Assembly (NCBI GenBank): GCA_029964075.1
Contig: CM057135.1
Location: forward strand, 19,246,863 to 19,310,862
From: Patiria pectinifera
Lineage: Eukaryota > Echinodermata > Asteroidea > Valvatida > Asterinidae
DNA: 64,000 nucleotides
Reading direction: 5' to 3'
Of the stretch, positions 1 to 64,000 are shown one piece after another (position 1 is the first letter of the stretch; every line of letters starts with the position of its first letter). A program made the translations under genes and the position numbers. Below the pieces are notes generated by a model. It did no database searches. It worked only from the letters and a program-made list of their open reading frames with translations, and was not told the origin of the DNA.

Positions 1-456
1 GTACATGTATTTGAAATAGTTTTAGAGCCATTATCAAACAGTATATACAATTTATAACTTTGTTCACATATGTATGGTCTACTGATAAGTTTTGGTTTGA
101 ATCATCGTTCTCGTACGTTTTAGAAGGATTCATTTTATTAAAGCCAAAAAATCGCACAGTGTGTCAATCGTCTGCTACCACTGTTTGCAGGCTGACGACT
201 TGGAATAAGCCATTGAAAATGCGTGAGTTAATACAAACTAAATGCACGCATGGTGCTGAAACATACGTGAACGGGTGAATGACCCAAGACCAAAGCGCCA
301 GCTGATTGGTCAAAATCTAGAGGTGAAGAGGCGGTTTTCTTCCCTTATCACTAATTCATCAACGAATCTGCTCACAATTCAGTCTATTACAGCACAGCAG
401 GATGCACAACAAAACATTTCTTTTGAACATATGTGATTTGTTGTTCATTATATGTG

Positions 457-706
457 ATGTGATGTGATGAAGCTAAATGAGTCGTTTGTTGGGAATTTTC
501 ATTTGGGGATACAGGCCAAAATAGGACCTCTCATCACTTCACTTCATACAACTCTTGGTGTTTCGACTTCCGTAACATTTTAACTAAAGATGGTACCAGC
601 ATGCAGTTTTTCACAGCAGTAATGCTGAGATCGTGCTCTTTTCAAGTCTGTAATATTTTTTTTTGACCAGGGTCGACAAACGACTTGTAGCTTGATCGCA
701 TCACAT
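457..706. repeat. MITE, TGATG-ended family, copy 1
   Basis: The segment begins near tgtgatgtgatgaagctaaa and ends with agcttgatcgcatcaca. The ends are imperfect inverted repeats (AGCTAAATGAGTCGTTTG against CAAACGACTTGTAGCTT). A second copy in opposite orientation lies at 10,335-10,584 and shares the internal motif about 'aggccaaaataggrcc' and the 'cagcagtaatgctgagat' block. It has no coding capacity. The boundaries are approximate on the left because of the (TGATG)n run. Confidence 0.7.
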
Positions 707-803
707 GTTGTTCATACATTGTAAGAGGACATGAAAGAATGATATATGTGCAAATTTGAACAAAATACAATCTTGAAACAGGTAGGCTCCTACTTGTACT
801 TAC

Positions 804-3800
804 CCAAAGACTTCTGATCATATTAGTTGTCTCAGCAGCATGCATTGGAGCATGCGCCGCCACATAGAACTTATGTTGTGTCTCCTCCTGATGGCTCATA
901 AATTGGGCCACCCTTGCCCTGTCTGGCCCCTCAAGTGCACTCCACGACTGAAAATCACATAAATTGTAAACTTGTGTGCTAAATTTCATTCCACTTTCTT
1001 TGTTTAAGATTTGAGCTCTGATGAGGGGGAAATAATCCCCCCCCCCAAGTTTTAACAATTCACTGAATTGTGTGACTCAAGTCAAGTCGATTTGGGTCAG
1101 TTTCAAGTGACTATAGGTAGGCTAAGGTTGAGTCAAGTAAAGTGGAGTGAGTCAAGTTGAGTCCAGTTGAGTCTTGAGACTGCACAATGGAAATAGGTTT
1201 TTTAAATTTTGTGTTATCCCTGCTTTTTCAACAGTATGGGGATTCTCTATGTTTATATTAATTTTTTGTTGACAGTTTTGATAATTTTTTTCTTGTTTTT
1301 AACTTGTATTCAACCTGTATCACTATTTGTATCATTATTTTGTGGAAATTGCAAATAGATGAGATCAAATAAAATCAAAGAGTGTGTAATCGAGTCCAGT
1401 CAGGTGGAGTCAGGTTGAGTATACTCAAGTTAAGGCGAGTCAAGTCAAGTGACATACGATGTATATTAAGCTTGGGTAAATGCAAGTCATAACAATTACG
1501 AACACTACATTTTTATTTTTAACATGATAGGCCTATATTAATTTTTTTTCAGGCTGTAGGCCTATTGGATTCATGAGGTGGAATTGCAATATCACCAGAT
1601 GCTTACCCGAGTAGCCACGTTCTTCCTGATGATGGTGGCCGTCACCTTGCCATGGAGGTCTTTGCTCTCCCACAGACTGACGATCAAGTGAGTAAAAAAA
1701 ACAATGAATACTACTTAAATACAGTGTATGAATAATCTTGAAAAAGCATTATACATGTGCGTGGAATATGAGATAATGTGGTGTGGTTTTGTTTCCGTGG
1801 ATCAATCAATCAAGAAAGAGATTCAAATGTTCTTGGAGATAAATAACTACTTGACACTTTAGTGAGGATACATTGTATTTTTACACCAACCTTTGATTTG
1901 ATTTATATCACCCCGACGCAAAAAATCCATCTTATAATAGTTAATGCGGTACCCGCTGCTATGTACAATTTGTACATCAGATTCGAACCAGCCAACCAAT
2001 CCCGTTAGCTCGGTGGTCGAGTGGTAAGACATCTGCACTAGAAAGCAGGAGGTGGTGGGTTTGAGTCCCACCCGAGTGATTTTTTCCAACTTTCACTCGG
2101 GAGGTAACACACTGAGTATACTGTGTTTAAACGTCGGTGAAGGGCAAAACCTAATTTGATTTATATCACCCGATGCAAAAATTCCATTTTATAACACCAA
2201 CCTTATAGAAAAAAGATTGTGCTATTCAACTGACCCTTGAAGGTCACAGTTAATGTGGCGTAGTATTCTAAACTGGTGGAAAAACTAAAAGTATTGCCTA
2301 ATTTCCTTGGCCTTCCTCACCGTTGCACCTGTTGGCTGACTCTCGCAACCGACATGCCTCCCTTTGACACAAAAAATGGTGCCTTTTTGTCGGCAGGATT
2401 GCAACCTGGTGTATTGGGGCGGCCAAATTCCTTGTAGACTGTCATCCATCGGGACATTGCCTCATCAAGGGAAACCAACTGGGCCCCGTATGTCCCAGTG
2501 GTTTTATGGTTTGTGACCTTCAATAACAAATGGAAGGAGAGTAAAGGTAAAAATAATGAACAGTTCATGTTCCGCCTGCCTCATATGTGTTGCATTTACT
2601 GCTTTAACCATCCTTCAGGTGTGAGATTTTCTTTGTTTTAGATAATGTTGGTATTAACCCATGCTCGGCTGTAATATACTATGCATTCGTTGCTAGTGAA
2701 TTGTATTTATAGCAATGTACTTGATTGGTACATGTACTCCCGAGTGGAGTACCAATTACCAAATCATTAAGTCCATGCAAAATTTGAGTACAAACTATCG
2801 AGTACAAGCCAAGTCCAAATAATTTTCGAGTACTGAAAGATGAGTATGGGCTAAGTACTTGACCACTGATAGTCAGGACCACTAATCAACCCCCCCCCCC
2901 CCCTTCACGTAAGCAGAGATACCCTATTTATGTGTGTGTTTTTCAAAACGACTCAAAAGTGAGTAATGACGGTTTTGCAATATGACAATTTAACGTGAAT
3001 TTCCGTACCTTGATGACTTGCACCTTTTCAAAATTTTGGTCAAGGTACTCTTCTCGTTGGTCGAACTCCTCGAGAGTCATATTAGTGATGACGCCACTCC
3101 TCGGTGCTCCTCTAAACAGGAGCTGGGCCATCAGCCTGTCCCTTAGCTGGAGGATAAGCATTAGGTTGCAGTGATGGGAAGACGTTTTCCCTTGGACTTG
3201 CAGTTGTGCTGATGGTTACAACCAAAACAGTTTATTTGTAAGAGTTTATTTCCAATGACCCTCAATCAGTTTTGTGATTTTACGTTGTAAATGGTTTGTA
3301 AATTTGATTTGTTTTTATACTTTTCTTTTCATCTCAATGTCTTTATACACATCCAGTAATAATGAAGTATAATCCTTGTTCTGTTTTCAGTTGGTGGAGT
3401 TCATGGGTAGTGACTTAAATTTTGGATGCCATTAAGTGCACCTAGAGGGATGCTAACTCATTACAGACTAAAAAGTGAGTACCAAATTAAATCCTGAGAT
3501 TTGCCGTGATCTGTACATGCATAGTATGCACATGCACAATTATATGTACATGTATAGTCTAGGTCCCACTGGCTTCAGTCGCAAGCTCACCTAATTCAAA
3601 ACTTAAAATGAATGAATTGGCTGCATGGTCTCGATTAGACATATTAAAGACCTGCAATATGCATCATTTACACCAATCAGTCGATTATATTGTGTTCACT
3701 CCGTTCAGTACCGTTGATACACTCAACCAAAAAAGAAAGTCCCCCTTACTGATCAGTAAGAAATTCCTTAGCAATCCAGCCATACTCTTTGTTTGGCCCA

Positions 3801-6800
3801 AAACAGTGATAATGTGTACAAAAGTACTGTCCGGTCTCGACTACAACACTAGTCTGTATACATGTACACCAGCTTTAAATGCATACTCACACACTGCATT
3901 GACGATATCGACTTGGATCTTGTCCAAGAATGTTTTGACATCCTCACTCTTGAGCATCAGTTCTGAGAAGGAAAACATTTTCAATGGTACGATTACGCGA
4001 ATTACAAAAGTCTTTTTGACATCAAAATTATTATTTTTTCTTTTGACATGAATTCAAGTTGAATTGATTTTACCCCATTAGAACTTGATGTGAATTTAAG
4101 TTGAATAAATTTTACCCGATGCTACTTCAACTTTTGGCAAACCCAGGCATGCAACTTTTCCTTGGATCAGCTGATTTCCTCATTTTTCTTTTCACACTTA
4201 GGCCATTGAAAATTGAAAAACACTGTACAACGTCTTGTAAAAAATGGAATTTCATCTGTTTTTGTTAATTCCAAGTTGCATGCCTGCAAACCTGGACATC
4301 TGCCTGGTTATGAGCAAATGGGTGTAGTTTTTCTGTGTTTCAGCAATTATTTGGTGTTTATATTTCCATCTCTCTTTAGCTATCAATATGAAACAAAAAT
4401 AACGTACTGTTGATGTTTCCTTTCAGCACCTGCTCCCGGATGCTGACAGCCTTTCGGAGTGACGTTACAAGGTCTTTCGTAATGTCACACATCCGGGAGA
4501 GGAGAGCTTCACTCAACCCATATCGCTTCCTCCACATCGGATGCATGTGGAGGAAGTGGGCAAGCTTGGCAATGGAGAGCAGGTAAGATGACTGTGTTTT
4601 GGCCTGACGCTGCTCTCCCTGGAGGAATTTCATGATTCTGTGAAATTAAAGCAGAAAATGCTGATATTTTTTTGGCTATTCAAAATTGATTACAAAAACC
4701 CTGGCTTTAAGCCTCATAATGCGATAGTGTATTCCGTTTTTATAGTTGTGTCTGTGTGTGTTGGCAGGCCGTCACTGCGTTATGGGGAAAATCTTCATTT
4801 TTGGCAAATCAGGACCGAGTAATGGGACTGTGTGCTGTTCCTCCACAGCATTTTTGGTCTCCACATCTATGGAACAAGAATGGGAAAGAATGCTGCAACC
4901 TGACGCTACTTCCGCAGCTGTGTACAAAGTCTAGACAGAATTCTAAGTACAAATGTATTTCCTAACAAAATTGGAAATGCTTTTCAGTCCCAGATTCCTG
5001 TCTGACTGACCTGCATTAAGATGATATATGAAGAAAAAAAAACGGCGTCAGGTTGCAAAATTCTTTCTTAAGAATGTACATGTACAACGTGTCCCAATAA
5101 ACATTGTGAATGAAGAAGTTGCCAATTTGTTCAAAAGTTGGTCATACTAGCTAATCAAATTTTATTTTGTTTTCAAGCTTATGGTCTTGTTTATAATTAG
5201 TAAAAATATCAAGAAAATCCCTTAATGTAAACCACAGATATTGTTGGTTTTGTAAGGTTATATTAGTTTCCATCTGCACAGTTAGAATCCTGTACTCAAG
5301 CATGTTAACAAGAATGTCAAAAGGGTCTACGTGTACATTTGAACAAACAATTACCAAGTGTGGAAATTAGAGGAAATTGGGTGGAAAAAAACCCAGCTTT
5401 ACCAAATCAAAGATATCTCTGGTTTGCATCGTTGGATATTCTTAAACATGTTAAATGTGCAATTGCAGTTCTCCTACAGAGATGACCAATTTTGAGAGAG
5501 ACCTTTAATCTTTGGGTAGGAGGACCTGACATGACCTGTGCCATTTCAGGTCAAAAGTCATCTGGGGGTCAAATTTACCAAGCCAGAGGGATAAGCAATT
5601 TTGTTTTTTATAGGAATAATGTAACATTTTTAGCTTGGAATAGCTTACTTTTGGGGGACGCTGGGCTTTAGAAGCTCCCCGGGGTCTTTGAACCCAAGCC
5701 TCTGCGTGCAAGTCATCAGCTGCCTGCTATGCTGGCAGGCATTTTTTCGTGACGACTCCATATTGCCAAATCTGACCGTCTCGTATTCTTCAAACCCGTC
5801 AAGGAGGCCAGCTTCTACAATCGATAAATAAAAGTATCATGAAGATGTAGTTCATCACTGGGGAAAAAATAAGGTGCAAAATAAGACGTTTTGAGCCATG
5901 TTTTGTGTTCACAAATCAAATGTTTTTTTAGCTTCTCCTTCAGTATAGTGTAATTGGGCATGAAAATAGTGTCACATAGGTGTGGAGGGAAGTGGATTTC
6001 AAATTACACAGCATAGAATGATGGGACTATTACAAGGATTGGCCGGCTGGTTCAGATCCATGCACAAACCGAAAGGGGTGCTTTTGTGACATTTTAGAGA
6101 AAAGTCATCGGATTGCAACATTTGAAATTTTACCATATATTTGACATAATGCCTTTGCAAAATAATAACCATATGGGATTCTTTTTAATTGTATGTCAAC
6201 TTTCAACATTATTGGCAAAGAGAACTTGCTTATATTTTTATTTAATTATAGGTTTACCGTCAGGCAAGTATATGGCTGCATCCTCTTCATCCCCATTTAT
6301 GGCAGAACTGGGTTGATGGCCAGATGCTGAACGTCGAGATTTCTTCGCAACTGCCATCCATTTGAGAAACTCAGCGGATCCTCGCTAAAGGGTAGTATAT
6401 TTAAGAGTTTTAGAGATATTATTGTTATACAAATTTTGAGTGGCTCAGAGTGAAATGGGATGAGTGTTATCGTAAGGTAAAATCTGGACTTTTCCATTTC
6501 ATTAGGGGAAGCTGAGTGAACTGGAAAAGTCCAGATTTTACCGAGCGATAATACTCCTCCCATTTCACACTTTAAAGCCAATCAATATTTGTTTATAACT
6601 GACATGACATATAAATCCTTGTCATTTGATATATTTGAATGTTTAAACCCAAGAATGATCCTACTTGTTGAATGGTGTTTTCCCATTCCCCTTGGGTGAA
6701 TGGGAGCAATAACGAATGTCATGTGATGTGAGTTCCACCAATCAAATGACAAGGATCTGTATGTCAGTTGTATAAGTGAACCTGATCACAAAATGTTGGA

Positions 6801-9276
6801 AGAGAAAACATTTAAGAGACTTACTTCCATGTTATGGAAATACCAGAGGTGTTGATCGATCCTCCGATACCCCTTGCCAGGGCAGCCAGGGAACGGGCAG
6901 TCGGTCGGTTTTCTTTCGTATCCATTGTACCCTCTTGGATGTGAGATGGGATGCCTGTTAAAAGTAAATGAATGGTCCTATTCAATTATTTTCTGTTTCA
7001 ATTTAGCATCATGCCAATTATTGTTGAGTGACTTTAGAAATTACCATTCTTAATGCCATTTTGGCAAAATTGCTTCTTTTTGTACTGATTGTGATTAAGG
7101 GAATGAATGTGTGCATGGTTTGAGTCTGGAATGCGAATAATTACCAGAGTCACATGATCAGCATTCCAGACTCCAACCAGTCTTAAACATAGTGTTTAAT
7201 ACTGTTTCGACGTAGCACATATTTATTTCCCATTAATGGTTACCTTTTCGGTCAAAAAAATTAAACTTTTCCGTCCAAAAGTCAAATCAAGTCCAAAACT
7301 AAAAATTTCCAACAATTTTGTTCAACAAATTTACTTTATGTTTTTTGAAACACCCCTCTGGGTATATAATGGGGGTGTCCAGCTCGCGAATAAGACGTAA
7401 ACATTATTGTGATAGCCATTGAAGTCATTTTGTTGAATGACTTACTCTTTTCGGACCATTCCAAGCACCTTCCTCCGTTTTTGCCTGTCGATCAGTTTGT
7501 GCTGTCTGATAAGGTGCTGTGAAAGGTATTTGAATGTTTTGCCTTCAGGACAAAACAAACACTTCCTTGATGCTCTGTTGGACTAAAAGATGTAAAGCAG
7601 ATTTTATTATTTAAATTAATAAATACCTTTTCGGTCAAAAAAATATAATATTTCGGTCAAAAAATCCTGATTTTGTTCAACAAGTTCACTTCATGCTTTT
7701 TGAAACACCCCTCTAGCGAGATAATGGAGTGTTCAGCTGGCGATTAAGATGTAAACAACCCTTTTATGGAGATTGACGCGCGTGGCACGTTCTGTGCGAT
7801 GTCGCGCAGAACGCACCTGGGGCGTTGCGTTTTGAATTTAGAACTATAAAATTCTGACTCGCTGGTAGTGTTGCGCATGCCTACGTGAGGATTGTGAATG
7901 TTCAACCAATAAAGCGGCAAGAGGCACTGGATTTTCAGGAGTCCACATTTTATGTGACACTGGAAAAGTGTTTAAGACCAGCTAGCCATGTCTTTATCAT
8001 CCGTTTAAGACCGGCCACGTGACGGGCTCTCGACCAATAGGAATGGCTAAACTGTCAGGTATTCATGAATAAGGGAATAAATGTGTGCTCTGGAGGTTTT
8101 TATCACTCTGTTTAAGACCGCTTAGAATCTGGGTGCTGATAATTACCCGAGCTGGATTCTAAGCGGTCTTAAACAGAGTTATAAATACCGACCGAGCACA
8201 TATTTTATTCCCATTCATAAATACCTTTTCGGTAAAAAATATCAAATAATTCGTTCAAACAATCCCGGTTTTGTTAAACAAGTTCACTTCATGCTTTTTT
8301 AAACATCCCTCTAGCAAAATAATGGAGTGTTCACCTGGCGAGTAAGATGTAAACAACCCTTTTATGAAGATTGACAAGCGCATAGCATGTTCTGCGCAAG
8401 GCGGATCCAGAACACAATTTTTTTTGGGGGGGGGGGGCCAAAACAAATTTTGGTCCCCCAAAAAGTGGGTCAAAAAAATTACGGGGTGGGGTTCGGGGCC
8501 TGCTTAAGGGCCCCGAAAAATGTTTGGATTCTAGATGCTCTGTGAGTGCGATCTGAGGCAATTTCTGACCACTTTAACCAATGTTTTTTTCATCCGTTTA
8601 AGACCGGTACGTGACAGGCTCTCTACCAATAGGAATAGCTAAACTGTCTGAGGTATTTATGAATGTAATATAAATGTTTATTTTACATTAAAACTTAAGT
8701 ACAGAGGGAAAAGTCATTTAGGTCATGTTTTGTTTATCAGGTGGTTGTTAATCAAGCAGGGGGAGACTTTATAGAAACAATGGGCACATTTGCTTTAATG
8801 CATTTAATATTCCTACAGTTATTTACACAAATACACAAGCTTGGATATGGATGACTTGATACTTATACTAAACTTACTGGTCGATTTGGTGGTTTCCTCT
8901 GACTCGCATATTTTTTACGAATTTCCAGACGACGCTTGCTGTACAAGGACTCAATGTCCTCCATCTGCTCTTCCATCTGCTCTTCCTCCTCTTTCTCATC
9001 TTCCCACTCCTCCTCTGTCTCCGCCTTCTCCCACTCCTCCTTTGCCTCCCACTCCTCTGCCTCCTCCATCTCCTCCACTGCCTCCTCCATCTCGTCACCT
9101 GCCTCCTCCATCTCCTCCATCGCCTCCTCCATCTCCTCTTCCGCCACCTCCTCTTCCGCCACCTCCATCTCCGCCTCCTTCCCCCCTGACTCCTCCTCCA
9201 TCACCTCCCCGTCCTCCTCGTCCTCCTCGTCCCATTCCCTTGCTCCTTCACTTAAATTTTTTAATATCCTGGATGC
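804..9276 (-). CDS. Multi-exon gene: C2H2 fingers plus tyrosine-recombinase-like catalytic domain (partial)
   Basis: Exons inferred on the minus strand: 9276-8878, 7582-7446, 6954-6825, 5814-5649, 4637-4408, 3962-3891, 3146-3009, 2517-2321, 1676-1607, 947-804. Most joins agree in phase; the 6825-to-5814 and 3891-to-3146 joins are less certain. The first listed exon is Glu-rich and acidic. The next two carry finger motifs (CLFCPEG..QHLIRQH and CPFPGC..QHLWYFH). Then comes an alpha-helical core-binding-like region, followed by a tyrosine-recombinase signature: Arg box FRGAPRSG, Lys hairpin TNHKTTGTYG, the box TIIRKNVAT, and the terminal MSHQEETQHKFY with the candidate nucleophile Tyr. Such proteins cut and rejoin DNA; in animals related domains occur in Crypton and DIRS elements and in genes domesticated from them. 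No start or stop was identified, so the gene probably extends past both ends. No stop codons interrupt these exons. Confidence 0.72.
1885..2206 (+). repeat. tRNA-derived SINE-like unit with flanking direct repeats
   Basis: A tRNA-like head sits between two near-identical blocks of about 45 bp. Both contain 'tttgatttatatcaccc', then a GAYGCAAAAA word and 'ttataa'; they begin near 1,893 and 2,153. They may be long target duplications or a repeated SINE tail. It lies in an intron of the recombinase-like gene. Confidence 0.55.
2004..2078 (+). repeat. tRNA-Ser-like SINE head (pol III A and B boxes)
   Basis: The segment has an A-box-like TAGCTCGGTGGTCGAGTGG, an anticodon-loop-like ACTAGAAA between TCTGC and GCAGG, and a B-box/T-arm GTGGGTTTGAGTCCCAC with a perfect 5-bp T stem. 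The CTAGAAA loop resembles tRNA-Ser(AGA). There is no paired acceptor stem and no CCA-proximal terminator, so a functional tRNA gene is unlikely. Confidence 0.6.
4158..4262 (+). repeat. Dispersed repeat, partner of 12,567-12,660
   Basis: Both places share 'cttttccttggatcagc', then a spacer, then 'aaaacactgtacaac' followed by a short AT-rich end. Spacing is nearly the same (about 100 bp). No terminal inverted repeat was seen. At 4.2 kb it lies in an intron of the recombinase-like gene. Confidence 0.6.
6595..6773. repeat. MITE with about 36-bp terminal inverted repeats
   Basis: The left end ATAACTGACATGACATATAA followed by ATCCTTGTCATTTGAT is mirrored at the right end by ATCAAATGACAAGGAT and then TATGTCAGTTGTAT. 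The core is non-coding. It lies 50 bp from the splice donor at 6,825 of the recombinase-like gene. A separate small hairpin precedes it at about 6,475-6,545 (CTGGACTTTTCCA / TGGAAAAGTCCAG). Confidence 0.75.
7097..7241. repeat. Short MITE, GAATGAATGTGTGC family
   Basis: The segment starts 'gattaagggaatgaatgtgtgc' and ends 'gtagcacatatttatttccc'. These are the same outer ends as the hairpin element at 8,061-8,222. The interior has GTCTGGAATGC / GCATTCCAGAC as inner inverted repeats. It is intronic and non-coding. Confidence 0.6.
7243..7403 (+). repeat. Three-copy dispersed repeat (others at 7,623-7,770 and 8,221-8,367)
   Basis: Each copy runs from 'accttttcggt' through 'ttttgttcaacaagttcact' or a variant, 'gaaacacccctct', an 'ataatgg' word and 'aagatgtaaacaa' or a variant. 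Two of the three start directly after a GAATAAATGTGTGC-type MITE, which suggests they are tails of the same compound element. No coding potential is seen. Confidence 0.65.
8061..8222. repeat. Hairpin MITE
   Basis: The arms ATTCATGAATAAGGGAATAA...GTGTGCTC and GAGCACATATTTTATTCCCATTCATAAAT pair. Inside them, CTGTTTAAGACCGCTTAGA is followed after a short loop by TCTAAGCGGTCTTAAACAG. Transcripts would fold into a nearly perfect hairpin. The flanking CACGTGAC..GGCTCTC..ACCAATAGGAAT block recurs at about 8,600 and, diverged, at 24,255. Confidence 0.75.
8368..8877. other. Intronic stretch with G/C homopolymer remnant
   Basis: No exon is recognised here. It contains a poly-G/poly-C tract near 8,427-8,460 with 'aggcggatccagaa', which looks like an eroded hAT-type MITE end, and a further copy of the CACGTGAC/ACCAATAGGAAT block at about 8,600. 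Confidence 0.4.
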
Positions 9277-10074
9277 CTGTTTGAAAAAGAAATCATGGAA
9301 AATCAAAGTGTCTGTACAAAATATGACTTCAAATTCAGTGTTCTCCAACCTGTAAAAATACCCTTATGTCCCTCAATGCTTTATGAGGTACCTGCCATGC
9401 TTCAAAAGTTGTGGCCATGCTTTAAAAAAAAAAAAATATAAAAAAAAAAATGGCCTAATCCATATGTAAATTACACATTCATCTGCAAATAGCACCACTA
9501 GCATAAAGAAATGTCTGTCTGCAAATAGCACCCCCACCCATCTGCTTTTTGACTGAACACCTACCATTAATTTTCAAAGTTGGAGAACACTTCTTAAAGT
9601 TCCTGTAATATACAATTTTTGGACAACTATCATTTGTATTTTTGAACTTGTAATCAAGTTATAAATATAGGAATTAATATCTCAAGATTCAAGCCAGCTA
9701 CACGTAGATAACAAAAAACAAACGAGGAATACTACTTAATTCCCTACAAAAAACCTGAAATATGTTTGAAGTAGTTTGAATGTTATAGTTACCTTACTTT
9801 CCTCACTCATGGTGCTTGTTTACTGTAAGTATACAAATGTAAAAATCTATTTTATTGACATGAAACTTGGTGGGAAGCAAGATTACTAATATGCAAAATG
9901 CAGAATTGAAATTTTAAAGCAAAGGGACAGGAGGACAACAATGCAAGTAACCAATAACTCATTAGATTTTCTGCTGGAATAGTTCTACATTGTACATGCT
10001 TTTTTTTTTGACTTACAAAAAAATCCTCCTGGAAATTTTTGTTGAAGATAGTTCAAGGTGTAACACAAGCGTGT
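9277..10074. other. AT-rich non-coding stretch
   Basis: Nothing gene-like is seen. It holds A/T homopolymers near 9,423-9,450 and a short direct repeat 'ctgcaaatagcacc' at about 9,482 and 9,518. It is probably intron or upstream DNA of the recombinase-like gene. Confidence 0.4.
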
Positions 10075-10807
10075 GCAACAATTTACAGAAACAAATGGAT
10101 TTGGAAGTTTAGTATGTTATGGCAAATATTGAAAACTGACTTGCTTCATGTTTTGGGCTTGCAGATGCTCAAAAATGGAAGAAACCCAACCATGTTCTTG
10201 TAGTGGTTTCCTGACCCCACAAGGAACAATTTATAGATGTCGGCAGGGCATTGTAAGGTACAGAATCAGTATAGCAGTCTTGTACCCCTTCACAGGTGAG
10301 TAATCAATTGCAAAGAAAATGGGGAATAACTAAATGTGATGCGATCAAGCTAAGTGAGTCGTTTGTCGACCCCTTACAAATTTGGAAAGAGCACAATCTC
10401 AGCATTACTGCTGTGAAAACCGCATGCTGATGCCATCTTTAGTTAAAAATGATGGAAGTCGGAACACCAAAAGATGTGATGAAGTGATGTGATGTGAAGT
10501 GATGTGATGAAGTGGCCCTATTTTGGCCTGTATCTGCAAATGAAAATTCCCGACAAACGACTCATGTAGCTTGATCCCATCACAAATATGAAAAAGTAGG
10601 AGCAGTTTTTGAAAAATGCCAGTTTTCTCCAACATTGGTCAGTCGACCAGCGTTGGAAAAATTCAAGCTTTCTTGCAAATGTCAGCACGCCAGGAGCCAC
10701 GATTTTACAGGATGCTTTGGTCTGTCATTCCTTAACAATCCAGTAAGATGTGCCGTGATAATTTGATTATTTCGTTTTTTGACGTTTGCAAATGTTGTAT
10801 CTTCCCT
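10075..10807 (-). repeat. TTAA-type MITE copy, interrupted by another MITE
   Basis: The right end 'gcaaatgttgtatcttccct' is followed by TTAA, as in the intact copies at 16,223-16,726 and 16,942-17,472. Shared interior blocks include 'tcagcacgccaggagccacgattttacaggatgctt' (in two pieces) and the 'ccaacattggtcag' inverted core. The copy is split by the element at 10,335-10,584. The left end is too eroded to place exactly. Confidence 0.65.
10335..10584. repeat. MITE, TGATG-ended family, copy 2 (nested)
   Basis: The ends are TGTGATGCGATCAAGCT and AGCTTGATCCCATCACA, with further pairing GTCGTTTGTCG / CGACAAACGAC. It lies inside the TTAA-type MITE. The related copy at 16,942-17,472 shows the uninterrupted sequence 'aactaaatgagtaaatatga' at about 17,237, so this is a later insertion with a visible empty site. 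Confidence 0.8.
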
Positions 10808-11698
10808 TTAAGCTGAAATTCGGAATACACTTAGAATATATGAGTGTTCAACTACATGTGAGAAAACAACGTGAAGGGATTTCTAGAAATAGAGATGATA
10901 CATGAACATAGATTTGGGGACGTTTTTGAATGATTTCTTGACTTAAAGGTCGGCTTTACCAGTAACCAGTATTGAGGTTTCAGCATCGATGACAGCAATT
11001 TTTTTCACTGACATGAACTTTATAATTTCTTGTTCCGTCATAAATTAACATTTCAATCATACTGAGCATATTTTCTGAAAAATGCAACATTCAAAAAGCC
11101 TTGGGGGGGGCGTAAATATTCACTTCTCCCGCATCGCCGAGGGAAATTGTGGCTTGGCTGTCAATAAAGGCCTTCAGCACCAGCTACAACTGCCATATAA
11201 ATATCCGGGTAGGCTCATTATTACATGCTGAATGGTTGTGTTGGTTTCCAAGTGTTAAAGGAAGGCTGTGGTGGGGATGTCACCATGCACACAGACAAAC
11301 AATTGGCTATTTGACATTTCTCTCTGTGATTATACATGCCCCCGTCATGTTCATATATTTGTGTATCTCAGTTTAAAGTTACATTGTTTCAGGCTGTTAG
11401 TGCTGGTTGCATTTTTCAGGTAATGAGAATTGGGGAATTTTCAGCCAATTCTCACCATATAATAGTAGGCAGGAATCCTTCTTATAATTTTCTAATGTTC
11501 GTTTTGATGATTGGGGAACGATGGCGGCCTCGGTTCCCATTCCCTTCCACAATACAAAACAAATAAAATAGTTCCAACTGAAACTATCCGCCTGATACAT
11601 TCGGTGCGTCCCTCTGTCCAGTCCATGCCTAATTGGGCTTTATTCTGTCATTTTGATGCTGCACCTCTGGCAAAATTCCAAGTTGACAGCCTTTTTAA

Positions 11699-12076
11699 GG
11701 CCAAAAAAAAAAGTCTCCGGTTTCTGGTATGGAGCTTCCCCAAAAGTGGTGCGGCGACGCAGCTTTTATTTTTTTTTTACCTGTTTTTTTTTTTTTTTTT
11801 GGCTTCAAATGTCGGCTGATGACTGCAAATGGTGCCCGACTAAACTTAGTGCAAATATATGGGAGTCCAGAGAGGCCACATAAATCTTATTCTCGATCAT
11901 AACCCTATCTAAAAACACGTTAAAATTGTGCAGCAGCGGAATTCCAGTCAAACCAGTGAGTTTGGCGGTTTTGAAACATCATCTTGTATTGAAAAAAAAC
12001 CTTTTTCATTTTGCCGACGCGCATGGCTACGGCGACGCGCGCGCATACCAGAAACCGGAGACTTTTTTTTTTGGCC
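11699..12076. repeat. MITE with 31-bp terminal inverted repeats
   Basis: The segment begins GGCCAAAAAAAAAAGTCTCC and then GGTTTCTGGTAT. It ends ATACCAGAAACCGGAGAC followed by a T run and GGCC. The outer flanks TTTAA / CTAAG suggest more pairing. There is no open coding region of note. Confidence 0.8.
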
Positions 12077-12566
12077 TAAGAAGAAGCTAGATGTTTTTGC
12101 TGGATGCTGGATTCATGGTGATTCAATTGTTCGTCCGGTAGCTTACTGGCTTGCAGTTTGGGTTGCCGGTCAGTGGCTTGCTGGAACGAATTGGGAGTGC
12201 TGGGTTAGGCTGATGTGCCCAAATTGCCATAGGTGGCCATCCCCTACATTGCTGATTGTGCACATTGGAACAAGTGGCCTGGTTAGATACTTTTTGTTTC
12301 AGACAGCGCATTAAGGATTTCATGCTAGACTCACAAGATTCCGTATGGCCAGCTAGTCTTGTCTGACAATACTTCCCAGAGCTTGTTATTTTGGGGCGTT
12401 TTTTTTTTTCTTCCGAGGTGGCGAGGTTGAGTTGAAGCTGTACTATGGGCACAATCACTTCATCGCCGGGTATGGTAGGGGCAACGTTGATTCACCACCC
12501 ACAACTTCAGTGGTCACAGTTCCACTCGTTTTGGCATGATGGAGTGCACCTTTCAGGAATAAAACT

Positions 12567-12660
12567 TTTCCTTGGATCAGCGGATTTACTTATTTAGACT
12601 GCCCATGTGTGCCATCAAAAATGGAAAAACACTGTACAACATCTTAAAAAGTTTGAATTT
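12567..12660 (+). repeat. Dispersed repeat, partner of 4,158-4,262
   Basis: It shares 'aacttttccttggatcagc' and 'aaaacactgtacaac' with the earlier copy in the same order and spacing. It is non-coding. Confidence 0.55.
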
Positions 12661-13054
12661 CCTTTTTGGGGGTGAGTTCCCAGTTAAATGCTTGACCTGT
12701 ACCCGGAAGGAAACAATTGGGGTTAACCTGTAAAAAATGTTGAGATCCATTGGTGGTGTGCGCATATATACAGCCTTTATATGGATACCTTAAAAAAAAT
12801 GCTGAAAATCAACCACTAGAGATATTCCATTTTTTATTCAAATAGCAGTAGGGGTGTGCATTTACCGGTAGTACAGGTACCAGGTACCCTATTGAAAAAA
12901 AATATGGGAAAAAAAAGGAAACCCAAGCCATAAATTCAAATCTGAAGTTGCTGTTCAGATTGTTCATAAAAATGTTCCCACTGACATTCGAAACATTTCT
13001 TTTTCCTTGACTAAGAAGTTACTTTGTAATTTGTAAAGTAGGTTACGGGTACGA

Positions 13055-13625
13055 TCCAAAAATGCCAGTTTTCTCCAATGCTGGTCGGCCCACCAACATT
13101 AGAAAAATATGTAAAATGTCAGCACACCAGGAGCTACGATTTTACAGGATGCTTTTGACTCATGTCATTCCCTAACAGTCCAGTAAGGTAATTCGTGATA
13201 ATGTGATCATCAGGCGCGGTTCTACGGGGGGCTAGGGGGGGCTGTAGCCCCCCCAAAAATTTTGTCTAGCCCCCCCCCCCAAATAAATTCCGTAAAAAAA
13301 AAATTTGCATTAGCAAAAAGAAGGATTGTGATGTACATGCGAACGGTCTCCCCCTAAAGAAATAGTCGTGACAAGGCTGCATTAGTTAATGTAGTGTGAA
13401 TGATTTTATGATTGTATTTGCGCTCCCCATTGAAAATATGGCATGAACCCCCACTATTGATTTTCTCGGAGGCCTAAGTGTCTGGAAAAAATAACCGGTC
13501 AACATTTCAGCACGCCTCCCTGAAAAAATTCTGGATCCACCGTGCTAGCCCCCCCCCCCCCCAAAAATTTTTTCTAGAACCGCGCCTGGTGATCATTTCA
13601 TTTTTTGATGTATGCAAATCATTGC
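13055..13625 (-). repeat. TTAA-type MITE fragment split by a hAT MITE
   Basis: The left part (13,055-13,210) has 'gccagttttctccaatgctg', 'agcacaccaggagctacga' and 'cattccctaacagtccag', all diagnostic of the TTAA MITE family. The right part (13,597-13,625) continues with 'atttcattttttgatgt'. The hAT-type element at 13,211-13,588 separates them. Confidence 0.65.
13211..13588. mobile_element. Non-autonomous hAT-type element with 8-bp TSD
   Basis: Left terminus CAGGCGCGGTTCTACGGGGG; right terminus TTCTAGAACCGCGCCTG. The flanking 8-bp duplication GTGATCAT is exact at 13,203-13,210 and 13,589-13,596. An 8-bp TSD and CAG..CTG ends are the signature of hAT elements. The interior carries C/G runs and no transposase. 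Confidence 0.9.
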
Positions 13626-13891
13626 TTTGCATGTGCACAGATGCGTTGGCTAATTGGAACAGCTCTCTCCCATGTACAGATGGTGTACGTATTTAAGTTA
13701 TAAGCATGTAAACAACAACAACAGCAAACCACCCTCCTTGTGTGTATGTAAAAACAGCCCCTGATACAATTATGGTTAGATGATATCACTTCATACCCTC
13801 CTGTGACGTCACACTATTGTTTTTTTTTTTTTTTTTTTTTGCCCCGCAGCACAGCCGAAGGGGCATACTGTTTCTGCCTTGTCCTTCCATT

Positions 13892-14575
13892 GGTGGGTGG
13901 GTGGGTGTGCGTGTACAAACACTGCCTTGTGGGGTACTGGAACAATGGGAGGTACCCCACAAGGAATGCCCACCGACTTGCGGGGTACTGTTTTGGTACC
14001 CCACAAGTTTTTCATGAAATAGATATATGGATTTTACTCAAAAACTAGGAATTTCCAAATTGGGTTGATCTGTCGCAAATGGAAGAGTTTTAGAAAAGGG
14101 ATATTAAGCCCAAATTTCAGCCCAGGAAATTAATTCAGGTTAAAATATAAGAGTATTGTGAAATTAGTGTGCGACGTTGCAAAATTTTAGTACACGAGAA
14201 CAAAGGATTACCCCACTTCTACAATGTATGAGCATGGGTGGGTGGGTAAATGTACAGACACTGCCTTGTGGGGTACCGGAACAATGGGAGGTACCTCACA
14301 AGGAAAGCCCACCGACTTGTGGGGTACCATTTTAGTACCCCACAAGTCATTCACGAAATAGATATATGGATTTTACTCAAAAACTAGGAATTTCCACGGT
14401 GGGATGTCGCAAATGGAAGAGTTTTAGAAAAGGGATACTATGTCCGAATTTCTGCCCAGGAAATTAACTATGGTTAAAATATAAGAGCATTTTGACATAT
14501 ACGTGTGCGATGTTGCAAAATTTTAGTACAGGAGAACAAAGGAAGTACCCCACTTCTATTGTAAGCGTATGTGTG
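13892..14575 (+). repeat. Tandem duplication, two units of about 340 bp with internal palindromes
   Basis: Units start near 13,892 and 14,236. Each contains two hairpins built from the same word: CCTTGTGGGGTAC...GTACCCCACAAGG (second unit GTACCTCACAAGG), then ACTTGYGGGGTAC...GTACCCCACAAGT. A long shared block follows, including 'agatatatggattttactca' and 'aggagaacaaagga' or a variant. It is non-coding. Confidence 0.8.
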
Positions 14576-14600
14576 TGTTTCCGGACAAATCTGGTCAGTA

Positions 14601-15033
14601 TGATAACTTGAGAAATACTTAACATATGAACTTCAAATTTGGTTTTTGTTCTTGGTAATCCTAAGAAGCCTATTGCATTTGGTGCTGAATGGTTAAAGGT
14701 CAAGGTCCCAGTGGCTAAAACAAAAGAAATTTTGTCAGCGCAATAACTTGAGAAATACTTTACATGTGAACTTCAAATTTGGTACATGTAATTTGTATGT
14801 GGATTGTTGTTCGTAATCCTAAGAAGCCTGTTGCATTTGGTCGTGAAAGGTCAATGGTCATGGTCACAGTGGCTAAACAATAGAAATCTTGTCGGCGTGA
14901 TAACTTGAGAAATGCTTTTGAACTTCAAATTTGGTTTGTGGATTGTTCTCGGTAATCCTAAGAAGCCTATTGCATTTGGGGCCAAAATGTCGAGGGTCAA
15001 GGTCACAGTGGCTAAAGCAAAAGAAATCTTGTA
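14601..15033 (+). repeat. Minisatellite, three diverged units of about 136-157 bp
   Basis: Units start at about 14,601, 14,741 and 14,898 with 'ataacttgagaaat', continue 'gaacttcaaatttggt' and 'gtaatcctaagaagcct', and end near 'ggtcacagtggctaaa'. It lies directly after the two-unit duplication. Confidence 0.85.
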
Positions 15034-15407
15034 TTTATTCTGAGATCATAGGGATTAATTCATATAAAACCTACAGAAAACACTAATGATGTCAATGAAC
15101 GTTCCATGTGACTCAAGTACATGTACATGTAATTTGATGTTAAAGACTGGTCTTATGTCATATGGGAAGTCACAGTTGCAGGGCATTTGTGTTTGTAAAC
15201 ACTTTTGACTTGTTCTGGTAATTGTTTAAGAATGCACCAATGGAGCACGACGCAACGCTCGACTTCTGACAGATAATGTACTGCGCACATATTGTTTTTC
15301 TCGTAGATGGGTCAAAACACTCGTGTATAATCAGTCATTTAACAGAATTGCAAGACACTTAGGTTTTCGTTTTTTATTTTTCCCTTCAATTATAAAATTA
15401 GATGTTG

Positions 15408-15480
15408 AAAACTGGACATACCCGGATTCGAACCGGGAACCTTTCAATCCATAGCTCATCTCGCTATTACCACTACTGGT
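15408..15480 (-). repeat. tRNA-like fragment (T arm and B box)
   Basis: On the minus strand, CCCGGTTCGAATCCGGG forms a perfect T arm with a canonical B box. An A-box-like TAATAGCGAGATGAGC lies upstream. No convincing acceptor or anticodon stem goes with it, so it is likelier a SINE head or tRNA relic than a working tRNA. Confidence 0.5.
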
Positions 15481-16222
15481 ATGCTACTGTGGCAGTTCGA
15501 CAACTGCTGTTCGTAAGTGCTGTGTATGTAACTAATTCACTAAACGATAACGAAGATGTGACATCATTGCTTTTTTCTCATCAATAAACAAAAATGATTG
15601 TTCTATTTTAACAAGTTCAGCAATTCAGGGTGTTAAGTATGTTAAGTACGTTAATACACTTGGTAGCTAACTGTTCGTGGGTTCTGAATGGCGGTTCACA
15701 CTTGGGCCATTCTCACCCACAAAGGGCGCACTCCTCATGTATTATCCTTAACATAAAAGTGTATATATGCGACCAGAGGTGAAAACATATGACAGCGGTT
15801 CACCATGTGAACAATCAATCCAGTACAAAGTGGGTTTGCAAGGTTTCAGAATCATGACTTATTGGGTTGAAAATAGTCAGTTGTCTGTGGCTGATTCAAC
15901 ACCCACCCCCCCCCCTCCCCCCACAATTGACCAAAATGTTCACACAGTTTGCAGTACGTTGCACAGTATGCATCTGTGAATGGGTGCAAGCCGTGGTTCC
16001 CATGCAGACCTGACAATTTAAATGCTCTTATCCATCTGAAGTAGGATCCGGAAATAAGACAACATGAACAGAAGAACAAACGAGTAAATCTGCCAATCCT
16101 ATTTGTATAGAGGGGGGGGGGGGGGCTAGTCCTTAAGGCCTATGTATTCAAACTGAGGAATTGTAAAAAAAATTAGGCTACATGTATTTTGACATTTTGA
16201 AACAGTTTAAAAATTGATTTAA

Positions 16223-16726
16223 AGGGAAGATACAACATTTGCAAACATAAAAACTGGAAATTATCAAATTATCACGGAATACCTTACTGAATTGTTAGGA
16301 AATGACAGTCTAAAGCATCCTGTAAAATCGTAGCTCCTGGTGTGCTGACATTTTCAAGTGAAAATGTATTTTTTCAACGCTCGTCGGCCAACCAGCGTTC
16401 GAAATTTTTTTTCAAAAACTGTACCTAATTTTTCATATTGCATTTTTTGGCAATTGATTACACACCTGGGAAGGGGTACAAGCCTACTAGACTGATTCTT
16501 TGACCTAACAATTCCCCAAAGTCTATAAATTGATTTGTTTCATCTTAAGTGGGGTCAGGGAAGTAGACTACAAGAACATGATTTGTTTTCTTGGGGTTTT
16601 TTCCCAGCATCTACAAGCCCAAAACATGAAACAAGTAAGTTTAACAATATTTGCTATGTCAAGCTAATCCTCCAAAATCCATTGTTTTCTGAAAATTGCA
16701 GCAAAAGCAAATGTTGTACATTCCCT
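16223..16726 (+). mobile_element. TTAA-flanked MITE, intact copy 1
   Basis: TTAA is present at 16,219-16,222 and 16,727-16,730. Termini are AGGGAAGATACAACATTTGC and GCAAATGTTGTACATTCCCT, an imperfect inverted pair. TTAA duplication is typical of piggyBac and Kolobok superfamilies; the autonomous partner is not in the window. An inner palindrome is built on 'ccaacgctggtcggc'-like words. Confidence 0.85.
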
Positions 16727-16941
16727 TTAAGAACGCACTTTTTGGACCCCCCCCCCCCAACACACAAAAAAGGACAGCAAATTTGTCACATTTTATAAGA
16801 TCAAGACACCCCAACCCTACCACAAAAATAGGACCAGGTACGAGATTTTAAAAGAAATAAGTTATTGTCAGAAGGATAGCCTATGTAGGCTAGAAAGAAA
16901 TGCATTTCAGACCCTTCTTAAAATTTCAGACTTTAATTTAA

Positions 16942-17472
16942 AGGAATGTACAATTTTAGTTTTTGCTGCAATTTTTAGAAATAAATGGATTTGGAGGATT
17001 AGTGTGTTATACTAGCAAATACTGTTAAACTGACTTGTTTCACATTTTGGGCTTGTTTATGATGGAAAAACCAAGAAAACCAATCATGTTCTTGTAGTCT
17101 TGTTCCCCGACCCACTTAAGATGAAACGGAGAAACATAAAGACATTGGGGAATTGTGTAAGGTCAAAGAATCACTCTAGCAGGTTTGTACCCCATTACAG
17201 GTGTGTAAATGTGTAATCAACTGCAAAGAAAATGCGGCATAACTAAATGAGTAAATATGAAGAAAATAGGGGCAGTTTTTAAAAAAACCAGTCTTTCCAA
17301 CGCTGATCGGCCAACCGGCGTTGGAAAAAGACAGTTTTTCTTGAAAATGTCAGCACACCAGGAGCCACGATTTTACAGGATGCTCTACTGTCAATCCCTA
17401 ACACTTCAGTAAGGTATTTTGTGATAATTTGGTCATTTTTTTTTTGATGTTTGCCAATGTTGTATCTTCTCT
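16942..17472 (-). mobile_element. TTAA-flanked MITE, intact copy 2 (inverted)
   Basis: TTAA is present at 16,938-16,941 and 17,473-17,476. It has the same family ends and interior as the copy at 16,223-16,726, in opposite orientation about 210 bp away, so the two can form a large hairpin. It is uninterrupted at the site where copy 10,075-10,807 carries another MITE. Confidence 0.85.
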
Positions 17473-17476
17473 TTAA

Positions 17477-20368
17477 GAATTGACAATCACATCTCAAGCA
17501 CTACCCAGTTTGTAAAATACATGTAGGCCTATCATTGTTTTCAGCTATAAATTGAAGAGCAATAACAATGTCCCATTATTTCATGTTTGATTATTTATTA
17601 TTTATGGCCGGGTCATGCACTGCCATTGGCAGACTAGAGCTAGGCTAATGGCATAGTTATGCCAATTTCTCTGGCTTTTTTTGTTTGAGGTTATTTCTTT
17701 TGTCATGATGTATGTGAGAGATTTGAAAGTAATAAATAAAGAATATTGTTGCTATATAAAATTGAATTGTATTTGTATTTCATTCATCATTGTGTGTTTC
17801 CCGTGTGTGTACGACAGCATACCAGACATACTGTAGGCTATAAAACTGACATTCCTGACATTCCTGACATTGTTAGAACTTTGCGGTTAACTCCAAAAAA
17901 TCGGCCAATCACGGCTTTTTTATTATTCACAAAACGGGTCGGTTAAAGTTGAAGCACGTAGCTAGTATTAATATTAGACAAAATAAAAAAAAATAAAAAA
18001 AAAAACCCCAAACAAAAATCAAACTGATTGCAGAGGTACTCACCCGAGCAGCTTTCTATTAAAATATATTTTGAAATCTGCAACGGGTATTTTAATTTGA
18101 AAGTTGAACCAATCGCTAATAAGAGAGAGTGACTTAAGATTTTTTGTTACTTTTAGACCAAAATCTTTAATAGGTTTACACTAAACGCCTCTTTTTGCTG
18201 TTCTTGAATTATTGAAATTAGTCACTTTCTAAGAAGTTATGGGCATGGATAGGATTTAAAAAATCGTTATGAAATAATTTCAACATAAACAGTGAAGATC
18301 AAGAGAAAATACATTTGTGGGCAGGTTCGTTCGATGGCAACATGTGTGGCATTGTACGAGACGCCCTGGCAACGGCCGCTGTGCAATGGCGCTCTGTAAC
18401 TTTTAGACCAAAAAGGAGGCCCTCTTTAGTTGTAACGGAGAAAGTGACTTTACAACCCCCAAGCTGTGCGATATCAACACTAATTTTCAGAAATTGATGA
18501 AATCTGTAAAACTTCTCTGAAAAATTTCTGCGTTTATGATTGCGCATTAATTGTACATGTTTGCGTCTTTGCCCCATTAAAAACGGCTCACGCATTAATA
18601 AAATACGCCAATTTCCAAAATCAGATGTGACAAATCAAACCCCCTTTACACCAAGATGAGATTGGAAAATCCGCATAAAACAAAATAACTCAAATCTTCA
18701 TTACATAAAATGATATATCAAAGTCTAGTAAAATTATGTCCGAAACTGTTAAAAAATTGGCTGGGCGTAAATCAAGATAAGATTCAAATAATAACGATTT
18801 TCTTGAAATTTTCAAGGAAAGTCGACCACCTTTAGACCATATATTTCACACATTTTTACCTCATCGAACTCCTCAGAAATGCCGTTTTATTTATATATAT
18901 TAGGTAGTAATCCCTTTAAAAAAACTAGAAATGTGCATCTAAAGACTTGACCAATCAAGTTTTGGCAATATTAAGTCATGGTATTTTAAAGGGGAAAAAA
19001 TAACTTAAATGAAACATCAAAACAGATGTGGAAAAAAAAACACAAAGTTGACGGATACAGAGGGGTGTGCAGGGTAGTACTTCCAGAAGGTCTTTTGGAC
19101 TGTTTTTTGGGGAGGAGGATAGCTGGAATCTCACAAATTACTCTACTAATCTTAAAGAATGAGAAACTCTCTGCTCTTTTCGAAGTGAGAGCCAGGTTCT
19201 GTTTATATTAATTATTTTATGAGGCAGACCACTTTTAAACCAACGGCATTACTCTAAGTCATTTGGTCTAAAAGTGGTTTAGAGGCTGTGCACAAAAAAC
19301 CTGAGATTTAACACAATATCTTTTCATTCGGAGTGCACATTCGGTGAAGAGGGGATTACTAAAGGCGCCACCCAGATACGAGTTTAACTTGAGGTTACTG
19401 AATGTGCTGCTATTTCTTCACCATTTCGGCAGTTTGTTTTACAACGAGTACAGCCAAGCTGTACGTTCCAGGCGTGGCTATGAAGTTTGATCATGTAGTG
19501 ACAACCCCAAACATTCTGTGTCTTAAACTTGCAAGGTTCTTAATTGGCAATGAAACCAAGGGTCTTATTGCTGTCATTGTTGAGAGGATTAAAAAGAAAA
19601 TGTCTTTTATCAATTTATCAATGACTTGGTTTAATTTTCCAAAGTGAGTAAGTCAGTCGAGTGAGCCCAGTTTTTTTGTGGTGTTTGGCAATCGGATAAT
19701 CCAACATATATTATGATTGATCAGTCTTGCAGTCATGCATGTCAGTTCGTAAGCCCTTACAGCTGGCCAGCTCTTCCTTGGTGCCGACTTCTGCATCATA
19801 GTTCCATCAGGATAAGTCTTCACTGGTCTTCCCCGGGACGGCTTGCTTCTTGTTTGCTAGCAGCTCAGGATGATCGGGGGGGGGGGGGCTTGCTATAATG
19901 TTATGACTCTTTATGGTGCAAAGCAAAAAAATACTTTTTGTATACATGTAATTGCTAACACTTCCTGATTTGTTTTCTTATTGCCCTAATCCATTGAAAA
20001 AAAAAACACCAGCACGCCTTACACATGCAGCCCCCTTAATCCAACCCTCGTTTTATAAAAGATACAATGTAGATTCTAAGTGTTATGAATCTGGGTTACG
20101 TACATTTTCCTACGGAAAATTCCCGGACCCAATAAATACGCCACTGCATTCACGCTGGGTATATTGGTAGGTGAAAAGAATATACAAAAGCTAGCAGAAC
20201 GCTATCAATTAATTTACATTTTTATTCCTCAGTTTGTGACATCTATTTTAAGAGAATCACACCAGAATTCTAAGAACTGTAAGTGCTTTCACAAAGTCAC
20301 AATTATAAATATATTTCATTAGGAATTTTAAAAGCCAGATGTATTGTTGGTACAAACTAACAGATAAA
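17477..20368. other. No recognised gene or repeat family
   Basis: This is AT-rich DNA with short low-complexity runs (for example near 17,980-18,005 and 19,875-19,890). The open frames here are short and lack codon or splice support. I saw nothing that I can name. Confidence 0.4.
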
Positions 20369-20597
20369 CATGGGCGTCGCCAACATTTTTTCTAGGGGGG
20401 CAACGCACATTCCCCAATAACCCCGGTGCTTTCGCAAGCAAATTCTCAATTTATCATTTTTCCAGGGTGGGCTGCGGGAACATTTGCCCAACCCAACCCA
20501 TTGTCAACCCCATTTTGTTAAATGTGTTAAATTAATAGCAAATAAGACTTTTTTGTTTTTGTTTTTACAAGCCCCCCTTCCTCGTGACGCCATGTTG
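20369..20597. repeat. Probable MITE with ATGGCGTCAC-like ends
   Basis: The segment begins ATGGGCGTCGCCAAC and, on the other side, ends CTCGTGACGCCATGTTG. GGGGGGC and GCCCCCC lie just inside the ends. The inverted match is short and imperfect, and no clear target duplication was found. Confidence 0.45.
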
Positions 20598-20742
20598 ATA
20601 TATAAAAAAAACCCGAAAACAACTCACTTATTAATCAATCAACTATTGACAACACAAAAGTAAGACGAAAAGCCACATTATTTTTAAAATTCTATTACTT
20701 CTGTTCATTCTTCGCGTCGCGTCCCATACTGAAAAAACTTTT

Positions 20743-20994
20743 TTAGTTAACGATCTTGATTACTAAGACATAATGTACAATATCGAGGAGCCTGGTTTCA
20801 TCAATCCAGATTGCTTTGAGTGCGTCTGCCACCCGCTGAAGTTGTTGAAGTTGTTTCTGCATGTTGCCAGCTGAACCCACCAATGATTCTTGAATATTAC
20901 AACCACGAACCGAGAGATGGGAACCACGGGCAACATTACAACTGTACACACATGAAGGTAGGTTTATCATCAGACGTGTGGCTTTCAATTTCAA
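20743..20994 (-). CDS. Possible exon of unknown gene
   Basis: An open minus-strand stretch encodes a helical, Gln- and Leu-rich piece (MQKQLQQLQRVADALKAIW) ending in a stop. A possible acceptor (TGTGTACAG) lies upstream at about 20,952. It resembles the tail of a coiled-coil protein but I do not recognise it. It could be chance. Confidence 0.25.
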   Translation of the reverse strand: MKLKATRLMINLPSCVYSCNVARGSHLSVRGCNIQESLVGSAGNMQKQLQQLQRVADALKAIWIDETRLLDIVHYVLVIKIVN

Positions 20995-21454
20995 AGAAGT
21001 TGATGCCTGAAAATAATCATATCAGTAAGGTTACGTTAGCATCTATTCCTTTAATACATACTCGAGTGATGTAACAATTATTAAACCAGGGTGGGGGTTA
21101 GTTTGGCAAGGATTGACAATGAACACAATGTTTTGCTCAGAAACTAAAATTGTAACAATCGTAATCGGTTACACAATTCATGTTTTTCTCATTGATTTCG
21201 AATGTTAGAGGTCCTAGGTATTTTGGTTGTCTACATGTATTTTGTTTTCATTTTTTCTCCGCCAAATCAATTTTTGTAGTGCTAATAAAACAAGGAGTAA
21301 CAATAATAGGCTATTTTACAAATGTTGCTTGTTTGCGCGCAACTCAATGCATACATTTTGCATTAAAAAAATTGTGGACTTAAAATATCACCAGGACGTA
21401 TCACATTGAACCTGTGCCTGAACTGCCAGGATATTAATGGACAAAATATCGCGT

Positions 21455-21594
21455 AAAGCCCAGTTCATATTTCACGCGAAAGCGAAGCGAAATTCGTGAC
21501 GTCAACAATACATTCGAAGCGCGTCCACCATTGTTGACTACATAAATTTCGCTTCGCACAAGCTTTTGCGTGAAGTATGAACCGGGCTTTAGTT
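21455..21594. repeat. Short MITE with long imperfect TIRs
   Basis: Ends are AAAGCCCAGTTCATATTTCA and TGAAGTATGAACCGGGCTTT. The next blocks also pair, CGCGAAAGCGAAGCGAAATT against AATTTCGCTTCG then AGCTTTTGCG. At 140 bp with GC-rich stems in AT-rich flanks, it would fold into a strong hairpin. Confidence 0.8.
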
Positions 21595-22083
21595 GAAGTT
21601 TACTCCCTGTTCTTCAAGAATTAATTTGTGTATTTAAAAAAAAAATTATGTTGGTTAGAACGTTTCAAAAAATTGTATTAATCCTTTAATGATGTACAGT
21701 ATTGGTTAGTTTCAGGCCGGGATAAATATATTTTCAAACTTCTCCGGGGGAGGGGGGGGGGGGAACAGATGTGCCCCATCTCAAGTTCCATGTGCGATGC
21801 CGCTCTACCTTGCATTTGGCAGAAATGTTGCATTGCCAGTAATATACTAAATTAAACTGCGGAGACTTAATCTGGCTGCCAAACCAAAATATGACTAATG
21901 TCGAACCCTGATCAGAAGAGCTCTGTTAGTACAAGATCCTATAGGGCCTAATAATAGCTTTATTTTATACAGATAGTTGCCATGTCACCTAACAGATGAT
22001 TTTCAATGGTGCACTCAGATACATAACAGTGCACTCAGATACATAACAACGTGCACCCAGATACATAACAGGGTTTAAGTATA

Positions 22084-22757
22084 GTGACTCGGTGCAGGAT
22101 TGCTTTAGGAAGTATAATGTGCTCGAAGTATCCAACATCAACCACATGCAAACTGCGGTATTTATGTATAATTACCACAAAGGCAACCTTCCTGTTATTT
22201 TTAACAATTTCTTTTCAATTAGCAACCATACATATAATACTCGGTCCTCTAAACATAAATACACTCAAGTTAAATGTAAAACCACAGCTCTCCAACACAG
22301 CATACGCTATCAAGGCTGCAAACTCTGGAACGGATTGCCATCTTTTATTTCTGAAGCGAAGTCTTTAACATTGTCTAGAAACTACCTGCAAGGAAATTGA
22401 TTTTGTTTATTTTGTTTATTTTGTTTATTACTACTTTACCACTCTCACAGTGTTTACATTGTACATTGTTTTATACATACAATCTTGTCTTTATTAAGCT
22501 AATGGAACATCTTAGGTTGGGGTGGGGTAGTTGGGTGTAACGGGAACACTTGGGATTTTCTCTCGGGTTTAAAAGGGAGTGTTTCATAAGTCCTTGGACT
22601 TCTTACAACTTCCTTATAACTTCTCTGCTTTTCATTTATCTTTGTTACTTATCTTTGTCATTTACTTTTATGTTTTGTTTATCTATTAAGTTACGAACTT
22701 TATATGTTTTCATTATGAAGTTATAAAATAAACTAGATTGATTGATTGATTGATTGA
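22084..22757 (+). mobile_element. LINE 3' end (non-LTR retrotransposon fragment)
   Basis: An open frame ending near 22,400 encodes the usual C-terminal tail of CR1/L2-like ORF2 proteins: a YNTRSS motif followed by CKLWNGLPSFI. Non-coding 3' sequence follows and the segment ends in a (GATT)n microsatellite at about 22,734-22,757, as expected for a LINE 3' terminus. The endonuclease and RT domains are missing, so it is 5'-truncated. Tail repeats point to the CR1/L2 group. Confidence 0.75.
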
Positions 22758-23049
22758 ATGGGCCATCTATCAATTGAAACATAATTAAAATAACATGACT
22801 TAATTAAAACTATACATACATACATACATACAAAACACAGATCAATTCACAATGATAGTGCCACTAGAAAAATCCAAACTATAAGAATACATTAAAAGTT
22901 CACATCCAATAGAATAGGTAAAATAGAGATAATTAAAAACATGTGGTAGAGGAGAACCATGAGAATGCTTATAACAAGCAAAAAAGGTAAGTTTGTGCTT
23001 GCTTCACATTAAAAAAAGACACATTTTTGTGAAAATGTTGTTCGTGTGG

Positions 23050-23720
23050 AGTTTTATCCATTTATGAAAGGTAGGCACAACTTTCTTTTATAGGGGCATC
23101 ATGATGCCCCATCATGACTATCCCCCCCCCCCACCATTTTACTATGGCTGCCTCGCCCCTAAAAGGTGTGTTTATGATGGCTTGACGTATGATTTTTTTC
23201 TCCTGAATATTAATGTCTGTGGGAATTAGCTTCATTCGTTTATGAGATGTGGGCACATTTTTGCCATGTTGTGGGCACATTTTTGCCATGTTAGGCATAA
23301 TGAGAACCCCGTCCCCTTTTTTCCTTATATGGTTGCCACGCCCCTAAAAGGATGTGTTCAAGATGGCTCCACATCTAAAAGAAAATTTCTCATGAATTTA
23401 AATGCCTGTGGGACGTTTTATTCGTTCATGAAATATGGGCAGAATATGTTTTCCAAGGTGGGCATAATAACTACCCCCCTTTCTTTTAATGGCTGCCACG
23501 CCCCCAATAAGGTATTTTTGTGACGGCTTTGAATCTGGAAAACATTTATAATCTATATAATTATGTCTTTTTGAAGTTTCCTGCTTTTGTGACAAGTGGG
23601 AACAACTGTTTTCACTGCAGCAAACACAAGTCCCGCCCCTTTTTTTAAATGGATGCCACGCCCCTAAAAGGGTACATTTGCGGTGGTTCCACATCTAAAA
23701 CAGTTTTTCGCATAAATATA
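23050..23720 (+). repeat. Minisatellite, four diverged units of about 160-175 bp
   Basis: The landmark 'ctgccacgcccctaaaagg' or a close variant recurs at about 23,148, 23,332, 23,492 and 23,652. Between landmarks each unit has a 'gatggctccacatctaaaa'-like block and a 'tgcctgtgggayr' block. One unit also holds a 23-bp duplication (gggcacatttttgccatgtt at 23,249 and 23,272). Confidence 0.8.
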
Positions 23721-25535
23721 AACATCCGTGCCAAGATTCACGCTTTTTTGCAAAAGTTCATAATTTGTTCACATATCCGCTGGAATATAATATATAATAC
23801 TAACAAATAATAATAATTTGTAATGCGCATTTCATCCTTTTTAGTGAATTTGCACATTTATTAATGTTTATAGGCTGCAGTATTATTTTCATTGTTAAAT
23901 CAAATCCAGCGGCTGCCATATTGTATTCCCAACATAATCACGTGACCATTTTACACTAAACCACCTTTAGACCTCGATGGACAGTGCACCGAGGTCACTC
24001 TGGAGAGTGATTTCAACGTCCTGCAAACCACTTTTAGGCCAGTGCGGGGGAGGGCGTACGCGCGCGTCAGTCTCACGCAATGGGGGTTGAGCGCATGTGC
24101 AGTGCTCAATTGTTAAAAGCTACCGTAGGACTGTTACTATATTTTGACCAATCATTGGCTTGCATGGGGCTGAACGGGGCTTAATCAATGCTGGTTCAGG
24201 GGCCATGTATTCGCTTGATCTTTGAAGCCGGTCCATTATCACCGTTAATGACCGGCCACGTGATCGAGTCTCGACCAATCAGAAACCATCAACTCTCCAA
24301 GGTATTTATTAATGTAAAATAAAAAAAAAAACAGTATGAAATATGAGTATGACACTCACAGAAAAAGAAAGGAAAAACATTTCAGTAAGCCTACAATTTG
24401 ATTCTGACAGTCATGAACATGATGAAACTGAAAGTAGGTAGGCCTTACATGTCCGACTACTCTTTTTTTGTATTGTTCATGCCACCTTTCGTGTTCGCAG
24501 AACTTATTCTGGAATGTTTGACGTTAAATTAATTTCAGGTTTTGCATGTTTATTCGGTCATGCTTAGCCAAATTCATTTCATTTTAATTTTCATATGAAC
24601 ACATTACCTCAGCTTCAGCAGGGACATGTAAATGGGCAATTTTTAAATGAAAGTGTTTTGTTTCTGTGTGTTCCTGTTCCATACAAGTTGATCTTTTCTT
24701 TGGATCACAAAGCTTCCAAAAATGTTCAGCGAAGACTTTGCACAGGCAAGATGGTGGCGTGATGAGCCGTTGACTAGTCGTGATGAGCCGTACAGTGGAA
24801 GTGAACCTTTCATCCAACATTTGTGCATGGAGGATCAGGATTACACAGACATGAGCATGTGTTGGATGTATTTTTCGTAACTGAATGTGTGCAAAACTGT
24901 GTGATGCCATGTGCACTGATAGATTTGAACAAAAAATGCACCCTCTTGCACCCCCTTGATCCGACACTGTGCATACATGATACATTCAGAACTTCCGAGT
25001 ATTGTCTGCTTGCCAAGGAATCACTCTGGAATTGAGGCTTGGGATTCACACAACACACATGATCACAAGTGATGGACTGGTTTTCGCTTCCATAATATCG
25101 GACAGGTTTACATGTTAATGCACATTTATGGCCATTGATTGGATCATCTCTCTGCACATGTGCGGTGTCATTTTGTTATTTTTGAGAATGATATTTACAT
25201 TCTCGTGCATGGATGGCAGTTGAATACATGGCTATTGAAAATCTGACTCAATACATGAACCATAACCAGTAGGCAAAATGGCCGTGTCTCTACTGAATCT
25301 GCATTATAAGGGACAACCTTGTTGCCATTTTGCAATGGGCTGGATCCGTGCTTACACTATCGTTGTGATTTTGTACCTAGGGGCAGAATTGTGACCTAGG
25401 CTAATTTGCATACACCGGTAGGAATTCCTCCAGGACTACTGCGAGCCAGTTTACACTCATAAGTGCCAACATTATGAATTGAAATACAACTGCATATTAA
25501 TTTTACTGAAAATCAACTAATTGTTGATCAAGGTT
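23721..25535. other. No recognised gene
   Basis: It holds a diverged copy of the CACGTGATCGAGTCTCGACCAATCAG-type block (also at 8,020 and 8,600) near 24,255, and a short direct repeat (GTGATGAGCCGT) at 24,759 and 24,780. No exon has support. Confidence 0.35.
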
Positions 25536-26820
25536 TTAACACTCATAATAATGAGCGGATAATCGGGTGTTAAACAGTGTGAATGAGTCAATTAATAGAC
25601 AGTCCCTCACATGCGATGGCAAACTACTCCAGATTCGGGGGAAGACACGACTAGGTGTGTTTTTCAGGGTTTGAGTTCTAGCATAGTGGTGACTAAATGT
25701 GAGACAATCCTGGTGACGAGTGTTTACTACTGTGTTGGCCTTCACTGATTGGCAGTCAACTAAGTTAAACAGGACTTTAACTGTGAAGGAAACTATGTGC
25801 TTCTGTCTACGTGAATCTAGAGTCATCCAATTCAAAGCATGCAATCTGTCTTCATATGACATTGCACCTTTGGGCTGGTTGAGGCACATTCTACTTGCCC
25901 TTCTCTGCACTCTCTCAAGTTTGGCTGCATTGGATGCTGTGTATGGGGACCAAGCTGGCAACCCGTATTCTAGTACGGGCAAAACAAGTGAACGATAGAG
26001 GGATGTCAAAGCCTTGGTCGAAGCACCACCCGCAATATGCCAGATGTCTTATTGGCCTTTGAGACAGTGGCATCGACGTGATCGTTCCAGTTCAGTGAGT
26101 CGTTGATGATTACCCCAAGATATTTGAATGTAGGTGTAACATTGAGCGGTTGACCGTGAAGAATGTAACTTGGAAGAACTGCTGGTTTCCGGGATCTGGA
26201 TATGTGCATGACCTTGGTTTTCTTGATATTCAGCTGCATACCATTGAGATTGCTCCATTGTTCAAGTGCAGTCAGGTCCGACTGGAGGGCGAGTTCATCT
26301 TGGGGTGAGTGGATTGGCTGATAGAGGAGTGTATCATCCGCAAAGAGTGCACAGTTTGTGGATAAGTCATGAGAAATGTCATTAATAAACAAATTAAACA
26401 GGAGGGGGCCAAGAACACTGCCCTGAGGAACACCTGAAGTAACTGGTGCCCACTCGGAGAAGCATCCCCGATACGCAACTCGTTGTTGACGACCTATTAG
26501 AAAGGACTTTATCCAGGTCCATGTCGATCCACGAATATTGAAGTTGCTGGCAAGTTTGTTAAGTACCATATGGTGAGGCATAACATCAAAAGCCTTACTG
26601 AAATCGAGGAAAATTACATCGAGTCGAGGAGGGTGCGGTTTATCCAAGATCGTTGCCCAATCATGGATTGTGTTTGCAAGCTGGGTGAAACATGATTTGG
26701 CGGCAGTGAAACCATGTTGCTGGGGGTTGCCGAGGCAGAGTGATGTTACATGGTCGTTGATGTTGTCAGCGACAGCCCTCTCCAACAACTTGCAGATGAT
26801 TGATGTCAACGCTATCTGCA
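25536..26820 (-). pseudogene. 5'-truncated CR1/Jockey-group LINE, reverse transcriptase remnant
   Basis: Two overlapping minus-strand frames (26,809-26,006 and 26,009-25,536) together encode RT palm and thumb plus the C-terminal tail. Motifs seen: LDFSKAFDVMPHH, SGVPQGSVLGPLLFNLFIND, the catalytic FADDTLLY, and later the SLVLPVLEYGLPAWSPY segment. One frameshift at about 26,006 separates them. The 5' part, with the endonuclease and RT fingers, is absent. The break at 26,820 abuts a repeat that recurs at 57.0 and 57.9 kb. This copy could not be active. Confidence 0.9.
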
Positions 26821-27021
26821 GGGTAATGTAGATTGTAGCTACAGGTGGTCTTCAAGGATGCCGGGAAAACAATGTAAGTTGAAATATGTTTCTGAGATTC
26901 AACTCTTTTCCAACATATTTTTGCACTATTGACCTTTCTCTATGGAGAAGATACATTAACAAAAAAAGGCGTCAGATTGCAACATCCTTCGGAAATTGTA
27001 TCCTCTGGCATGTCTGAGTAC
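26821..27021 (+). repeat. Flanking repeat, copy 1 (others about 57,005-57,215 and 57,892-57,985)
   Basis: It shares 'atctgcagggtaatgta', 'gtaagttgaaat', 'gacctttacagagaagata'-like and 'ggcgtyrgattgca' with the sequence to the right of the Gypsy element. It forms the left flank of the Gypsy insertion and ends in the target duplication GTAC (27,018-27,021). Confidence 0.7.
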
Positions 27022-27522
27022 TGTGACGTGTCGTGCCAGCTCTCCTGCGTCAGGTTTGTTTGGTTGGTAGCGTGCCGTCCCGATGGTGTCCTATCCCTGC
27101 AGTGGTGGGCCACAGCACCAGGCTATCCCCGCTTCTCGGTTGACCGCATCAGCCAGTAGTCAGGGCAGTGGAATGGGAGTGGGAACCGGGAATCGGAATG
27201 TGGAGTCGTAGGAAGAGGGTGAGTCGGAAAGTGGGTGGAGTAGGAATAGGGCGCAATAGGCGGAGAATGGGGGCTGAGTCGGCGGAGTCAGAATGTGGGT
27301 GGAGCAACTTATCTCCCCTCGGACTTTGCCCTGGACTTAGTCCTAAGTAGACCCTATACCCTAAGACAGACTAGTAATTGGTGAACAGAAACAGTAATCA
27401 AGTACGGTGGTCATGCCTTTTAATCATTATCATCTGTCATGTCATTCCACATAATCAAAAGCCTTAACAATTATTCTAATCATAAGAGAATCAAGCAATC
27501 AACTGACTTTCCTAGCCCCGCA
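27022..27522 (-). repeat. 3' LTR, distal piece
   Basis: It aligns along its length with 56,144-56,650 of the 5' LTR, including 'gtagcgtgccgtcccgatgg', 'ggccacagcaccaggctatc' and 'aagagaatcaagcaatcaac'. A purine-rich direct repeat array around GGAATGTGGGTGGAGT lies inside (27,170-27,305). The LTR breaks at CCTAGCCCCGCA, where the 14.4-kb element begins. Confidence 0.92.
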
Positions 27523-27762
27523 CAGGGGGCGGGGGGCGAAGGGGTAACGCCCTCTACGTTGAAATTGATCTCATTTCCCGCTAGCGACGCGACGTGGGCA
27601 GTTCGAAGCTCCGTTGTTAACGCATGTAGCTCCGTGCACATACGCATGTACTTGTATGTACGTACGTGCGTGGCGTGTTGTATAGTGTGTGCATCCCTGA
27701 TCCCGCCCGGTTAGGTTGTACGATACCGTGGGGCTCCTGCTGACCGTTTGAGCATTAGCAGC

Positions 27763-30700
27763 ATGGGAATCCATGGATTATTGCCAAAATTACGTTCAAT
27801 AGCAACCAAATGCAATATCAAAGATCTTCCTCCTCAATCCAAAATTGGAATTGATGCCTCAATTTGGCTATACAAGGGGGCGTACAAATGTTGTTTGGAT
27901 TTGGTTCAGGGGAACGAAACTGATATGTGAGTATAACGTTACTAATGACTGCTCCAATAATAAATACAATTGTTTCAACATGTTAAGTTCAGTTGACGTT
28001 GATCGAGTTATGGATAGGTGATTGGCTAAGTAGTCACAACCCAAGCCAGGCCTAGTACTAGTAGACTATACTAAACATGAGCCTTGGCTTGGGCCTTGCT
28101 TTGACATGTTGCAGATCAAAATTTACTTTCTTGTTGACTTGCCTAAGAAGGGCTTGCTTTTTAACTGAACCGTGTTGTTGAACTCCCAATTTAACAATGT
28201 TTTTAGATATCACTAAAACTAAACAGTCAAGTTAATTTCAGCCAAGTTTTGAAGTTTTCTGTGATTGTTGGGTAGAGTACAAAAATTGTTTGAGTTAGGC
28301 CAAACACAGTATCAATTTCAATTCCAAACTTTTTGTTTTTGGTCACTTTGTTTGCCACAGATACATCAAAACCTCCTTGGAGGCAGTCAGAGTCTTGACA
28401 GACAATGGGATGCAACCAGTAGTCATCTTTGACGGAGAACCGCTACCTGCAAAGGCCAATCTTCATGACCAACGAGCCAGGTATTAAAGAGATCGAGTGT
28501 GGTTGTAAAATATACCAAAACTTGGTGTTGATTAGCATAAAAAATGTTCAGGTGTGGGCAGACCCGGCTTGAAAATGATTATATGGTAAATTTCTAAAGG
28601 ATTGATTTTCAAAAGGGGCACCCGATGCCTGGATTCTACCAACGTTTTATATGCGTGTTAAAATAAACAGCCATAATTTAATTTCCTGCAGCGTTAGAAG
28701 AGATCCCCAGTCACAGGCAATAAATGCAGTAAGAGCAGGAAATCTAAAACTGGCCAGGAAAAAGGCTGCTGCCGGGCTATGTGTAACCCTGGATATGGTG
28801 GACAAACTTATGGTGGTAAGTTATGGATATTTAACATATTCTTTTAATTTATTCACTTTGATATGATTTAATAGTGACAATGGAAAAGTTACTTAATATT
28901 AAAAGTTAGGCCTATAAGCTGTGGTGGAGTGGCCTCACAACTGTTTTTTTTAATGTAATGTATTAAAGTAAATAAATAAATAAAACAAAAGAACAACAAA
29001 CGAACAAGTAAACAAAAGAAAACAAATTTGACCAGAAAATCAATTAGTTTTATTATAAATCAATGTTATTAAATTTACCCCAATACTAACATAAGAATGG
29101 TTTTCCCTTTCTACACAGGCTTTGAATCAGAACCATATACCATGGCAACAAGCCCCATATGAAGCTGATGCACAGCTTGCATATATGTATGCTACTGGAG
29201 TAATTGAATACATCATCACAGAGGATTCAGATTTGCTTGTCTATGGTGCATCAAATGTAGGTGACTTGTCCAGGGGTGGATCCAGGCCTAATTTTCTTTA
29301 ACGTGTTTATCTTTTATTATTTTTTGGCCGGATCAGGGCGGGGTGGGGGAGGGGGGGGGGTTCAACCCCCTCTGGATCCACACATGTTGGTAACTGTCTA
29401 ACAAGTGTTGTGTCATCTATTTAATTTTGAGAATTATGAACAGCAAGTTAGAAGTCAATAAGAAATGTTTGGTACAAGAACTGTTTTGCTATAATCCCCC
29501 TTTTAACAATTGATCAATACATTTTTGTTTCTAGGTTATTTACAATTATGACCTTATTCATGGCACTGGTGAGCTCATTACAACAGCAGAAATAAAAAAG
29601 GTGTTTCCATATCCAGCTAACAAGTTTAAACAGATGTGCATCTTGAGTGGTTGCGATTACCTCCCCTCGTTAGCTGGAGTCGGGCTTGCCAAAGCTGAAA
29701 AATTTGTGGCAACTATGAAAAGTGATGATGTTACTGAGGTAATAAATATATTTGAACATTTTGCTCATCTCTTACATTTGTTCAAATGTCGCCAAAAAGA
29801 ACAAATTCTATCAATGCTTACAATGGACAATTTATCAGGAAGTGATGTCTCCCCCGGAAAAAAAATAAATATAATGGGGGAAAAAATATCCATAAATTAT
29901 TCCAAGATACGCTGATAAAATGTGGAACAACTTTTTGACGCTTTATTTTCAAGCACACCCCCCCCCATCTACCCATGTAGCCCCCCCCCCCCCACCAATC
30001 TAATGTAGCAACTTATCAGCTTTCCACAAGAAAACTCTTCACCAGCAATTTTACTTACAGTTTCAAGTTCATAAGATGATAGGGAAGAATATGCAATAGT
30101 TACTAATAATTGCGATTTCATATTTTCAAAATTTTCCAGGAGCTACCCAACATTGAACGAGTACTTGGCCGCTCAGTTACCCTGGAGTCAGGCTACATTG
30201 AAAGGTTCAAGGAAGCTCTCTTCGTATTCAATCACCACATTGTATTTGAAGAACTTCCTTGTACCATTCACACAGCACACACCAGGCAGCCAACAGTACC
30301 CGTCAGCTGGAACGTATCCTCTGAATATCGTAACAGTTAATAATTATTTCATTTTAATGAAATAATTATTCACTGTAATAATTATTCACTGTAAAGTTAA
30401 TCTTAAAAGATTAAGTTTTGTTCAGCAGGGTGGCCACATGTTTTATGTAAATGAAAATTTTGAACCATTTGAACTGTTTGAGTTTTTTAATGATGTTTGT
30501 GTTATTGTGAACAAGTCTCGACAAGTGGAATTTGAAACAAAAACCAAGTACTTGCTAAAATGTCCACTCAAATCGACTCGCCCGTTTTGAAGGCTGGCTG
30601 CGGGCCTAATGCAGAAAAGCTATTGTTTGATATACACATTTTCTGAAATTTAAATCAGCCTCATACCAAACTATACTTGGCACTATATTAACTTTGACTC

Positions 30701-31166
30701 TATATAACCAGGACTGAAAGGCAGTTACCATTGCAGGGTACCATGAACATAGAGATGTTCAATCGAGATGATCCGGACAATTCAAGTGAGTGGTTTTATG
30801 TTTAAATAAACAGTGCAACCACTGCATGCTGGCGCCCCGTGCGCGTCAGGTAATGCATGTCGAGATAGCCCCTTTAAGGTAAAATGAAATTGAACTGAAC
30901 TGGGGCCTTTGCAAATGAGCTTTCCAGTATCTTTTCATATATGGCAGGTTAACGCAACCATGTCTCAGATGTATGCATCAATACTGAACAGAAATGTTGC
31001 CTTTCTTCCAGGTTGTCATGACACGTCTTATGATGAACCAGACCTGTCTTATGATTCAGATGGCTCACAGCGGTCCTACCTACTGCGATCTAGGGGGACA
31101 TCGTCCTCATTGATGAAATGGTCACAACAAATCATAAGTGGACAGTGCCCTGTTTGCCAGAACTGA
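27763..31166 (+). CDS. EXO1/XPG-type 5' nuclease encoded by the transposon
   Basis: Exons: 27763-27926, 28361-28480, 28692-28815, 29119-29256, 29535-29738, 30140-30313, 30737-30785, 31012-31166, all GT/AG with matching phases, giving about 375 residues. The start is ATG followed by GIHGLLPKL, the standard family N-terminus, in which the N-terminal Gly lies near the active site. Metal-binding acids lie at [39 protein letters not shown] and SGCDYLPS; a helix-hairpin-helix ([12 protein letters not shown]) follows. The order and spacing match EXO1 more closely than FEN1, and the protein stops soon after the nuclease core, with a short CPVC tail. Cellular EXO1 is about twice as long. All catalytic acids are retained. 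It presumably processes DNA flaps or ends during transposition. The last two exons are the least certain. Confidence 0.85.
29271..29386. repeat. Short hAT-type MITE in intron 4 of the nuclease gene
   Basis: Left end CAGGGGTGGATCCAGGCC; right end CTCTGGATCCACACATG, with a poly-G/poly-C interior. The ends match those of the eroded copies at about 34,178 and 63,520. No clear 8-bp target duplication was found. Confidence 0.55.
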
Positions 31167-31492
31167 CTTTGTCACTTGCCTTGGGTTCTGGCTATGTCAG
31201 CAATGTACCCTCAAAGCTAGCCTTGAACATGACACCACCGTGGTCCACCCCTAAGCTGCCAGATATAATTCCTCGATCAGTGCAGTGTAGAAGTAGTTGT
31301 CACATAGATATAGATGGCCAGCAGTACATCCTTCTCTGGTCATGGGAGTTCATTTTGGATGGGGTTCCATCGGATTAAGGTTCGCTAAGTGAATCATCAA
31401 GTGACAAAACAGACAAGGACAGTGACAATGAACTTAACAGCCAGTCAGAGGGTGAGGATGTGGTGATTGTGTCTGATGATGGCCAAGCAACT
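31118..31492 (+). pseudogene. Decayed or alternative 3' coding segment after the nuclease gene
   Basis: In a different frame from the nuclease tail, this stretch stays open except for one TAA at 31,376-31,378. It ends with a Ser/Asp/Glu-rich run (SDKTDKDSDNELNSQSEGED) typical of a disordered acidic tail. It stops where the TTAA-type MITE pair begins. It may be an extra exon, or C-terminal coding sequence that was lost through a frameshift. Confidence 0.45.
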
Positions 31493-32364
31493 ACTGACGC
31501 TGGTCGGCCGACCAGCGTTGGAAAAAAACTGGCTTTTTTTCAAATACTGGCCCCAATTGACCATCGCACTTGTTTGCAATCGATTACACACCTATGAACG
31601 GGTACAAGCCAGCTACACTGGTTCCCTGACCTTACAATTCCCAAATGTATGTAAACTGCTCTGTTTCTTCTTATATGGAGTCAGGGAACCAGACTACAGG
31701 AAAATGATTTTTGTTTTTATAGCATTTTCGAACCCAAAACCTCAAACAAGTCAGTGTAACTATATTTGCTATATATTTCTAACCCCCCAATTCCATCCAT
31801 TTCTGAAAATTACAGCAAAAGCAAATGATGTATATTCCCTTTAAAGGGAATATACATCATTTGCTTTTGTTGTAATTTTCAGAAATGGATGGATTTGGGA
31901 GGTTGGAATTTTATAGCAAATATTGTTACACTGACGTTTTTGACGTTTTGGGTTCGTAGATGCAATAAAAACCAATAAAAACAATAATTTTCCTGTAGTC
32001 TGGTTCCCTGACTCCATTTAAGATGAAAGGATAGACGTTTGGGGAATTGTAAGGTCAGGGAACCAGTCGGGCTGGCTTGTACCCATTTACAGGTGTGTTA
32101 TCGATTGCAAACAAGTGCAGACTTAGAACTGAATATGGTCAATTGGGGCAAGTATTTAAAAAAAAGCCAGGTTTTTCCAACGCTGGTCGGCCGACCAGCG
32201 TTGGAAATTGATACAAAATACCACTTTTCTTGAAAATGACAGTACACCAGGTGCCATGATTTTACAGGATGCTTTGGACTGTCATTAACTAACAGTCCCG
32301 CAAGATATTTCCTAATAATTTGGTAAATTTAATTTTTGATGTTTGCAAATGTTGTAGTTTCCCT
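31492..32364. repeat. Head-to-head pair of TTAA MITEs forming a palindrome
   Basis: The centre is TTAA at 31,841-31,844 within ATATTCCCTTTAAAGGGAATAT. The right copy runs from 31,845 to 32,364 and ends in TTAA (32,365-32,368). The left copy is truncated near 31,492. Each arm of about 350 bp repeats 'gctggtcggccgaccagcg', itself a perfect palindrome. It lies between the 3' ends of the nuclease and transposase genes. Confidence 0.85.
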
Positions 32365-32453
32365 TTAAGCACAGCCTGAGATCGAAGGTATTTGGTTTTT
32401 AGTTAATCTTGTCCTGTCTATTGTAACTGGTGCGATATCCAAGATGACACTTG

Positions 32454-35400
32454 TCACAGATTGGGTGGTGGAGGAAGAGGGTTCTCTACATGGTGATACT
32501 TGTCTCTGACAGTCCGCCTGCCTGCCCTTGGTGCTTTTTCAGTGGCTGGATTCAGGTTGGCTGGGTGTCTGACAAGCCATGTCTGCTCCAAACGCTCAGG
32601 TTTGTCACTAGTGGGCAAGTTAAAAGACTTCATTGGCCCCATCTGGTATCTCTCATCTTTTGTTTGGAAATAGTAGAAGGAGAGGTCGTCATCTATCCGC
32701 TTAGAAACTTCATTAAGGATCTTCCTGAAAGTATAAATTTTGAGATTTTCCATGGGCGGTGTGGTTCTTCAAAAAGTGGCCTTTTTTGACGAACACAAAA
32801 GGTGTTGGGGGTGGGGGCCAACCAACACTACAAAAAATGTTCGCAAATCAAACTTCAAATATAACATCTTTTGTATACTTACCTGTAGCTATGGATGAAA
32901 GCCTTGTGGTCAAATATGCGACCAAGCATATGGTGAACCACCGATATAAAAGCCTCAACGTCATCAGAGGTTGCTCCACGGGGGTGCTCAGGTGGAAGGC
33001 CTTCCTGGTTCTGCTCTCCTCGTAATGCCTGGCTTTCTATGTTAGCAATCAGCCCCACAACCACCTCCCTTGTGAACCCTTGTATTCCTTTTATTGGCCT
33101 GATGTTGATGGAAAGGTAAAAAAAAGGTTACTTTTTCACACAAATTATAAAGTAATATCAATCAAACTGCCAAAGCCTGAAACTATCCGCTTTTACAGGT
33201 GAACTTATATACACCTAACAGTCCTGAATCCTCCAATTTTAATTCAATTTTGCACAACCCCTAGGGAGTTAGGGTTAAACTACCTGTTGACATCTATGAA
33301 AGAATAATCTTTGTTGACTGATCCGCACATCCAATCCTCCAGGATAAACGTCAGCATGTCCTTCATGTATTTGGTTCTCAGTGCTTCACTTACACCCCTT
33401 GCATCGGAAGCCTTATGCCAGTTGTGGATTAGTTGTGCAAATCTGTAATGTATGAGCCAAAACAGATATAAAAATATAATTTTCCCCAATCTGTCCTGTA
33501 TACTCTGGTAATAGATTTTGCCCTGGTGCCAATGCGAATGCATCAAGTTTGTGGTTCCCGATACATTTAGACAACTCAGCCACTCACCATCAACAGACCA
33601 CTCAAAGCACTGAATATGGTGTTAATCAACGCATGTGAGGTACATGTAGGGCAAAAGCTATTATCATATTATTGCTCGCCAAATAAAACCTCGTGCATAA
33701 CAGATGAGATAACAAGTTGAAAAAGAAAATATCATGAAAACTGTCAATTTCAAAAGAAAGAGATGCAAATAGTACAACTAACAGTGCCAACTGGAAAAAA
33801 AATAAACCAACGATTAGACTAGAAAGCGGAAGGTTTTGAGTTTAAAATCTCACCAAAAACATTTGTGGAACTTCAAAGCATTGAAAACACGGTGCTTATG
33901 CACTTCTGATAAGGCAAAAGCTATTAGACTCTCATTACAGCAAGGTGGGACCCGCCAAATTACCTCTTTATAACAGGAGTGGTGTTATATAAAAGGAATG
34001 TTAAACAAAGAAACACAAAGAGAACCTGATATTTGAAACCTCAGAATTTACTCTTTATAAGCAGAACCTCTTTATAAACATGCTCTTTATAATGAGATTC
34101 CACTGTAACAAGATACCAATAAATTATTGGCAATAATGTAAAGGAAAAGCTGTAATCTTCAAGTAACAATTGAAACAGGGGTGGATCCAGGGGTAAACAA
34201 AGAAGGGGCATATGGCCAAGCCCAAAAAAGGAAGGGGGTTCAAATTAACTGTTAACCTTTTGATTTTTGTACATGGCTGATTGTCAGAAAGCGGGGAACC
34301 CCCCCCCCTCCACCCTTTGAATTAAAAGAGCAAAATCCCATTAGAAACATGAAAGAACATGTTAATATAACTGCTTAAGTACACAACTTTTTGTGTGATA
34401 ACTAACCTTCATGCTTGTAATTAAGTTAAGTTACTTTAATACAAGATGGTAAGTTTTAACAAGTTTAATAGATATGTGATGTAATTTAATATATCGTTGG
34501 AAACGCAAAACATGCATGAGGATGAAGCAGTAACCTTTCCTTTCCAAGAAGGAAATTACGCCTGGACTGAACATGCGTTCACAGTCTGGCACATTCTGTT
34601 TCCTTCCAGTTACTGCGGCTACAGTTAGCCCAGTGCTGGGGTCATGAAGAGCTTCTTCCCACCTGCCAAAAGTAGTTTGCCAACATACTTTTACTCACAT
34701 TTTGAATAACTGCAGAAACAATTAATTTAGTAGCAGATATAGGATTTGTTGTAAGAGGTATATGTATTATGGGGTTGTACATATTAAATAGGAGTATAAA
34801 GCACAGAGTTTGTTAATTGTGTTTCTTGTTGGTTTGTTGTTTTTGTTTTGAGGGATGCCATACAAGGGACAGTATTGCACTATCATGCATCATGCACTAT
34901 CATGTAGTATCGGAATGATTTGAAATGTTACTAAATAATCCAAAAAAACAGTGTTGCTTCCAAACTAGAAATGCTTTGTGAAATTAAACTAACCTGTGCA
35001 TATCGCAATCAGGGATATTTCCAAGACGAGCACACTTTGTTATGCGTTTCAGCAGATGGCAGTGATCCTCTCGGTCATGATAGGCCACTCCAGTGTTGGG
35101 GTCAACTTCTGGAACATACAAATGATTCTTGAAGTCCACCCCTTGGTCACAGTAGTTGTTTACGGTCATCCTGTAGATATAGGTGGCCATGACACTGCGA
35201 AGACACTCAGGGAGGCTTTCAGTAACCCCTGGAACAGTACAAATTATTTAAATGCATGTAGATGGATGTCAATGTTCAGTGGGAGACTTTTGAGAACGAT
35301 AGATGGCAGCAGACCTACCGTTTTTTCTCTAATGGTTGAAGATCACGCGCATGCTCAGAATGGCGTAAACAATGGAAATTTACCCGTAAGGTCTGCTGCC

Positions 35401-38400
35401 ACCTATGGTCTGAAAGTTTCCTATTCACCTTGCTTCAAACAGACTTTAAATAAAACATACATGAAAATGTGTAAATTACCTGGTGTCCATGTACAACATA
35501 ATGAAGGGGCATACAGGCGTTCATGGAGCATTTGCACTGCTGTCTTGAAGGAAACTCCTTGCTTCATTTGCTCATGGAGCCATGCAACATCACCGGTTGG
35601 AACAGCAGGATGAGTGATGGCAGCACTGACATATGTTGTTTCTGTATCTATGAATTCATAAAAAGATTAAATACACACATGTGGCCGGGAGTGGTGCTAG
35701 TGATTCCAGCAATATGTAATTTGAGGAGATTACTAATTGCATATAAATGTCTAATCTTAAACTAAAACGGAATATTCATGGTGTATCAAAATTTAGGCCC
35801 CCTCTTGAGGTTATTTTCTTGCTATTTGTACTACTCACCATGAACTATAGGGGTCAGGTCTGACTTTGGAATGGCTTTCGCTGCCTTCTTGGCATCCATG
35901 ATCAGCTGGATAGTTGATACAGAATGTGTCACTCCCTGTGTCCTTAAAGAGTTCCATTCTCCATCTGTCACAAACCCTGAAATTACAGTCAGTCAATAAA
36001 CGCATTATTCAAGTATAGTTGTGTATGTTTTGCCTGTTGTCCTCAGTACACACTTTCCTTTTGTTTAAATCAATTAATGGAAAAAGGAGTTTACTCGGAA
36101 GGGGTTCTACATTCTACACTAGGCCTTTGACCACTGTAACCCGGAATCTTCAATATAGTACGTCAGACTGCTTGACATTTTATGAGCAGGCCTTGCATCG
36201 GCAAGATGGCACACAGTGTCATTGAATTTTCTTTGAGGGAGGCAATATTAAGTAAATAGTTTACCGACTACTGTCATCTCAAGCGAAGTCATAGCTAGCC
36301 TCAGATCCACAGCCAACTCCCTGATTTTCTGATCAGTAAGAGTGGCGACTGGCATCACACGCACAGGAAGAGCATATGGCTTCTTCGTCCTTAGTTCATC
36401 AGAGATCATGAAAATTAACAGGTGGGATGCTACTTCTCTGGTGGCCCTTGTAAAACCCACTACGTACGCCCTCATATCTGTTCGGAGGTTACGAAGGTTT
36501 GTTGTGTCACCTACATGCATTGTTTTAGATAACAAAGAAAATAATTGTGTGTGTTAGTATCATGATAATGGGTTCTACCTTTTCTGACTTGATGTACATA
36601 CTGATTGCTTTTTGTCATCTGTAAAATCAAATCTACGGGTGAAACATTTACTCAAAATACTATGTCGTAGGTGGATTTCAATTTCCTCCATAAATGGATT
36701 CCCATGTCTAAAATCAGTCAACTTTTTGTTATTCAAAAAAGTAACAATTCAATGACAAAATGAACTCAAACGTACTGCTTATAAATGAATTAACTTTTGC
36801 GTTCAAAGAAAAAGTTTTTCATTACCAGAGGTTTTAACGAGCTCAGGTATTGGGCTCAGGTTCCCGTTCAGTAAATTTGTGATCAACCCTAATGCAATAT
36901 TTCAGAATTCACTAACAGTAAAACAATACGTTACCACTCTGAATGATATCAGTTATCGACTTTGTGATTTTCTTGTTGGACATCATAAGTGCTGAGCATG
37001 TTTGTGCCTCCCATGCTGCTTCCACCAGAGCACTCTGTGGTACCTTTGGATTTGCCTGTTTTTTTTGTGCACATGCACATGACATGGATGTCAAATACAG
37101 TACATACAATACAGCATGGAACTATTGAAAACTGAAGGAATAAAGGTACATGTATATCGAATGGAATTACCTTTGGTTAAGGTCTTCTTCTCTGACTGCA
37201 ACTTCTCCAGGCACGTGGGAAGATCATTGATGGAAAGATTGTCAATTAACAGTAGCCTCGCCTTATATGCCGCATGCTTGTCATGCAACTCACCCGTTCC
37301 CAGATCAACATCACCTTTCCGCACACATTTATTCAGACAATATGGAAACACAATTTAGGTTATTTATTAATAAGTCAAGTCGTGTTTACAAGCACTGATG
37401 CCCCAATGAGCTGAGCTCTGTTAATCAGCACACTTCGTCAGGTTTTGGTGCAAATTATATCTTGACTTTCTGAATCCAAATTTTATAAATTTCGGAACAA
37501 TCAACCTATGACACTTGCATGGTGACAAAACAATGAAGTGAAACTCAGGTTATATGCCCGGTGGATCATGGATGGACAGACAGATGAACAAAAACATCCA
37601 CACACATACCCCCCGACACCCAGCTTAAAAGACTTTATCAACGGGGCATAACAATGTCAATTTGTTTTGGAGAAAATGGTATTACCACACTGTCAACAAG
37701 GACCAACTCATTGTTCTTGGGGAAAATAAGCAACTGATCTGTCCAAGGTTGTACTTCATGCAGGTACGTATAGACTGCTTTTTCACAAACAATTAACACT
37801 CATCCTGCAGTATATTTAATGAAAATGAAAAAGAAATTGCAAAAAAAAATACCACTTTTACTCTCACGCACTCCCTTGTTGATGTCACAAGCATCTGCCT
37901 TAATCCACCACCTGCCACACGGATTACTTCGGAGTGCCTGTTTCAGCATCTCCACCTAAGACGATATATCAAAAGCTGAATATTCTAATACTTTAATAAT
38001 GTATTGAAATATTAGTAAATAAAACACCCAAAATAGAAAAATGCATGTGTAGTAAAGCATGGTACTTCATGAATGGAGTTGCCAATTAAAACACACACCT
38101 GAATGGAAGCATCTGGAATGAACATCTTTGATTCCATCCGTTTTCGTATAGTTCGTGACGACAAGCCAACAACATTGACTTTTGCCTGTTCAAAAGGAAA
38201 AATAAATAAGCTTTAATACTCATCTCTGGACTGGTATGGTGATAGCACCAAAAAAGCTGGTCATTATTAGTTAGCACACAAGCTCGAGTGTTAAGCATTA
38301 TTTCGCGATGATTAGCACGCGCAAAGCTTAGAACTTTATTTTGCACTGTTCGTAACGGAGCCCAACACATGACACTCACAATACGCAGAGTGCAATAAAA

Positions 38401-39268
38401 AAAACTGGGAGTATGATATGATTTATTATCAGACACTCCAGTTCGAGCATCTGATTGCAGGATTAGTGCGTACTGGAAAATGATATTCAATGTTTGTACA
38501 TGACTGAATTTCAACCCTGTTTGCTCCCCTATGATCCACTCACGTGTGCAGTCTCCAGCCTGTGTCTTTCTGGCCGTGTTGACATCCGGGTGATGTTGTG
38601 AAACTGCCTCTGTATTGGAGAGTCTTCAATACTACCCAAGGCAGTTTGAGACATCCTCTTCTCAGGAGATGAAAGTGGGGTTGATGATGGTAGAGTTGAT
38701 GATGAAGTTGATGGTGTTGCAAATGTCAAATTCTTTGCCTCAACCAAAATGTCTACAGAGTCGGTGTATTTAAACATCGGCCCAGAAAACAAAGAAAGAA
38801 ACCTCTCCCCAAACTGGGCGTACAATGTCTCCAAAAAGACGGCATACGCAGGATGAACCGTTACCTGGTCCATGTACCTCTTATAGAAGAACTGAATGTT
38901 CGTTTCCAAAAGTGGATATGGCATTTTATCCATGTTCATCTTATGTGTTCCTAGCACCTGTGCAAGCTGATATATTGTATTGGGCCTACTTGTGTTCATT
39001 ATGACAGCCATACCCTCCAGTAACTGTTTAACACAGTCACCGGGTACACTATATTCTGGGTGATATGTCTTGAGGCATGTAGAAAATAGGCTTTCCAACA
39101 TCTTCAATGTTTCACTCTGGTGCATTTTTTGAACAGTCTTTTGAAGGTCTTGATGTGTCAAGCATGTGGCATCATCTTCTTCGTAGACAATGTTATAGTG
39201 GTCTTCCGCTGATGCCACTGTTTCAAACTGTGACCTTAATTTTAATACCTCGCAGCGACATGCATTAC
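32454..39268 (-). CDS. Academ-like transposase, multi-exon
   Basis: Exons (minus): 39268-38544, 38185-38099, 37955-37853, 37314-37171, 37055-36935, 36510-36265, 35976-35839, 35647-35480, 35228-34994, 34662-34535, 33442-33284, 33098-32883, 32724-32454. All recognised exons are free of stops and most joins share phase; the joins 37171/37055 and 34535/33442 do not, so a small exon may be missing at each. The stop is at 32,454-32,456. Conserved-looking acidic blocks are KADACDINKG, GDVDLGTGELHD, FVTDGEWNSLRTQG, HDREDHCHLLKRI and HPRGATSDDVEAF. Three of them (ADACD, TDGEW, SDDVE) are candidates for a DDE-type RNase-H-fold triad. The N-terminal part carries ACRCEV. The protein is at least 900 residues. 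I recognise the style from large invertebrate transposon proteins; the Academ name is an inference strengthened by the XPG partner gene. Confidence 0.75.
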
Positions 39269-40680
39269 CTGTTAAGGAATATCAAGTTGACCTTAAGCAT
39301 CTTACAAGGGCTTAGCTTTCTTTTGCACTACACACCAGGAGTAATCATTCATCAATTTTGCCAATATTTGCAAACTGCCACTTCTGTTGAATTTTTTTTT
39401 AATTGGGTGGGGGGGGGGGGGAAGCGTGTCAACAAACAAATTAACCAATCATCATTCATAAACAATGACAAAATACAGTACCTAATGAATACCACTTGAT
39501 GTTACAGAACTTTAGTCTGTATGCAGCTGCTATCAGCAAATAAAATGAGAATGGACTTTTTTCACCTTGTCAAATAAATTTTAAGCAACTTAGGACAAGC
39601 GCATTCCCAAATTAATGTATACTGTACATGTTGTATTGTAAAATTGCACAACAGCTTATCCAGTTAGGTAAGAGCCTTATGTTAGGTGCACAAACCTGAT
39701 CTCGATCCTACAAACTTGGAACAGGATAGCCAAAAGTCATCTTGGTGGTGTACTGGCCATCCTTCCTTCCCCTCTGCTGTGTGGTACAAGGCAACAAAGG
39801 ACACCAAAGATTCTCTCTCCATCTGGGTCCATCCATTTTGTATGAGCTGCTGAGAGATTCATTATCAATATACACATTGTTTTTTTTTAAATTAAGGAGA
39901 ATGTACACAACATTCTATCTCTATGGTAAACAGTTCTGGGCAGTAGATAAATATTTGGTTAAATTACACCAGTGCATTAAAATATTAGCTTTACATACAC
40001 TGTACAATTATAGATAACAAAATATACCCAGTTCAACTTCATTGAGAGATGCAAAAAGGGGTAACTGGGTGGGTGGGTGGGTGGTAGGGGGTTGGTGTAA
40101 AAATCCTTGTACAAACACGCACAAATGACCATTCCATTTTAGAATTTCAACTTTGTTAAGTGCCAATCATCCACAAGTATATTTTAAAAACCATTTTTAT
40201 TTTCCCTTAAAAAACGCGATGATGTACAATGTGTCACATGGTGTTGTGTCACCAGGTGCATGTGTATTACAAAGCACACTTTACCCCTCCCTCCAAAAAT
40301 AAATGAATAAATAAAATAACTAGGAAAAAACAGCAAATACAGCATTTTTTAACAGTTTTTTGCGTGGAAAAGACAACTAATGTTTCTTAAAGGTTGTAAT
40401 GTGTGCAACTATTTTAAACACATTATTATATATCAAGATTTTATATTTAGAGACAACACTTCCAACTTTTGGCTTGACTTGTCTAGAGAAAATGCAATCA
40501 ATTGAATTTTAGAGGTTGATGGTTGTAGATATACCTACTTTCAGAATTTTACCAAGTGCCTATGTTCACCAACCCATATTTGACATTGTCATTTAACGTT
40601 TGCTTATTACCTTATATCCCATACATGTAAATTCTACTAAACATTATTATGTTTGGAAATTTTAGAAACATAATTCTTAC

Positions 40681-40797
40681 TCTTCTGCTTGGATTGCACA
40701 GGCACTTTGATGGTGGTTTACCAGGCGTATGCCCCGTCTCAACATGTGGGCGCCTGCGTCTACTCTCATTCTCTCTACTCATGCTTGATACATGCTG
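40681..40797 (-). CDS. Candidate upstream exon of the transposase gene
   Basis: An acceptor TTGCAG lies before 40,797 and a donor AGA|GTAAGA at 40,681. The peptide includes a possible start (SSMSRENESRRRRPHVETG) and a Cys-containing end (SKCLCNPSRR). It is basic, as expected for an N-terminal DNA-binding or nuclear-localising segment. Its donor phase does not match the next known exon at 39,268, so another exon may intervene. Confidence 0.45.
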
Positions 40798-41936
40798 CAA
40801 GTAAAACAAAATGGAAAGATTTCCATATACGAAGTTCACTCAACACCCTGTGTACAAACCCTATGAGATTGGACTGAAAAATTATAAGTGTTTTCTAAGA
40901 AAATGCTTGTATTTTCTCACTGCTCAAATTGACTTTGATGACATGAAATTGCTATCTGGGGGCTTGTTAGTCAATACAGAGGAAAATTAGTGAACTTCGC
41001 ATATGGTAATCTTGCCGCTGAGGTTTGTAGTAACGTTAAAGCATGGAGGTAGGGCCTACACTAGTCATGCTATTGCTAGCTAGTACTAATAGTAATATTT
41101 ATGATATCCCAGATAACATTAACAATAACATGGATGGAGTTGTACAACTCCCTGATGATCTGACGATCCAATCCACATGATCCAATTCCAAGCCAAGCTG
41201 GGCCAAGGGCATCCTCACACCCACAGCAGAGAGGTACATATAGAATTTACTCGACTCAACTTAGCAACAATCATTAACTCAAAAATAACTCACCAAGCTT
41301 CGTTGAGCATGTTGAGAAGAAAGCTGTAAACGCTTACACACAATATGCACATGTACGTCTCGCTACACGTTTTCACACGGAACCGGTGCTCGCGAGGGGT
41401 CACGTACGTACGTATTCATCAACATCTGCTGCGCGTGCGGTGCAGCGCTGAGTAAATGGCAGAAACCATTTTCTCAAACAAACCCTGGAATAAACTGTCA
41501 AATATCTAGAGGATGTACGGAGCGATTTTTGTGAAACTTCCAGGAACAAAAGATCGATCCTTAAAAATTACGATCAGAGAAAAAAATCAGAGGATGAACG
41601 ATACAATTTTTCAAATTATGTCGATATTTGTACCCGTTTCAGGGGAGATATTTTAATTTCCCACCTAGACACATTTAAAGCAGTTAAGCACGTTGATCCT
41701 GGCATAAATCAATGACAAATGTTCGCTAATGTTTTTACGCATATTTATATAAATTAAGCAATCGTATCAATTGTAATTACTCGTTGAACCTATGCTGTCA
41801 TGTTTTCAATGCTGATAAAGAGAGCATTTCAACTTTTTTTTTTAAACAACGCTCACCTCTTTTAAAAATGGAATGTATCCAAAGAGAATAGTCAGCGATT
41901 TTTTTGTCTGGAATCCAGACCCCCCTTCCGCCCCTG
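40798..41936. promoter_or_regulatory. Terminal region of the 14.4-kb element, probable transposase promoter side
   Basis: There are no exons. A locally GC-richer patch at about 41,340-41,460 (gctgcgcgtgcggtgcagcg) lies upstream of the transposase gene and could hold its promoter. The last 20 bases form the right terminal inverted repeat. The promoter call rests only on position and base composition. Confidence 0.35.
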
Positions 41937-42125
41937 CCCTGCAACTACTTTTATAGACTCTAAGCCCCATAAGCTAGTGTACAACTTCTCTTTGCCATAC
42001 AACAGTGCATAAACTCAATTGACCAATCACAAACAAGGATCCCTTATATGCAAAGTTTGGGTAAATCACAGTGTGCTAGTGTATTTAAAACATACAGTTG
42101 GTGACATTATTCCTATTCCGTCACA
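41937..42125 (-). repeat. 3' LTR, proximal piece (U3 start)
   Basis: It aligns with 56,647-56,835 of the 5' LTR ('caacagtgcataaactcaat', 'acatacagttggtgac', 'cctattccgtcaca'). It ends at TGTGACGG on the minus strand, next to the polypurine tract. Together with 27,022-27,522 it makes one complete LTR. Confidence 0.92.
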
Positions 42126-42141
42126 TAGCCCCCCTCCCAAA
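42126..42141 (-). other. Gypsy polypurine tract
   Basis: The minus strand reads TTTGGGAGGGGGGCTA directly before the LTR start TGTGACGG. It is in the expected place for priming plus-strand DNA synthesis. Confidence 0.75.
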
Positions 42142-42309
42142 GTTTTCAGTCCCTGAAAACCAGTACAAGAAATTTGATAACAGCTTTGGCTAAATATTTT
42201 AGATGAAAATATTTTGCATACAAAATCAGTCAGGTAAATTTATATTCCCATGCACTTCTCCGAACCGTAATTTTGGAAATTCCTAATAAATAATCCGTAC
42301 TTTAACTTA

Positions 42310-42560
42310 ATTTAAGTTTTGTCCTCAACTTTTTAACATGAATATGAAAATATAAACAACTGTATAAAGTTAGTCCTCAAATCTTGACATGAAAATGCAA
42401 ACAATAATCTTCAACTCTTATTTAAATGTTTTGGTCCTCAACTCTTAACATGAATAAATAGCTGAATAAAATAATCCTCAACTCTTAATATAAAGTGTAA
42501 ACAGTCGTATAAATCAGTCCTCAACTCTTCGAATGAAAAAAAAACCCAACTCTTAAAATA
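42310..42560 (+). repeat. Tandem array of about 50-60-bp units in Gypsy 3' region
   Basis: The word 'gtcctcaactcttaacatgaa' or a variant recurs about five times (42,312, 42,374, 42,432, 42,475, 42,517), separated by 'aaacaacygtataaa'-like spacers. It lies between the zinc-finger ORF and the polypurine tract. Confidence 0.7.
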
Positions 42561-42816
42561 ATCTTTAACAAGTAGAAAATATATATTGCTTATAGAAACA
42601 CACCTTTATAAATCTTTAAAACTTACAACAACATTTGTTTCCAAAACTTTATATTTTTTTATTTCATTTTTTTAACTGAGATAAATAAGTTGAACTTAAC
42701 GCCTATAAGCCTTGCATAATTGCACTCTTGCTTGGCAGCTTACGGTAGGTGGAATGTCCGCTTGGTCTCCTCTTGGTGGCAGACGATGTTGTCCCGGTAG
42801 AACGTCGTGGCGATCG

Positions 42817-43518
42817 TCAGTTCAATGCGGTTAGCCGGGGTTTCCGGACTCGCCAGATACCAAGCCCGCCATCCCTCTCGTCGTTGTCCGTTGACGAGTC
42901 CACAGTTACCGGTGGGTCCGCGGTGTAGGCCCGGAGAAGTGTCTTGAGGTTCTTCCCCCCGGTGCGTGGATGCAGCCTTGCAGCTGGCTCCACTTCGGTG
43001 GTCGATTCTGGTGCCTGTCGAGCAGCGGGCTGGATTTCGATTGTGAGCTCCGGAGGGAGAGGTGAGAGTGGAGAGGTAGAGTGGGGGTTTGTTGCCTGCG
43101 GCCTATGGTGGGATGATCCCGACGAGGTCTTACTGCTTGTCCGGTGGTTTTTGCTGATGTGATGATCCCTGGAATCCCTCCGGGTGAATCGCTCCCCGCA
43201 TACTTCACAGCGAAACCTGCACTCTTCCCGGTGACACTCTCTCATGTGTCGGACGAGGTTTGACCTCGTCGTGGTCGTAGTCTCGCACCCTGGGTGTGGG
43301 CAGCGGTGCTCTTGCCGGGACGGGCCTCGGGGTTCTCGTTGCCTGTCTTTTCCCTTGTCTTTGCCTCCTGGCATCCTGCTCTCCTCCGCGCTGTCACAAC
43401 TTATGACTTGCAAAGTTACTGTCGAACCGATCGCTGTCGTCGGAATCGCTGTCGTCGGAACAATTGTAGTCGGAATCGCTGTCGTCGAAATAATTGTAGT
43501 TTGAATCGCTGTCGTCAA
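42817..43518 (-). CDS. Accessory C2H2 zinc-finger ORF of the Gypsy element
   Basis: A 233-codon open frame lies between the integrase end and the 3' LTR, where envelope or accessory genes sit in some Gypsy elements. It begins with a Thr/Ile repeat (TTAIPTT units), then a basic stretch and two fingers: CPHPGCETTTTTRSNLVRHM..CH and CEVCGERFTRRDSRDHHISKNH. A Pro/Glu-rich tail follows. There is no signal peptide or membrane segment, so it is not an envelope. It could bind nucleic acid or be a captured host gene piece. It is open although pol is broken. No upstream splice sites were checked further. Confidence 0.6.
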   Translation of the reverse strand: MTTAIQTTIISTTAIPTTIVPTTAIPTTAIGSTVTLQVISCDSAEESRMPGGKDKGKDRQREPRGPSRQEHRCPHPGCETTTTTRSNLVRHMRECHREECRFRCEVCGERFTRRDSRDHHISKNHRTSSKTSSGSSHHRPQATNPHSTSPLSPLPPELTIEIQPAARQAPESTTEVEPAARLHPRTGGKNLKTLLRAYTADPPVTVDSSTDNDERDGGLGIWRVRKPRLTALN

Positions 43519-44206
43519 AATAATTGTAGTCGGAATATTTCTCTAGAGGCTGAATACGTGCGGGTGAACTGTACGGATAAGTCTGAAGTGGGAACTGTAC
43601 CACATGCACTACGCGCACGCCGTGTGGCGCTGGCATGGCAACGGGGACACGCGCGCTACGTGCAGCGTTACCATACTCTGGTGTCACTAGAGGGCGCTGT
43701 TCGATGATTATTTCTAAACACCACGGCCAATGTGTTTTTCGTTGTAATTTGAAGTTATTCGTAGTCGTTAAGTGGAACTGGGCGTCTTCGTTGTCTGACA
43801 GGATACCTTTGCTGCTTTGGCAGTTTGATGGTGGCTTCTTCCGTTGATTTTGATGCTTTTGTGGGTGTTTCTTGATTGACATCCAATCTATTCTGCACAA
43901 GTTGGCTTGATTCCGTCGCTTTCCCATCATCATATTGCTGAGCTGGCGGTTGGTTGATTCCAGAATCACCCTGCTTTTCCTATTGTAGTAACCCCAGCGA
44001 GGGGAAGGGGTTGGGTGGTGTCTCGTTATCAACTCCGAGGAGGGGAAGTGATCCCGGGTTCCGGGCAAGAAGAAACGAAGAGTCTTGAGACACCGATGTA
44101 TCCCCATATCTACTTGTTTATTGCGAGACTGAGATCCAAGGGACACAAAGTCAACCAACATGCAACAGCGACGAATACAACTTATTAAGATGTGTACGGG
44201 TAACAC
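43394..44206 (-). other. Second open frame overlapping the zinc-finger ORF start
   Basis: A 270-codon frame in another phase reads through the same 30-bp repeat array, encoding acidic SDYNYFDDSD units. The 30-bp unit is a multiple of three, which by itself keeps all three frames open, so protein status is uncertain. The frame ends at 43,394 inside the zinc-finger ORF. Confidence 0.3.
43428..43545 (+). repeat. 30-bp tandem repeat
   Basis: Units of the form gaatcgctgtcgtcgraaya followed by attgtagt(c/t)g recur just under four times. The array lies inside the zinc-finger ORF, giving Thr/Ile repeats in one frame and Asp/Ser/Tyr repeats in another. Confidence 0.85.
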
Positions 44207-44929
44207 CGCGGAAAACCCCCAGAAAGACCCCTACGAGAGAAAAATGCACAAAAACTAGTTCATGAATTTATCCCTCACATACATTTTATGAATACAATTA
44301 CATTTTGATGAAATACACTATTTAAAGTGAGTCACACTTTAACCTTAAATTTATCTCACAAAATACATGTAATAACAGGTCCGGCCGCCAACACTCACCC
44401 AACACTGGAGGGTTTCAGAAAAACCCGTTCCACGGCCGGTGTGCATGTAGGCTAGCAGCCCCCTGCCTGATGTACTATCTAAAAGCCCTGTTTATGCTGC
44501 ATACGAAACAGAAACCTTTTCGTGACACACAGCACAAACCACACAGTGGAACGATTAGGAAAATGTATTACAAATGTATCAATTTTACCTCCCGCTTAGC
44601 CGAGCCAACACAATGCGTGCACAACTGCCAAAAAGCAACGTGTATTCCACGCGCAAAATCATGTGCACTGAAAACGATGAATTGTGACGGTCCTTCCCAA
44701 GCCATAAAGTGTATAATCTTGATCCCCAACAAGTTTGCTATCATGTGATATACAGATGCTCACCAAGATCTCCTCAGAGAGTATTTTATGAAAGGTTTTC
44801 TCACCGAGAGCCATCCAGGTCGAGGCCTAGTCTGTTCCAGCTCATTTGGAAAAGGACCGCTGCAACACAGTAAGACGCAAGGGCGCCCTCCGGCCGATAA
44901 GGCGATAAATAAAATTACACACCCCTACA

Positions 44930-45549
44930 CTATTCATTGCTTGTATTCTTCTCGTTGACGGGTCTTTCTGCTTCTCTAGTCGGCAATTCTGACGGTTCTT
45001 CTGCTGACTCGTTTTCCGGACGAGATCTGGATTTTACCCGCCAGTCCTCAAGACTAGGCTTGTCGTAATGCACGACTTTAGATTTGGAACTTGGCTTTTC
45101 TTGGACGCGGAACGTCACATCACACAGCTATCTGTTACGAGGTAGGGGCCCTTCCACTTGAACTGCAGCTTGGGTGAAAGCCCTTTCTTCCTTGCCAAGT
45201 TGTGTAGCCACACATACATGCCATTTCAGATGTTATTTCCCGCCACATGCTTTATCGTAGTTCCGCTTCTGTCACTGTTGGCTTGCCTTGATGTTCTCTC
45301 TTGCTTTGTCATGGGCTTCACTCAGTTTTTCCCGAAGGTTTTGGACGTAGTCCGTGGTCAGTGGATCCTCTTCCTCTTCTTGTACTTCCGTCAGGGCATT
45401 CAGGTGAAGGGTTATTTCTCGTCCCATCAACATGAAGTAAGGGGACTCTGACGTTTTGTATTGGGCCGCACTACGGTAGGCCATCATGGCTCGTCCCAGT
45501 CTTTCTGATCTGGTTTCACCATGACACTCACCATGTTCACCAAAGTCTC
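44930..45549 (-). pseudogene. Gypsy integrase, C-terminal part
   Basis: After the LINE insertion, coding sequence resumes with LVNMVSVMVKPDQKDWDE, then MAYRSAAQYKTSESPYFMLM, the usual post-catalytic helix region of Ty3/Gypsy integrases. It ends near VQEKPSSKSKVVHYDK. A stop after WDEP breaks the frame at about 45,484, and another change near 45,270 splits it again. Stops at 44,930 close pol. Confidence 0.8.
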
Positions 45550-45554
45550 GTTAA

Positions 45555-48500
45555 CTTGGTACTTGGTACTTGGTTGTTTCCTCCTAAAACATCCGCTAGG
45601 GATCTTGACTAGGAGGTCACGGGGAGGTGTCGGCACCTGGGTCTCGGTCATGATGTGGTTGTAGTAGTTGTCCCTAAAGGTCTTGTGCGTCAAAGAGTCG
45701 GTGATGTGTTGGGGCAGGTCATTCCATAATTTAATTGTCCTTGGAAAAAATGAGTTCTTGAATACAGTTGAGGATGTTTGCACTATGTTAAATTGGTTGT
45801 TGTTCCCCCTCCTGGATCTCTGTGTTTTTGGTTGAAGATAGTCTGTAGCATCAATGTCACACTCTAAAAATTAAATCGTCATTGAGGCCTCTTTGTTTGT
45901 CAAAATGAATAAATTTGTTTAGTAATTGCTGAATGACTAATTATCTGTTATGGAAGACTAATTTGCCGTCAATGATGACTAAAATAAGTTGTCATTTTGA
46001 CTAATGTACATTAGTTACGTGTATAAGAATGTCATTGACTAACCTAAATTAGCCATCAGTGGTGGTTTTGACAAATGACGCGCAGTCAATGTCTCTGAAG
46101 AAAGATCGAATACTTGTCAAAATTAGTCATATATTCCTTCTGACTAATGAAGTTTGTTATTTTCCCGCCGTTGATGTGTTTAAAAATAGCGGGACTCATC
46201 GATGATGTTTTGTTAGGCGTACGTGTATACGGATATGTTACACTCAGTTTGTTAGGCAGCCATTAAACGGACATCTTCCTTCCTCCATTTCAACCATGAC
46301 GAAGGTAGGAAAACTATGATTTCGTATGGAGTTGTTAATTGACATGAGTTATGAAATGAGAGTACGGTTTTGAGGGAAGTGGGTTGAATCAGAAGGAACA
46401 AGCTGTAGCCTATAGATACCGGGTGAGACTCTTACAAAATTTTATGCTTGTACTTAGGCACATCTTTATGCTTCAAAAACGTATGCGGTAGGCCTAATAG
46501 GTACGTATAAGCCATGTCGTTGTGCAATTTCTTTGCAACACACTAGTGAGTTTGTTGTGCCAAACCATTCATGTACCAATTCCTAAACTAAATATATACT
46601 TAAGATAGGAGGGGAACTATTGCATGATTAAGAACATTCCACGATTTTGTTGATTTTGAAATATGGACATTGCAGTAATTTTTGATTAAAAAAAAACGAG
46701 GAGAAAAATAAATAATATGCAACAAATAAAGAAAGATTTTCTCTGTGTGTTGCTTTTGCAGCTGTGAGCATGATCATGCAGTGGTAGATGAAAAGATCTA
46801 AACACTGGCCCTGTGATCCAATTGTACAACGAGTGAGATACAAGTCAGCTGTGACCTCATTGTGACCCGGAGATGTACACATTATGGTGTACCATTAAGG
46901 ACACTAGAACGGACACAAAAAAGTGCTATTTCAGTGGATATTGTCTGGACTAAAGTGTGATTAGTCAGAAATTCAGTTACAAATCGCGCAAGTCGCTTGA
47001 CTACAGATTAGTCGTATCAAGCAGGTTTCTATTCTTGTCATATGACTATATTTTAAGTCTGAGTCTGACTCTGACTAATCTATGGTCATTAGTCATCAAT
47101 ACTCTGTGACTAATTTAGGTAAGTCGTACGAGACATATCACTGGACATTTTTTTTTAGTCAAAATGACAAATTAATTTTTAGAGTGCAATGGTGTGAGTG
47201 ATGATCTTGTAGAGTTGAGTCATCTGGTGGGTTCCCCTCCTATCAGTTAACTTCTCCCATCCAAGAGACGATAACATGTGGGAGACACTACTCTGTCTGG
47301 TGTAATCTCCATGAACGAAGCGTGCAGCTCTGTGCTGAATTTTCTCAATCGCAGACTGATGACTGACTTTATAAGGTTTCCATGTTGCTACACCATATTC
47401 TAAGAGTGGCCGAACAAGTGGGAAATATAACCTTTCCTTTACGTTTTTGGAGCTCATGTAGAAATTTCGTTTGATGAAGTTGAGGACCCTCATTGCCTTG
47501 GTAACAGCATGCTGCGTCTGATTTTCCCATCCCAAGTCATGTTGGATTTTTATGCCCAGGTACGTAAATTCCTTGGTTGCTTCAAGACCCACTCCATCCA
47601 TCTCATAGGCAGGTTCTCCAGGGTTGCGTTTCCGAGAGACTCGCATCGATTTACATTTGCTCGCATTAAATCGCATACCCCACATAGTAGCCCATCCAAT
47701 GAGGTTGTCTAGGTCAGCCTGCAGTAATTTCTCATCTTCATTGGTGTTGATCTGGTGATATATGAGGCAGTCGTCGGCAAATAGCCTGGTAACGCCCCTT
47801 ACAGCTGATTGAATGTCGTTGATGAAAAGGAGGAACAACAAGTGCGGTCCCAGCACAGTCCCCTGTGGCACACCGCTGAGAAGTTTATGCCAGCTGGACA
47901 ATTCACCGTTGACAACAACCCTCTGTAGCCGGTTGTTTAGGAATGCAGAGATCCAGTTTTTAATCTTTCCCCTGATGCCGTAATGATCGATCTTCTGAAG
48001 GAGTTTCTGGTGTGGTACTGTGTCGAACGCCTTTGAAAAGTCCAACACTGCTATATCAGTGGTGATACCATTGTTGTGATTACGGGCAAGGTCATTGAAA
48101 GTCAAGATGAGTTGACTCTCACATGAACGTCCTCTACGGAAGGCATGCTGATTTTCAGATAAAATTTGATGCTGGTCGAGGTGCTTCATCAACTGACCGT
48201 CAACAATATGCTCCAGAAACTTGCAACACACTGAAGTTAGGGACACTGGTCTATAATTAGCTTGATCAGATGTACGCCCTTCTTGAACAATGGGGTTATG
48301 TTGGCCTTCTTCCAATCTGCCGGCAGTTCACCTGTGTCTAAAGATTGTTGGAAGATGTACGCAAGGATGGGGGCGATTTCATCCGCAGCAAGTTTGAGGG
48401 CTCTATTTGATATTTGGTCTGGCCCAGCTGCCTTGGAAACGTCCATTGATTTAATCAGTTTCAGAACACCTCCCACAGTCACTTTTATGTCAGGCATGTC

Positions 48501-49162
48501 AGGGTAACTACTGTCAGGCAAGCATGGTAACTGCGACGCTTCCTCTCTAGTAAAGATGCTACTGAATTGATTAGCTAGAGCCTCGGCTTTCTCCTTGTCA
48601 CCAGTTATGTCAACATCATTAACCTTGAGGACCTGCACACCAGAATTATTTCTACGTTGTGATTTGATGTATTGCCAAAATTTCTTAGGGTCATCAGTAG
48701 ACGTCATAACTTCCACATGGGCCCGATGAGCTTTACGGAGTTCACGGTCCACATATCTGCGGATAGATTTAAACTTTTCCCAATCGGACTGTTTGCCAGA
48801 TTTCCTTGCACGGACATAAAATCTCTCTTTTTTCCTAGTGAGACGCAAGAGATGAGTTGACAACCATCGTGGCCTAGTTTTCCCTTTCACAAACTTCTGT
48901 GGCACTAACTTTTTAACAATGTTGTTTAGCCCGTCCCTAAAGAAGGTCCAATTTGATTCAGTTGTATTTTTATCTGGGTTTGCTTGAAAGAAATCTTCCC
49001 TCAATTTTGCTGCAGCCGCTTTAAAATCTGCTTCCTCCACACTTTTCCACTTCAAGATTCTCCTCGGTGGTTTTGAAACAGGAACAGTTTTGATGGAGAT
49101 ATCAGCCAGGAAGATTTCATGGTCACTTATTCCAGAAACTGCGTGGACATTTTTGACTGCCA
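45555..49162 (-). mobile_element. CR1-like LINE inserted in Gypsy integrase
   Basis: The target duplication GTTAA flanks it (45,550-45,554 and 49,163-49,167). The 5' end is truncated inside the endonuclease just before its SDHEIFLADI motif. RT follows in two frames (49,055-48,237 and 48,315-47,179) joined by one frameshift at about 48,270. Motifs: ANITPLFKKG, LDFSKAFDTVPHQ, SGVPQGTVLGP and the catalytic RLFADDCLIYH. The C-terminal tail (FFPRTIKLWNDLPQH) is at 45,784-45,640. The 3' end carries ACCAAGT tandem repeats, typical of CR1/L2 tails. A second element (45,860-47,186) splits the RT tail. Confidence 0.88.
45860..47186. mobile_element. 1.3-kb TIR element nested in the LINE
   Basis: Ends CACTCTAAAAATTAA and TTAATTTTTAGAGTG form a perfect 15-bp inverted pair. 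CAATG lies just outside on both sides (45,852-45,856 with a 3-nt gap; 47,187-47,191), a candidate target duplication. Subterminal zones on both sides are packed with GACTAAT or its complement. No transposase is visible. The interior around 46,190-46,320 and 46,735-46,790 has features like a 5' UTR with ATG and donor, and a pyrimidine-rich acceptor. Confidence 0.8.
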
Positions 49163-49167
49163 GTTAA

Positions 49168-49735
49168 ACCTCTTGATAAACCCATCCGATTTGGGGTTAA
49201 AGGGGCAGGTGCGGGTTTGGTGGATTTCTAGAAGCTTGCGAACCTCCCGGAACACCGCCGACTGAAAGTTGGTTCCCTGGTCGCTGTGAATTTCTTTGGG
49301 GCAATCGTATCTACAGACGAATTCTTCCACCAAAGTCCTGAATGGAACGCCAATGACTAGCACATACGCGTTCCCCTGCTCACTTCTTGGGAGGGGTCCC
49401 ATCACATCCAATGCAATCCTTTCTATTGGTGCCCCTACCATGTACTGCTTCAGTGGTGCCCGAGCTTTCTTGCCTGGGGATTTCTTTGGGGCGCAGATAT
49501 TGCATCGTCTTATCTTCGCCCGTTCATACGCAGACATACCGGACCAGTAGTAGTGCCGGCGGACTTTCTGCAATGTCTTGTATACTCCTTGGTGTCTTGA
49601 TGTCTTACTGTCATGTAGTTCGGTGAGGACATCTCCCTGAAAGGAAGCCGGTACCACCACTTGCCACTGCCTGTGTTTCCCATTTTCTGTTTCCCAACTA
49701 CGAAACAACACCCCGTTGCGCATCTTCAACTGCTG
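49168..49735 (-). pseudogene. Gypsy integrase, N-terminal and catalytic part
   Basis: The zinc-binding HHCC region is present (ELHDSKTSRHQG..CNIC). The first catalytic Asp is in ALDVMGPLP and the second in HSDQGTNF. Between them the stretch after VLVIG is shorter than in the family, consistent with an internal deletion. At the third position the motif reads GFIKRFN, with Lys where the catalytic Glu is expected. The LINE begins right after. The enzyme would be dead. Confidence 0.85.
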
Positions 49736-50450
49736 TCATTGGGCCCAGTAGGTTTTCACCGCCACTGACTCCATTGAGATGGCCTCCCAAGTTGGCCTTT
49801 CGTCCTTCTCGACTGCCCACAGTATCAGTTCAATGGAAGGATCCGACAACTGCATATTTCTCAATTCCTTCAGTTTCCACCTTGACTGAAGTGTCAGTGC
49901 ATTTGTACCCCTCTCCTCTTCACTACTTGTGTCATTAGACGTATCCTCCCCTGACGGTGGTCCTCGTGATCGGCTGATTTCTTCCTCCCTACCGCACTGC
50001 TTGCATGGTTTACGGGACAGGGCATCCGCGTTCTGGTGGACTGGGCCAGGTCTGTGCTCGATTGTGAAGTCGTATTCGCTAAGAACCTCCAACCATCTTG
50101 CCAGTTGACCCTCTGGATTACGGAAGTTTGTCAACCAACGAAGCGCGCCATGGTCTGTTCGGATTGTAAACTTCTGTCCAAACAGATACTGTTAGAAGTG
50201 TTTCACGTACACCACCACAGCCTGCAATTCCGTCTCGTGACGCAGTAGTTGGGTTCGGGCTTGTTCAACGTACGGCTGGCATAAGCCACTACCCTCTCTC
50301 TGCCATCCTCCTGCCTCTGGGAGAGAACAGCCCCGATTCCGACGTTACTTGCGTCTGTGTCTATGATGAACTCACCCTTCGTCTTGGGGTATGCAAGTAT
50401 AGGCGCGGTCGTTAGCTTTTCCTTGAGTTTCCAAAAGCCCGGTCGCATTC
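49736..50450 (-). pseudogene. Gypsy RNase H and tether region
   Basis: Two frames (50,448-50,203 and 50,134-49,736) cover RNase H (FIIDTDASNVGIGAVLSQ; YASRTLNKPEPNY) and the connection (ARWLEVLSEYDFTIEHRPG, then NADALSRKPC). A frame break at about 50,200 separates them. The order is as in Ty3/Gypsy pol. Confidence 0.85.
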
Positions 50451-50572
50451 CTCCGTCCAGATGAAAGTCCGGTTCTTCTCTGTTATTCTGTGGAGAGGTT
50501 TTGTGATGTCAGCAAAGCCCTTAATGTACCGTCAATAATAGGAGGAGAGCCCTAGAAAGCCCCGTATATCCT

Positions 50573-51852
50573 TCACCGACCTCGGGGCTGGCCACTCGGA
50601 TACCGCCGAGACTTTATCCGGGTCTGTGGAGTCTCCTTCTTTCGCAACGACGTGACCCAATAGGTCACTTGTTGCTTGAAGAGACAGCACTTCTTGGGCT
50701 TGAGTTTCAGGCCAGCCGTCCGGAGTCTTCGGAACACTTCGCCCAGCCTTTCCACTTCTCCCTCTTCACTCCCAGCAAAGACCACTATGTTGTCTAAGTA
50801 CAACAGCATCACTTCCCATTGCAATCCGGCGAACACCCTCTCCATTAACCTTTCAAAGGTTGCAGGCGCATTATGCCGAACGGCATGAAGTTCCATTGGA
50901 ATAGCCCAGCCCTTGTCACGAAAGCTGACTTTGCCTTGGCATCTTCATCAAGCTCCACCTGCCAGTAGCCGCCCCACATGCCAGTAGCCGCTAGCCATTC
51001 AGCCCCCGCCAATGAGTCCAAACTGTCGTCTATACGAGGTATAGAGTAGGCATCCTTCAGTGTGCACTCGTTCAGAGCTCGGTAATCAACGCAAAACCGG
51101 GTGGATTTGTCTTTCTTCGTATCCAGAACCACTGGTGATGTCCACGGACTACTTGAGGGTTCTATGATACCTCTCTCTAGCAACTGTTGCACCTGTATGT
51201 GCACAGGTCGTCGTCGCCCTTTGAAAATATGCCATGAAAGTCCATCAACAGTTTCTTGACTTGCCCATGTTGTTCCTCCGTACAAATCCACTACATGCCA
51301 TGGTAGATCATTTTCCACCTCCCCTTTTGTCCGTTTCAAACCTGCCATGCTCCCGCCGCTCACCTGCGTCTTGATCTCCTTGCCATCGATCGGTACCAAC
51401 AGACCCGCTGTAGTCCCCTTGTAAATCGTGACCACTGTGTCTCCAGGATTGAATACTCTCACCGGGTATAAGTCGGCCGCTGCCTTTACCAAGGTGCTTG
51501 CAACCACCAATCCCATTTTCCCTAGCTGAGACTTGTCACTTGGTTCAATGATGCCCCATCCACAATGTTTTTCTTTTTGCCTCAATACTCCTGTAAGGAC
51601 AGCCTCGTGTCCCGGGGGAGCCTGTACCGTCTCCTTCGTCACTCGGCAGGAAAACGAATCGGCGTTGTTGTCATTGCATGGAATGATTTGGTCGCCTATT
51701 CTAAGCTGTAGCTGATTTAGATCCAAGATGCTACCCGTCGTTAGAAGAAATTTCATCCCCAGAATGCCTTGATGGTTCGTGGACCCCTCGATGACTTCAA
51801 CCCTGGCGCAGTGTCCCCCAATCTTCACTCTCATGAATGCACTTCCTTTCAC
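50573..51852 (-). pseudogene. Gypsy reverse transcriptase, inactivated
   Basis: RT fingers and palm run from RRRPVHIQVQQLLERGII through RFCVDYRALNECTLKDAYSIP to FMPFG, then after a frameshift at about 50,870 to NAPATFERLMERVF. Two catalytic positions are altered: the block before GGYWQVEL has Gly where Asp is expected, and the YxDD box reads YLDN. A retroviral-type protease linker region precedes it in the same frame. The direction and domain order match the neighbours. Confidence 0.9.
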
Positions 51853-52505
51853 CGGCAGAGAAGTGTCATCGGCCTGACGAATAGTTTCTGTTAAAGGCTG
51901 CAGGTCAGGTCTTATGGTTCCTTCTATCCTCTGTGGAACTGGTGTCTATCAGGAAATTAATAGGGTGTTCTCCTACTTGTCCTTGGACGTACACCGTCTG
52001 CACCGGATTCACTCTGTCTTTTGGTAGGAATTGTGGCCTCCCCCCTTCTACTTTGCTCTTTCCCTGTCGCTTTCTTTTTTCGGGTCTGTCTGTGTCGACC
52101 TCCCCACGGGTTGGTCCAGTGGTGTTTCCCGAAACTCATCCCCGGTTTCTAGTTGATTGACAATTCCTTCGAAAATGTCACAAACCTCCGCAGTTGTGGC
52201 AGGCCTCATCTTCCCGTGGTTTCCTGCCTCTCTCCTGCGGACTCCATCTCGTTTGCCACAGTCTCTTCACTCCTTGAAGCTGTGGTCCCACTCCGCATGT
52301 CTTTTTCTAGACCCGCCATCATCCCATGTAATGCTGCGAGCTGCTCCGACATAGTTTGCGTCTGCCGGTTGAATTCCTCCCTGGTACAGCTTCAACATAC
52401 CGATGGGCCCTTGGATTACTGTCCTGCCTACCACCTTGACCCCGCTGCCGCTGTCTCTGGAATTAATAAACGATTCTGTCTCCAGGGCCGCCCGTATCGC
52501 TTCAT
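51853..52505 (-). pseudogene. Gypsy nucleocapsid zinc knuckle and protease region
   Basis: The CCHC knuckle (CHNCGGL..HFRRNC) at about 52,160-52,200 is interrupted by a TGA at the residue before His. Downstream, near 51,945, the protease active-site box reads FLIDTSST, with Ser where most aspartic proteases of this type have Gly. Several further frame breaks lie between. Gag C-terminal sequence (LDEAIRAALETESF) lies at 52,460-52,505. Confidence 0.75.
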
Positions 52506-52510
52506 CTAAG

Positions 52511-54698
52511 GAATGAGATCCCTTACCGCCCGGTTCCCAGACGGTCTGGGCTAAGCCTCGCCCACTCCGAGAAAGGGATTGGGACTCCTCTCCAAAGTGG
52601 GCGAGCTCGGATTAAGAGAACGAAGTACAAGTCTGACTGGTGGGCCCTCTCCTGAACCTAACAAAAGAAGCAATTTGCAAGGCGATAATCCTCACTGCCG
52701 GGTAACAAAGACCCGGCAAATCAAAGGGCGCGCCGCCGGTAATCCCTGCCGTGGACTGCTATTGTTGGTGACCCATTGCCCTCGCGCAGGCCTATTGAAA
52801 AGTTTGAGCGATCAGTTAACAAGAGTTTCAATTAGTCACGTGGTACGTTTTTCTCCCCTTAAATGTATACAAATGTATACGGACATGCACCGATGAATCC
52901 CTGAATCTGACTTTTAAAGCAAACGGGGTTGGTATTTTGTTCAGTATTAAGATCAGAATTCCCCAGTTTGTTCTATTTACGTGCATTAAAGTTAATGTGC
53001 TCGCTGCGACATTAGAGTTCCGTTTATCGCAAAGTATAGTGAAAGGGTATCAGACTATTATGTTTACAGCGTGTATCACACTTTCTGTCTGACACCCAGT
53101 CCCGGCGTTGCAACAAAGCAGTACAAATGGGCTGTTCCTTTGGTTAGATATACCCCGTTGGGCTGTATGTATTCGATATTAAGACATGAGGGAGACCGTT
53201 CAATGAATGACAAAGGAGGTTTGCTCTGCGCTCGCTTGATGCCGGTGTAGCATGAATTTAGGTTGTATGAAGTACGGACTCATTGGAGGTATTGCGCATG
53301 CTCTTGCATAGATAATTAGGAGATGGACCGGTCACGTGAGAGGGTTTAACCAATAAAGGGGGAAAAAGAGTCCGATTTCCATGTGAGTCCGATTTTCGTA
53401 CACGGATGACGGGCGGGAACGTGGTCCATGCAGTAGTCATTCACAAGTTGCTTTCACAGCTCAATGGTTTGACTATATTAGAATGTACGTGTTCACGTAC
53501 AATTTTGCAATGTCTTATCTTGCATATTTTCTAGATAGAAATTAAAATAGTTAGAAATTTTTTTTTCCAACTATTAATTGAAATGAGTCTCAGGGTGAGC
53601 AAAAAATGTACACATAAACATCTGGTTTCAGAATTTAAAGTGAATGAAGTTTTTGCATCAACAGAAAAACTTAAACCTTAAAACAAAGGGGAAAAATAAT
53701 ACGCTGTACGTCAAGCAATCAGTAAAACCCATATAGGCCTACATTTACACGTGTTCATGCAAAGAAAATACTGCCATTCTATACTCTATAGCAAAGAAAA
53801 TTCTGCAGATAATCATAGCCAGGGCAAACCAACTGCAAGTTGGCCAGGCGCTGTAATCCTCGAACAATAACCACTAATCCGTTGATAGCGACCAAGAGAG
53901 CCACTCCAGTCAACCAAGCTCACGCTTGAATAACCGAGCGTTCATACCGATCGGGAGCTACAGAGTGGGTCATTCCCACCCGCTTCTCGAGCGTCATCCT
54001 TGAGTAGTGCCCAGTATGCATACAGATCGGGGCTACCGAGTGGGCCACTTCATACCGATCGGGGGCCAAGCCCATCCGCTTCTATTCTCAAACGGGTATC
54101 GGACTTTTCTGTTTGAATGCGTATGAATTAACGTGAATTAGGGGCAAGTGCGGTGTCGTAGTCTAAAATTCAAAACATCAAAATATTACCACACGCAAAA
54201 CAATTCATGTTCGTAATATGGGGAATACTTTATTTCAAATAATACAGAATTAGGTATTTCGTACATTTGATCAAATCCGAGAATATAGATATCGAACATC
54301 GTATTTCGATAAATTCAAAGAAAAAAAAATCACACCATTGTTCAAATATAGAACTTTGCAATCTCGGCAGTTGTATCAAGTTTATTTGTCAAATAAATTC
54401 ATGCAAAAACAAAACACTTGAATTTTATGAAGCTAGAAAAGAATAAAATTCAACAAAAAATATAATGATAGCCAGTGTCTTTCACACCAACACAACTTGA
54501 GTTGGGCGCTGTAATCCTCGAACAATAACCACTAATCCGTTGATAGCAGCTATTGTTGTGACCCCGAGGGCCACTCCAGCAGTCAACCGAGCGTCACGCT
54601 TGAGTAACCGGGCGGGTACAGTGTTCGAAGCGGGCGGCAGCTTACTGGGCGGGCCGAGCTCGCCCGGTTCTCGAACGGTCCCATTCCGGATCTCATTC
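52511..54698. mobile_element. 2.2-kb TIR element inserted in gag
   Basis: CTAAG is duplicated exactly at 52,506-52,510 and 54,699-54,703. Termini GAATGAGATCC and GGATCTCATTC are an 11-bp perfect inverted pair. Gag coding sequence reads on in register across the two flanks. Inside, a segment with 'ctgtaatcctcgaacaataa' and 'ccactaatccgttgatag' occurs twice in direct orientation (about 53,850 and 54,510). No transposase was recognised. The superfamily is uncertain: a 5-bp TSD with G..C ends fits no common family that I can name with confidence. Confidence 0.8.
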
Positions 54699-54703
54699 CT
54701 AAG

Positions 54704-56069
54704 GACTTGGGGGTGTGCTCTAAAGATTCCCGCGCGCACTTCAGCAATGCCCCCGTCAGCCGTCGGACGCTGTGACCAAGTGCTTGTAGACCTTCGTTGA
54801 CACCCCTTGTTCTACTCCTCAGTTCCGACAGGAATCTCTCAGCCTGCTCCCGGGACCAAATCGTTTTTCCAACTTTGTAGTAAGGTCGTTGTAGCTCAAT
54901 GGTTCGCCCTGGACCCCGTCTTCAAGCACTTGCTGGGCCTGCTCCTTCAGGCTTGCTGCCAGGAAAATGCTTTCTCTGCAGAGGTCCGCGTTTATCGTGG
55001 CACAAGACTCAAAATGAGCCTTCTAATCCCTCCAGGGAATGTCCCCTGAAAATCTGTCTGGAACAAAACTCGGCTTCCGTTGTGCTCGGGGGATCTTTTC
55101 ATCCCCTGCATCTGTCTTTTTCTCTTGTTTCGCCATGGGCCCCTCTGGTTTCTTGCTCCCAATTGTCAATCCCGCCAACCCTTGCTCCAGTCCCTCCACC
55201 TGCATTGGTGAGGAAACCTTCGGTGGTAGCTGTGGTTAATTTGACTCCATCTTGGTAGCAAAAACTGGACCCCACGTGCTTGACCGCTCACTTGAAACCG
55301 GCCTGTACTCGCCTCCGGCTCTCGCTCCGGGCACCTCAAATGGTCTCCCTTGAGCAGAAGCCGTGCTTATGCTTGCTCCGCTTGCAGACTGCTTTGCTTC
55401 TGCTGCTGCATACCCTGGGGATGTCCGCATTCCTGCCGTCATAGTGCTGAAGACTTGTGGCACGTACGGGCCGTACCCCGGTGGTGCTTGCCATGCTCCT
55501 CTGACGGTAGTGATTCCCGGTGGTGCGGAAGTTCCTATATTCACACTTGTGGTGAAATATTCCCTTGCATCTGCCCCCCTCCCCGGGCACCAGTTTTTGA
55601 TATTCCCGATCGTTACTGGTAGCCACGGTGCTTGCTCTACTCTGGCTGCTGACATATGTAAGTTGCTCACTGGAGTAGAGGTGCTCAGTGGATTCAACAT
55701 CGGCGATCCTCCAGCTGGTTCCCCAAGCTCGACCATCCATCCACGTTTTGGAGTTCTCTGTTGAGACCCCTCAAGATGTGCAGTGTTAATGCTCGCCATC
55801 GGTTGCCTTGCCAACTCTTCTCCAACCGTTGTCCATTCTGTCGATCTCCCTAGAAACAGCCTTGGGTTCACGTTGGATGTCATTGGAGAGAACTGGAGCT
55901 GCGATGCTTCCTGGACCGGTTGAGGGATGCTGCTTGCTCCGCTCGTCGCCGAACTTCCCACAGCCGCTGGAAATAAGTCACTGCCTTGATACCGGAATTC
56001 CACTCCCGAGTGGACTTCTTCCACTTGGTGTCTCCCCGCTGTAAACACTGCTTGCTCTCTTTGCTCCAT
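54704..56069 (-). pseudogene. Gypsy gag, interrupted
   Basis: The N-terminal half (56,069-55,236) is Pro/Ser/Gly-rich and open from MEQREQAVFTAG. An in-frame TAA at 55,236-55,238 ends it. The same frame continues with the capsid start, VPDRFSGDIPWRDWKAHFES, a Gypsy capsid signature, and then shifts frame at about 54,870 (AERFLSELRSRTRGVNEG). The 2.2-kb element interrupts it at 54,703. Confidence 0.8.
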
Positions 56070-56124
56070 TCCGTTGTCTTCTTCCTTCAGCTGCTGAATT
56101 CCACTGAAGTTTCTCTCCTGGTGG

Positions 56125-56142
56125 ATCCCAACGCTGCCACCA
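56125..56142 (-). promoter_or_regulatory. Primer-binding site, tRNA-Leu type
   Basis: The minus strand reads TGGTGGCAGCGTTGGGAT one base after the 5' LTR end (..CATTACA). It is complementary, with about one mismatch, to the 3' end of a common animal tRNA-Leu including CCA. Confidence 0.8.
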
Positions 56143-56143
56143 A

Positions 56144-56835
56144 TGTAATGTTTAGTGCCAGCTCTCCTGTTTCAGGCTGGTTTGGTTGGTAGCGTGCCGT
56201 CCCGATGGTGTCCTATCCCTGCAGTGGTAGGCCACAGCACCAGGCTATCCCCGCTTCTCAGTTGACTGGATCAGCCAGTAGTAGTCAGGGCAGTGGAATG
56301 GGAGTGGGAACCGGGAATCGGAATGTGGAGTCGTAGGAAGTGGGTGGAGTTGGAATGTGGGTGGAGTAGGAATGGGGCGGAATGGGCGGAGTCAGAATGC
56401 GGGCGGAGTCAGAATGCGGGCGGAGTCGGAATGTGGGTGGAGCAACTTATCTCCCTTGTGACTTTGCCCTGGAATTAGTCCTAAGTAGACCCTATACCCT
56501 AAGACAGACTAGTAATTGGTGAACAGAAACAGTAATCAAGTACGGTGGTCATGCTTTTTAATCACCATCTGTCATGTCATTCCACATAATCAAGAGCCTT
56601 AACAATTATTCTAGTCAAAAGAGAATCAAGCAATCAACTGACCTAATCCTAGCCCTGCAACTCCTTTTATAGAGCCCCTTAAGCTAGTGTACAACTTTTC
56701 TTTGCCATACAACAGTGCATAAACTCAATTGACCAATCAGAAACAAGGATCTCTTATATGCAAAGTGTGGGTTACTCTCAAGGTGCTAGTGTATTTACAA
56801 CATACAGTTGGTGACTTAATTCCTATTCCGTCACA
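56144..56835 (-). repeat. 5' LTR (692 bp)
   Basis: It runs TG..CA: on the minus strand it starts TGTGACGGAATAGG and ends AAACATTACA. The purine-rich repeat (GGAATG(T/C)GGG(T/C)GGAGT) is expanded at 56,335-56,445. It is the full-length reference for the split 3' LTR. GTAC follows at 56,836. Confidence 0.9.
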
Positions 56836-58148
56836 GTACTGTCAGTGTCACACTGTTAAGATACAACAGTTTCAACTTTTTAACTACAGTTTGAGTAACT
56901 CCAGCTTTAATAGTCAAATGCTCATCGCTGGAGATACAACTACGAGATATAAACTATGCGTACGTACTGTTCATTTGATTGTGAGTGTGACTATTTGTTT
57001 ATGTTATCATCTGCAGGGTAATGTATATTTCTACTTGTGTCTGGTAGCCTAACGGGTGATCTTTAAAGATGCAGAAAAAAAAACGTAAGTTGAAATAGAT
57101 CATGTTTCAGAGGTTCAAGTCTTTTCAACATAGTTTTGCACGATTGACCTTTACAGAGAAGATACATAAAGGAAAAAGAGGCGTTGGATTGCATCATCTT
57201 TCCAAAATTGCTGGAGCTACAACTACGATATAAAAACTATATCTTAAGAAGCTACAAAAATGCGACGCTATACATTTTATGTCCCCAATGTATTGCACAA
57301 ATGGTCCTTTTTCCCAGATTCAATTCGAAATACCTCTTACTATGCAGCAATCATTCCTGAAAAACATGACGTCACTGTGCATCGCTCCACATCTTCCCTG
57401 CTCCACATGTGTAGTGTGCACGATGTGTGTGGGTGGTACCCACGTACTTCACGCACACTACACATGTGGAACAGGGAAAATGTCGAGCAATGTTGAAAAT
57501 CATGTGACATTTACGATATGAAGCATGACATCCGTGCAGGTTACTGGACTTGTGTTGGAGAAACACCAACGAAATCATCCATAAATTTCATATTTTGGTT
57601 TTCTTGTTCTGTTTGAAGCCCATTTTTAGCTTCAAAAATGACCGCTGCGAAGATCATTGGAGCTGGAGTTACTCCAGCTACATATACTTTTTAACAAGGG
57701 AGTACTGCAAAGACAGAAATTTACTGATGATGATTACTGAGGCATCACTTAATGCAAATTTCTTAACATTTGTGTCTCATCAGTGGCTAGTTTCACTACT
57801 ACCGTTTGAGCAGCAATATCCAGGCATTGCTGCAGACCTGTGCATACATGCTGTCCATTTGATTGTGAGTGTGACTATTTCTTTACGTTATCATCTGCAG
57901 GGTAATGTAGATTTCTAATTTTGTCTGGTTGCCTAACGCCTGGTCTTCAAAGATGCAGAAACAAAACACGTAAGTTGAAAATGGATCATTACCCCAAGTC
58001 TTTTCACCCTGCATGTTGTTTGTATCAATTTAATTAGTAGAAAATTTAGTACAGCCAATCTATAAATGAATGACAATAGCAGGTGAAAAAGTCTGTGCAC
58101 TCCCCTGATGTCACTTGTTTGACATAGTCTTCCCTGACATTTTTTTAG
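56836..58148. repeat. Right flank: diverged tandem copies of the flanking repeat
   Basis: Copies of the 26,821 repeat lie at about 57,005-57,215 and 57,892-57,985. Each is preceded by 'catttgattgtgagtgtgac' and 'ttatcatctgcagggtaatg'. A hairpin at 57,381-57,495 pairs TCCACATGTGTAGTGTGC with GCACACTACACATGTGGA. A 'ctccagc' / 'gctggag' word recurs nearby. No exon has support. Confidence 0.55.
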
Positions 58149-58399
58149 GTTGATTCCAGATCGAGATGTGCTCGTCCAGTGGAAGGAAGACAATTCAAAG
58201 AATGTTGTAGCTATGAAAGACTTGTCCTTTTCAACTGGGAAACTCACACGGGGTGCAACGGTTTCCATCAAATGGGAGGGGACAACGTGGATTGGACATG
58301 TTTTGGACATCGATGACTGCTCATCATCTGAAGAAGATTATGATTCAGACGCTGATGCCGATGTTTCCTTGTCAAAGCTCATTCTCAACAAGAAAACAG
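58149..58399 (+). CDS. Isolated exon of unknown gene
   Basis: An acceptor (TTTTTTTAG) and donor (CAG|GTAGGC) bound 251 nt of open sequence. It encodes IPDRDVLVQWKEDNSKN, then GATVSIKWEGTTWIGHVLDI, then an acidic Ser/Asp run. The two parallel strands with W/Y and G residues resemble a small SH3- or Tudor-like barrel seen in the N-terminus of many invertebrate BEN- or transposon-related proteins. No partner exons on the plus strand were identified. Confidence 0.5.
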
Positions 58400-58797
58400 G
58401 TAGGCTATATCTGTTCAGACTGGTCTGTATTTGGCTCTGACTATTGATGTGCATCTGGCCGTGTTGACGAGGCCAAACCGACCAGAGACATTAATTTCAT
58501 AAAACAGAATCCAAACCAAATCCGAAAACCGAACCAACCAGAAAAAAAAACACGAATTGTGGCTTCGGCAAATGTATCCACTTTTTGCGCCTGAACTGTG
58601 ACCTACTTGTGGGCCTACATAATATAGATTGTTGAAACAGACATCAAACCATTTTTAGTTGCACCGCGCAGTGATTCTTGCACTATAATTTTCGGCTTCG
58701 GGTCGCGTTTGCACAACATTAGCTCTAGTGGGCCACACCAGGCCCAAGCAGTAATGGACATATCATGCCATTTGGCACCACACGGCCCGACCAGATA

Positions 58798-58852
58798 AGG
58801 GCAATAACATGCCATTGGGCAATAACATGCCCTGGGGCAATAACATTCCCTG
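58798..58852 (+). repeat. Short tandem repeat, unit about 20 bp
   Basis: GGGCAATAACATGCC-type units occur three times in a row, followed by related 'caggcccaa' words on both sides (58,740 and 58,860). Confidence 0.75.
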
Positions 58853-60407
58853 GGCACCCAGGCCCAAAACAATTGGCATAACACGCCCAAGCTACATGTA
58901 CATGAGCCAAATGCACTTCAACTTGGTGCTTAAATCACATTTTACGCTTGGATAAACACACGATAACTTCCAACCGATGTTACATTCAGTCAGGAAAGCA
59001 TAGCCTCGGGAAACTTCTGAGCGCTATGGCAACAATTTAAATTTCCATAACAAAAATAATACATTATATTTACATGCCCCAAAATATGAGTAATTTGGTT
59101 ACTGGCTGTCTGCATCCGCAAAAAATTGCCAGACAAACTAACCGATGGAATCAACTGTACGATGAACCAGTAGGCACCTAAGGAAATCACATGTATAACC
59201 TCATGACACCAGCGAGCGCTAAACATGTATTGATAAATTCTGAATATGTTGTGTGGGTGGTGCTAAGGGGATGGTGGTGGGTGAAAATTGAAAGAACAAT
59301 TTTTTTGTCTGTACACGCTTTGGATGGCTGTGACAGAGTGGCCGTATGGTTACAGCCCGCCGAGCGCCCAGCGTCCCGACGCGCACCCAAGAATCTCATT
59401 GGTTAAAAGTTTTCCAAGGCAATTTAGGTCCCCGTGAACTTTAGCCCTTTGCATAATTATCCCTTATTAGGCGCCGACCCGTCTGAGCCTGTAATAACCT
59501 AAGCGCGCCACACAAAATATGGCAAAAAGTTTGGTGACCGAGATATGCTCGTTTGTGGGTCACAGGATGGTGCGTATTAGATCATTAGACAGCACGCACG
59601 GAGGCCTAACACTGGGATAAAAGCGTTCGCCGAGTCACCGCTGTTTTCCAACTGACAAAAATATAGTTTTGCGCACGCGCGGCTTTTGCACGAATGCAGT
59701 GCGCCCTCAGTTGACGAAATTCGTGTGATGAAAATTCATGAGCGATTCGGCGATGTCATCAAACACAAAACAAACTCCTCCTATAGCAATATAAATGAAT
59801 GTTCAGGACTATTTTGTGTCGATGACGACATGCCAGGGTCATGTTAATCTAGCCGACCTCATTTTATGCTCGTTCGGTCGATCAAGCGACGTGAAATCAT
59901 TCGCGAAACAAGCACCTGTCAACGGCTTCTTACCGTGAGTTTTTGATGTATTCGTGATTGTTCAGTATATTTACTCTTCATTTACTACATTGAGTGAATT
60001 TTCCTACAGAAAAATTGACTGCACCCGTTATATTTAATCTCTTTTAAATGATTGAATCGCAAAATTGGACGAGCAAACTCTCCATATATTGCAGCATACC
60101 CATTTACAATGTGCTGCGGCACGCAGCTGGCTGCACTGCACAAGGAGTGTAAAAGCCGTGCCAATTTTGAAATGGTGTCACCGCCAGCCATTACGTCGCC
60201 ATTGAGTAAATATCGTTGTACCTTTATAGGCATATGGGCATTTTTTATGGACTCGCCGTAAGTTATTTGGGCTTAGTATTTTTTTTTGGCATGAATGAGA
60301 TTTTATTTCTGAGTTAGGCCCTGCCGTAATTTATTAATTAATTAATTCTATCACTACACTAGTATTATGAGGCACTTTATTTTAATACTCGCTCATTTTA
60401 TTTTAGG
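58853..60407. other. No recognised gene; locally GC-richer stretch
   Basis: There are no exons I can support. From about 59,330 to 59,900 CpG-containing words (cgcgcacc, gcgccgacccg, cgcacgcgcgg) are commoner than in the surroundings, compatible with a promoter-like region, but no start site can be assigned. Confidence 0.3.
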
Positions 60408-63400
60408 CATGTCATGCAAGTTGAAGGCTCACGATGACTATACCAGGATGACTTCCGCTTCTGACGTTGGCTCCTGGATGGAAGAAGATTTCCGATGGAG
60501 GGATTGACCATGAGAAGATGTTCCCTCGTCACATATTCCAGCTGGATCTGGATCGCTCTTCCGTGTGTTGCGTGTGCCGGCAAATCTTCTGTTGAGTGTT
60601 TTGAAAACCCCATGCATGGATTCACGCCCCTGTTCCCCTAGCAGTCCTAGCCCGTGTTGTGTGCGACGAATAAAAGAAATCATGTGGTCTTCCATCATGT
60701 GCATTTTTGGAGGAATGGTTTTTGTTGGGAAGTTGCAGCGAAAGAATTCCAGAAATGTACTGATGTCATGCTCTGCAGGAAGACAGAAAAAAAGCACAAG
60801 GTAGTCTGTAGAACATCATTATTGCGCATTGACACGTGAACTAAGATTTTTAAGCAATCGTTTATTCAATAAATACAAGTGTGTATATTTACATTTTTAA
60901 TGCTGCTGTATTTTATTCTGATATTGACTTATCCATTCTACCTTTCCAAGTTATGCTTACTTACCAAGCTGTGTTATTTCTGTCAAATCCAGGTGTCTAC
61001 TTGCATCGTAAACATTGTGGCATTTGGAGAACAGTGTGAACAATGTTGAAAACTTCTCTGCGATGCCTTCTGCCTCCTTGTGCTTGAGACGTTTCATGAG
61101 ATGAAACGTTTCATCAACGATTGAAGATGTTAGCTTTTGTATGTTCACCTCATGTAGTAAAAAAAATCAAATTTGATTAACATTTACAACAAATTTTGTT
61201 AAGAATAAAGTTCCATTGTATTTCCGTCGCATGTACCATACCTTCAGGCATTTATGAACATGATTGCCGATGAATGTGTTGGAGTAGTACGCTTGGCGTC
61301 TGTTTTTGATTTCTTGGAGTGTCTCTTCAAGTTTTATGAAAAGAGGCTTGTTTCTTGAAGGTACCGGTTGAATTGAAACTGATGCTATTGTTTCCTGTAA
61401 AATTACATTTAAAAAACATTCAGTAAATAAAGCTTGAATGGCAGACAAACACATTTAGCTACGGAATTGAAAATGAATACTGATCAATAGGGCATGCAAC
61501 ATACCTGTCTGGCTAATTCTTCATTTAGTTTCTTGATCTCTTCTCCAGTTTCCACAGTGACATCCTGCACATCCACCGTGTCAATGATCAGCGCGACAAC
61601 TGCTAGCTGTTCCTTGAGGTCATCAATCTGACTGCTAATCTCCTCAACCCTGTCCCTGGCAGCAAAAACCTCGGAGAGTTTTGCCACGTGCAATGGTAGG
61701 GGGCCATTGGTAAGGAGGGCACCTTGTCTGGGGCTCGTGCCAGTGTTTAAGCTATAGTTCAAGCAGTGTACAGCATTCCTGCTCCAAGAGGGTGAAACGC
61801 TTGAACCATACACCAAGGCGTACGTGTAGGGATGATGGACAACCCTTCAAAACATAAATGAGGAAGCTGAAAATTGACATTGATTCAATATTTGTTTTGT
61901 TTGAATGAACATATTTTCATTTCAGATTACCTTTCACTTACCAAATTGATAGGAACATCAAAGAAGCTATTGTCGATTACATTGTTGCATTCTTGATATA
62001 ACTTCATGCTTCAGTGAAATTGGAGTGATCCTGGGCTAGTGTCTGGAGATTTCTGGGGGTGCAAGGGGGCCGATCATCTTTCTTCATTGCCATAGCTTTA
62101 CTCGTTATTGTACACCACAAGCATGGGTGACGACCTGAACAAATAAGATATTGACACTGCATTATTTATGATGAAATTTTTTCATGCAGAGAACATGTAT
62201 TTTTTTTATAGGCATTTATCGAAGAGATAATTACAAGTTTCTTTCCTCTGAGATGAAGGACAAAATACGAGGTTAGTGGTTAGTGCAAAGATTGTGATTA
62301 TCAAATAAATTGAACACAGTGTAGGGTCTTTATAGTTATACTCAGTACGAATGCAGTTGTCAACTCACCAAGATATTTGTCCGTGAATTGGGCACGAGTC
62401 CACGCGCTCGGTCTCCTCGCCTCGGGACGAATACTGACTCCGTCGACCGCGATATCACTCCTGGCGCGGATGCACGAATCACAGTTCGTATAGAGTTTTT
62501 ATCCACGAGGATTGTTCAGGACACAAACAGACGATTACTGACTTGACGAAAACACACGAAGACGAAGACAAACGCTGGTAAAATTATGCTGAAGATTGGT
62601 GCTCAAAAACTTGTCAAAACGCGATAACTCCTAACTTTTCACCAACAGTAGAACACATGGAAAAACCCACACGTACGGAACACATGTGAACGCACCAGCG
62701 AATTTATATGTACATTGTATACAGGGTACCAGTCAAAGATGTTCGCTGGCGTTGATTGGCGAGTTCTTTACATGTGACGCCAATGTTGTTATTTACATTA
62801 AGTCGCGTTAAAGGGGCAGTCACTACAACAGAAACAATTTTGCTAGCAAACACAATAATCACTTATGTAGCATACCTCCATGTTGTGTTAGTGATGGACT
62901 CCACTTGCTTCTTGTACCTGTCCAGTGCCATGTGCAAATTTGAAGCACTGTCTGAAGCTTCAAACGCACAGATAACACTAGTGTTCTTGCGTGAATTGGG
63001 ACTGGCGATGTTAGCTACTTCAAGCATTAGCTTTGAGTCAAATTTCATCCGTGGGCATTCCTTCAGTCCAGCGCAACTTGCAACATCTTTAAACAAAAGG
63101 TACATTGATCCATATAATATTAACAGACTAGCAAGTAGTGTATTGAAATGAATGTTATGTGTGTACATGTGTATAATATAATCAGGTGGGATCCGGCGGG
63201 CAAAATCAGGCGGGAACCCCCCCCCCCCCCCAGCTTTGTCAAAACAAATTGTGTTCATAGAAATTCCTAAAAGATATAGCCCCCACCCCCCCCCCCTTAA
63301 TTTCCCCGCTCTGACCCCCTAAAAATATACAGGCAGTTGTGCAAAAATACGTACAGAGGCAGCTTGGTTAAGGGGTATTTGTACACTATTCTGTAATATA

Positions 63401-63725
63401 GTGTTACTAATCGTCTGATTTGAACAGCGTCCCCATTGAAAGTATGGTGCGAGCGCCCTCCGTCCCCCTCCTATTGATTTGAGGACCAAATTCCGCCACT
63501 CCCCACCCTCGCAAAAATTCTGGATCCACCCCTGATATACCTGTCATATTTATCCAGCAGGCCCAAAGTGTATGTCTTCAAGCCAGTGATGGAGATGCAG
63601 GGAGCTAGTTTACTCATCAAACCACCGCTGCCATCCTGTGCAACGAAGTGCATCCTCTCTGCTTCCAAGATGTCCTGCCCAACTGAGGCTTTTCCGAGAC
63701 TGCGGCTGGCTTGTTCATTGGCCAT
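60408..63725 (-). CDS. Multi-exon gene of unrecognised, probably transposon-linked family
   Basis: Exons (minus), with splice sites: 63725-63541 (possible start ANEQASRSLG), 63086-62876, about 61850-61505, 61394-61242, 61148-60965, 60772-about 60408. The last four join in phase. Exon three encodes a coiled-coil (RVEEISSQIDDLKEQLAVV..EEIKKLNEELARQ). The last exon has PKMHMMEDHMISFIRR, then GLLGEQGRESMHGVFKTLN, a block I associate with repetitive invertebrate proteins of uncharacterised function. After that block the best-looking continuation (IQLEYVTREHLLMVNPS) lies in another frame, suggesting a frameshift near 60,550. The first two exons do not join in phase, so an exon may be missing. Confidence 0.6.
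61851..62875. other. Intron or intergenic stretch with GC-richer patch
   Basis: Nothing coding is recognised. A patch at 62,395-62,490 (cgctcggtctcctcgcctcg) is GC-rich. It could be a promoter if the gene's first two exons belong elsewhere. Confidence 0.25.
63190..63534. repeat. Probable hAT-type MITE in an intron
   Basis: Left end CAGGTGGGATCCGGCGGG; right end TTCTGGATCCACCCCTG, with poly-C tracts inside. The ends match the 29,271 copy. Flanks do not show a clean 8-bp duplication. Confidence 0.55.
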
Positions 63726-63777
63726 TACAACATTGTACTATGGATTTCTGATAGTTTACATAGAAGGTAATGAAGTA

Positions 63778-63884
63778 CAGTGGAACGCTGCTATAACGAA
63801 CATCGCGGGATCCACATAAATTGTTCGTAATAGCAATCATGATGTTCGGTATAGACGAATGTTCGGCATAATGACGTTCCACTG
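63778..63884. mobile_element. Tigger/pogo-type MITE with TA duplication
   Basis: Left end CAGTGGAACGCTGCTATAAC; right end ATAATGACGTTCCACTG. TA flanks both sides (63,776-63,777 and 63,885-63,886). CAGTGGAAC..ATAACGAAC is the well-known terminal form of Tc1/mariner pogo-like elements. At 107 bp it is non-autonomous. Confidence 0.88.
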
Positions 63885-64000
63885 TACTATCATGGAATGC
63901 ATTTGGTCAGAAGGTGGAGAATAATTGACAAATCACGATTTAACAACCAGTTGGAAAGCATGTTCAATGTTGGTCAGTAGCAGGTAATCACAGCTCATGA

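Follow-up and report, generated by a model that had tools for sequence, protein, structure and literature searches.

Our analysis supports a real DNA transposon of 14.4 kb in Patiria pectinifera, lying between positions 27523 and 41936 of the window (the whole stretch of 64,000 nucleotides analysed here), whose ends enclose an EXO1/XPG-type nuclease gene and a transposase-like gene. The element is inserted into the LTR of an older mobile element. It does not match the AcademX transposons as published, from which it is set apart by the length of its target duplication.

Ends, target duplication and empty site

The features that delimit the insertion are as follows:

27022..27522, + strand: interrupted LTR, portion left of the element
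27515..27522: left target duplication, GCCCCGCA, 8 bp, ancestral form GCCCTGCA
27523..41936, no strand: whole transposon, 14,414 bp, delimited by shared ends and the empty site
27523..27544, + strand: left terminal inverted repeat, CAGGGGGCGGGGGGCGAAGGGG
41920..41936, − strand: right terminal inverted repeat, reverse complement CAGGGGCGGAAGGGGGG
41936..41943: right target duplication, GCCCTGCA, overlapping the element by one base (the first G of the former, the last base of the latter)
41937..42125, + strand: interrupted LTR, portion right of the element
56144..56835, + strand: uninterrupted LTR with the empty site

The outer letters of the element read CAGGGGGCGG... from 27523 on the left and ...CCGCCCCTG up to 41936 on the right. 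The initial annotation had proposed CAGGGG-type termini at these two positions and, in agreement with it, other copies in the genome stop at identical places. It had also described a 7 bp duplication of the target with one mismatch; the words CCCCGCA and CCCTGCA are indeed present, but the family duplicates 8 bp rather than 7, as all 12 short copies with canonical ends carry a duplication of exactly 8 bp. Moreover, at least 8 flanking bases are common to both sides in 32 of 39 family copies, versus 5 of 1482 mismatched flank pairs. At the right junction of the focal element, we infer that one G was lost. Other insertions are nested within the element.

The downstream LTR carries the empty site, CCTAGCCCTGCAACTCC, and CCTAGCCCTGCA is unbroken in 8/8 further LTR copies read, which were drawn from 39 other matches listed. 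Altogether, the LTR is free of the insertion in the nine other copies read (9/9), which bears out the earlier claim of an intact empty site in the other LTR. Membership of the two LTRs of the window in one retroelement is not implied: they lie ~14.7 kb apart after subtracting the insertion, and other pairs among the matches listed are ~4.3–4.4 or 8.0–8.5 kb apart.

Dozens of short non-autonomous copies in the genome share the ends of the element. These copies appear to have been recently mobile, since 32 of them show a median identity of 98.9% to each other. Most of their ends are ~85–90% like those of the focal element (range 74–91%); a distinct but related transposase may therefore have mobilised them. 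Nuclease exon 1, whole or partial, adjoins the left end in three further copies that have the family's ends (L065, L004 and L002); in L002 the piece covers nuclease residues 24–58.

The nuclease and transposase genes

The plus-strand gene consists of the following pieces:

27763..27926, + strand: nuclease exon 1, XPG_N
28361..28480, + strand: nuclease exon 2, XPG_N
28692..28815, + strand: nuclease exon 3
29119..29256, + strand: nuclease exon 4, XPG_I
29535..29738, + strand: nuclease exon 5, XPG_I
30140..30313, + strand: nuclease exon 6, in which the nuclease domain ends, 3' edge unsure
30712..31378, + strand: C-terminal tail in several pieces, splicing pattern unsure

Its initial description as an EXO1/XPG-type nuclease with metal-binding boxes was upheld by Pfam matches to XPG_N (E 2.8e-15) and XPG_I (E 2.5e-19) and by its closest solved structure, human EXO1 (E 2e-47), in whose alignment the acidic boxes, including the residues that we take to bind metal, are kept. 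The catalytic core is open. The tail looks decayed as judged from its reading frame, with an apparent frame change near 31091, a stop at 31376 and a foldback insertion just past the stop; its segment 31094–31378 partly matches the Ptychodera protein P0014. Relative to a second copy, 180 codons of the nuclease exons hold 7 replacement and 6 silent changes, and exon divergence is similar to that of the introns, with no sign of constraint.

In our tree, the element nuclease falls in a clade with amphioxus and hemichordate proteins (P0007, P0009 and P0014; support 96/92), apart from the host EXO1, which groups with two vertebrate rows (100/97) and is located on another contig. This tree, together with the finding of nuclease exon 1 in other transposon copies, rules out that the gene is the host EXO1. 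The two are alike in their XPG nuclease domain (32–39% identity of the element's to the listed hits) and in five introns, located at the same positions in both genes (host positions read by eye); they are unlike in that the element's nuclease belongs to a separate clade, has another C-terminal tail and lies inside a transposon. The nuclease most likely descends from a cellular EXO1 gene captured with its introns, and it is their retention that suggests a capture at the DNA level, as opposed to one through mRNA.

The minus-strand gene comprises 15 exons:

40681..40782, − strand: transposase exon 1, start codon
39696..39846, − strand: transposase exon 2, Myb/SANT-like
38544..39268, − strand: transposase exon 3
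38099..38185, − strand: transposase exon 4
37853..37955, − strand: transposase exon 5, first putative catalytic D (in WWIKADACD)
37171..37314, − strand: transposase exon 6
36935..37055, − strand: transposase exon 7, weak support (18.5 bits), out of frame with exon 6
36265..36510, − strand: transposase exon 8
35839..35976, − strand: transposase exon 9, second putative catalytic D (in GFVTDGEWN)
35480..35647, − strand: transposase exon 10
34994..35228, − strand: transposase exon 11, DxxH motif (REDHCHLLKR)
34535..34662, − strand: transposase exon 12
33284..33442, − strand: transposase exon 13, out of frame with exon 12
32883..33098, − strand: transposase exon 14, putative catalytic E (in TSDDVEAFI)
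32454..32724, − strand: transposase exon 15, stop codon

All of them are stop-free in the frame that best matches relatives and have GT/AG at their inner edges. The initial count of 13 stop-free exons therefore held as to the lack of stops but not as to the number, and 2 of the 14 junctions (6/7 and 12/13) are out of frame, which could reflect either missing small exons or damage. Our search for stop-free micro-exons gave 17 candidates at junction 12/13 and 9 at junction 5/6, none of which was selected; the latter junction joins in frame without one.

The predicted protein combines a Myb-like start with a D-D-DxxH-E pattern whose motifs are conserved with relatives, in a comparison covering 7 of 10 rows for the first D, 8 of 10 for the second, 8 of 10 for DxxH and 5 of 10 for E, the remaining rows being fragments. 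These relatives are unnamed animal proteins; in nine of them, several of which are fragments, Pfam detected no transposase family under filters that drop most matches above ~0.1, and a TNP-like RNase H hit (E 0.13) was far under the cut-off. Likewise, a profile search of the PDB matched no solved structure to the transposase at E up to 10, and the DDE fold is unconfirmed because structure prediction on a relative gave a poor model (mean pLDDT 51, pTM 0.35). Judging from its motifs, the gene likely encodes a putative DDE-type transposase, whose catalytic activity we infer. The 13 genome matches to the transposase all fall inside the window (13/13); because it is found in this single place, its tie to the element's ends rests on position and on the relatives.

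The decayed-looking nuclease tail and the two out-of-frame junctions make it doubtful that the element is intact or nearly intact and autonomous, as the initial annotation held. The nuclease core and the transposase motifs remain open in this copy, which may no longer be autonomous.

Relation to known transposons

The assignment to Academ made at the outset was not borne out where it could be tested. The pairing of an XPG nuclease with a DDE transposase is a hallmark of AcademX, and our element has both the transposase gene and the XPG-type accessory nuclease. However, in the available part of the published description AcademX, whose accessory gene is described as a nuclease, has target duplications of 3–4 bp, AcademH has 9–10 bp, and the length is suggested to track the accessory enzyme, with 9–10 bp for the helicase and 3–4 bp for the nuclease (PMC10045372). 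The 8 bp of our family agrees with neither. AcademH resembles the element in being a DNA transposon with an accessory DNA-processing enzyme and differs from it in that enzyme, the element having a nuclease and no helicase family among the Pfam matches of the five element pieces scanned or of the relatives. That the element nevertheless belongs to Academ, within AcademX or a third lineage of it, and is atypical in its duplication length is a serious candidate reading, albeit at somewhat under even chances.

CAGGGG ends are typical of many hAT elements. Furthermore, hAT elements usually make 8 bp duplications, which have also been reported for Zisupton (PMC12730594), and the family fits both hAT and KDZ/Zisupton in this trait; it differs from both in its XPG gene. 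We hold it comparably plausible, again short of an even chance, that the element belongs to another 8 bp superfamily, whether known (hAT, P or KDZ/Zisupton-like) or undescribed, having acquired its XPG nuclease independently of AcademX. Against this stand the Pfam and solved-structure results above; under the same Pfam filters, and with several relatives being fragments, no hAT family was matched in the nine relatives or four pieces of the element's gene and no KDZ family in the nine relatives.

That the ends and the nuclease form one transposon, into which another inserted with the transposase, would explain why the nuclease and the ends recur while the transposase is seen only once, and other insertions are present inside the element. 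We consider this improbable; we noticed, in passing, no further set of ends flanking the transposase, and the amphioxus gene model P0131, which may be a fused model, combines pieces of a transposase and of a nuclease tail, each related to that of the element. P0131 also hinted at DUF6729 transposons as the usual partner of the nuclease; this candidate was rejected, as the contigs of 17 DUF6729 matches differ from those of 16 nuclease matches.

KolobokE, KolobokD and KolobokP are also DNA transposons with an accessory nuclease, on the opposite strand in KolobokP, but these are of other nuclease types and in another superfamily, according to the available part of their description (PMC9587614). 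A search of papers, as distinct from Repbase or Dfam and in part limited to the text available, found no XPG-bearing transposon with 8 bp duplications.

Proposed mechanism and implications

We consider it quite probable that the element is a DNA transposon of the cut-and-paste type, having inverted ends that are G-rich and ~17–22 bp long, an 8 bp duplication, a DDE-type transposase and a 5' nuclease of the EXO1 lineage. The transposase would bind the element's ends, cut it out and join it to the target across an 8 bp stagger, while the nuclease, as its presumed partner, would most likely act on the strand ends left by excision or insertion. By resecting the donor break, it could promote gap repair that copies the element back into the donor site; where such repair aborts, internally deleted copies like those seen could result. 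A nuclease that is only a passenger, with no role in transposition, would fit the decayed look of its tail and the lack of constraint relative to the second copy; we find this unlikely, given that related nucleases of amphioxus and hemichordates form a clade apart from EXO1 and that the open core conserves its acidic residues.

Tentatively, and with a little less than even confidence, we propose that the element represents an animal transposon lineage distinct from AcademX as published, possibly a new superfamily, with 8 bp duplications and a captured intron-bearing EXO1 turned into a transposition or gap-repair nuclease. If true, such a lineage would contradict the suggestion that an accessory nuclease goes with short duplications. 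With 8 bp duplications in an XPG-bearing element, either the length rule fails within Academ or XPG nucleases entered more than one transposon lineage. Finally, if a transposon brings along an EXO1-type resection enzyme, both the contribution of donor-site gap repair to copy-number gain and the gap-repair origin of internally deleted copies would become directly testable.

Termini, family copies and target site

The left end of the element reads CAGGGGGCGGGGGGCGAAGGGG at window position 27523 and its right end reads ...CCCCCCTTCCGCCCCTG at 41936. We used its first 278 and last 297 bases as queries against the 613.5-Mb genome, including the contig that carries the window (C7), and found at least 40 matches to each end, only the best candidates being scored. 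Both ends are present on short copies of ~0.6-1.1 kb each, which are therefore internally deleted relatives of the element and bear out the CAGGGG-type termini of the initial annotation. Across 32 short copies, part of them from a single tandem array, the median identity is 98.9% and the lowest 91.3%; the short copies moved recently, and the anatomy of the element is that of a cut-and-paste transposon. Since their ends differ by ~10% from those of the focal element, the short copies may have been mobilised by a different autonomous relative that is no longer present or was not assembled. A tandem array (G000:C14:46742329-46752547 of the host genome, partly in the fetched locus L093) holds four short copies spaced ~3.16 kb apart and is a non-autonomous copy amplified along with its surroundings.

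The 63 fetched loci and the window were screened for places with paired ends, in which the left end begins at most 12 bases in, the right end runs to base 285/300, the ends lie at most 15 kb apart and the left flanks are distinct. After removal of loci without one of the ends and of places already represented, 39 rows remained. An exact flank repeat of at least 8 bp occurs in 32/39 rows (8 bp in 14, 9 bp in 10, 10 bp in seven and 12 bp in one), and 5/1482 mismatched flank pairs reach 8 bp in the control; in the cases looked at, repeats longer than 8 bp are chance overlaps with the terminal letters. The seven rows lacking an 8-bp repeat are the window, the rearranged long copy L065, two L093 tandem-array copies, L008, L011 and L089. 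Under a strict rule requiring CAGGGG and CCCTG at the two ends, 13 rows were kept: the repeat is exactly 8 bp in 12/12 short copies, other lengths from 3 to 12 do not fit, and the window is the one failing row.

The empty site previously noted in the other LTR holds: CCTAGCCCTGCA is uninterrupted in 9/9 other LTR copies, namely the downstream LTR (56144..56835) and eight fetched copies drawn from 39 other matches listed, so the ancestral target was GCCCTGCA. Compared with it, the left duplication copy carries a T to C change, and the first G of the right copy is also the last base of the element. The target duplication described before is thus present, not as 7 bp with one mismatch but as a slightly eroded 8 bp.

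The stretch between the two LTRs (42130-56143) is longer than other LTR-pair gaps in the genome (4.3-4.4 or 8.0-8.5 kb); either another insertion has occurred there or the two LTR copies are unrelated.

The putative transposase gene

The joined minus-strand exons gave at least six protein matches, including amphioxus, brittle star, coral, hemichordate and sea fan, and a profile search at least seven, five of them new and all five from amphioxus; each search scored the 8000 candidates sharing most words, so these counts are lower bounds. Relatives and splice sites back 15 exons (exon 7 weakly) rather than the 13 first recognised, and the absence of stops stands, with inner stops in 0/15 exons in the frame best matching relatives. 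The exons join in frame at 12/14 junctions; at 6/7 and 12/13, small unfound exons or damage could explain the exceptions. All 13 genome matches to the gene lie within the window.

Four motifs recur in the 10-row alignment, in which rows without a given motif are fragments: WWIKADACD (7/10 rows including the element, with WWVKADACD in one relative), GFVTDGEWNS and REDHxHLLKR (8/10 each, with small changes) and LPPEHPR..TSDDVEAFI (5/10, one letter varying). We read them as candidate D, D, DxxH and E on the model of known DDE enzymes. The N-terminus of the element's protein has a Myb-like stretch, which aligns in 6/9 relatives; Pfam reports Myb in 1/6 (E 0.0028). The Pfam scan of the relatives returned no transposase family above its cut-off and the profile search of solved structures no match; the AlphaFold model of the database protein P0001 (9 sequences; mean pLDDT 51, pTM 0.35) is too poor for any fold claim.

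Just upstream of exon 1, window 40813-41016 (204 bp) matches positions 2263-2461 of locus L067 at 94%, with 28 bp also matched there in inverted orientation, and is probably a small nested repeat. The Branchiostoma belcheri gene model P0131 combines DUF6729 and DUF7869 with a piece resembling the nuclease tail of P0009 and 64 residues of a transposase relative; it is probably a fused model across nested transposons. DUF6729 has 17 matches in the genome (C422, C5, C16, C6, C15, C1), several with long open frames, and because it lies within the transposase-like P0131 these probably belong to another transposon family.

The nuclease gene

An XPG_N/XPG_I protein is encoded by six exons on the plus strand (27763-30313); its best-matching solved structure is human EXO1, in agreement with the EXO1/XPG-type nuclease of the initial annotation. 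The protein database yielded 934 matches with an E-value no higher than 1e-20; the 120 that were listed share 32-39% identity and are either EXO1-like or PIN-domain proteins of fungi. We built a tree of 43 rows, 41 picked from these 120 and cut to 330 residues plus the element nuclease and host EXO1. The element nuclease groups with P0007 and P0009 of B. lanceolatum and P0014 of Ptychodera (96/92) and is separated from the remaining 39 rows, and host EXO1 (contig C14) clusters with one frog and one bird row (100/97), which supports the two being distinct. The element nuclease has a long branch (2.01), and its sister inside the clade is unsupported (90/37). Its genome search gave 16 matches: the element, L065 (a second, rearranged nuclease-bearing copy of 8.2 kb), two short copies that retain remnants of exon 1, and host EXO1.

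Beyond exon 6 the tail looks decayed. Part of it resembles P0014 (25% over 80 residues; E 1.3e-6, computed against the retrieved proteins and uncorrected for composition), a later piece matching P0014 in a different frame from the preceding one; the frame changes close to five consecutive G at ~31091, a TAA stop lies at 31376, and a foldback repeat of ~0.7 kb (31.5-32.2 kb) follows. Over four exons (180 codons) the second copy differs by seven replacement and six silent codon changes, and exons are about as diverged as introns; this sequence comparison lends no support to present function. The foldback (31499-32205), which separates the nuclease and transposase genes at their 3' ends, has segments in common with that at 16219-17387.

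Affinity and origin

According to PMC10045372, AcademH duplications are 9-10 bp and AcademX duplications 3-4 bp, lengths tied to helicase and nuclease, respectively. The element, in contrast to AcademX, duplicates 8 bp; judged by this length it is not AcademX, and the earlier reading as an Academ transposon with an XPG nuclease is not supported on this point; its transposase may be an Academ homologue. Kolobok transposons also have accessory nucleases, as reported in PMC9587614, and are like the element in this respect.

The nuclease domain has five introns, of phases 2, 2, 0, 0 and 0, and host EXO1, with exons read by eye, has introns at the same aligned positions and phases, which fits an EXO1 gene taken up as DNA. 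In L065 an internal segment is repeated, a pattern that can result from aborted gap repair. An element-borne EXO1-type nuclease could promote gap repair, and we infer that the nuclease may be linked to the pattern in L065.
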